Shown here: one piece after another, positions 1-33,292 of the stretch
Position numbering within the stretch: the stretch's first letter is position 1
How the letters are laid out: the number at the start of each line of letters is the position of its first letter
Assembly (NCBI GenBank): GCA_016840855.1
Contig: JAEORO010000157.1
Span: 1-33,292, forward strand
Reading direction: 5' to 3'
Length of the DNA stretch: 33,292 bases
Origin: Candidatus Thorarchaeota archaeon
GTDB lineage: Archaea > Asgardarchaeota > Thorarchaeia > Thorarchaeales > Thorarchaeaceae
Notes under the pieces: model-generated
What the model was told of the DNA's origin: nothing
The model's input: only the letters and a program-made list of their open reading frames with translations
Database searches by the model: none
Made by a program: the position numbers and the translations under genes

Positions 1-71
1 ACGGTCTTCATCAGCTTGGTCTTCAGCAGGTCGCAAAGACATTATGCGTGGAAGAAGCAGGGGGCAATGAG
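1..71 (+). other. Unresolved left edge, possibly the 3' end of an upstream gene
   Basis: All three forward frames are open from the window edge, with stops at 68-70 (frame 2) and 73-75 (frame 1), while frame 3 runs into the biotin carrier gene. A stop at 73-75 would give an ATGA overlap with the ATG at 72, a common arrangement for co-translated genes. A carboxylase subunit would be the expected neighbour of a biotin carrier, but the roughly 23 visible residues are too few to recognise in any frame. Confidence 0.25.
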
Positions 72-596
72 ATGAGTCCAGAGTACAAGATTACACTGGA
101 TGAGAAGCTGTTTGATGTTGATGTGAAAATGTTGGATGAAGGTGGGTTACTTGTCATCACCGTAGGTGATCAAAGTTTTACAATGAAACCAGCAATTACT
201 GAAGATAACAATTGGGTAGTCAATGACACAGCAAACGATTACGCGGTCAAAATTCTAAAGAAATCCGGAAGAGTCGTCACTCTTGAAATAAATGGTGAAG
301 AACGAATAGTTGAGTGGGAACGAGTAAGAAAACAAGAAGCCACGAAGAGTACATCTAGTGCAACTAAAAGTGGACCCAAAGTTAGTGGGGGCATCTATCC
401 TCCAATGCCTGGTAAAATCACGGAAGTCCGTGTAAAAGCTGGTGACTCAGTGAAGAAAGGACAAACTGTCTGCATTCTTGAAGCCATGAAAATGTTCAAC
501 GAATTGAAAACAAGCACATCCGGGGCTGTGAAAGAAGTCAACTGCGAAGTTGGCTTGATGGTAACACCAGATGACTTGCTTGTACTCATCGAGTGA
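72..596 (+). CDS. Biotin carboxyl carrier protein of an acyl-CoA carboxylase
   Basis: This is a 174-residue carrier protein that holds the biotin moving carboxyl groups from a biotin carboxylase to a carboxyltransferase. The C-terminal 75 residues form a biotinyl/lipoyl domain with the EAMKM biotinylation motif; the modified lysine is K140 counted from the ATG at 72. The N-terminal half is a beta-rich region followed by a Ser/Thr/Lys linker (about residues 88-105), as in carriers of propionyl-CoA or methylmalonyl-CoA carboxylases. A GTG at 48 in the same frame would add eight residues; I prefer ATG 72 because a G-rich ribosome-binding stretch (AGGGGGC) precedes it and the family's beta-domain starts soon after. 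The thiolase-like gene follows 12 bases later. The partner carboxylase subunits are not in the window, so the acyl substrate (acetyl-, propionyl- or other) cannot be fixed. Confidence 0.88.
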   Translation: MSPEYKITLDEKLFDVDVKMLDEGGLLVITVGDQSFTMKPAITEDNNWVVNDTANDYAVKILKKSGRVVTLEINGEERIVEWERVRKQEATKSTSSATKSGPKVSGGIYPPMPGKITEVRVKAGDSVKKGQTVCILEAMKMFNELKTSTSGAVKEVNCEVGLMVTPDDLLVLIE

Positions 597-608
597 GGTC
601 CTAGAATT

Positions 609-1775
609 ATGGAGCCAGTGAATGTCATTGGTGTTGGAATGACTTCATTTGGTATCCTTGATGATTCTCTTGTCCAACTTGCTGAAGAAGCATCATTCAA
701 AGCCATGAGTGACTCCCTGACTTTGGAACAACACTTTGATCATATAGTGGTAGGGTCTCAGAATCCTGATGAGTTTGTCAATAAAGGGCATATTTCAACT
801 CTCTTGGCTGATCGACTTGGTCTTGTTCCTGCTGGCGCAACTCGTGTAGAAACCGGACCATCCTCTGGTTCAAGTGCTTTTGAGGCTGCATTCACAATGA
901 TTGCGTCCGGACATTCTGACCTAGTACTTGTGATTGGTGCCGAGAAGATGTCAGAGGTGGATCGTGGGACTGCATCAAAGATACTCGCTAAGATGATGTC
1001 GTACGAGAATGAAACTCGATATGGCGCTACACCTACTGCATTGGCAGCAATGGTGGCACGTCGTTATATGCACGATTATGGGTTAACTCGTGATGAGTTA
1101 TCACTCATCCCTGTAAAGGCTCATAGGAATGGTGCAAAGAATCCTCTAGCACATTTTCAAAAGGAAATCACAGTAGACACAGTCAACACTGCAAGGGTCG
1201 TTGCAGATCCTCTTACCCTGTTTGACTGTTGTCCGACTAGTGATGGGGCTGCTTCCGTTGTTCTGGCATCAGACGCATTAGTTCATGACCTCAGACTCAC
1301 AGATCAAGCTGTTCGAGTTCTTGGCGTTGGACATGGAACTGACTATCATGCCGTCCAACATAGATTATCACTCACTTCCTTTGGGGCAACAAAAGCTGCT
1401 GCTCAACGAGCATACTCTATGGCAAAACTTGAACCAACGGACATTGATGTGTGTGAGCTGCATGATGCATTTTCAATCCTTGAGCTAGTAAATATGGAAG
1501 ACATAGGGCTTGCTAAACTTGGACAGGCAATTGATTTGGTGAAACAAGGAGCCACTGAGGTTGACGGTCAAATACCAGTCAATACGACAGGCGGACTCAA
1601 GGCCAGAGGGCATCCTACCGGAGGGACTGGTGTAGCACAAATTCATGATATCTATTGTCAGCTTATGCAAAAGGCACCAAAGGGGTTGCAAGTCAGCTCT
1701 CCGGTTATTGGGCTCACTCAAAACATAGGTGGATTTGGAAACAACATGGTAGTAGGAATTTTTTCTGCCCCTTAA
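609..1775 (+). CDS. Thiolase-superfamily protein lacking both catalytic cysteines
   Basis: This 388-residue protein has the SCP-x/archaeal acetyl-CoA acetyltransferase fold and a normal length for it. Family landmarks are present: the N-terminal GVGMTSFG strand, the DCCPTSDGAA segment, HDAF at 285-288 and GHP at 334-336 in the glycine-rich active-site loop. However, where active thiolases have the nucleophilic Cys in a CASG motif, this protein reads PSSG (residues 84-87), and where SCP-x thiolases have HDCF it has HDAF. The C-terminal segment is IGGFGNN, with no cysteine there either. It therefore should not work by the normal covalent acyl-cysteine mechanism. DUF35 proteins usually partner such thiolases, and one lies at 14172, beyond the giant gene. 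Possible roles are a retro-aldolase of the Ltp2 kind, or an acyl-CoA-binding scaffold. The ATG at 609 has a GAGGTC ribosome site and follows the carrier gene closely, so the two are probably co-transcribed. Confidence 0.85.
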   Translation: MEPVNVIGVGMTSFGILDDSLVQLAEEASFKAMSDSLTLEQHFDHIVVGSQNPDEFVNKGHISTLLADRLGLVPAGATRVETGPSSGSSAFEAAFTMIASGHSDLVLVIGAEKMSEVDRGTASKILAKMMSYENETRYGATPTALAAMVARRYMHDYGLTRDELSLIPVKAHRNGAKNPLAHFQKEITVDTVNTARVVADPLTLFDCCPTSDGAASVVLASDALVHDLRLTDQAVRVLGVGHGTDYHAVQHRLSLTSFGATKAAAQRAYSMAKLEPTDIDVCELHDAFSILELVNMEDIGLAKLGQAIDLVKQGATEVDGQIPVNTTGGLKARGHPTGGTGVAQIHDIYCQLMQKAPKGLQVSSPVIGLTQNIGGFGNNMVVGIFSAP

Positions 1776-2004
1776 GTTATGCACCATGACATCCTATAAG
1801 CCCTCTTTATGATTCATCCAAGATTGTCTTATTTAATTCTGAGAATGCTACTTTGTGTAAACGCTCGAGTTAAGCTAAGCCTGCTCTAATCTGCACTTGA
1901 TGTAGCACAGCTCAAACCTTGCTAATAGTGTCTAGCAATGACGGAGAATCCAGCTTCATCAACAGCGAAAAGCGTCCATCCATCAACAACATGGAGTCAC
2001 TAGT
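1776..2004 (+). promoter_or_regulatory. Upstream region and probable leader of the giant surface-protein gene
   Basis: This 229-base gap contains no convincing gene. A TATA-like stretch, CTTATTTAATTC, lies near 1828-1839, which would give a leader of roughly 140 bases. Inside that leader, TTGCTA at 1919-1924 pairs with TAGCAA at 1933-1938 to form a small hairpin. GGAGT at 1993-1997 is a good ribosome binding site for the ATG at 2005. The promoter assignment is inferred from sequence resemblance only. Confidence 0.35.
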
Positions 2005-5000
2005 ATGAGGAAGAATGTGCTTGTATTGGCTTTTGTTGTATCACTTTTTGGAATCGGCTTGATAATCCCAAACACCAATTTTGATGCATCACAATCTTTT
2101 TTGAACAAGCCTCAATTATTCACAACATCTGGAATAGGTGATAATAATGAGGACTATGTTGATCAATTATCAAATTTGCACTTGCCATCAGACATTGGGA
2201 CACATGATGTATTTAACGACCTTCTAGCCCATGATACTAATTATGATTCATTGACAGAAGCTAACCAAGGATCAGCTGGGAACGATGTACTAGACACAGT
2301 TGACAGCGATGTTACAGACATTGACTCAAACCCAGATATTGGAACACAGGGTACATTTGTAAATGTCCAAGACTTAGGTGACGCTGATTATATGTCGGTA
2401 CAAGAAGCAGATGTGGGTTTTGCTGGAATCAATGAAAATCTCGATTGTAATGGCTACGATGGAACATACAGTGCATGGACTTTCGCTGGCGCTTCTCCCT
2501 ACTTGGATGCGGTAGACTACACGACGAATTATATCTATACATCTGGGGATAATAATAATGTAGGATATTTCACGTTTCCATCCACATCACTTACATCAGG
2601 ATCCGCTACAGTCACTCTCTATGTTTACTGCATGAGTGGCGATGGAAATGACCTGGCATCGGTCTATTACAATGTTGGTGCTGGAGACATTGATACAGGT
2701 GTTGATGTTTGTGATCAAACTAATTGGCAATATGACACTGTTAATCTAGGAACTCTTACAGCTGCTCAGATTAATGCTCTCAGTATTAGATTTACCTCTG
2801 TTAGGTCTCCACCAGGTAGTGAAATCAGAATCGATTACATCTACATCAATGTCTTTGCTGCTGCTGTTCCTGATTATGAGCTTGAATTTGAGTATCAATT
2901 CACTTCCGTTGATTTTAATGAAGTCAATGAAGAGGTCTGTATTAATATCCAATCAGCTACACAAGGCACTGAAGAACTAGAGGTCTACGAGTGGGATGGT
3001 GTTTCAAGCTGGGCTCTTCTTGGTACACTGAACTCTGATGGTTGGAATAATTTCACAGCATCATATATCACTTCAGTAACCTATTACATTGAGATTCGAG
3101 ATAATGAGCGTACAGATGAAACGACTCAATCAATATGGAATATTGATTCAATTATCCTACATCTATGGACAGTACCAACATTAGATTATGAGTTAGACTT
3201 GGAGGTTGGATGGACTGCAGCTGATTTTGATGAAGCAAATGAGGAGTTATGCATCTTCCCTGTGACTGGAGGTGGGTGGCCATCTGAGGACATTATTGTG
3301 GATGTCTGGAATGGTGCTTGGACAACTGTGTTTGCAGATCTCACTCCTGACCAGTGGAACAATGTGAGTATAAGCAGTTATCTAACAGGTTCAGCATTTG
3401 AGATACGTTTCTTAGGTGGCACTGAAACCGGCGATACCACACAGTCTACTTGGGAGATAGATGCGGTTCTAATACACACCTGGACTCCCAGTTATATTCC
3501 TGCCAACGACCAAGCCCCTACTCTGGACAATCCAAGTGACACTGATAATATGTACGCACAATACCAAGAGTATCAGGTCACCGTATACGTTTCAGATCAG
3601 AATGGATATGCAGATATTGACTACTTAGAGATTGGACTATGGGACAACACACGAGCAACCGAATATTGCAGATTCAGGTATGATGAGGACACGAATACTT
3701 TCACTGAGGAATATGATGCTGGTACATATGTGACTCTTAACACTGGAAGCTCTACTGCAACAGAGAGTGGAAATGATATTGATGCAACATTCTATTTCAC
3801 CATCGATTGGGATTTTCCGGATTCAACTGATTTAGATGCAAATTGCTCTGTAATAGATACACAGACTGAATCTGTGACAACATGGTATGAGGTCAATTGG
3901 GATGTTGAAACCAGACTCGATTATTCAGTATTTCCAAGTATCAATGATGGATCTGGGACTGCAGATAGAGGCGATCTTGACGGGTCATTCTCACTAACTG
4001 GTACAGTCATCTACTACAACTCCGTTGATGTCTATCCATCTTCCACTGCAGTGGATGTTTGGGTATCTTCTACCGAATATGGCTCCACTGTTGGTCCTTG
4101 GAGTGACCTTACACTCACATCAGGTGCCTTTGATGTCACTTGTTATGCTGATGACGCTGTTGGTCAGGATACATACACTATCAAGGTAGTTGAGGAGGGT
4201 GCTGGTTCCGGTGGAATCGACCTTTACTACACAACCAGTTATACTGACACATACATCGCTGACCGTGTACAGGTGCAGCTTTACTCTGTTGTTGATGATC
4301 GAATTGATGTTAGCACAAGTGTGAATGTAGATTTTACCCTCTATTATGATTATGACAACAGTCCAGTCTTAGATGGTACAGTAAGTCTAAACTTGATTTC
4401 TGCTACTGATTTGGGCTCTGGCGTTTGGAGAATAACAGATTCTGAAACAACGGCCACTTCAAACACGTACAACATTGTTAGTTATTCTGGAGGAACACAT
4501 GGAATTTCTGTTGTAGACCAGAATGGTCTTTCTCAACAGGTGATATGGGATGAGATAGTTGTTCAAACCACTGTTGCAGATGATATACGAGTCAATGTTG
4601 GAGATAATGTTGAGATTCGAGTCACACTGTGGTTAGCCTATGACAATACCTTTCTGGGAAGTGGCGACACCGTCACCCTTGCCGGACAAGCAATGACTTG
4701 GGATGACGGTAACTCATGGTTTGATCTAACTGTGTCACAGGCAACAGTTGGCATATGGAGCTACTTTGTGAATTCCAGTTCTGAAACGACTTATGGAATC
4801 TCAGCCTTGGACACAAACAGTCAAAGTGTCGGAGTAGTTTGGGACCAGATTGTTGTCCAGACGACGGTGGCTGATGACACTCGCGTCAATGTCGGAAACA
4901 ATGTTGAGATTCGAGCCACCTTGTGGTTGGCTTATGATGGCACCTTCTTGGGTAGCGGTGATACAGTTACTCTTGCTGGGCTGGCAATGACTTGGGATGC

Positions 5001-8000
5001 CGGCAATTCCTGGTTTGATCTAACCGTATCACAAGCTGCAGTTGGAGTCTGGATTTATTTTGTTAATTCGAGTACAGAAACCAATTTCGGAATAACTGCA
5101 ATTGACACAAACAGCCAAAGCGTTGGAGTAGTCTGGGACCAAATTATAGTCCAGACAACGGTGGCTGATGACACTAGAGTCAATGTTGGTTCAAATGTTG
5201 AGATTCGAGTCACTCTTTGGCTAGCTTATGATGGCACATCTCTTGGGAGTGGCGATACTGTCACCCTTGCCGGACAAGCAATGACTTGGGATGCTGGTAA
5301 CTCATGGTTTGACTTGATTGTTTCCCAGGCGTCAGTGGGTCAATGGACTTACTTTGTTAACTCTAGTTCCGAAACAGCATTTGGAATCACTGCTTTAGAT
5401 ACGAACAGTCAGAATGTAGATGTCATCTGGGACCAGATTGTTGTGCAGACTACTGTTGCTGATGACACACGAGTCAATGTCGGGGACAATGTTGAGATTC
5501 GAGTCACCCTATGGTTGGCTTATGACAATACTTTCCTCGGGAGTGGCGATACCGTCACACTTGCAGGACAAGTGACGACTTGGGATGCTGTAAACTCCTG
5601 GTTTGACCTCAGTGTGTCACAGGCGTCAGTTGGTCTTTGGAATTATTTCGTCAATTCAAGTACTCAGACCGGCTTCGGAATCACAGCTCTCGATACAAAC
5701 AGTCAGAATGTTGACGTCATTTGGGACCAAATCGTTGTTCAAACAACCGTGGCTGATGACACCCGTGTAAATGTTGGTTCAAATGTTGAGATTCGAGTTA
5801 CCTTGTGGCTAGCATACGACAGCACATTTCTTGGGAGTGGCGATACCGTCGCACTTGCAGGACAAGCGATGACTTGGGATGCTGTAAACTCCTGGTTTGA
5901 CCTCACAGTATCGCAAGCATCAGTAGGACTCTGGAATTACTTCGTCAATTCAAGTACTCAGACCGGCTTCGGAATCACAGCTCTCGATACAAACAGTCAG
6001 AATGTTGATGTCATTTGGGACCAAATCGTTGTTCAAACAACCGTGGCTGATGACACCCGTGTAAATGTTGGGGGTAATGTAGAAATCCGAGTCACCCTTT
6101 GGTTAGCTCATGACAGTACTTTTCTCGGGAGTGGTGACACTATCACACTTGCTGGACAAGTGATGACTTGGGACTCTGTGAATTCTTGGTTTGACCTCAT
6201 AGTATCTCAGGCATCAGTAGGTCGTTGGAATTACTTCGTCAATTCAAGTGCGGAAACCACTTTTGGTATTTCATTGTTGGATCCCAACAGTCAGAGTGTT
6301 GGAGTAATCTGGGATCGGATTGTTGTTCAGACGACGGTAGTTGATGATAGTCGTATCAATGTTGGAGCTAATGCTGAGATTCGAGTCACCTTGTGGTTAG
6401 CTTATGATAGTACCTTCTTGGGAAGTGGTGACACTGTGACACTTGCAGGACAAGCCATGACTTGGGATGTTGGTAACTCATGGTTCGACTTATCAGTTTC
6501 ACAACTATCTGTTGGTCTATGGAACTATTTCGTCAACTCTAGCACTGACTCAACTTATGGTATCACACTCATTGATACAAACAGTCAGAGTGTCGGAGTA
6601 GTTTGGGACCAAATTATAGTCCAGACGACGGTGGCCGATGATACTAGGGTCAATGTTGGTTCAAATATTGAGATTCGAGTTACACTCTGGCTAGCGTACG
6701 ACAGCACATTTCTTGGGAGTGGCGATACCGTCGCACTTGCAGGACAAGCGATGACTTGGGATGCTGGTAATACTTGGTTTGACCTCACAGTATCGCAAGC
6801 ATCGGTAGGACTCTGGAATTACTTCGTCAATTCAAGTAGCGAAACAAGCTTCGGAATCACAGCTCTCGATACCAGTAGCCAAAGCGCAGGGGTTGTCTGG
6901 GATCAGATTGCTGTGCAGACCACCGTAGCTGATGATGCACGTGTGAATATAGGAGCCAATGTTGAAATTAGAGTTACTCTTTGGTTAGCTTACGACAATA
7001 CCTTCTTGGGAAGTGGTGATACCGTCACACTAGCAGGACAAGTAATGACTTGGGATTCAACCAATTCTTGGTTTGATCTCACAGTATCTCAGGCGTCAGT
7101 GGGAATTTGGAATTATTTCGCCAATTCCAGCTCAGAAGCAACTTTTGGCATCACTTTGCTAGATACTAATAGTCAGAGTGTCGGAGTAGTCTGGGACCAG
7201 ATTGTTGTACAGACTACCGGGACTGACGATACGCGAGTGGATATAGGAGCTAATGCTGAGATTCGAGTCACCTTGTGGTTAGCTTATGATAATACCTTTC
7301 TGGGAAGTGGTGACACTGTGACACTTGCAGGACAAATAATGACCTGGGATGCTGGCAACTCTTGGTTTGATTTAACAGTGTCACAGATGTCCGTTGGTCT
7401 TTGGAGCTATTATGTCAATACGAGTTCCGATGCAACATACGGAATCACTTTACTTGACACAAATAGTCAAAGCATAGATGTCATCTGGGACCAGATAGTC
7501 GTACAAACAACCACTGCTGATGACACACGAGTCAATGTTGGAAACAATGTAGAGATCCGAGTCACACTCTGGCTCGCCTATGACGGTGCTTTTCTCGGAT
7601 TGGGCGATTCTGTAAATGTTGCAGGACAGGCTATGACTTGGGATGTTGGTAACTCCTGGTTTGACCTCACTGTTAGCCAAGCTTCGGTAGGTTTGTGGAG
7701 TTATTTTGTCAATTCAACCTCTGAAACCACCTTTGGAATTACTGCCTTCAATATTAACAGTCAAGGTGTTGATGTTATCTGGGATCAGATTACTGTGCAA
7801 TCGACTGTAGCAATTGATAATCGTGTAAATGTAGGAAGTAATGTGGAAGTGCGTGTCACGCTCCAGCTTGCTTATGACAACGTATTCTTGGGAAGTGGCG
7901 ACACAATCACCCTTGACGGTCAGACTATGATCTGGGACTCTGTGAACTCTTGGTTCGACCTCGATGTGACACAAGCATCTGTGGGACATTGGAATTACTT

Positions 8001-11000
8001 CGTCAATTCCAGCGTAGAAGCCACATTTGGCATTTCATTGCTGGATACAAACAGTCAAAGTGTTGGAGTGGTTTGGGATCAGATTGTTGTGCAGACAACG
8101 GTTGCTGATGACATTAGAGTCAATGTTGGAGCTAATGCTGAGATTCGAGTCACCCTGTGGTTAGCTTATGATAATACCTTTCTGGGAAGTGGCGATACTG
8201 TCACACTTGCTGGACAAGCAATGACCTGGGATGCAGGTAACTCATGGTTTGATCTCACTGTATCTCAAGCATCAGTAAATCTATGGAATTACTATGTAAA
8301 TTCCAGCTCTGATTCAAATTATGGAATCACTCTATTGGATACAAATAGTCAAAGTGTAGGAGTAATCTGGGATCAGATTGTTGTCCAGTCAACTATCGCA
8401 GACGATACGCGAGTGGATATAGGAGCTAATGCTGAGATTCGAGTCACCTTGTGGTTAGCTTATGATAATACCTTCTTGGGAAGTGGCGATACCGTGACAC
8501 TTGCTGGACAAGCAATGACCTGGGATGCAGGTAACTCATGGTTTGATCTCACGGTATCTCAGGCATCAATAGGACTTTGGAATTATTTCGTTAATTCCAG
8601 CTCAGAAGCCACTTTTGGAATTTCATTGCTAGATACTAATAGTCAGAGTGTCGGAGTAGTCTGGGACCAGATTGTTATACAGACTACAGTTGCTGATGAT
8701 GCAAGAGTCGGTATTGGAGATAATGTTGAGATTCGAGTCACCCTCTGCCTTGCCTACGACAGTACATTTCTTGGGAGTGGCGATACCGTCACACTTGCTG
8801 GACAAGTGATGACCTGGGATGCAGGTAACTCATGGTTTGACCTCTCTGTTTCACAGTTGTCAATTGGTCTTTGGACATACTATGTCAATTCGAGTGCTCA
8901 AACAGGTTTCGGAATCACAACTCTCGATACAAACAGTCAGAGTGTTAATGTCATTTGGGATCAAATTGTAATCACTATAGGTGTGGATGATTCAACACCT
9001 CTCAATGGAATCCAAGTCAATTTTACTTTAGCAATCATGTTTGATTATGATAATATTGCATGCACAACCTACCAAATTGTGATTCAGAGAAACAGCACTT
9101 GGTGGCATTCATTTACTGAAAGTAACAAGTCACAGTTTATAGACACAAACTCTGATACCTCCTATACATACACTGTGATGATTGTTACATCAGAGTCAAC
9201 ATACAATGTACTCTCCTTCTCAACAAACAGTCAACAGGTTGTATGGTCAGCTGCACCCAACTCTGCACCAGTAAACGATTCTGCACCTGATCTAGCAAAT
9301 CCTGATGATACTGACAACTTGTATGCTCGCTATACTTACTATGTCATCACAAGTAGTGTATCTGATATTGATGGATACAACGACATCGAGTACATAGAAT
9401 TGACACTTTATGACAACTCCAGAGCCAGTCCTGTCTGGACAGTTAGATACACGGTATCAGGTAATATCTTCTCAGTTGAGTCAGGAAGTACCTATATCAC
9501 GCTGAGCGCTTCATCCTTTGCAGTTGGAGCTGGTAACAATTTAGATGTCACTTGGTACATCAAAATTGGATGGGATCATTCAGACCTGACAGATGTGGAC
9601 ATGAAGCAATATGTCTATGATGGAATTATTGGAGATGAGGACTTCTATGAGTCAAACTGGGATGTTGAAACCCGTCTAGAAATTACTGGTCTGACAATCG
9701 ACGATGGTTCAGGAACCTCAAATCGCGGTCCTCTCGATGGAGCTTTTACTGTTTCAGGAACACTCATTTTCCTAAACTCTGTTGACAACTATCCCCTTGG
9801 CAACGAAACTGATGTCTGGGTGTCTAGTTCAGAATATGGTACATCTACTGGCCCTTGGAGTGACCTTACACTCACTTCTGGGCAGTTTAGTTTGACTGTC
9901 TATGCTGATGATGAAGTTGGACAAGACACACTAACAATCAAAGCTGTTGTGGAGGGTGGTGGAAGTAGTGGAACTGATCTTCTTAACAGTACAGCACAAT
10001 CAACCTACATAGCTGATCGGATTGCTGTTCAATCATACGCAGCTCTCGACCCTCGAATAAACATCAATGATGCAGCTACAATTGATGTGGAACTCCTTTA
10101 CGAGTACGATTCTAGTCCAGTCATGAACGGATCAGTTACAATCAACGGAATTGCAGCAACACATCAAGGAAGTGGAACTTGGAGATTTTCTGACACAAAG
10201 TCTTCTGTACAATCGTTCACCTATAATGTCGTTGCTTATTCTGGTGGAATTCACGGACTTAACCAAGTCAACCAGAATGCCATGACTCAGGATGTCATCT
10301 GGGATCAAATAGTTGTTCAAACAACTGTTGCTAATGACACAAGGGTCGATGTAGGAGCCAATGTTGAGATTCGAGTCACACTATGGCTTGCTTATGATAG
10401 CTCATTCCTAGGCTCAGGCGACACAGTGACTCTAGCTGGATCTGCAATGACTTGGGATTTTGGTGAAGGACGATTCGAATTGATAGTTAGCCAAGCATCA
10501 GTTGGGTCTTGGACATACTTTGTGAACTCAAGCTCTGAGTCCACTTATGGCATAACATCACTGAATCTCTCTGGTAGTAATGTAAGTGTCATCTGGGACA
10601 GAATACAAGTCCAGTCATACTCAATGAGTGATGGTCGTGTTAATGTTGGCGAAAGTGTTGACATTGATGTGAATCTCTACTATGACTATGATGACTCTCC
10701 TGTTACTGATGGTACAATTACAGTGAATGGAGCAATAGCAACTCATCAAGGCACAGGTCTCTGGAGGTTCTCTGACTCTGAAGTTGTTGTCGTTATGAAC
10801 ACTTACAATCTCGTTGTATGTTCTGGCAACATATACGGTCTCACTGCTGTTGATCAAAATAGTCAATCTCTGAATGTGATTTGGGACCAGTTAGTTATCG
10901 TAATTGGCGTTGATGATCCATCTTCACTGAATGGTCATCAAGCGAACTTCACTCTATCAGTGACATTCGACTATGATGACTCAGTATGTACTACATACCA

Positions 11001-14000
11001 GATTGTGGTAGACAGGAATGCAACATGGTGGCACTCATTCACCACTGTCAATTTATCATCATTTGTTGATACTAGCACTAATACAACCTACCTCTACAAT
11101 GTCAGTCTTGTGTCAAGTGAATCTACCTACGGTATAACCGCTTTTAGCACAAACACTCTACAGGTCACCTGGTCTCTCGCACCTAATGAGGTTCCAGTGA
11201 ATGATTTTGGCCCAGTTCTTACGAACGCTGATGATACTGACTATCTATACGCTCGATATCGATACTATGTGATTACGACATCTGTGAGTGATCTTAATGG
11301 ATATGCGGATATTAGCTATGTTGAGTTAACACTCTACTCTGATGACCAGCTTACGCAATACTGGACTGTGCGATATACAGTTGGAACGGGCATCTTCTCA
11401 GTGGAGTCTGGTGGCACGAACATAGCCATCGGTTCAGTGTCTAACGCTGTTGGTGTTGGAGATACGCTGACCATTATCTGGTACATCAAGATCAACTGGG
11501 ACCATCCTGATGTCGTAGATTCAGATGTCAATCAGTATGTCACTGATGGGACTGCAAGTAATTCAGACTTCTATGAGAGTAACTGGAATGTCGAAACTCG
11601 TCTTGATTACTCTGTGTTTCCCGCATTGTCTGATGACCGTGGAGATATTAATACTGGAAACCTATTTGGGACTGGAGCGGTAACATACTATGGCTCTAGT
11701 ATAAGTCCTCGCTCCAATGAAACTGATGTCTGGATTGTTCATGATCTTGCGGGGACTTGGAGTGGAAACCTCCTAGCTGGTAGTTTCAACATCTCAAGCA
11801 TAAGCTCAGCAGCAACAGTCCGAATGAACACCTATACATTCAAGATTGTTGCCGAGGGTGTTGGCTCAGGTGGCACAGACCTCTACTATACAACAAGCCT
11901 TACAGACACTTTCGTCACTGATAGGATCGAGATTTATGAGGCTGGTGTAGTTGACGGTAGAATCAACATCAACTCTGACTGTGAGGTCTGGTGGAGAGCA
12001 AGGTATGAGTATAGCAGCACCGAGATACAGAGTGGGTTGGCAATTGAGCTCGTTGGATCAAAGATTCTTGTCTGGGATGCAGGTAATCTCTACTGGAGAT
12101 GGATAGAATCTTCAATCATTCCTGATTTGGTAGAATTTGAAGTTGCATCTGCAAGCGAGTCGACATATGGGCTTACTGCATGGTTCAATACAACTCCTGT
12201 ACAGCAAGTCATATGGGACTCTCTTGTCATAACAATAACTGACCCTATTGACCAGAGGATAAATGTTGGCGCAAACGCATCAGGTATTGTTGTGAGTGCA
12301 GTCTACGCCTTTGATGGTACTCCCTATGATGGGAGCTTCATTTTGAACAATACTAACTACCAATACGCAACCCCACAGATTCAGGGTTATACCGTTCTAA
12401 GTTGCTCTGGCGATACATATGACATTACAGCGATTGGAATCAATGATGAAACATATTGTATATGGGATAGAGTCTTTGTTGTTTCATTAGATGCTGATGA
12501 ACTCTATCACGACCCCAACGATGATGTGATTATAACAGTTGAGCTTCAGTATGAGTTTGATAGTTCCTCAGTTGAGGACGGTATGTTTTTGATTGCTGGT
12601 CATCCACTCACTCATATAGGCTTAGGCATCTGGGAGGCGCAAGTCACAATAGCTGACTATCAAACGATAAACTTTGACAGCTTCACAATGTGTAATGCTA
12701 CAGTTCATGGCATTAGTGCATACAACATGAACAGCAATGGAGTTGCAGTATATTGGGACCGTCTCGAATTCTATTCGGTATCAGTGGATGATGGTAGAAT
12801 CAATGTCGGATCTTCATCCAATATTCAATGGAGTGTACGATTAGAGAATGCTGGTGTTTCAATCACATCTGGTCTCACAGCAGAGATGACTGGTGGTATA
12901 ACTCTCACTCCATCAGCTGGTTTCTATACTGCTACCGTCACCGAGGGTGTGATTGGAAGTGTATCCTATGGTATTTTGACAGCGACAATAGGGGAGATAG
13001 ATCAATTCACACAAAGTGCATCTGATGCTGTTGTCATCTGGGATAGAGTATCAGTCGCATCCATTCAAGCATATCCTCTCTCCTTGGACGCTGCTACAGC
13101 AACAGAAATTCGAGTCACACTGGTCTATGAGTTCGACTCTACTGAAGTCACAGACGGTGAGGTCTATCTAAATGACAACGGTGCATCTGTAGCAATGTCC
13201 TACAATTCTGCTGGTGGTTACTGGAGTGCATCCATCACGAAAACTACTGCTGGAAACTACACCTTCATTGTTGGAACAGTTCTGGGCAATACTCACGGCA
13301 TCTCTTCTCTTAGCACAGGTGGTTTAAGTGTCGAGGTCGAATGGGTAGCTGTCCCAGGATTCACAATTGACCCCATGACACTGATGCTAATCGGTGGTGT
13401 TGGCATTGGAGTCATTGGTGCTGCAATTGTAGCGTCGCGTCGTGGAAAACGCGGAGATGCTGCCGCGGTTAGCGATGTCGAATTGGCTGATTTCGGTGTT
13501 CCGGAACCTGCTGAACCTACGATAGCAGCTGAGCCAGAAATTGTCGAATCCGAAGCTGAAGCAGTCTCTGAAGAAATAAAGGCCGAAGAAACTGAACTAA
13601 TTGAGCCAGAGGTGTCTGAAGTGCCTGAAATAGAAGCTGAATCAGTCGAGGAAGTGGTTGAGCTTGAAGAGGTTGAACTTCCTCCTGTCGATGAAGAGAT
13701 TGGAGCAGATATAGCCATAATTGAACCTGCAGCTGAAGTAGTTGAAGAAACTCCAGAAGCGGTTGAAATTGAACTTCCTGAAGCCAAAGATTTGGAAATT
13801 GAAGCTGAACCTTCTATTCCTGAAGAGCCTCTTACAGAAGTAGCACCAGAAATTGAAGAGTCAATAGACGAAGTAGAAGTCAAACCTGAGTTTCCGGAAT
13901 ATGAAAAAATCCCGGAGGAGTTCATCGAACCAGCACCTGAGGTAGATTTGACAAAACTGACAAAGAAAGAGCTCCTTGATTTGATTCCTGCAGATATTAG

Positions 14001-14088
14001 GGAATCCACATCACCCAACGAACTCAAACGACTAACAAAACAAGAACTGATCAGTCTCGTAGAATCTTTCAGAGATGTCGAGGAATAG
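2005..14088 (+). CDS. Giant secreted surface protein with Ig-like repeat array, C-terminal membrane anchor and acidic tail
   Basis: This gene encodes 4,027 residues without interruption. Residues 1-24 look like a signal peptide (basic MRK, then a hydrophobic run). Residues about 140-500 hold beta-sandwich-like domains, two of them a tandem pair. A large module beginning PxND occurs three times (from residues 499, 2422 and 3064). Between and after these modules lie about 26 beta-rich, Ig-like domains of 95-98 residues, nearly all ending in a WD(Q/R/E/S)(I/L/V) boundary motif; fifteen of them (853-2322) are near-identical tandem copies. One membrane helix lies at about 3790-3810, followed by basic SRRGKRG and a cytoplasmic tail of about 215 residues very rich in Glu, Pro, Ala and Val. 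The last 45 residues contain two related helix motifs, LTKKELLDLI and LTKQELISLV. It is presumably an S-layer-like or adhesion protein spanning the envelope; no enzyme motif is visible. The ATG at 2005 is supported by GGAGT eight bases upstream. Confidence 0.93.
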   Translation: MRKNVLVLAFVVSLFGIGLIIPNTNFDASQSFLNKPQLFTTSGIGDNNEDYVDQLSNLHLPSDIGTHDVFNDLLAHDTNYDSLTEANQGSAGNDVLDTVDSDVTDIDSNPDIGTQGTFVNVQDLGDADYMSVQEADVGFAGINENLDCNGYDGTYSAWTFAGASPYLDAVDYTTNYIYTSGDNNNVGYFTFPSTSLTSGSATVTLYVYCMSGDGNDLASVYYNVGAGDIDTGVDVCDQTNWQYDTVNLGTLTAAQINALSIRFTSVRSPPGSEIRIDYIYINVFAAAVPDYELEFEYQFTSVDFNEVNEEVCINIQSATQGTEELEVYEWDGVSSWALLGTLNSDGWNNFTASYITSVTYYIEIRDNERTDETTQSIWNIDSIILHLWTVPTLDYELDLEVGWTAADFDEANEELCIFPVTGGGWPSEDIIVDVWNGAWTTVFADLTPDQWNNVSISSYLTGSAFEIRFLGGTETGDTTQSTWEIDAVLIHTWTPSYIPANDQAPTLDNPSDTDNMYAQYQEYQVTVYVSDQNGYADIDYLEIGLWDNTRATEYCRFRYDEDTNTFTEEYDAGTYVTLNTGSSTATESGNDIDATFYFTIDWDFPDSTDLDANCSVIDTQTESVTTWYEVNWDVETRLDYSVFPSINDGSGTADRGDLDGSFSLTGTVIYYNSVDVYPSSTAVDVWVSSTEYGSTVGPWSDLTLTSGAFDVTCYADDAVGQDTYTIKVVEEGAGSGGIDLYYTTSYTDTYIADRVQVQLYSVVDDRIDVSTSVNVDFTLYYDYDNSPVLDGTVSLNLISATDLGSGVWRITDSETTATSNTYNIVSYSGGTHGISVVDQNGLSQQVIWDEIVVQTTVADDIRVNVGDNVEIRVTLWLAYDNTFLGSGDTVTLAGQAMTWDDGNSWFDLTVSQATVGIWSYFVNSSSETTYGISALDTNSQSVGVVWDQIVVQTTVADDTRVNVGNNVEIRATLWLAYDGTFLGSGDTVTLAGLAMTWDAGNSWFDLTVSQAAVGVWIYFVNSSTETNFGITAIDTNSQSVGVVWDQIIVQTTVADDTRVNVGSNVEIRVTLWLAYDGTSLGSGDTVTLAGQAMTWDAGNSWFDLIVSQASVGQWTYFVNSSSETAFGITALDTNSQNVDVIWDQIVVQTTVADDTRVNVGDNVEIRVTLWLAYDNTFLGSGDTVTLAGQVTTWDAVNSWFDLSVSQASVGLWNYFVNSSTQTGFGITALDTNSQNVDVIWDQIVVQTTVADDTRVNVGSNVEIRVTLWLAYDSTFLGSGDTVALAGQAMTWDAVNSWFDLTVSQASVGLWNYFVNSSTQTGFGITALDTNSQNVDVIWDQIVVQTTVADDTRVNVGGNVEIRVTLWLAHDSTFLGSGDTITLAGQVMTWDSVNSWFDLIVSQASVGRWNYFVNSSAETTFGISLLDPNSQSVGVIWDRIVVQTTVVDDSRINVGANAEIRVTLWLAYDSTFLGSGDTVTLAGQAMTWDVGNSWFDLSVSQLSVGLWNYFVNSSTDSTYGITLIDTNSQSVGVVWDQIIVQTTVADDTRVNVGSNIEIRVTLWLAYDSTFLGSGDTVALAGQAMTWDAGNTWFDLTVSQASVGLWNYFVNSSSETSFGITALDTSSQSAGVVWDQIAVQTTVADDARVNIGANVEIRVTLWLAYDNTFLGSGDTVTLAGQVMTWDSTNSWFDLTVSQASVGIWNYFANSSSEATFGITLLDTNSQSVGVVWDQIVVQTTGTDDTRVDIGANAEIRVTLWLAYDNTFLGSGDTVTLAGQIMTWDAGNSWFDLTVSQMSVGLWSYYVNTSSDATYGITLLDTNSQSIDVIWDQIVVQTTTADDTRVNVGNNVEIRVTLWLAYDGAFLGLGDSVNVAGQAMTWDVGNSWFDLTVSQASVGLWSYFVNSTSETTFGITAFNINSQGVDVIWDQITVQSTVAIDNRVNVGSNVEVRVTLQLAYDNVFLGSGDTITLDGQTMIWDSVNSWFDLDVTQASVGHWNYFVNSSVEATFGISLLDTNSQSVGVVWDQIVVQTTVADDIRVNVGANAEIRVTLWLAYDNTFLGSGDTVTLAGQAMTWDAGNSWFDLTVSQASVNLWNYYVNSSSDSNYGITLLDTNSQSVGVIWDQIVVQSTIADDTRVDIGANAEIRVTLWLAYDNTFLGSGDTVTLAGQAMTWDAGNSWFDLTVSQASIGLWNYFVNSSSEATFGISLLDTNSQSVGVVWDQIVIQTTVADDARVGIGDNVEIRVTLCLAYDSTFLGSGDTVTLAGQVMTWDAGNSWFDLSVSQLSIGLWTYYVNSSAQTGFGITTLDTNSQSVNVIWDQIVITIGVDDSTPLNGIQVNFTLAIMFDYDNIACTTYQIVIQRNSTWWHSFTESNKSQFIDTNSDTSYTYTVMIVTSESTYNVLSFSTNSQQVVWSAAPNSAPVNDSAPDLANPDDTDNLYARYTYYVITSSVSDIDGYNDIEYIELTLYDNSRASPVWTVRYTVSGNIFSVESGSTYITLSASSFAVGAGNNLDVTWYIKIGWDHSDLTDVDMKQYVYDGIIGDEDFYESNWDVETRLEITGLTIDDGSGTSNRGPLDGAFTVSGTLIFLNSVDNYPLGNETDVWVSSSEYGTSTGPWSDLTLTSGQFSLTVYADDEVGQDTLTIKAVVEGGGSSGTDLLNSTAQSTYIADRIAVQSYAALDPRININDAATIDVELLYEYDSSPVMNGSVTINGIAATHQGSGTWRFSDTKSSVQSFTYNVVAYSGGIHGLNQVNQNAMTQDVIWDQIVVQTTVANDTRVDVGANVEIRVTLWLAYDSSFLGSGDTVTLAGSAMTWDFGEGRFELIVSQASVGSWTYFVNSSSESTYGITSLNLSGSNVSVIWDRIQVQSYSMSDGRVNVGESVDIDVNLYYDYDDSPVTDGTITVNGAIATHQGTGLWRFSDSEVVVVMNTYNLVVCSGNIYGLTAVDQNSQSLNVIWDQLVIVIGVDDPSSLNGHQANFTLSVTFDYDDSVCTTYQIVVDRNATWWHSFTTVNLSSFVDTSTNTTYLYNVSLVSSESTYGITAFSTNTLQVTWSLAPNEVPVNDFGPVLTNADDTDYLYARYRYYVITTSVSDLNGYADISYVELTLYSDDQLTQYWTVRYTVGTGIFSVESGGTNIAIGSVSNAVGVGDTLTIIWYIKINWDHPDVVDSDVNQYVTDGTASNSDFYESNWNVETRLDYSVFPALSDDRGDINTGNLFGTGAVTYYGSSISPRSNETDVWIVHDLAGTWSGNLLAGSFNISSISSAATVRMNTYTFKIVAEGVGSGGTDLYYTTSLTDTFVTDRIEIYEAGVVDGRININSDCEVWWRARYEYSSTEIQSGLAIELVGSKILVWDAGNLYWRWIESSIIPDLVEFEVASASESTYGLTAWFNTTPVQQVIWDSLVITITDPIDQRINVGANASGIVVSAVYAFDGTPYDGSFILNNTNYQYATPQIQGYTVLSCSGDTYDITAIGINDETYCIWDRVFVVSLDADELYHDPNDDVIITVELQYEFDSSSVEDGMFLIAGHPLTHIGLGIWEAQVTIADYQTINFDSFTMCNATVHGISAYNMNSNGVAVYWDRLEFYSVSVDDGRINVGSSSNIQWSVRLENAGVSITSGLTAEMTGGITLTPSAGFYTATVTEGVIGSVSYGILTATIGEIDQFTQSASDAVVIWDRVSVASIQAYPLSLDAATATEIRVTLVYEFDSTEVTDGEVYLNDNGASVAMSYNSAGGYWSASITKTTAGNYTFIVGTVLGNTHGISSLSTGGLSVEVEWVAVPGFTIDPMTLMLIGGVGIGVIGAAIVASRRGKRGDAAAVSDVELADFGVPEPAEPTIAAEPEIVESEAEAVSEEIKAEETELIEPEVSEVPEIEAESVEEVVELEEVELPPVDEEIGADIAIIEPAAEVVEETPEAVEIELPEAKDLEIEAEPSIPEEPLTEVAPEIEESIDEVEVKPEFPEYEKIPEEFIEPAPEVDLTKLTKKELLDLIPADIRESTSPNELKRLTKQELISLVESFRDVEE
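2872..3489 (+). repeat. Tandem pair of about 104-residue beta-sandwich domains in the surface protein
   Basis: Two consecutive domains start with DYELEFEYQFT (2872) and DYELDLEVGWT (3184), 312 bases apart. Both contain a DF(N/D)E(V/A)NEE(V/L)CI segment, a WNN segment and a TTQS(I/T)W(N/E)IDxxxxHxWT ending. The pattern of strands and the terminal Trp suggest a jelly-roll of the kind found in carbohydrate- or protein-binding modules, but the binding partner cannot be read from sequence. Confidence 0.75.
3499..4272 (+). repeat. Large surface-protein module, copy A
   Basis: This is the first of three related modules of about 250 residues. It opens with PANDQAPTLDNPSDTDNMYA, continues through a YVSDxNGYADIDYLE segment and a W(D/N)VETRL(D/E) segment, and ends in TYIADR. 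Copies B and C share these landmarks in the same order. A is five residues longer than B. It introduces the first super-repeat, which contains the 15-copy tandem array. Confidence 0.85.
4561..8970 (+). repeat. Fifteen tandem copies of a 294-bp (98-residue) unit
   Basis: Units begin at 4561 and recur every 294 bases up to 8677, the last ending at 8970; I checked the VQ(T/S)T or IQTT opening of the copies and found no insertion or deletion between them. A consensus unit opens VQTTVADDTRVNVG, contains EIRVTLWLAYD, FLGSGDTVTLAGQ, TWDxxNSWFDL and YFVNSS, and closes SQSVGVVWDQI. All fifteen carry an N-x-S/T glycosylation sequon at unit position 71. Copies 11 and 12 (from 7501 and 7795) are the most divergent; copy 15 has Cys in place of the Trp of TLWLAYD. 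The units code for protein and have no spacers, so this is not a CRISPR array. Confidence 0.97.
9268..10026 (+). repeat. Large surface-protein module, copy B
   Basis: This second copy begins PVNDSAPDLANPDDTDNLYA and shares with copy A the WVSSxEYG(T/S)(S/T), GPWSDLTLTSG and ADDxVGQDT segments, so B and A are closer to each other than either is to copy C. It introduces the second, shorter super-repeat, in which only one copy of the 98-residue unit is present. Confidence 0.85.
10315..10608 (+). repeat. Dispersed single copy of the 98-residue unit
   Basis: One 294-base unit lies 1.3 kb downstream of the tandem array, flanked by more divergent Ig-like domains. It keeps the VQTTVANDTR opening, EIRVTLWLAYD, the NSS sequon and a VIWDRI ending. 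It has diverged in the middle (FGEGRFEL in place of the usual NSWFDL region) and near its end (LNLSGSNVS), suggesting an older, unexpanded state of the array in the second super-repeat. Confidence 0.93.
11194..11931 (+). repeat. Large surface-protein module, copy C
   Basis: This third copy begins PVNDFGPVLTNADDTDYLYA. The first half tracks copy B closely (YYVIT, NGYADI, a YIKINWDHPD segment), whereas the second half is more divergent and lacks the WVSSxEYG stretch. It leads into the five most divergent Ig-like domains before the membrane helix. Confidence 0.8.
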
Positions 14089-14099
14089 TCCAAGGCATA

Positions 14100-14123
14100 A
14101 GGAGCTCGAATGTTCGAGCTCCT
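14100..14123 (+). terminator. Perfect inverted repeat just after the giant gene
   Basis: AGGAGCTCGAA at 14100-14110 is exactly complementary to TTCGAGCTCCT at 14113-14123, leaving a two-base centre (a folded RNA would open an extra pair or two). It lies 12 bases after the stop codon of the surface-protein gene. A long T-run does not follow directly, so a hairpin terminator or RNA-end stabiliser is likelier than a classical poly-T terminator; a protein-binding palindrome is also possible. Confidence 0.5.
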
Positions 14124-14171
14124 AAATGTTTACGAAACCTTTTCATGAGGTGTGATTAGGAATATATTACA

Positions 14172-14510
14172 ATGTCTGGTCAGACAATATCAAGTTCAAA
14201 ATGCAGTATGTGCAACAGAGTGATTGTTCCCCCTAGAGACACTTGTCCCTTCTGTGGAAAGAGTGCTGGAACAATGAAACTTTTGGAGTTGCCGCCCAAG
14301 GGAAAAATTCAGAGTTATACGACTCTCCAGATGCCTCCAGAAGGTTTCCAAAGTCCGCTTTTAATGGCCCTGGTTGAACTTGACCATGGTGCATTAATTC
14401 TGTGTCTCGCAAGTGAGTCGAATGAACAGTCTATGAACATTGGCGATGATGTTGAGATTGCGCTCGACTCAGAAAAGAGATTCTGTTTTCGCCTTATCAG
14501 TCCAGACTGA
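14172..14510 (+). CDS. DUF35 zinc-ribbon/OB-fold protein, thiolase partner
   Basis: This 112-residue protein has an N-terminal rubredoxin-like zinc ribbon with four cysteines (C11, C14, C25, C28; two CxxC pairs) followed by an OB-fold domain containing the typical GKIQSYTT strand. Proteins of this family bridge thiolase and HMG-CoA synthase in archaeal mevalonate synthesis and serve as obligate partners for thiolase-fold aldolases in bacterial steroid breakdown. The likely partner here is the thiolase-like protein at 609-1775, although the giant gene separates them. It lies 58 bases upstream of the acyl-CoA dehydrogenase gene in the same direction, so the two may be co-transcribed. Confidence 0.88.
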   Translation: MSGQTISSSKCSMCNRVIVPPRDTCPFCGKSAGTMKLLELPPKGKIQSYTTLQMPPEGFQSPLLMALVELDHGALILCLASESNEQSMNIGDDVEIALDSEKRFCFRLISPD

Positions 14511-14568
14511 GTGCATTGGCAGCTATGTATTTTAGCAGGTATTCTTCTAGAAAAACTAGGTTTCAACG

Positions 14569-15738
14569 ATGGTTGACTATCTTTCTAATGCACTTTGGAC
14601 TGATGACGAAATCGTCTTTCGAAAAGAAGTCCAGAATTTCTGTGCCAAAGAAATTACTCCAATTGCAGATGAGCTAGACAAAGGACCCTATCCACGAGAA
14701 CTTCTTCGTAAGATTGGAAAGGCTGGATATATGGGTGTCCACCATGATAAATCAGTAGGTGGAACTGAACGAGGACTCTCCTACGAGATTATAGTAGCAG
14801 AGGAAATTTCTGCTGTTAATGGTGGTCTTGACATGGCTCGAATGGCATCTACTACTCTTTACGGTATGCCAGTAGCTCGTTTCGGTACTGCTGAACAAAA
14901 GAGAAAGTATCTGGAACCAGTGGTTGCTGGTGATAAGATTGGGTGTATAGGTATTACTGAACCCGATGTCGGTAGTGACACTGCTGGTATGAAGACCAGA
15001 GCTGAAAAAGATGGTAGCGACTGGATTCTCAATGGTGAGAAACGATTCATCACAAATGGAAGTCAAGCCGACTATATGTGTGCCTTTGCAATTACAAATC
15101 CAGCGGTGCATGCTAAGGACGGAATGTCCGCGTTTATAGTTGACACAAAAACAGATGGCTTTAGTGTTGTACAGGACCATGATCTTCTTGGAATGAAGTC
15201 TGCAAGAGTGTCTTGGTTGAAACTAGAAGATGTTCGCGTGCCAAGTGATATGATGCTAGGAAAACCCGGCCAGGGCTTTCACATTCTAATGGATGAATTA
15301 GACTCAGAAAGAACTGCCATCGCTGGAGAAGCCATTGGTTATGCAAGGACACCATATGAGATTGCAGTAAGGTATGCAAATGAGCGTCATCAATTTGGTC
15401 GACCAATCCGAGCGTTTGAAGGTATCAGTTTCAAAGTCGCTGATATGGCAATGAAACTAGAAGCTGGTCGTGCTCTCACATTGACTGCTGCGCGTATGTA
15501 TGACCGTGGAGAGAATATAACCAAACAAGCTTCTATTGCAAAACTATACACAACAGAAGCTGCAATTCAAATCACTAATGATGCATTACAGATTCTTGGT
15601 GGTATGGGGTATACCACTGATTATCCTGTTGAGCGATTCCTTCGAGATGCAAGATTAATGACAATTGGTGGTGGAACTGTAGAGATACTACGTTTCCTTA
15701 TACAAAGAGAGGTTTTCAAGGAGTTCTTCCCAGGATAG
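14569..15738 (+). CDS. Acyl-CoA dehydrogenase
   Basis: This 389-residue flavoprotein should oxidise an acyl-CoA to the 2-enoyl-CoA and pass electrons to an electron-transfer flavoprotein. It has the full family length and motifs: ITEPDVGSDTAGM and GEKRFITNG for FAD and substrate binding, ERHQFGRPI, and the C-terminal QILGGMGYTTDYPVERFLRD. The usual catalytic Glu of short- and medium-chain enzymes (in YEGT) is replaced by GGGT, but E247 in the DSER segment sits at the helix-G position used as the base in isovaleryl-CoA and long-chain dehydrogenases. That points to branched-chain or longer acyl substrates; exact specificity is not readable. A weak AGGT ribosome site precedes the ATG. Confidence 0.93.
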   Translation: MVDYLSNALWTDDEIVFRKEVQNFCAKEITPIADELDKGPYPRELLRKIGKAGYMGVHHDKSVGGTERGLSYEIIVAEEISAVNGGLDMARMASTTLYGMPVARFGTAEQKRKYLEPVVAGDKIGCIGITEPDVGSDTAGMKTRAEKDGSDWILNGEKRFITNGSQADYMCAFAITNPAVHAKDGMSAFIVDTKTDGFSVVQDHDLLGMKSARVSWLKLEDVRVPSDMMLGKPGQGFHILMDELDSERTAIAGEAIGYARTPYEIAVRYANERHQFGRPIRAFEGISFKVADMAMKLEAGRALTLTAARMYDRGENITKQASIAKLYTTEAAIQITNDALQILGGMGYTTDYPVERFLRDARLMTIGGGTVEILRFLIQREVFKEFFPG

Positions 15739-15747
15739 AAAAAAAAA

Positions 15748-15774
15748 TGATAGAAGGGAGTAGCCCTTCCATCA
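15748..15774. terminator. Bidirectional terminator between convergent genes
   Basis: GAAGGG (15753-15758) pairs with CCCTTC (15764-15769) around a five-base loop, and flanking TGAT/ATCA extends the stem with one mismatch. An A-run (15739-15747) precedes it, giving a T-run for the reverse strand. The hairpin separates the acyl-CoA dehydrogenase gene (+) from the membrane-protein gene (-), with the reverse gene ending only two bases from the stem. Confidence 0.65.
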
Positions 15775-15775
15775 A

Positions 15776-17563
15776 TTAGTTCTTTATAATGGCGATAATT
15801 CGATACATGTCACCCACTATTTGAATCGTGGCAGTGAAATTGTCACTGACATCGAGGTCGTTGAGCAGTGTGTACCAATCTGCAAGATTCATCCAGTCAC
15901 GTGCTCCCTCAATGAATGGGTACGTGACATTGTCAGTTCGTAACACAATATGAGTATCTCCATTATCAACATATGATGTCTTATTGACGACATTTGCTGT
16001 GAGGTTGAATGTCCCTGTAGGTTCAGGTTCTATAATACCTCCAAGAAGTTCCACATACGATGAACGGACTGAATATACAAGATCCTCTCCAGAAAGTGTT
16101 CCTCCAAGAGGTTTCCACACAAATCGGTCGATGTTTGAAGCATCTACCATCCCCAAAGCGTGAAGACGCATGTTTGTTGCGGTATATTCCTCGAGGTCTT
16201 CATCATAGTAGTAATCAGCCCAATAAATTGGACAATACCAAGTCCACTTTGTGAGGGTCGAATTAATCGCAACTGGATAAAGCAGGGGCATTGCTCCATA
16301 GTACATTCCACTAGCTGGGGCACCTATATCTGCAACTACATTTGCAGCAGCCGCGTCACCACTGACATAACCCTCGTTGCTAAGGTCATGATAATAGACT
16401 GCGTCCTTTGTTGCTCTGAACACACCAGCTAGTGTTCTAGTCGCTGTCACAGGATGCACTGCGATGAATGCTTCAATTCTATCAGTATCAGGGTTGATTA
16501 TATAGCGTGTGTCTTCATGTATTTCCAATCTGTCATTGGATGGAGGAATGAACCATAGAAGTCCACCTGCAAAGAGGTCGAATCCATCTCCGCGTCTATA
16601 TCCTCCCCATCTTGATATCTGGCGTTCAAGCCACTCTTCTCCATATGCTTGGGTGATCCAATCAGGAGTTTCTTCGATAGTATCATAGCTAAAAACAGAA
16701 CCGTTCTCTGCGTACACGATGGGGCCAATTGGTCTTTCAACAAAGTCGAATCCAAGTGGTGTTCTTGTCTGAACATAGACTAGCGCACCAGTGGGGTCCC
16801 AAGTCGGATACGCATACTGGTAACTCGCGGTCATATCATTGAGGTAGTTAGCAAACCGAATATCCTTATCCCAGAACAATCCCTCTCCAACAGGTATTGT
16901 TGTTTCTGAAATCAGATGCGGAGTCACTGATTGCGGATCATTCGCATCAACAACAATAAACCCTTTCACATAGTTCTCTGCTAGTACATTAGTTGATACT
17001 ATCGTACACACCCATACAAGCGTGCCATTTGGATTTGAGGTTATATGGGCAGCAGCAACATAGACATTAGATCCAAATGGCGAAATATGTTGAAGAGCTA
17101 CATATTTTGCATATTCCTCAGTAACCAATCTTACCTTGTCATCATCAATTGTATGATTGAAGAGAGGTTCATCAGTCATAATTATCATGCTATCAAAAAA
17201 CTCAGCATTTGTTACATCTGAAGTCCAACTGATGACCCCTGAGAAGATTGGCATAACAATCAGTATAATCAATCCAATACATGTAAGGGGCACTCTAATG
17301 CCTTCGAGTACTTGCTCAATATGTCTCCCACGAAATCCACTGGAAACAACTAGCAAAGCCGAGAAACTCATTATCAGGGCAATAATTGCCCAGGGAAGAG
17401 TGGAAACCAATAACAAGCATATGATGACCCATGCAACAGTCCCCCAAATAAGTCGAAATGGAAGCCATTTAATCAATTTACCAGGCCTCAGCATCTCATG
17501 ACTAAATGGGATTGGTATTGCATGAACTATTAGACTTATCAAAAGAAACACTAGTACATTCAT
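15776..17563 (-). CDS. Membrane protein with four helices and a large outer domain, unrecognised
   Basis: The 595-residue product has about four hydrophobic helices in its first 112 residues (roughly 1-20, 36-53, 55-73 and 88-112), then about 480 residues of mixed, aromatic-rich, beta-looking sequence with several N-x-S/T sequons, suggesting it lies outside the cell. I do not recognise the family. Segments such as GGLLWFIPPSNDR and a YYYDEDLEEY acidic patch do not match a catalytic motif I know. Upstream, GAGAGGTCA gives a good ribosome site for the ATG, and a TATA-like TTTAATCATAAAA lies in the 78-base gap, so it is probably transcribed on its own. It ends against the shared terminator with the acyl-CoA dehydrogenase gene. 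Confidence 0.85.
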   Translation of the reverse strand: MNVLVFLLISLIVHAIPIPFSHEMLRPGKLIKWLPFRLIWGTVAWVIICLLLVSTLPWAIIALIMSFSALLVVSSGFRGRHIEQVLEGIRVPLTCIGLIILIVMPIFSGVISWTSDVTNAEFFDSMIIMTDEPLFNHTIDDDKVRLVTEEYAKYVALQHISPFGSNVYVAAAHITSNPNGTLVWVCTIVSTNVLAENYVKGFIVVDANDPQSVTPHLISETTIPVGEGLFWDKDIRFANYLNDMTASYQYAYPTWDPTGALVYVQTRTPLGFDFVERPIGPIVYAENGSVFSYDTIEETPDWITQAYGEEWLERQISRWGGYRRGDGFDLFAGGLLWFIPPSNDRLEIHEDTRYIINPDTDRIEAFIAVHPVTATRTLAGVFRATKDAVYYHDLSNEGYVSGDAAAANVVADIGAPASGMYYGAMPLLYPVAINSTLTKWTWYCPIYWADYYYDEDLEEYTATNMRLHALGMVDASNIDRFVWKPLGGTLSGEDLVYSVRSSYVELLGGIIEPEPTGTFNLTANVVNKTSYVDNGDTHIVLRTDNVTYPFIEGARDWMNLADWYTLLNDLDVSDNFTATIQIVGDMYRIIAIIKN

Positions 17564-17596
17564 TTAGTGACCTCTCAGAAGGTGTGTGTCGCGTTT

Positions 17597-17611
17597 TTAT
17601 GATTAAATCCT
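17597..17611 (-). promoter_or_regulatory. TATA-like box for the four-helix membrane protein
   Basis: On the reverse strand, an A/T-rich stretch containing TTTAATCATAAAA lies about 35-50 bases upstream of the ATG at 17563, the expected place for an archaeal TATA box with a short leader that contains the GAGAGGTCA ribosome site. It also lies after the end of the dehydratase small-subunit gene, consistent with a new transcription unit. Confidence 0.4.
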
Positions 17612-17641
17612 TTTAGTGTTTTCCAGTAAACATTCACAGGT

Positions 17642-18148
17642 TTAATGTTTCATCTTGAACCAAGGAACAGCTCCGCCAGCTTTGAGTATCTCCAACATTC
17701 TTTCAGGCAGGGGGTTTCCATGAACAACATCTCCATTCCCTTTAACTGTCAAGGTGCCCTTCAATAGGTTGATACTTACAATTTCTCCATCTTTTACGAG
17801 CTTTGAGATATTTGGAATTATTAGTAGTGGAAGTCCTATGTTAAAGGAATTTCTATAAAAAATTCGGGCAAAAGACTCTGCTACGACGCAACTAATTCCA
17901 CTATGCATGAGGACTTTCGATGCTTCTTCACGAGAGGAGCCGCTACCAAAATTACGTCCTGCAACTATGATATCATTCTCCTTCACTTTCGATGCAAAAA
18001 GGGGTCTTGGTATTTCAAAAGTGTGTTTTGCCATTTCCTTATAGTCTAGGAGTGTCAGATATTGTCCTTGGATGATCTGGTCAGTGTTAATATTGTGACC
18101 AAAAACCCATGCTCTCCCACTGATGTTACTAAAATCCGTCCCCATCAC
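17642..18148 (-). CDS. leuD: 3-Isopropylmalate (or homologous) dehydratase small subunit
   Basis: This 168-residue swivelling domain completes the active site of an aconitase-family hydro-lyase with the large subunit encoded just upstream. It has the NTDQII segment near residue 21 and the GSGSSREEA substrate-phosphate-type loop at 68-76. The specificity loop reads YLTL (30-33), neither the YLRT of methanogen homoaconitase nor the YLV-type loop common in isopropylmalate isomerases, so leucine biosynthesis is the likely but not certain role. A GTG (18148) directly follows the large-subunit stop and an ATG follows it (18145); AGGAG about 8-11 bases upstream could serve either. Tight coupling with the large subunit indicates one operon. 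Confidence 0.88.
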   Translation of the reverse strand: MMGTDFSNISGRAWVFGHNINTDQIIQGQYLTLLDYKEMAKHTFEIPRPLFASKVKENDIIVAGRNFGSGSSREEASKVLMHSGISCVVAESFARIFYRNSFNIGLPLLIIPNISKLVKDGEIVSINLLKGTLTVKGNGDVVHGNPLPERMLEILKAGGAVPWFKMKH

Positions 18149-19414
18149 TTACACACTCCTAGGATCAGTGATTGTCCCTTTCAGAGCACTAGCTGCTACT
18201 GTTGCAGGAGATGCAAGATATATTCGAGAGTCCTGGTGGCCCATTCTTCCTCTAAAATTACGATTTGTGCTTGATATACAGACTTCACCTGCTCCTAGTA
18301 CTCCAAGATGACCTCCTACACAGGCTCCGCATGTTGAATTGGTAACAATTCCTCCTGCTTCCATAAGGATCTTAATGATTCCCCGCTCCAATGCTTCCAT
18401 GCATGTGGCTTTACTTGCTGGTGTAACTATGAATCGGACTCCATCATGTACTTTTTTCCCTTTGAGAATCTCTGCAGCGATGATTAAGTCTCCAATTCTT
18501 CCATTAGTACATGAACCAATGAATGCTTGATCAATTGGGACTCCCTCAACTTCAGCAACAGGTTTTCCATTCGTGGGTAAGTCCGGAGGTGCTACTATTG
18601 GTTCAAGAGGATTCTCATGAAGGTCGAAGTGTAAGTTATCCACAAACTCTGCATCCGTGTCACTAGCAACCTCCTTCCATTTCTTTTTAGGAGCATGATC
18701 CTCCATCCAAAACTTGACATCTTGATTGAGGGGCATTGGAGCACACTTCGCTCCAGCTTCCACAGTCATATTGCACATCGTCATTCTCTCACCCACACTC
18801 ATGGTTTCGATTGTTGACCCATGAAACTCCATGGATTGATAGTTCGCTCCATCGGGCCCAAGCTCACTGATTATCTTTAGTATTAGGTCTTTACTCATCA
18901 CCCTCTCAGGTAGGTCACCTGTGACTTCAATCTTCAATGTTTCTGGTACACGGAACCAACATTTTCCAGTAGCCAATATTAACGCAGAGTCAGTTGCAGC
19001 AAGTCCTGTGGAGAATGCATTGAATGCACCATAAGTGGTGGAATGGGAATCGCTTCCAATAATTGTGGCACCTGGAACAACCAGTCCCATCTCAGGAAGA
19101 ACTTGATGAGAAATCCCGCAGTCAACATCACAGAAATTAGTGATTCCTTGTTCTTTAACAAAATTCCTGTTTCTTCTGTGTATTTCTGCGCTGTTGATGT
19201 CTGATGCAGGTGCCCAATGATCGTTAACGACAAGAACCCTATTGGGGTTCCAAACCTTCTTGAATCCCATTTCCTTCAATATTGGTAGTATCCTCGAACC
19301 TAGAACTTCATGAACCATTAGCAAATCGATTCTTGCTTCGACAATCTCCCCAGCATATGCTTTTCCATCGTCTGTGTGACTTGCTAATATCTTCTCAGCT
19401 ATTGTATTTCCCAT
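18149..19414 (-). CDS. leuC: 3-Isopropylmalate (or homologous) dehydratase large subunit
   Basis: This 421-residue aconitase-superfamily subunit carries the [4Fe-4S] cluster. The three cluster cysteines are visible: C302 in GSCTNGRIGD, and C362 and C365 in STCGAC. Other family landmarks are GSDSHSTTYGA (120-130) and the C-terminal NRNFRGRMGHQ and YLASPATVAASAL. With the small subunit it isomerises 2-isopropylmalate to 3-isopropylmalate in leucine synthesis; the close relatives homoaconitase and citramalate-pathway isomerase cannot be excluded by sequence. The ATG at 19414 lies four bases after the stop of the upstream dehydrogenase gene, and the GAGGTGA ribosome site overlaps that stop, indicating translational coupling. 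Confidence 0.92.
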   Translation of the reverse strand: MGNTIAEKILASHTDDGKAYAGEIVEARIDLLMVHEVLGSRILPILKEMGFKKVWNPNRVLVVNDHWAPASDINSAEIHRRNRNFVKEQGITNFCDVDCGISHQVLPEMGLVVPGATIIGSDSHSTTYGAFNAFSTGLAATDSALILATGKCWFRVPETLKIEVTGDLPERVMSKDLILKIISELGPDGANYQSMEFHGSTIETMSVGERMTMCNMTVEAGAKCAPMPLNQDVKFWMEDHAPKKKWKEVASDTDAEFVDNLHFDLHENPLEPIVAPPDLPTNGKPVAEVEGVPIDQAFIGSCTNGRIGDLIIAAEILKGKKVHDGVRFIVTPASKATCMEALERGIIKILMEAGGIVTNSTCGACVGGHLGVLGAGEVCISSTNRNFRGRMGHQDSRIYLASPATVAASALKGTITDPRSV

Positions 19415-19418
19415 AATT

Positions 19419-20561
19419 TCACCTCGCCATCTTTTGGATTATCGCATCAGTTACTTGTTTAGTTGTTGAGGGTTTTACTCTAGACCATTTTCCAACGCAG
19501 AGGTCTGGTGTCCTGATTTTGCCTTCCCGAAGAACTTCCTCAATAGATCCTCTAAGTTGTCTAGCAATTTTTATTGGTGTTTCATCATTATGCTTCTTAC
19601 CTATCCATTCAAACATCATAGCTGTAGAAAGCAATGATGCAATAGGGTTTGCTTTGCTGGTTCCTGCAATATCCGGAGCCGAGCCATGAACCGGTTCAAA
19701 GACGGCATGCGTGTTTCCAATGTTGCTTGAAGGTGCGACACCAAGTCCACCTTGTAATGCTCCTCCTAAATCGCTAATTATATCCCCAAACGCATTTGGA
19801 GCCACTATCACATCATAATGCTCTGGCTTTCTCAGAACCAAAAGTGTCCATGCATCAACATAGGCATAGTCTTTTGCAATGTCAGTGTATTCTCCACCAA
19901 TCTTATCAAACGACTCTCTAAAAAGTTGACAACCAGCTAGAAGGTTGCTTTTATCAACACATGTTACTCGTTTTACTTTATCAACTGGTGCTCCCATCCT
20001 ATTTCTAGCTAATTCGAATGCATACCGTGCTACCCTTTCAGAGCCTTTTGCTGTGATTAATCTCAAGTCGTAAGCAAACTCTCTATCAGTTTCCTTTACT
20101 CTCCCTCTGGCTGGATAATACAGTCCTTCTGTATTTTCACGAATAATGACCATATCAATATCTTTAGGTCCCTTTTCAGCAAGAGGTGTTGGCACGCCTT
20201 CGTATAGCTTCACAGGTCTAACATTTGCATAGAGTTCTAATTCCTGACGAAGACCGATAACAACACTGTATCCTGCTAAGTTACCGTCCGAACGTCTGAC
20301 CGTGGTTCCATCTGGACCTCTCGCTCCAATACCTCCAAGGAGAATTGCATCTGCTTTTGTCTTTGTGAAGTTCTCTGCTTCCTTTGACCACTCAAGACCA
20401 GTCCTTAAGAAATATTCACCTCCACATTCGAATTCATGAATCTCTAAAGTGAGATCACTCGTTGGTAAAATTGCTTCTCGAATTAGTCTGGTTGCCTCTG
20501 GAATTACCTCTCTACCAATACCATCTCCTGGTAAGACTGCTATTTTGTAAACTTGGCCCAC
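19419..20561 (-). CDS. leuB: 3-Isopropylmalate dehydrogenase-like beta-decarboxylating dehydrogenase
   Basis: The 380-residue product belongs to the isocitrate/isopropylmalate dehydrogenase family and would oxidatively decarboxylate a 3-substituted malate with NAD. Motifs include LPGDGIG near the N-terminus, RENTEGLY at 141-148, VDKSNLL with the catalytic lysine, the metal-binding AFGDIISDLG, and the NAD-type HGSAPDIAG. Its place directly before the two dehydratase subunits supports leucine biosynthesis. The archaeal RENTEGLY version is shared with homoisocitrate and isocitrate enzymes, so substrate is inferred from context. Translation starts at a GTG preceded by AGGTGAT, which overlaps the stop of the upstream small gene. 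It is about 20-40 residues longer than many isopropylmalate dehydrogenases. Confidence 0.9.
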   Translation of the reverse strand: MGQVYKIAVLPGDGIGREVIPEATRLIREAILPTSDLTLEIHEFECGGEYFLRTGLEWSKEAENFTKTKADAILLGGIGARGPDGTTVRRSDGNLAGYSVVIGLRQELELYANVRPVKLYEGVPTPLAEKGPKDIDMVIIRENTEGLYYPARGRVKETDREFAYDLRLITAKGSERVARYAFELARNRMGAPVDKVKRVTCVDKSNLLAGCQLFRESFDKIGGEYTDIAKDYAYVDAWTLLVLRKPEHYDVIVAPNAFGDIISDLGGALQGGLGVAPSSNIGNTHAVFEPVHGSAPDIAGTSKANPIASLLSTAMMFEWIGKKHNDETPIKIARQLRGSIEEVLREGKIRTPDLCVGKWSRVKPSTTKQVTDAIIQKMAR

Positions 20562-20571
20562 GTTGAATCAC

Positions 20572-20925
20572 CTAGTAACTCCCTAACCATCCAAGGTCTT
20601 TCCCCTTGTCATCAATCAAATTAACTCTGGTTTCTAATCTTTCGCCATCTAAATAATGAATTACACATCGTATTGTGAATTGGCGATTACACTTTGTGCA
20701 CTCTACTAACCAATCTTCCGTGATTTCCAAATTACCATTATCAGGAATATCTTGTTCCTTTGGAGGTTCAACAAGTATCAATTCTTGTCCATCACAATCA
20801 TAGGTACATTCTTTCAGTGTTAAAGGTTCCATGCCTCTTCTACCAAGAGCAACAAACACTTTTTCTGGCAGTTCATCCAGTGAACGTGTTCCGGCCAAAG
20901 ATATCACCGCAATCGGACTTTGCAC
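20572..20925 (-). CDS. Small CxxC protein heading the leu-type operon, function unknown
   Basis: This 117-residue protein begins at a GTG and ends ten bases before the dehydrogenase start, so it is very probably the first gene of the operon. It has two cysteine pairs: CTYDC near residue 40 and CTKCNRQFTIRC near 76, the latter looking like half of a zinc ribbon or a redox pair. The rest alternates short beta strands and charged turns. I do not recognise the family. Its position suggests a regulator or accessory factor of the pathway, but nothing visible proves that. Only 37 bases separate it from the divergent hydrolase gene. Confidence 0.7.
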   Translation of the reverse strand: MQSPIAVISLAGTRSLDELPEKVFVALGRRGMEPLTLKECTYDCDGQELILVEPPKEQDIPDNGNLEITEDWLVECTKCNRQFTIRCVIHYLDGERLETRVNLIDDKGKDLGWLGSY

Positions 20926-20962
20926 CAGTACGGATAAATGAGATGGTTGTTATGAAAACTAC

Positions 20963-21868
20963 ATGCGACTCGTCACATACGCAAGGATGGGTGTGCCTTC
21001 AATTGGCGTTGAACTGGAATCTGGTATTCTTGACATCCCAGATGCAGCCTCACACTTTGGACGAAAGTACCATGTTCGAGGTCACAGCTTTCCTACGACA
21101 ATGATGGACTTGCTACAATGGGAGTCAGGAATCGACGTAGTACGCCAAATTGTTCAGAGGTACAAGAAAACTCCTACAGGCGAGCGAATCATGACACGCC
21201 CTCTAAGTTCTGTGACACTAGATGCCCCAATATCACGTCCTGGTAAGATCATGGCTTTAGGAAAGAACTACCTGGATCATGTGGAAGAAACTGGTTCAGA
21301 AGTTCCTGCCTTTCCTGTTGTTTTTGCCAAGTTTCCATCTAGTGTGATTGGTCCAGATGATTCCATCCAAATTCCTGAGGTTTCATCAAAGATTGACTGG
21401 GAGGTGGAACTGGGCGTTGTTATAGGGAAAGCCTGTAAAAATGTTAGTGAGAAAAAGGCACTAGACTTTGTTGCTGGATACACAGTCATCAATGATGTGT
21501 CTGCTCGAGACCTCCAGCTGGACGATGGCCAATGGGTTCGTGCCAAATCACTTGACGGATTCTGCCCCATGGGACCATGCATTGTAACACAGGACGAATT
21601 AGGTGATGCTTCAAATTTGAAGATGCATACGAAAGTGAATGGTGCACTAAAGCAGGACTCATCCACATCAAAAATGATGTTCAGCGTACCTAAGATAGTA
21701 TCATACCTTTCCAACTCCTTCACACTCGAGCCTGGTGATGTGATAGCTACCGGTACTCCCTCAGGTGTTGGTTTTGTGAGAAATCCCCCAGAATTCTTGA
21801 AGCCCGGAGATAAAGTGGAGTTGTACATAGAAAAGATTGGGTATTTACGAAACAAAATCATCCAATAA
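20963..21868 (+). CDS. Fumarylacetoacetate hydrolase family protein
   Basis: This 301-residue protein has the FAH/FAHD1 fold: a 90-residue N-terminal domain, then the catalytic domain beginning KIMALGKNYLDH. Metal ligands E147 and E149 (DWEVELG) and D178 (INDVSARD) are present, as are the AKSLDGFCPMGP loop and the TGTPSGVG segment. Family members hydrolyse or decarboxylate acylpyruvates, oxaloacetate, or ring-fission products of aromatic breakdown; the substrate here is unknown. No ribosome site is evident before the ATG, so the message may be leaderless or initiate weakly. It is divergent from the leu-type operon and ends before two hairpins. Confidence 0.92.
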   Translation: MRLVTYARMGVPSIGVELESGILDIPDAASHFGRKYHVRGHSFPTTMMDLLQWESGIDVVRQIVQRYKKTPTGERIMTRPLSSVTLDAPISRPGKIMALGKNYLDHVEETGSEVPAFPVVFAKFPSSVIGPDDSIQIPEVSSKIDWEVELGVVIGKACKNVSEKKALDFVAGYTVINDVSARDLQLDDGQWVRAKSLDGFCPMGPCIVTQDELGDASNLKMHTKVNGALKQDSSTSKMMFSVPKIVSYLSNSFTLEPGDVIATGTPSGVGFVRNPPEFLKPGDKVELYIEKIGYLRNKIIQ

Positions 21869-21885
21869 ATTCTAGGAGTATGACT

Positions 21886-21928
21886 AGTATCATTATATTT
21901 GATACTATCACCGAAACTATTGCGGTGA
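21886..21928. terminator. Two adjacent hairpins between convergent genes
   Basis: AGTATCA (21886-21892) pairs with TGATACT (21900-21906), and TCACCG (21908-21913) pairs with CGGTGA (21923-21928), the second followed by CCTTTT on the forward strand. They fill the 64-base gap between the hydrolase gene (+) and the membrane-TPR gene (-) and plausibly end both transcripts. Confidence 0.6.
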
Positions 21929-21932
21929 CCTT

Positions 21933-22478
21933 TTAGAGCCTGTTTGCTCTCTCTAGTGCATCTTGTGCCTCTTCGTATTCGAATAGCTTCTTGTGTGCGC
22001 GATTAAGCATCTCCCAAACTTCTTTGTCTTTTGGTTTTAATTTCAAGTATGCCTTACAAAATAGCTTCATATTCTCCCAATCGCTAAGTTCCTCGTAACA
22101 TAGTGCGCCATAGTATAATGCTCTTTTATGATCCAACTTTGGACCAGCCAAAGCCTTGAATATCTCAACAGCCGCCTCAAATTCCCCATTATCAAAATGC
22201 GATTTTCCTTCATCATACTTTATTTCCATCTCACTATACTCGGGAATTTTCTGTGTGTAAGATGCAACCATTGTTATTGCACTACAACATACCAAAATGG
22301 TACTGAGAAGAATTGCACCTCCTATTGTCATTACAGGGTCAATAGGAATGAAACCCTGTCCAGCTAGAAGGGCAAGGATAACACCTCCAACGAAAATAAT
22401 CACAACAGCTATCCCCACATACTTTGGAGGTAGCATTCTCATTCCTTCATCTTCAGTATCAGGAAATTGAGGTATCAT
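21933..22478 (-). CDS. Membrane-anchored TPR-like protein
   Basis: The 181-residue protein has two membrane helices (about 18-41 and 49-72) and then about 100 residues of paired helices resembling tetratricopeptide repeats (KYDEGKSHFDNGEFEAAVEI, RALYYGALCYEELSDWENMK, and VWEMLNRAHKKLFEYEEAQD). The helical part probably lies in the cytoplasm and binds another protein. A TATA-like TTTTATAAC lies only about 15-20 bases before the ATG, so the transcript may be leaderless. The neighbouring upstream gene also encodes TPRs, which suggests a functional pair, but the partner is not identifiable. Confidence 0.82.
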   Translation of the reverse strand: MIPQFPDTEDEGMRMLPPKYVGIAVVIIFVGGVILALLAGQGFIPIDPVMTIGGAILLSTILVCCSAITMVASYTQKIPEYSEMEIKYDEGKSHFDNGEFEAAVEIFKALAGPKLDHKRALYYGALCYEELSDWENMKLFCKAYLKLKPKDKEVWEMLNRAHKKLFEYEEAQDALERANRL

Positions 22479-22488
22479 GACATGATGA

Positions 22489-22498
22489 GTTATAAAAC
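22489..22498 (-). promoter_or_regulatory. TATA-like box implying a leaderless transcript
   Basis: On the reverse strand GTTTTATAAC-like sequence is centred about 16-20 bases before the ATG at 22478. Archaeal transcription starts roughly 25 bases downstream of the TATA centre, which would put the 5' end at or slightly inside the start codon. No ribosome site is seen, consistent with leaderless initiation. Confidence 0.4.
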
Positions 22499-22529
22499 TC
22501 CTTTTAGGTCTGGTGAATCAATCAATAAG

Positions 22530-23177
22530 TCAATCCGAATAATCAGACTCCTTAGAACCACTCTTTTCCAATCTTTTTTTCCTGTACTCAGCATCCTCTC
22601 TCTTTGAAGCTAACCGGTTTTTTGCCACGTTAATCCATTGACCAACCAATTTACTCAGACCGGGATCTAGTTGCATCGCCAATTCTGCATATGCAATCGC
22701 GCGTTCATCGTCTTCTTCTATGAAATGAGCATTAGCTTTGTTGTAAAATGCCTCAGCATAGTCTGGCTTTAATGCAACCGCTCTTGTGTATGCCTCTATA
22801 GCTGCTTCTCCATCTGCTAGTCTTGAATGGCAGTTACCAATATTATTCCACGCTTCTGCATCATCAGGATTGATCTCTAACGCCTCTTCGTAGCATTCTC
22901 GAGCTGCTTCAAAGTTTTTCATTTCGTATAGTGCCGCTCCTTTGTTGAACCAAATCTCGAAAATGAAGTTGTCAATTGATAGGGCTTCATCATACGCCTT
23001 GACAGCTTCTTCATACTGGCCTGCTTCAGTCAGAGCATAACCCAAATTGTACCATCCTTCAATGAGATCAGGCTTTTCTTCAACTAATTCTCTTAGAACC
23101 TCTATAGCTCTTTCAATTAATCCTGCATCCAAGAGCTTCAGGGCTTCTTGGAGCTTTTCATTACTATTTCCAGTCAA
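22530..23177 (-). CDS. TPR-repeat protein
   Basis: The 215-residue soluble protein consists almost entirely of about five tetratricopeptide repeats of 34 residues; most show the W/Y-x-x-L/K-G/N ... A ... Y ... A ... P spacing (for example GWYNLGYALTEAGQYEEAVK and AWNNIGNCHSRLADGEAAIE), followed by a basic, charged tail. It is a protein-protein interaction scaffold with no visible catalytic domain. Translation seems to begin at a TTG at 23177, because an in-frame stop lies only three codons upstream and no ribosome site is seen; a later start would remove part of the first helix. It may work with the membrane-TPR protein downstream. Confidence 0.88.
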   Translation of the reverse strand: MTGNSNEKLQEALKLLDAGLIERAIEVLRELVEEKPDLIEGWYNLGYALTEAGQYEEAVKAYDEALSIDNFIFEIWFNKGAALYEMKNFEAARECYEEALEINPDDAEAWNNIGNCHSRLADGEAAIEAYTRAVALKPDYAEAFYNKANAHFIEEDDERAIAYAELAMQLDPGLSKLVGQWINVAKNRLASKREDAEYRKKRLEKSGSKESDYSD

Positions 23178-23228
23178 TGTGTTCTAGTTGTTTTTTCACT
23201 TTGTAGGAATAAGGATTCCGTAGTGGAC

Positions 23229-23651
23229 TTACTCCGATTTCACCATCCTTCTAGCTAGAATCGACAAGATGACTCCAATCCATGCCATTGATTGTGAAAT
23301 TAATAAGACAACATCTGTGAGACCTTCCACTCCTCCAACTTGGTATGCCTGCACCAGCATAATGATGAGTCCAATCAGTCCAATACCTGCGCCTAAACTA
23401 ATCACAAATTTCCCCGACTTGACTCGATTCAATGCAAAGAGAATTCCACCAATTATTACTGCTATTCCACCCAATGATGCTATATAGACTAGGAATGTCA
23501 ATAGCAGAGCCATTATTTCAGCAATAGCCGGAAAATATAGAGCTGCATATGCAGCAATATCTGCAATGAAGCCAATGCTACCTACCCAACCTACTTGAAA
23601 TAATAGTATCCCTCCAATAAGGGCTAATGCAATAGAAATGCTATTCCGCAA
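23229..23651 (-). CDS. Small four-helix membrane protein, unknown function
   Basis: The 140-residue product contains about four hydrophobic helices with short loops, rich in Ile, Gly, Ala and Leu, and a basic RRMVKSE C-terminus. No conserved polar residue pattern suggests a transporter or enzyme. Translation begins at a TTG preceded by AGGTGAT at ideal spacing. I do not recognise a family. Confidence 0.75.
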   Translation of the reverse strand: MRNSISIALALIGGILLFQVGWVGSIGFIADIAAYAALYFPAIAEIMALLLTFLVYIASLGGIAVIIGGILFALNRVKSGKFVISLGAGIGLIGLIIMLVQAYQVGGVEGLTDVVLLISQSMAWIGVILSILARRMVKSE

Positions 23652-23683
23652 GATATCACCTACAATGATTAATGCAAACCAGT

Positions 23684-24553
23684 TTAATTCCCTTTCTCAT
23701 AAACTAACTTTGACACATCGCAAACAGTAGATTTCCTTTTGCGGTATGTGGACGGGCCATCATATCCTGCATGTTTTAGTATATCAAGTGCAGTCGTTAT
23801 GTCTTTACCAACATCTTCCGGTGAATGAGCATCGGATCCCATTGTGACTATTGTAATCCCTGCTTCCCTTAATGCTTGAATAATGCATTTCTCTGGCATA
23901 GGATGTTCCATGCCTCTTCGTAATGGGGAAGTATTGATTTCAAAACCAATCCCTTTTGCGAGCATTTTACTTGATAATTCCTTCAAGTGAGGTTTCCACA
24001 AACTGCGGATTTCACTACCATAGAAGGGTTCTCCATAACGCCGATAGAGGTCGATGTGTGCCAATACATCAAAAATCTCTAAGTCCATGGAATCGAGAAG
24101 AATCGAGTAATATTTCTCACCAAGCTCTTTCATCGAATACCTACTAAATACATCATCAGCCCTACCATTTGCTGAGATTGCTATGTGGTCAATCAAGTGT
24201 ACTGAGCCAATTATGAGATCGAACTCAGTAGAAAAAAATCCATCAGGGAGTGCATTTTGCACTTCAGGGTAACAGTCTACTTCTACGCCAAGTAATACTT
24301 GAAGACCATGTTCACTATAGACCTCTCCCATTCCACGAACAGTTGCTTCATAATCTTCTAACCAAACGTTTGATTTGACATCTAACTTTTTCCCTTTCAC
24401 ATTGACATAGCAGTCCTCTGCCACCCTGTCTGTGTCTAAATGAGTTGTAAATGCAATCTCCTTGAGACCTGCATTGAGAGCAGCTTTACAGAACTCCTCT
24501 ATTGATCCCTCTGCATCAATAGAGTAGTTGGGGTGGATATGGTAATCATACAT
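23684..24553 (-). CDS. PHP-domain phosphoesterase, histidinol-phosphatase-like
   Basis: The protein has a full set of PHP metal-binding motifs: DYHIHPNYS at the N-terminus, FTTHLD, GVEVDCY, IGSVH, LAHIDLY and GSDAHSPEDVG near the C-terminus. At about 290 residues it matches HisK/HisJ-type histidinol phosphatases, which act in histidine synthesis, but related PHP proteins hydrolyse other phosphates and no his genes are adjacent. An ATG at 24562 would add three residues; I prefer the ATG at 24553 because a GAGATGAT ribosome site sits five bases before it and overlaps the upstream ATG. Confidence 0.88.
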   Translation of the reverse strand: MYDYHIHPNYSIDAEGSIEEFCKAALNAGLKEIAFTTHLDTDRVAEDCYVNVKGKKLDVKSNVWLEDYEATVRGMGEVYSEHGLQVLLGVEVDCYPEVQNALPDGFFSTEFDLIIGSVHLIDHIAISANGRADDVFSRYSMKELGEKYYSILLDSMDLEIFDVLAHIDLYRRYGEPFYGSEIRSLWKPHLKELSSKMLAKGIGFEINTSPLRRGMEHPMPEKCIIQALREAGITIVTMGSDAHSPEDVGKDITTALDILKHAGYDGPSTYRKRKSTVCDVSKLVYEKGN

Positions 24554-24608
24554 CGTAATCATCTCAGTACTAGCCCTATATCAGATTGCCTGAAGTGCAA
24601 GAAGCGTC

Positions 24609-25850
24609 CTATTCAGGACGTATCACAGGATCTAGGAATAAGTAGGAGTCAGTGACTGGTTCTGTTGGCTTGACCTCTTTCATTAATAGGGCAACTATTG
24701 TGGCCAGGGTTGTTGTAACTACGAGGAAGAGGATTGATGCTGATAAACCATAGATATCTCCTATCCATCCGAAGATTATTGGCGATATTGCTCCTGGAAT
24801 AGATCCCACCGAGAAGAGAAGACCAAATGCTAAACCCCTTGATGCTCTTGGACTTACTTCAGTTTGATATGCAGTGTTTGCAGGGACTCCAAGATAGAAA
24901 AAGAATCCAATGACAATAAGCACCATGATAAGTGCCAATTCACTCAATGCATAATTCAATAGAAGCAAAGCTGGAGTTGCCAATCCAGTGGAAACAATAA
25001 GAAATGGCACACGTCGACCGATTCTATCTGAGAGTGGTGCTGCAACCATTTCTCCCACAAGTCCAGCACTGAGCATTATTGTAGTTAGGTAACCCGCCCA
25101 TATTGGATCTACAGGATAGGTTGCCACAAGGTAGACCGGCATGAGTAATGAAGTGCATCTGAATGCCATTCCTCTTAGACCCATTAGTGTAAGACTTAAC
25201 CAGTAGCCAATTGTCCATCCATCAGTTCCTTTAGTTTCGTCTTCTCTGTCCATAAACCCTCTTTCGTAACCAGATCTAGAATACATCATTAGAAAGACTA
25301 CTGGGAACAATATTGCAATGCCAATGATGCTTAATAAGATGAGAGAGGGTCTCCAGCCTCCTAACAAAACCAGCAAGGTTACTCCAAGAAATGGAATGAC
25401 CGCCATACCAACAAGTCCTCCCATTGCCTGTATTCCTGTGGCTTTTGCAAGAGTTCTCTGTGGAAATTTCTCTGCAAGAGCAGGAAATACACTTGGGTGA
25501 TAGCCAGAGGCACCCAAACCAAGGAATGCTTGAAAGACCGCAAGAATCAAAAAATCACTAGAGAAGCTCGTCAATAACATTGCAAGAGAGCTAAAAAGGA
25601 CACTCCCTGTGATAAAGCGATCTCGCCAACGCCAACCTCGATCCCCAAGATATCCAACCAGCAAATGCGAAGTGGTCATCGCAACCACTGCAGCGCTTGT
25701 AATAATTCCAATCTGAGTGTAGTTTAATGAAAGTTCAATCTGAATGAGTGGAAGAAAAGGCGAAAGTGCTCCGGTGTAAATATGGTTGAGAAAGTGTGTC
25801 AGTGTGCATGCTGCAAGAACCGCATAGGAGGCTTTTGTGATTCTAGACAA
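24609..25850 (-). CDS. Major facilitator superfamily transporter
   Basis: The 413-residue product has about twelve membrane helices in two halves. The motif between helices 2 and 3 is GYLGDRGWRWRDR, and the matching motif in the second half is APLSDRIGRR, which are MFS signatures. The charged loop around residues 195-215 separates the halves. The substrate cannot be read. The first in-frame ATG would remove the first helix, so translation probably begins at the TTG at 25850, with AGGAT just upstream at short spacing. Its own TATA-like sequence and the RNA-like element at 25937-26020 lie upstream. Confidence 0.9.
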   Translation of the reverse strand: MSRITKASYAVLAACTLTHFLNHIYTGALSPFLPLIQIELSLNYTQIGIITSAAVVAMTTSHLLVGYLGDRGWRWRDRFITGSVLFSSLAMLLTSFSSDFLILAVFQAFLGLGASGYHPSVFPALAEKFPQRTLAKATGIQAMGGLVGMAVIPFLGVTLLVLLGGWRPSLILLSIIGIAILFPVVFLMMYSRSGYERGFMDREDETKGTDGWTIGYWLSLTLMGLRGMAFRCTSLLMPVYLVATYPVDPIWAGYLTTIMLSAGLVGEMVAAPLSDRIGRRVPFLIVSTGLATPALLLLNYALSELALIMVLIVIGFFFYLGVPANTAYQTEVSPRASRGLAFGLLFSVGSIPGAISPIIFGWIGDIYGLSASILFLVVTTTLATIVALLMKEVKPTEPVTDSYLFLDPVIRPE

Positions 25851-25917
25851 ATCCTGATGTCACTTCCAGTTTTATCAATCGCTGAAATACTCCTATGTTA
25901 AGCATGCTGGTATAGAT

Positions 25918-25929
25918 GATTACATAAAA
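25918..25929 (-). promoter_or_regulatory. TATA-like box for the MFS transporter gene
   Basis: The reverse strand reads TTTTATGTAATC here, 68-79 bases before the TTG start at 25850, which would give a leader of about 45 bases. It lies immediately downstream of the T-run that may end the small RNA candidate, so the transporter could have its own promoter. Confidence 0.4.
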
Positions 25930-25936
25930 CTCAAAG

Positions 25937-26020
25937 AAAAAAGATCGGTGAGCCGGTGACACGATAGAATACCATGCCACCAGCATATTCCGACTTCGAC
26001 TCGGAAAGGTTGTTAGTGGC
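25937..26020 (-). ncRNA. Candidate structured small RNA or transcript leader
   Basis: On the reverse strand, GCCACTAAC (26020-26012) can pair with GCTGGTGGC (25984-25976) with one mismatch and one wobble, enclosing a second six-pair stem TTCCGA/TCGGAA (26006-26001 with 25993-25988) with a seven-base loop. Downstream, ATCG/CGAT (25965-25962 with 25947-25944) forms a smaller stem followed by six Ts (25942-25937). A strong TATA-like box at 26035-26047 would start transcription within a few bases of 26020, at the first stem. The roughly 84-base element could be an independent RNA or an attenuator-like leader of the transporter gene. It does not match tRNA, box C/D or other families I know. It does not encode a recognisable peptide. 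Confidence 0.4.
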
Positions 26021-26034
26021 TAGGTAAAATCCCC

Positions 26035-26047
26035 TTTTATATATAAA
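26035..26047 (-). promoter_or_regulatory. Strong TATA-like box upstream of the RNA candidate
   Basis: TTTATATATAAAA on the reverse strand is the best archaeal TATA-box match in the window. Its centre is about 22-25 bases from the first paired base of the RNA candidate (26020). It lies about 190 bases from the transporter start, too far to suit a typical archaeal leader without another role. Confidence 0.5.
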
Positions 26048-26091
26048 GACCAAACTATCGGCAATCATAGTGTTTCAAAATACACCTTGTA

Positions 26092-28107
26092 TCAACCTAG
26101 CAATCCAGCTGTCCATAAAACAATCCGTAGTCCAATGAGTGCATCATCGCCTACTCCATATTCTCCTAGCAAAGCATAATTGTCGATGAAGAAGTTGGTT
26201 CCTGTTACTACGATTCTTCCTCCACTAGTATCTTCCCTACATCCCAAAACTGGTGCTGCTGGGTGGTAGCTGGCAAGCTGAGTCCCTCCTGGAGGAACAT
26301 GTATAGTAGCTCCATGATAATGGAATCCACTTAATCCAGAGGTGATTGGGTGTGAATCAAGATTTTCAATAAGTACTGGATCCTCTCCAGAGGGTACCTC
26401 AAGACCTGTGAGTTCAAATCCGGAAAAGCTCAGGAAATCATTGACTTGCGTGATATTTGTAAAACTAGCACCAAGGGTTGCTAAGAATATTCCTCCTCCA
26501 TTCCCATAATACTGCGAATAGGCAAGTTTCTCAGCAGCAGAGAATGGTAAAGAGTAAGCACTAGTTTCTGTCGGAATGGTTTCATTAGCATCATACACAC
26601 ATGGATCAAGTATGATGACTGAATCAAATTGTTGCAAGACTGAAAGTGTTGTTGCTGTGCTGTTTCGTATTTCAGTAACAGAAATATCGTTTGAAGTTAG
26701 CTCCTTGTAGAATTCCCTAAACTGACCATAGTAGGAATCAATTGACCACGAGGTGTGACTAATATCGAAAGCAACTCTTGCAATAGCTGATGACAACTCA
26801 AATGAAATCTCAAGACTTGTCGCTCCAAAATCTGTTGATGTGAACTGAATCGTATTGTTGAGCACCGATGGTCCTGATGAAGGCATGTGCGCAATAAGTG
26901 GGATAATTTTGCTCTGATTTACTTCGATAGTCGATGGGATATCGAAAATACTTGGGGAATCTCCAGTCACTGAAACTGTGAATGTTGTGCTACCTGATGT
27001 TAGTAATCTAACATTGAAATCGTAAGTGTCATCGTAAAATAGCTTCTCATAATCGATTGGTAGAGTAGCTGGAAAAGCTAAGCTCATAGCAGGTAGCTCG
27101 CCCTCTTGAGCAGCTGCAGCAAGTATCGTTTGAGAGTTTTGAACATTCAATTTCCCAGCTCCTACTACATAACTTGGATATTCAGTCATTGGATCTGCTC
27201 CTTTCATAAGAGCAGTCATTACTGACCCTGGACTATAGGTGATATTATTATCAATAGAATATCCAATGAGTTGCGCTGCTGCACCAGCAACACGAGGTGC
27301 TGCGAAGCTTGTTCCATAATATCTTGAAGTAGAGTCTGAAACCCATCCAAAAGCGCTGATATCTGGTTTCATGTATTTGTCGAATGTTGGGCCAGTCGAT
27401 GAGAATTCAGCGGGTGTATTGTCTTCATAGAGCGCTCCAACTGCAATACATTTTTCAAAAAGGCTAGGTGATGATATACTTGTACCAGCTAAACCGCTGT
27501 CTCCCTCATTACCTGCTGAGGAAACTACCACAACTCCTTTCGCGAAAGCCCATTCAACTGCTTGTTCTAGAGGGTCTCCCAAAACTGGACTTGAACCAAG
27601 ACTCATAGTGATAACGCTGCAATTCTGTTCAACTGCCCAGTATATTGCCGCTGTTAAACCAATAGGTGTTGCCACTCCATCAGTCCCTATCACTTTTCCA
27701 TTCACAATTTCTGCATTAGGTGTTTCAGCGACGAGGGTGGCAACAAGAGTGCCATGCGGAATATTCTCTGGTCGTGAGTCTGTGGTAGCTGTATCTATGA
27801 TATCATATCCATATTGAAGTTCAACGAAGCTTTTCTCCTCAACTACACGCCCTTGCAATGTGAAGCCAATGTCTATTCCCGAATCTAGGACTGCGACTCT
27901 GACTTTCGCGTTTGGACCATCACTAAATGGACCAATTCTGACAAGAAAGACCAATCCTGTTGATATAACGAGCATAAGGATAATGACAACTGCGATTATT
28001 CTTGTTCCACTAGATTTCTGCTTCCTAGGTGGTCCGTGCCAATAGTAATCGTCAATCATTTGTACCAGGCTCATATTGCTTTGCATGCGGCTTGTGAACC
28101 CTAACAT
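26092..28107 (-). CDS. Membrane-anchored subtilisin-like (S8) protease, site-1-protease-like architecture
   Basis: The 671-residue protein has a short basic cytoplasmic N-terminus, one membrane helix (about 36-57), and then a subtilase domain outside the cell. The catalytic triad is visible: D75 (AVLDSGID), H118 (HGTLVATL) and S267 (GTSFAAPRVAGA), with oxyanion N200 (SSAGNEG). The catalytic domain begins right after the helix, with no room for an I9-type propeptide. An Ig-like region (about 340-450) follows, and then a C-terminal domain of about 220 residues beginning VAFDISHTSW and containing GGGIFLATLG and GGRIVVTGTNFF. That region resembles, from memory, the glutamine-amidotransferase-like part of eukaryotic site-1 protease. 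It may process surface proteins. The ATG at 28107 lacks a clear ribosome site; an ATG at residue 8 or 12 is possible. Confidence 0.9.
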   Translation of the reverse strand: MLGFTSRMQSNMSLVQMIDDYYWHGPPRKQKSSGTRIIAVVIILMLVISTGLVFLVRIGPFSDGPNAKVRVAVLDSGIDIGFTLQGRVVEEKSFVELQYGYDIIDTATTDSRPENIPHGTLVATLVAETPNAEIVNGKVIGTDGVATPIGLTAAIYWAVEQNCSVITMSLGSSPVLGDPLEQAVEWAFAKGVVVVSSAGNEGDSGLAGTSISSPSLFEKCIAVGALYEDNTPAEFSSTGPTFDKYMKPDISAFGWVSDSTSRYYGTSFAAPRVAGAAAQLIGYSIDNNITYSPGSVMTALMKGADPMTEYPSYVVGAGKLNVQNSQTILAAAAQEGELPAMSLAFPATLPIDYEKLFYDDTYDFNVRLLTSGSTTFTVSVTGDSPSIFDIPSTIEVNQSKIIPLIAHMPSSGPSVLNNTIQFTSTDFGATSLEISFELSSAIARVAFDISHTSWSIDSYYGQFREFYKELTSNDISVTEIRNSTATTLSVLQQFDSVIILDPCVYDANETIPTETSAYSLPFSAAEKLAYSQYYGNGGGIFLATLGASFTNITQVNDFLSFSGFELTGLEVPSGEDPVLIENLDSHPITSGLSGFHYHGATIHVPPGGTQLASYHPAAPVLGCREDTSGGRIVVTGTNFFIDNYALLGEYGVGDDALIGLRIVLWTAGLLG

Positions 28108-28256
28108 AAGAGCACATGAACCTATCGAATACTGAACCGGAAAGCTTCAAAAGGTCCAGAAAGGAAAATGAAGATGTCGGACTTGAGGTAGGAACATTCG
28201 AGTTTGATTTATCTATGAAAGAAGTACAGCATCTATACCCTTGAGAGGTCGTAGCT

Positions 28257-31166
28257 TTGTCGAATGAAGACGCCATCACATCCGAGAACGATTCTACTCA
28301 TGCTTATCATGCATTACCTCTTGAGGAAGTCTTCGAAACTCTACGGGCTGACCCTGAAAACGGATTACCAGATGACGAAGTAAGATTAAGGATTCAAAAA
28401 TTCGGACAAAATGCTATACCAAAGATTCGTGGACCATTCTGGCAGGTGTATATTGCCCCGATTATGAACTGGCTAATCACAATTTACATTCTCAGCTCAA
28501 TAGGACTCATCATAATTGCGCAGTTGCTTCCTCCAGGTGAGAATGAGATGGGGCAAGCTTTAGTGTGGCTTGGGATTGTTGCAATTAATGCCCTGGTAGC
28601 AATCTTTCAACAATATAGAGCGCAGAAAAAGCTGGAGGCTTTAGAGAAACTCTCCGCTGGAGAAGCCCGCGTTATCCGTCAAGGTTCTGAAAAGAGTGTT
28701 CCTCCATTTGAAATAGTTCCTGGTGACATCATTAAACTCGACCAAGGGGATCGAATTCCTGCTGACGCTAGATTAATCACTTCATCTAATCTCACTACAA
28801 ATGAAGCCTCTCTGACAGGTGAGAGTGTCCCAGTAGTAAAGGATGAACAAGCGATTGTTGCTCGCGACGTTCCACTCACCGATATGAGAAACATGGTCTT
28901 TTTTGGTACATATATAGCAACAGGAATGGCTACGGTTGTAACCACTGCAACTGGAGGTCACACTGAAATCGGAAAGATTCAGGGAACTCTTGAAGCGCTA
29001 AATACAGGTGATATCCCTCTAAGACGAAAAGTCAACCTTCTGGCAAAATATCTTGGAATTGCAGCATTAATTCTCATGAGTGTATCTGTGCTATGGCAAG
29101 TCTTTGTCTTTGATTGGCTCAATGGGCAACCAATCAACCTCGGGTATGAACATGTATTAGGACAGACGCAGGAAGCAATCACTCGCGCGATGACTATTAT
29201 GCCCATCAATATACCTCTACTAACAACAATTGTTCTATTGACTGGTGTTCTAGCCATGGCAAAGAAAGGTGTCATTATCAGAGACCTATCAGCTGTAGAG
29301 AGTCTTGGTAGAGTTAGTGTCATCTGTAGTGATAAGACTGGAACAATGACTCGCAATCAGATGACAGTCAAGTATTGTTGGGATACGCACAACCTTTACA
29401 CCGTTAAAGGAGATGGATACGACCCCATTGGTGGTATCTATCTTCTAGAGGGAGCTGACGATATAATTACCCTCGAGGTCAAGGAACAAGAGGTTCGAGA
29501 TGTATTCAAATGGAAGGGCCTTTTCCGTCTTGTCGTCTGTGGTGGCATCAATAATGACTCTGAAATAGTTAGAGAAATAATTCCTGATCAAGGTGAAATT
29601 TGGAAACCATTAGGAGACCCCACAGATGCTGCTTTACTTACGTTGTTTCGCAAGAGTGGACTTGATGAAGAAGCAATATCAAAGAAATACGAGATTATTC
29701 AAGAGTTTCCATTTGAATCTGAGCTCAAGCGAATGACCAAAATTTGTAAGGATGGCAAAAAGTTCGTAGCTTTCACCAAAGGCGCAACGGAAGTTCTCTT
29801 ACCTAAATGCACAATGGTGGATGGAAAAGATTCGCCCACGAAAATTACTTCTGATATTGTGAATAAAGTCCGGACATTCACTACCGACTTTGCGTCTAAG
29901 GGTTATCGTGTCATCTCACTCGCATATCGACAACTCGACAAAGTCCCAACGGGTAACGATGCCCGCGATGAAGCTGAGAATAATCTAATCTATCTTGGAT
30001 TCGCTTGTATCGTTGATCCTCCTAGAGATGGTGTGAAGGAAGCTGTGTCTGCTTGTCATAGTGCAGGAATTAATGTGATTATGATTACTGGCGATGCCGC
30101 TGCAACTGCTAAGACAATTGCTGAAGACTTGGGCATCTTCAAAGTAAATTCACTTGTTGTTGAAGGTAGCGACATAGCTGATGTTTCTGATGACGACTTT
30201 GCCCGAACGAACGTTTTCGCCAGAGTTGACCCTGACCACAAACAAATCATTGTAGAACGGTATCAGGATCAACAACGTGTTGTGGCTATGACTGGGGATG
30301 GAGTCAATGACGCCTTAGCACTAGCCATGAGTGATGCCGGTATTGCTATGGGTATTACTGGTACAGATGTGGCCAAGGAAGCTGCGGACCTAGTTATAAC
30401 GGATGATAGTTTTGCTTCAATTGTATCCGGTGTGCATCAAGGTAGAGGTCTCTTCAACAAGATACGTATGATGATTTACTTCTATGTGGCCATCAATCTC
30501 TTTGAAAGCATTATCTTCTTTGGAGCCCTGTTCTTTCTTCCTGATCTTAGTTTCCTAGAAACTTGGCAGAGCATCTATCTCGTAGTTACAACCCACTCAT
30601 TCCCAGGTCTGGCACTTGTCTTTGATAGAACATCGCCACATGCTATGGAAGACAAACCTCGTGACAGCCAAGCACTCATCACACGTAACCTTGGAAAGTT
30701 CATGGCACTAAATGTCATTTTGATGACTATTGGAGCTGCATCAGTCTTTATGCTCACATTGACTGGCTGGGGCAGTATTGTTGATGTCTATGTTGAGAAC
30801 AACTTGGGTTTCTATGGTACAATTGATGCTCCATATAAGGCAAATGTTATGCTTTTGTCAGTAATACTTCTAGTTGAAAGTACCATAGTCCTCAGTATTC
30901 GTCGTATCAATATGCCATTGCACAAAAGTATTCGAGAACCGGGAACGTGGGTTTTTGTGGTCTTGCTGGGACTAATCTATATTGCACACTTTCTCCTCAT
31001 GTATGTGCCATTGGCACAAGAGATTCTATCTGTCTACAGTCTGCATTTCTATTTTGCACCATTAACAAGCTATGACTGGCTAATCGTGGTTCTTGGAGCT
31101 CTTCCAGCAATCATTGGCCTCGAGTTGTATAAGTGGCGTTTTAGGAACCATGATGTTGATCTATAG
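28257..31166 (+). CDS. P2-type-like cation-transporting P-type ATPase with unusual ion-site residues
   Basis: The 969-residue pump has the complete catalytic core: an N-terminal cation-ATPase domain, LTGES (E189) in the actuator domain, the phosphorylated D359 in SDKTGTMTRNQ, MITGD, and the magnesium-binding TGDGVND (D681, D685). About ten membrane helices are predicted. The core resembles Ca2+/Na+ pumps, but the helix-4 motif is PINIP (316-320) instead of PEGLP, and helix 6 reads TTHSFPG (H780) where Ca2+ pumps have VTDGLPA. Helix 5 keeps N747 and E750. The ion carried is therefore uncertain. Translation starts at a TTG with GAGAGGT seven bases upstream; a TATA-like TTTATCTA lies at 28208-28215. 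It is divergent from the protease gene. Confidence 0.9.
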   Translation: MSNEDAITSENDSTHAYHALPLEEVFETLRADPENGLPDDEVRLRIQKFGQNAIPKIRGPFWQVYIAPIMNWLITIYILSSIGLIIIAQLLPPGENEMGQALVWLGIVAINALVAIFQQYRAQKKLEALEKLSAGEARVIRQGSEKSVPPFEIVPGDIIKLDQGDRIPADARLITSSNLTTNEASLTGESVPVVKDEQAIVARDVPLTDMRNMVFFGTYIATGMATVVTTATGGHTEIGKIQGTLEALNTGDIPLRRKVNLLAKYLGIAALILMSVSVLWQVFVFDWLNGQPINLGYEHVLGQTQEAITRAMTIMPINIPLLTTIVLLTGVLAMAKKGVIIRDLSAVESLGRVSVICSDKTGTMTRNQMTVKYCWDTHNLYTVKGDGYDPIGGIYLLEGADDIITLEVKEQEVRDVFKWKGLFRLVVCGGINNDSEIVREIIPDQGEIWKPLGDPTDAALLTLFRKSGLDEEAISKKYEIIQEFPFESELKRMTKICKDGKKFVAFTKGATEVLLPKCTMVDGKDSPTKITSDIVNKVRTFTTDFASKGYRVISLAYRQLDKVPTGNDARDEAENNLIYLGFACIVDPPRDGVKEAVSACHSAGINVIMITGDAAATAKTIAEDLGIFKVNSLVVEGSDIADVSDDDFARTNVFARVDPDHKQIIVERYQDQQRVVAMTGDGVNDALALAMSDAGIAMGITGTDVAKEAADLVITDDSFASIVSGVHQGRGLFNKIRMMIYFYVAINLFESIIFFGALFFLPDLSFLETWQSIYLVVTTHSFPGLALVFDRTSPHAMEDKPRDSQALITRNLGKFMALNVILMTIGAASVFMLTLTGWGSIVDVYVENNLGFYGTIDAPYKANVMLLSVILLVESTIVLSIRRINMPLHKSIREPGTWVFVVLLGLIYIAHFLLMYVPLAQEILSVYSLHFYFAPLTSYDWLIVVLGALPAIIGLELYKWRFRNHDVDL

Positions 31167-31200
31167 GCTCGAACAACTCAAAATAGGAAAAATCTGAATT

Positions 31201-31238
31201 GTATATACATTATATATTTTGAAATGGAACTCTATAAA
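31201..31238 (+). promoter_or_regulatory. TATA-rich promoter region of panB
   Basis: The 108-base gap after the ATPase gene has two TATA-like elements: overlapping TATATACAT/TATATATTTT at 31202-31220 and CTATAAATG at 31232-31240. The second lies about 37 bases before the TTG start and would give a very short leader that still includes the GGTGGAG ribosome site at about 31260. Either supports separate transcription of panB. Confidence 0.5.
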
Positions 31239-31274
31239 TGATGGATTTTACACTAATCAGGTGGAGATATTAGC

Positions 31275-32132
31275 TTGGCTCGAAAGACCACTCATAGTAT
31301 TCGTCTTATGAAAAATAAAGGCAAGAAAATCGTCATGCTAACAGCATATGACGCACCCACTGCTGCAATACTAAGCGAAGTCGGAGTTGACATGATTCTA
31401 GTTGGTGACTCAGTCGGGAATTCATTATTAGGTTATGAGAGCACCATTCCGGTTACACTCGAGGATGTTATTCATCACAGTGCTGCAGTGGCACGAGCAC
31501 GTCCAGACTGTCTCATTGTTGGCGATATGCCTTTCATGTCCTATAAGGTCAGTGTTGAACAGGCTCTGGAGAATTGCGGTCTTATGCTCCAAGAGGGTGG
31601 AGCGGAAGCAGTTAAGATTGAAGGTGGTTCAGACTCTGTCGTTAGCATTGTGAAAACTATTGTTGACGCAGGAATTCCTGTAATGGGTCACATCGGTTTA
31701 ACACCGCAATCAATCTACCAACTGGGTGGTTATCGTATTCAGGGTCGCACTGCTGACATGGCTGAAGCGTTGGTCAAACAAGCCGTTAAACTGGAGGAAG
31801 CTGGTGCTTTTTCAATGGTCATAGAGCTAGTACCATCTGAAACTGCTAAACTCATATCTGAAACAGTAACTATTCCAACAATAGGTATTGGTGCTGGTCC
31901 GTATTGTGATGGACAAGTTCTCGTCCTTTGGGATATGCTGGGTCTATTTGAGGACTTCAAACCAAAATTCGTCAAAAAGTATGCTAATGTTCGTGAATTG
32001 ATCAAGAATGCTGTTTCTGAGTATTCAAAAGAAGTTCGAGAAGGTACGTTTCCTGACAAAGAACATAGCTTTGAGATGACTGAGGAAGAAACCGGCCGAC
32101 TCTACGGTCGTACTAAATCTAGAGATGGATAG
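31275..32132 (+). CDS. panB: 3-Methyl-2-oxobutanoate hydroxymethyltransferase (ketopantoate synthase)
   Basis: The 285-residue TIM-barrel enzyme adds a hydroxymethyl group from methylene-tetrahydrofolate (or the archaeal pterin) to 2-ketoisovalerate, the first committed step to pantothenate and CoA. Expected magnesium ligands are present as D45 (LVGDSVGN), D84 (VGDMPF) and E116 (VKIEGG), with VMGHIGLTPQS and the phosphate-like GIGAG loop farther on. The length is slightly above the bacterial enzyme because of a charged C-terminal tail. Archaea commonly use PanB followed by pantoate kinase; no further pantothenate gene is adjacent. It starts at a TTG preceded by GGTGGAG, and a hairpin follows the stop. 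Confidence 0.95.
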   Translation: MARKTTHSIRLMKNKGKKIVMLTAYDAPTAAILSEVGVDMILVGDSVGNSLLGYESTIPVTLEDVIHHSAAVARARPDCLIVGDMPFMSYKVSVEQALENCGLMLQEGGAEAVKIEGGSDSVVSIVKTIVDAGIPVMGHIGLTPQSIYQLGGYRIQGRTADMAEALVKQAVKLEEAGAFSMVIELVPSETAKLISETVTIPTIGIGAGPYCDGQVLVLWDMLGLFEDFKPKFVKKYANVRELIKNAVSEYSKEVREGTFPDKEHSFEMTEEETGRLYGRTKSRDG

Positions 32133-32154
32133 ATGTTACAAAAAGAGGAATAGT

Positions 32155-32178
32155 CAAGCCCCCTACCTAGAGGGCTTG
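32155..32178. terminator. Hairpin between panB and the convergent DUF1858 gene
   Basis: CAAGCCC (32155-32161) pairs with GGGCTTG (32172-32178) around a ten-base loop. It lies in the 59-base gap between two convergent genes and can serve both directions. Only a modest TATTT run follows on the forward strand. Confidence 0.6.
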
Positions 32179-32191
32179 TATTTCGGATAAC

Positions 32192-32404
32192 CTATTTCTC
32201 TTTCTTTTCGATTGTTTCGTTTAGCGCTTTGACTAACTGCTCCGTGTTGATTCCATGAGCTTGTGCTCCTTGCTCAATGGTTTCAAATCTAGCGGCAGCA
32301 CAACCAAAGCACATTAACCCATGTTCTAGGAATGTTCCAGCTGTTTCAGGCCATTTCATGACTACTTCGCCAATGCTCATGTCTTTCGTTACTGCTTCTG
32401 CCAT
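32192..32404 (-). CDS. DUF1858-family redox/CxxC small protein
   Basis: The 70-residue protein matches the DUF1858 pattern: an MSIGEVV helix, a FLEHGLMCFGCAAARFE core with a CxxC pair, then the helix EQGAQAHGINTEQLVKALNE. Such domains, which also occur fused to or beside hybrid-cluster-type or iron-sulfur proteins, are thought to act as redox disulfides or metal-binding adaptors. A GTG at 32413 would add three residues, but that GTG is part of an AGGTGA ribosome site, so I take the ATG at 32404. A TATA-like box lies at 32463-32475. Partner protein unknown. Confidence 0.82.
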   Translation of the reverse strand: MAEAVTKDMSIGEVVMKWPETAGTFLEHGLMCFGCAAARFETIEQGAQAHGINTEQLVKALNETIEKKEK

Positions 32405-32462
32405 TGTATTCACCTTGTTAACAATAATTAATTGTCATAAACACACAAGTCTTGAAATCTGC

Positions 32463-32475
32463 GAATATATACTTT
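32463..32475 (-). promoter_or_regulatory. TATA-like box for the DUF1858 gene
   Basis: AGTATATATTCGC lies on the reverse strand about 60-70 bases before the ATG at 32404, within the 81-base gap between the DUF1858 and SCP2-domain genes. It would give a leader of about 35-45 bases. Confidence 0.45.
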
Positions 32476-32485
32476 ACTTTTGCTA

Positions 32486-32908
32486 CTATAACAACAAGTG
32501 GTCAAGTCCCATCTCTTTCAAGACAGCTGGATATACATCATATAGCGGCTTAATCTTTGAGAGTAGTCCTAGGGCTTTTGCTACAGAGCCCTCTAATTTG
32601 ACCTGTCCTCTTGCCATTGCCACTGTTGTGTTTAGTTTTCCTTGCCAAAACTTGTTAGTGGTTTCAGATTTTGACCAGACCGAGATTTCAGGTTCAACAT
32701 CACTATCAAATGTCAGAGTACCAATCTCACCACTTGGTCCAGGGTCTCTGAAGTTTATCGTCATATGGACTTCAGGATCCTCAACATCAAAACGAACCAC
32801 AACCTGTGATTTTTTGAGTTTCTCCATAATCTCAGCGTTTCCTCTTGCTTTAACCCAGAAATTGTTGAATATCTCCTTGAACTGCTCACTGCTTTCAAAG
32901 CCAGTCAT
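32486..32908 (-). CDS. SCP2 (sterol-carrier-protein-2) domain protein
   Basis: The 140-residue protein looks like a stand-alone SCP2 lipid-binding domain: an N-terminal helix (SSEQFKEIFNNFW), a five-strand-like sheet with an IGTLTFDSDVEPEI segment and a W-S-K-S strand, then the helix NKFWQGKLNTTVAMARGQVKLEGS typical of the family. Archaeal and bacterial members bind acyl chains or acyl-CoAs, and may link to the acyl-CoA enzymes elsewhere in the window. A very strong GAGGAGGTCA ribosome site precedes the ATG. Its ligand is not readable. Confidence 0.85.
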   Translation of the reverse strand: MTGFESSEQFKEIFNNFWVKARGNAEIMEKLKKSQVVVRFDVEDPEVHMTINFRDPGPSGEIGTLTFDSDVEPEISVWSKSETTNKFWQGKLNTTVAMARGQVKLEGSVAKALGLLSKIKPLYDVYPAVLKEMGLDHLLL

Positions 32909-32972
32909 ATTTACTGACCTCCTCTAGTATGAAAGCTTATGCTCGATAGAAATCTTTTGATTTACCAAAATC

Positions 32973-33292
32973 CTAATTCACATGCATATATCTAAGAAGC
33001 TCCCACTCTGTAATCTCAGAAGTCCCAGGATTTCCTGTTGACTTAACATAATCTTTCCATTCACGTTTCCGCAAAGAAACCAATGAATTGACAACTGAAG
33101 TTCCAAGTACTTTTTTCATCATTGTACTTCTTTCTAAGACATCAATGGCTTCTTCTAAGGATCCCGGAAGTGACTTCAGAGAGATTCCTGATGTATACAG
33201 ATTCTTGTCAGTTGGCTCAGGTGGTTCAATTCTCCTATCAATTCCATCCATCCCTGCAGCAAGAATGGTTGCTATAACAAGGTGTGGTGAAG
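32973..33292 (-). CDS. glnA: Glutamine synthetase, C-terminal part (gene runs off the right edge)
   Basis: About 106 codons of the C-terminal end are present; the frame stays open to the window edge. The visible sequence includes SPHLVIATILAAGMDGIDR, which matches the conserved catalytic-domain helix, followed by PTDKNLY, the segment that carries the adenylylated tyrosine in bacterial type I enzymes, then the LPGSLEEAIDVLE helix and a closing KREWKDYVKST...TEWELLRYM region. The enzyme makes glutamine from glutamate, ammonia and ATP. The NLY tyrosine is present, but no adenylyltransferase is visible, so regulation is not inferred. Confidence 0.93.
   Translation of the reverse strand, partial: SPHLVIATILAAGMDGIDRRIEPPEPTDKNLYTSGISLKSLPGSLEEAIDVLERSTMMKKVLGTSVVNSLVSLRKREWKDYVKSTGNPGTSEITEWELLRYMHVN

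Follow-up and report, generated by a model that had tools for sequence, protein, structure and literature searches.

The window, that is, the whole stretch of 33,292 nucleotides analyzed here, lies in contig C102 of a 3.36-Mb, 259-contig MAG of an uncultured Thorarchaeota (Asgard) archaeon. It carries a gene for a giant protein that begins with a hydrophobic segment and jelly-roll-like domains. Repeated cassettes come next, built from domains A and B, a row of Ig-like units and domain D; the chain ends with further Ig-like domains near the membrane, a single transmembrane segment, an acidic tail and an end module. The domain labels A, B, C, D and U were coined in this analysis. The parts of the gene are the following:

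2005..14088, plus strand: open frame of the giant protein (P0001), 4027 aa, a single open frame, with the same architecture in relatives
2005..2082, plus strand: predicted hydrophobic, signal-peptide-like N-terminal segment after MRKN (Kyte-Doolittle windows in residues 1-26 above 1.6)
2095..3489, plus strand: N-terminal region, presumed distal, with a spacer and jelly-roll-like domains (AlphaFold2, weak Foldseek matches)
3490..4269, plus strand: conserved cassette domains A1 and B1 before the array, recurring as A2-B2 and A3-B3 and in full-length relatives
4273..4560, plus strand: C-type 96-aa unit, related to the 98-aa unit
4561..8970, plus strand: the U-type array, fifteen Ig-like units of 98 aa (294 bp); unit position 71 holds the one N-x-S/T sequon of each
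8971..9309, plus strand: domain D, the end of the first cassette; in syntenic relatives, B and D bound a variable run of units
9310..11235, plus strand: second cassette, A2-B2-C-U-C-D, with a single U at 10315-10605
11236..13344, plus strand: third cassette (A3-B3) together with Ig-like domains close to the membrane, one of the 84-aa type
13360..13440, plus strand: transmembrane segment, then a basic RRGKR stretch; the sole strongly hydrophobic stretch besides the N-terminus
13441..13944, plus strand: acidic Glu/Pro-rich linker, placed in the cytoplasm from the sequence
13945..14085, plus strand: conserved cytoplasmic end module of about 40 residues (LTKKELLDLIP...LKRLTKQELISLVESF), conserved in syntenic relatives

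Elsewhere in the window, the minus strand encodes, at 26092-28107, a subtilase (PF00082); its N-terminus has a hydrophobic segment, and it may be a surface protease.

The fifteen units start at 4561 + 294n and end with base 8970, in one frame and with zero indels in an ungapped comparison. The MAFFT protein alignment of the units is a gap-free block of 15 rows and 98 columns with 38 invariant positions, and Tandem Repeats Finder reports a period of 294 and 15.0 copies, bearing out the exact register described in an earlier note on this DNA. A DNA search with a single unit recovers the 15 copies at E-values from 1.4e-151 to 6.8e-40, far beyond chance. The same search detects a diverged 16th copy at 10315-10605, which, along with three related 96-aa units (4273-4560, 10027-10314 and 10606-10896), had been overlooked in the original inventory of fifteen. 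The proposal that length is under structural constraint is supported. Purifying selection acting on compact beta-sandwich units would by itself give a fixed register, and no special cause has to be invoked; arrays of 98-aa units in other genomes, and the array of 84-aa units in another species, are equally invariant in unit length.

The fold was examined by prediction of three consecutive units, a check that the earlier note had suggested. The AlphaFold2 model of units 1-3 (64 aligned sequences; mean pLDDT 96.9, pTM 0.82) is all beta, and Foldseek matches it to 130 PDB chains at E below 0.001 and about 9-14% sequence identity; the matched Ig-like strings include Hoc, FdeC, titin I67-I69, PrgB, intimin and the S-layer proteins EA1, Sap and SbsB. 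The units are thus predicted to be Ig-like beta-sandwich domains in series, connected by very short linkers (one strand ends at residue 95 and the next begins at residue 97). The angles between units come from prediction alone, so that the stiffness implied by a rod-like shape is putative. For the N-terminal region, the model is of medium confidence (mean pLDDT 78.5, pTM 0.53) and consists of beta-rich jelly rolls. The Foldseek matches of this model, to reelin and to jelly-roll or carbohydrate-binding proteins, are weak, and no Pfam adhesive domain was recognized in this region.

Searches of Pfam and NCBIfam with the whole protein, its pieces, the flanks and the relatives of the unit returned nothing above the curated cut-off, and single-sequence and profile searches of the PDB found no relative. 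The earlier view that the unit belongs to no described family therefore holds, and no published description was found in the open-access literature searched, a scope that leaves out most subscription papers. The profile search against archaeal genomes, likewise suggested at the outset, was run with the 96- and 98-aa units over 228 genomes of the phylum and gave matches in 29, all in the window's own family; all named relatives are 'Candidatus Thorarchaeota' MAGs. Viral contigs yielded no relative of the unit, and hence there is no sign of a viral origin. These observations support the notion of a large protein built from a series of folded domains and of archaeal origin, presumably exposed on the cell surface.

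The sequon at position 71 is kept in every one of the fifteen units. The array total of 15 sequons is, however, below the 22 expected from composition, so that N-glycosylation is rejected as a special feature of the array. The STT3 oligosaccharyltransferase was not found in the window MAG and is present in all 15 congeners searched. Decoration of the conserved sequon by glycans is therefore no more than plausible.

The giant gene resides at a fixed chromosomal location. The order biotin-carrier (BCCP), thiolase, giant gene, DUF35, acyl-CoA dehydrogenase, conserved membrane protein, leuD, leuC is common to the window genome, MAG_9 (another genus) and SF_Bin37; G014 shows this order over the part that its contig covers, and other genomes provide one-sided support. 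Eight genomes encode a strong end module, and in each of them the DUF35 and acyl-CoA dehydrogenase genes adjoin it. The syntenic full-length proteins are open frames of 3,643 to 4,048 residues, and the run of units between B and D of the first cassette differs among the genomes: one 96-aa and fifteen 98-aa units in the window genome, fifteen 84-aa units in SF_Bin37, and a mixture of 96-aa with 98-aa units in both MAG_9 and G014, a comparison between species with one genome per species. The 84-aa unit is 51-54% identical to a single membrane-proximal domain of the window protein (residues 3409-3490), and the window and SF_Bin37 proteins both have a lone 98-aa unit in their second cassette. On the simplest reading, the domain that was amplified would differ from lineage to lineage and would in each case have been resident in the gene beforehand. 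Furthermore, a 1.5-kb segment (9271-10770) shows 84-88% DNA identity between the window genome and SF_Bin37, as opposed to about 55-75% over most of the downstream rest of the gene and 77% in the acyl-CoA dehydrogenase gene. Accordingly, this segment is probably a recombination tract that reflects exchange of a cassette between lineages. The claim of the earlier note that the structure is dynamic thus stands over a longer time scale, at which species differ, at one locus, in the type and number of their units, and does not extend to recent homogenization, as detailed below.

The genes around this slot say little about the protein. In G023 (L089), where no units were detected, the gap between thiolase and DUF35 is 198 bp and the slot is empty, and in other genomes unrelated genes lie between thiolase and DUF35. 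An operon link with the fatty-acid genes was therefore rejected, and the neighborhood is uninformative about function. A further array, on SMTZ1-45 contig C32 (L028, 3136-12797), comprises at least 26 consecutive 98-aa units in two overlapping frames with one apparent frameshift; the upstream neighbors of its gene, read from translations, are fdhD-like and radical-SAM-like. This array is not located at the acyl-CoA dehydrogenase locus, so that its gene appears to be a paralogue or a second gene.

The last 47 residues of the giant protein are 57-81% identical in five syntenic relatives, and the acidic linker in front of them varies in length and sequence. The end module, about 40 residues long, Lys/Leu-rich and probably helical, closes otherwise different giant Thorarchaeal membrane proteins and has no match in Pfam or PDB. 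Its profile also matches the C-termini of other large Thorarchaeota membrane proteins of about 2,300-2,500 aa, an 815-aa open fragment in the window genome and, more weakly, a HEAT-like protein (L073) with further copies. The sites are:

G010:C119:108949-109059, G002:C46:14799-14909, G018:C42:242494-242595 and G025:C82: end module
C52:2291-2404 (L068): end module in the window genome

This distribution suggests that the module could be a shared docking module. Other giant proteins of the class were also observed. The window genome encodes a second one (L063, G000:C149, 2274-8321, minus strand) of at least 2015 aa, with related units and a different conserved cytoplasmic tail (VTKLEHALTPEELLSLEE...) that is common to the 6620-aa protein of G007 and the 4682-aa protein of SMTZ1-45. 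A 6620-aa open frame of this class lies at 31-19890 of L045, in another Thorarchaeota genome.

Taken together, these results make it probable that the giant chain is a type-I membrane protein acting in the manner of a fibrillar adhesin, with the array as the middle part of its stalk. Under this model, the chain would be exported and held in the membrane by its single transmembrane helix at the C-terminus, with roughly three dozen domains of the beta-sandwich kind forming a fibre. An Ig domain is about 4 nm long. At that length, the fifteen units would span roughly 60 nm and the whole fibre perhaps 150 nm. The fibre would hold the N-terminal jelly-roll domains off the cell, where they may bind glycan or another surface. 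Each 98-aa unit would be maintained as a spacer by purifying selection, and over long times recombination among units and related genes would alter the number and kind of units between the fixed B and D. The placement of the ectodomain between single N- and C-terminal hydrophobic segments supports an anchored stalk, as do the model of an Ig-like string, the jelly-roll N-terminus, the low dN/dS between units, the conserved synteny with variable content between B and D, the exchanged cassette at 9271-10770, and the mosaic signal among units described below. The lack of a Pfam adhesive domain and the medium confidence of the N-terminal model count against it.

An extended form of this reading, which we offer tentatively and regard as rather doubtful, is that of a receptor-like class of fibres: giant type-I proteins in which amplification of one or another resident Ig-like domain at a fixed slot rebuilds the stalk in the course of evolution, and in which the helical end module, shared by several of them, docks an intracellular partner, possibly cytoskeletal or a scaffold. 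Such proteins would act in the way of eukaryotic adhesion receptors but be independent of them in sequence.

Alternatively, many copies of the protein might stand side by side as a structural, S-layer-like coat, with the long ectodomain serving as a substitute for a cell wall and no dedicated binding tip. The matches of the Ig-like strings to EA1, Sap and SbsB, the very acidic ectodomain and the occurrence of STT3 in the congeners, which makes surface glycoproteins likely, are all in line with a coat. The variation of the syntenic proteins in length and unit type is ill-suited to a lattice, however, and Asgard cells imaged so far are without an ordered S-layer (PMC9834061), so that we consider a coat unlikely.

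The divergence between the units bears on both their age and their mode of evolution. Across all pairs of the fifteen units, protein identity is 64-94% (mean 79%) and nucleotide identity 64-87% (mean 74%), with about 51% agreement at third codon positions. Copies 1-10 and 13-15, which the earlier note had called near-identical at the protein level, are 72-94% identical (mean 81%), and that description does not hold. Moreover, 47% of the residues that agree between two units use different codons; codon agreement is 0.49 compared to 0.37 expected for codons drawn randomly from the rest of the gene. The NG86 estimates give a median dN of 0.12, a median dS of 1.6 with 31 of 105 pairs saturated, and a dN/dS of about 0.08, a sign of strong purifying selection, the dS values being rough because they are close to saturation. 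Recent amplification and homogenization, one of the two explanations originally offered, is thus not supported. Given that the neighboring acyl-CoA dehydrogenase gene, a housekeeping gene, has a dS of 1.38 between the window genome and SMTZ1-45, a typical unit pair appears to be about as old as the split of these species, or older.

The SF_Bin37 84-aa and SMTZ1-45 98-aa arrays are almost indistinguishable in these respects (protein identity 79-80%, nucleotide identity 75%, third positions 51-55%, dS 1.3-1.6). Units that are highly similar as proteins and scrambled at synonymous sites thus characterize the class, subject to the bias of short-read assemblies, which break at arrays of truly identical units, towards diverged arrays.

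Exchange between units has nevertheless left traces. Identical patches of up to 74 bases in unit register, for example between units 10 and 14, 5 and 8, and 4 and 5, and a compatibility test among units (0.514 observed vs 0.570 permuted, p = 0.001; third positions alone, p = 0.013) show that the units exchanged segments now and then. Similarity does not decay with distance between units, which fails to support a simple picture of duplication from neighbor to neighbor. Within-genome identity of units (74.4 and 73.9%) exceeds that between the window genome and SMTZ1-45 (72.6%; permutation p = 0.0005), and for 14 of the 15 units the closest relative belongs to the same array. With an excess of just 1.5 points, we rejected species-specific homogenization as weak.

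Against this background, frequent recombination of near-identical DNA repeats, with stalk length varying among strains as a form of surface variation, as in Periscope proteins, appears quite improbable. The tandem folded domains, their mean protein identity and the difference in unit number between species fit such a mechanism; the diverged DNA, the near-saturated dS and the absence from the array of exact repeats of 80 bases or more contradict it, as does the similar divergence of the SMTZ1-45 and SF_Bin37 arrays, with the caveat that short-read MAGs display only arrays diverged enough to assemble. A false expansion or collapse in assembly can practically be dismissed: the MAG is fragmented and SMTZ1-45 contigs break within such arrays, but every unit differs, the lack of long exact repeats means that ordinary short reads resolve the order of units, largely answering the concern of the earlier note over copy number, and arrays of the 98-aa unit are present in relatives from other studies.

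The adhesin-like stalk, which we favor, can be compared to several known systems. Fibrillar adhesins of bacteria combine a stalk of repeated domains with a distal adhesive domain (PMC9210967, PMC8286594). The giant protein shares with them C-terminal anchoring, a long series of Ig-like stalk domains and extra N-terminal beta domains; serial stalk domains with a cell-surface anchor are predicted here, and the weakly matched jelly rolls are the candidates for the distal domain. It differs in that it is archaeal, in that its unit is absent from Pfam and no adhesive domain is recognized, and in that a transmembrane helix, continued by a long cytoplasmic tail and conserved end module, takes the place of a sortase motif as anchor. 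The strings of Ig-like domains in FdeC, intimin/InvD and phage Hoc correspond to the units in predicted fold, although none is a sequence relative above the cut-off in PDB or Pfam.

In Periscope proteins, high identity of the repeats in coding DNA is the defining feature (PMC8201768, PMC9704523). Tandem folded domains in a predicted surface stalk, high protein identity and unit numbers that vary between related genes are common to both, whereas in the giant gene the DNA of the units is near synonymous saturation, and the differences observed are those between species and concern the kind of unit too. The present arrays, three in number and of two unit types, are therefore a counter-example to the assumption that close similarity of tandem domains at the protein level implies homogenization of their DNA, recent or still under way: selection keeps protein identity at about 80%, with synonymous sites nearly randomized.

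Finally, cryo-ET of 'Candidatus Lokiarchaeum ossiferum' has revealed complex, unordered surface proteins and no ordered S-layer (PMC9834061), and among the proteins of more than 5,000 aa surveyed in another study, three are from Thorarchaeota, undescribed there (PMC11573180). A long, irregular surface protein would fit the former picture, although that organism belongs to another Asgard class, its surface proteins are without assigned genes, and the unit described here is found only in the window's Thorarchaeota family. Because the number and kind of domains vary at the same chromosomal place in relatives, the giant gene is a candidate for one of the uncharacterized Asgard surface fibres, and this syntenic gene family, with its predicted fold, defined variable slot and conserved cytoplasmic module, makes tests of localization and partners possible.

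Follow-up and report, generated by a model that had tools for sequence, protein, structure and literature searches.

The window, a 33,292-nucleotide stretch of Thorarchaeal DNA, encodes a membrane-anchored protease in which a subtilisin (S8) domain, a beta-sandwich and a GIFT domain follow one another in the order found in human site-1 protease (S1P), the enzyme that opens eukaryotic regulated membrane-proteolysis pathways such as SREBP activation. The likeness to S1P is real and is stronger in the predicted structure than the sequence suggests. However, S1P has closer archaeal relatives than the window protein, which belongs to a Thorarchaeal offshoot of a large Asgard family, with an inverted topology and no prodomain. 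Type I proteins of Asgard archaea, including one encoded in the window genome, are better archaeal counterparts of S1P. The original prediction, which had read the gene as an archaeal relative of S1P informative about its origin, is partly supported.

The open reading frame is intact over its 671 codons, and the features recognized in and around it are collected in Table 1. Pfam S8 (PF00082) matched residues 68 to 304 with an E value of 1.7e-36 (126 bits; the cut-off is 21.8), and D75, H118, N200 and S267 were aligned with D218, H249, N338 and S414 of S1P, whose catalytic roles are described in PMC11231238. The D-H-S triad and the oxyanion Asn, together with the above-cut-off match, place the protein among the S8 peptidases. 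These four residues are intact and invariant in all nine aligned proteins of family A, the group of the window gene (see below), so that the enzyme would be expected to be active. The catalytic domain starts about 10 residues past a single hydrophobic helix (about residues 34 to 58), without a prodomain, and the helix itself is preceded by a basic flank and a conserved YW; the reading of the gene as an anchored subtilase is borne out. The protein ends with the GIFT domain, and a C-terminal transmembrane (TM) helix is absent. Translation probably begins at M12, which corresponds to the start of the frame in the closest named relative. The YW (residues 22 and 23), predicted to be cytosolic, was invariant across the nine family A proteins.

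Table 1. Features of the protease gene and its conserved neighbors (window coordinates)
Feature	Position	Strand	Basis
MFS transporter, conserved downstream neighbor, context only	24609..25850	-	Pfam; 17/18 loci
Membrane-anchored S8 - beta-sandwich - GIFT protease (family A), 671 aa	26092..28107	-	Intact frame, Pfam S8
GIFT (class I GATase-like) domain, residues 443-671	26095..26781	-	Profile and fold match
Beta-sandwich, about residues 342-439, in the position of the S1P P-like subdomain	26791..27084	-	AlphaFold2 secondary structure, structural alignment
S8 (subtilisin) catalytic domain, about residues 68-332	27112..27906	-	Pfam, alignment to S1P
N-terminal TM anchor, one hydrophobic helix, about residues 37-57	27937..27999	-	Secondary structure of model, hydropathy
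Short N-terminal tail, residues 1-36, predicted cytosolic	28000..28107	-	Topology inferred from charge
P-type cation ATPase, conserved divergent neighbor, context only	28257..31166	+	Pfam; 17/18 loci

In the AlphaFold2 model of the window protein (mean pLDDT of 75.4 and pTM of 0.72), residues 342 to 439 form a series of long strands and residues 443 to 671 a domain of mixed alpha/beta structure. With this model, a Foldseek search of 350,542 PDB chains retrieved human S1P as the best match by a wide margin (9CSD, E of 1.2e-31; 8UW8, 1.3e-29), followed by Vpr (6.3e-20) and by subtilisins from about 1e-17. In VIA-align, model residues 61 to 671 were superimposed on residues 204 to 875 of 8UW8 (Z of 33.8 and rmsd of 3.7 over 540 residues, 22% identity), while the best single-domain subtilisin reached a Z of 28.0 over 234 residues. 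In PMC11231238, the body of S1P is described as an S8 domain, a P-like sandwich (479 to 616) and a GIFT subdomain (617 to 998), and since the modeled ectodomain matches S1P over all three, their order and packing are the same in the model. The superposition proposed in the original prediction thus gave a collinear ectodomain, with an identity of 22% (120 of 538 aligned residues).

At the sequence level the case of the C-terminal domain is different. The segments that had been quoted as recalling S1P are all there, VAFDISHT (445 to 452), QFREFYKEL (462 to 470), GGGIF (537 to 541), LSFSGFEL (559 to 566) and PVLG...GGRIVVTGTN (619 to 638), and they are not a product of chance, as they are conserved across 29 Thorarchaeal orthologues and paralogues, in which A446, F447, H451, G461, Q462, Y467, D495, G537, N556, G636, N638, D642, N643 and W665 were invariant. 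A profile of this domain from families A and B (A2) comprised 29 rows; of the 38 references listed, duplicates from the same genomes were omitted, as were L024 and L035, a distant row. Its list was topped by a repeat-driven match to a C-type lectin (E of 0.0021), no stretch of which passes alone, and the best meaningful match was the GIFT domain of IFT52 (5fms; E of 0.005). S1P was absent from the matches of this profile up to an E value of 10, and the Pfam model MBTPS1_4th (PF23090) matched none of the 29 family A and B members up to the same value. Single members matched ThuA (14 of 29), IFT52_GIFT (4 of 29, best 8.2e-5), DUF4350 and ABC_transp_aux (4 of 29 each) and OST48_N (3 of 29), all of which we take to be GATase-like families. 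The domain can be assigned to the GIFT, or class I GATase-like, superfamily by the match of the profile to IFT52, the individual IFT52_GIFT matches and a fold collinear with the GIFT subdomain of S1P. The profile search suggested earlier confirmed GIFT kinship and did not retrieve S1P itself, which indicates that the sequence likeness of this domain to S1P is at the superfamily level and that the quoted motifs are, as judged from these profiles, general GIFT-domain features. The cysteine of the LDPC motif (residues 500 to 503), located after a GIFT strand, showed almost no variation within families A and B, and other residues occupy this position in type I proteins.

Nine named contigs carried relatives with the same architecture; eight of them have Thorarchaeota in the title and one Lokiarchaeota, which bears out the assumption of an Asgard genome. 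When 39 genomes were searched with the protein, 25 matched at an E value of 1e-30 or better, all in the window's own family f1 except for one type I protein in genome G038 (listed as L035 and again as L056, described below). Two paralogous groups could be distinguished, A, to which the window gene belongs, and B, which shares about 37% identity and is also present in the window genome, both forming well-supported clades in the three-domain tree (100/98 and 100/100). The gap between S8 and GIFT was 106 to 111 residues in both groups, and no TM helix followed the GIFT domain in any of their 16 rows. The contig titled Lokiarchaeota (L011, WJMJ01000108.1) is probably misnamed, because its protease pairs with a Thorarchaeal f1 sequence (100/100) and has the same gene neighbors. 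Elsewhere in the window, a frame of 4,027 aa (2005 to 14088, plus strand), located between a thiolase gene and genes for a ChsH2-like protein and an acyl-CoA dehydrogenase, had no Pfam match at an E value of 0.01, and a frame of 595 aa (15776 to 17563, minus strand) had no Pfam or NCBIfam match at 0.1.

The type I layout (signal segment, pro-region, S8, sandwich, GIFT and C-terminal TM) was found in many Asgard families, and the window genome itself encodes one such protein (L051, 993 aa). Topology was predicted from Kyte-Doolittle hydropathy for 33 type I rows corresponding to 32 genes (L084 and L164 represent a single gene, also counted as two rows in the trees). All 33 had a hydrophobic N-terminal segment and 31 a predicted TM after the GIFT domain, the remaining two being L063, with a frame that extends to the edge of its stretch, and L052, in which a TAG interrupts the frame. 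A pro-region of about 60 to 150 residues was present in most rows (none in L097), and the S8-GIFT gap was 106 to 133 residues in all but L059 (533), compared to 141 in S1P. By identity, the row closest to S1P was L060 (29%). A full-length profile of 24 Asgard rows matched S1P across all three domains (E of 9.9e-95, rank 3), with Tk-SP as its best match. The same two proteins were found with the model of L056, a compact type I form of 807 residues (pLDDT of 82.8 and pTM of 0.82): Foldseek placed S1P at the top (4.0e-42) followed by Tk-SP (7.5e-39), and VIA-align placed Tk-SP first (Z of 51.6 over 386 residues), with S1P not among its best 50 rows. Among plasmids, the C-terminal region of L056 had no match and the full protein no record with 80% coverage; plasmids sample prokaryotes poorly, and these negatives carry little weight. 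We infer from the models that the type I body resembles a protease of the Tk-SP kind, beta domain included, followed by a GIFT domain and a TM helix. L051 lies in a cluster of several S8 genes (with L105 to L109) at about 96.8 to 120.1 kb of contig C257 of genome G000. Two type I proteins, L053 (family f6) and L060 (family f3), end in a zinc ribbon past the C-terminal TM (Zn_Ribbon_1, 1.7e-7 and 9.5e-6), a module that, lying behind the predicted helix, would be cytosolic and possibly linked to the outer protease.

The S8 tree comprised 78 rows, including 10 bacterial or haloarchaeal plasmid outgroups and omitting duplicate rows, some of family A, and S8 matches of under 230 or over 420 residues; eukaryotes were represented by one sequence only in both trees. 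S1P appeared weakly among Asgard sequences (67/90, 87/83 and 91/84), apart from the 10 outgroups, and a single clade of S1P with A and B was not rejected (p of 0.229). As S1P fell in no starred set, this tree was dropped as evidence of its origin. The three-domain tree (50 rows) put S1P on the side of the 27 type I rows (99/96), its place within that side unresolved and its branch 2.38 long, and its position as sister of the A and B clade was rejected (AU p of 0.0146). Neither tree places S1P firmly.

These results bear on the possibility that the window protein is an archaeal S1P orthologue, partnering M50 site-2-type proteases in two-step regulated intramembrane proteolysis, which we consider highly improbable. 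The fold match would fit such a role and the window genome has two M50 homologues, but M50 proteins were found in every one of the 14 control genomes, so that their presence says little, and co-occurrence was dropped as evidence. The three-domain tree rejects the required grouping, even if the S8-only tree does not, the anchor is at the opposite end, the prodomain is missing, and MBTPS1_4th finds no member of either family.

To place these domains in a wider frame, 148 Asgard and 14 control genomes were surveyed with the GIFT models of eukaryotic proteins. MBTPS1_4th gave 25 matches at an E value of 0.01, in 24 Asgard genomes, six of them with a match above the curated cut-off, and it matched none of the 14 controls. 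An S8 domain was present in 20 of the 25 frames, all of which were examined (of the five without it, L197 and L198 are cut by the end of the stretch). IFT52_GIFT matched in 145 of the 148 Asgard genomes, 140 of them above the curated cut-off, and in 2 of the 14 controls, none above it. Only one of its best 21 frames, among which L186 and L187 are cut by the end of the stretch, contained S8, the other 20 being mostly free-standing proteins of about 320 to 515 residues with an N-terminal GIFT domain. The difference (20/25 versus 1/21) suggests that each eukaryotic model picks the Asgard subfamily of like architecture. GIFT-like domains were found in 147 of the 148 Asgard genomes. The C-terminal part of five IFT52-like proteins (L177, L181, L183, L192 and L193) is charged and mostly coiled-coil-like, a layout resembling that of IFT52; we found no literature joining IFT52 with Asgard archaea, and these proteins may be relevant to how intraflagellar transport arose.

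A profile of 18 Asgard S8-linked GIFT domains, including the query families (A3), matched IFT52 (1.5e-19) better than S1P (5.6e-11), a ranking that, by sequence, speaks against a tight link to S1P. It would be expected if an S8 domain with a sandwich, as in Tk-SP, had been joined to GIFT separately in Asgard archaea and eukaryotes, and so would the position of Tk-SP as best match both of the full-length profile and, over pro-region, S8 and sandwich, of L056 in VIA-align, as well as the unplaced S1P in both trees. We regard such a convergent assembly as unlikely, given that MBTPS1_4th finds S8-fused GIFT domains and IFT52_GIFT free-standing ones in the same 148 genomes, and that type I proteins share with S1P the order of domains, a similar spacing and the C-terminal anchor. 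Our tentative alternative, which we hold somewhat short of an even chance, is that S1P derives from an Asgard type I S8-sandwich-GIFT protease that the archaeal ancestor already had, with the Asgard proteins making the first, extracytosolic cut in regulated membrane proteolysis and families A and B being N-anchored forms controlled by GIFT only. No archaeal or Asgard origin of S1P was found in the literature searched (by title and abstract, for MBTPS1 and archaea), nor any report joining site-1 protease with Asgard archaea or with GATase. Asgard archaea are the closest group to eukaryotes. A widespread Asgard family with the three-domain body of S1P and, among its type I members, the topology of S1P makes such an origin testable by phylogeny and biochemistry.

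As for function, we consider it probable that the window protein is an active, extracytosolic, membrane-tethered serine endoprotease with an ectodomain of the S1P kind, a Thorarchaeal offshoot of the Asgard type I family, and that its activity would depend on GIFT. This reading builds directly on the domain order, the catalytic residues, the fold match, the distribution of the family and the predicted topology. It has to be weighed against an ordinary surface subtilase used for peptide nutrition, with GIFT as a generic binding domain or spacer and a likeness to S1P at the superfamily level only. Some features would agree with a nutritional enzyme, as the S8 domain resembles ordinary subtilisins by sequence, almost every Asgard genome has GIFT-like domains and sediment archaea are described as protein degraders in titles and abstracts of the literature. 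We find it possible but rather doubtful, since family A is kept as a single copy in a fixed neighborhood (17 of 18 loci), its anchor is permanent and the full-length match to S1P is far above those to single-domain subtilisins.

Under the preferred reading, that of a GIFT-dependent tethered protease, the offshoot formed by families A and B would have lost the signal segment, the pro-region and the C-terminal TM, or swapped them for an uncleaved N-terminal anchor. The sandwich would be packed on S8 and GIFT on both. The enzyme would be tethered at the outer face and might cut adjacent membrane or surface proteins at limited sites, either shedding or processing them. According to PMC11231238, the prodomain of S1P is inhibitory, and GIFT packs on the S8 loops 338 to 348 and 372 to 384, which support N338, and so settles the loops that carry the oxyanion residue. 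The matching loops of the window protein (about residues 200 to 213, and from 237) fall in segments with pLDDT below 50 (200 to 215 and 235 to 246), as if unsettled in the model, although this may be a mere effect of the shallow alignment (nine rows). With no prodomain and these loops among the least certain of the model, GIFT docking seems a likely control point, and activity might depend on it, perhaps under the control of a partner, in place of a prodomain. The neighboring cation ATPase could be relevant to calcium supply, although this is a guess. The Asgard proteins offer simple versions for the study of control by GIFT.

Among known systems, the GIFT domain of IFT52 (5FMS and 5FMR) has the same C-terminal fold as the window protein but is free-standing, with no protease. 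Tk-SP of Thermococcus kodakarensis (3AFG) has S8 followed by a beta domain and is the top VIA-align match of L056, over a range that ends at residue 547, and the matched chain has neither GIFT nor a membrane anchor. Human S1P (MBTPS1/SKI-1; 8UW8 and 9CSD) shares with the window protein the three domains in the same order and arrangement, the catalytic residues and the attachment to a membrane. However, S1P is a type I protein with a signal peptide, A and B prodomains and a C-terminal TM, none of which were found in the window protein, anchored by its N terminus. The Asgard type I proteins (L056, L165 and L060, and L051 of the window genome) have the three domains and the spacing of the window protein and differ from it in a signal segment, usually a pro-region, and a C-terminal TM with a tail.
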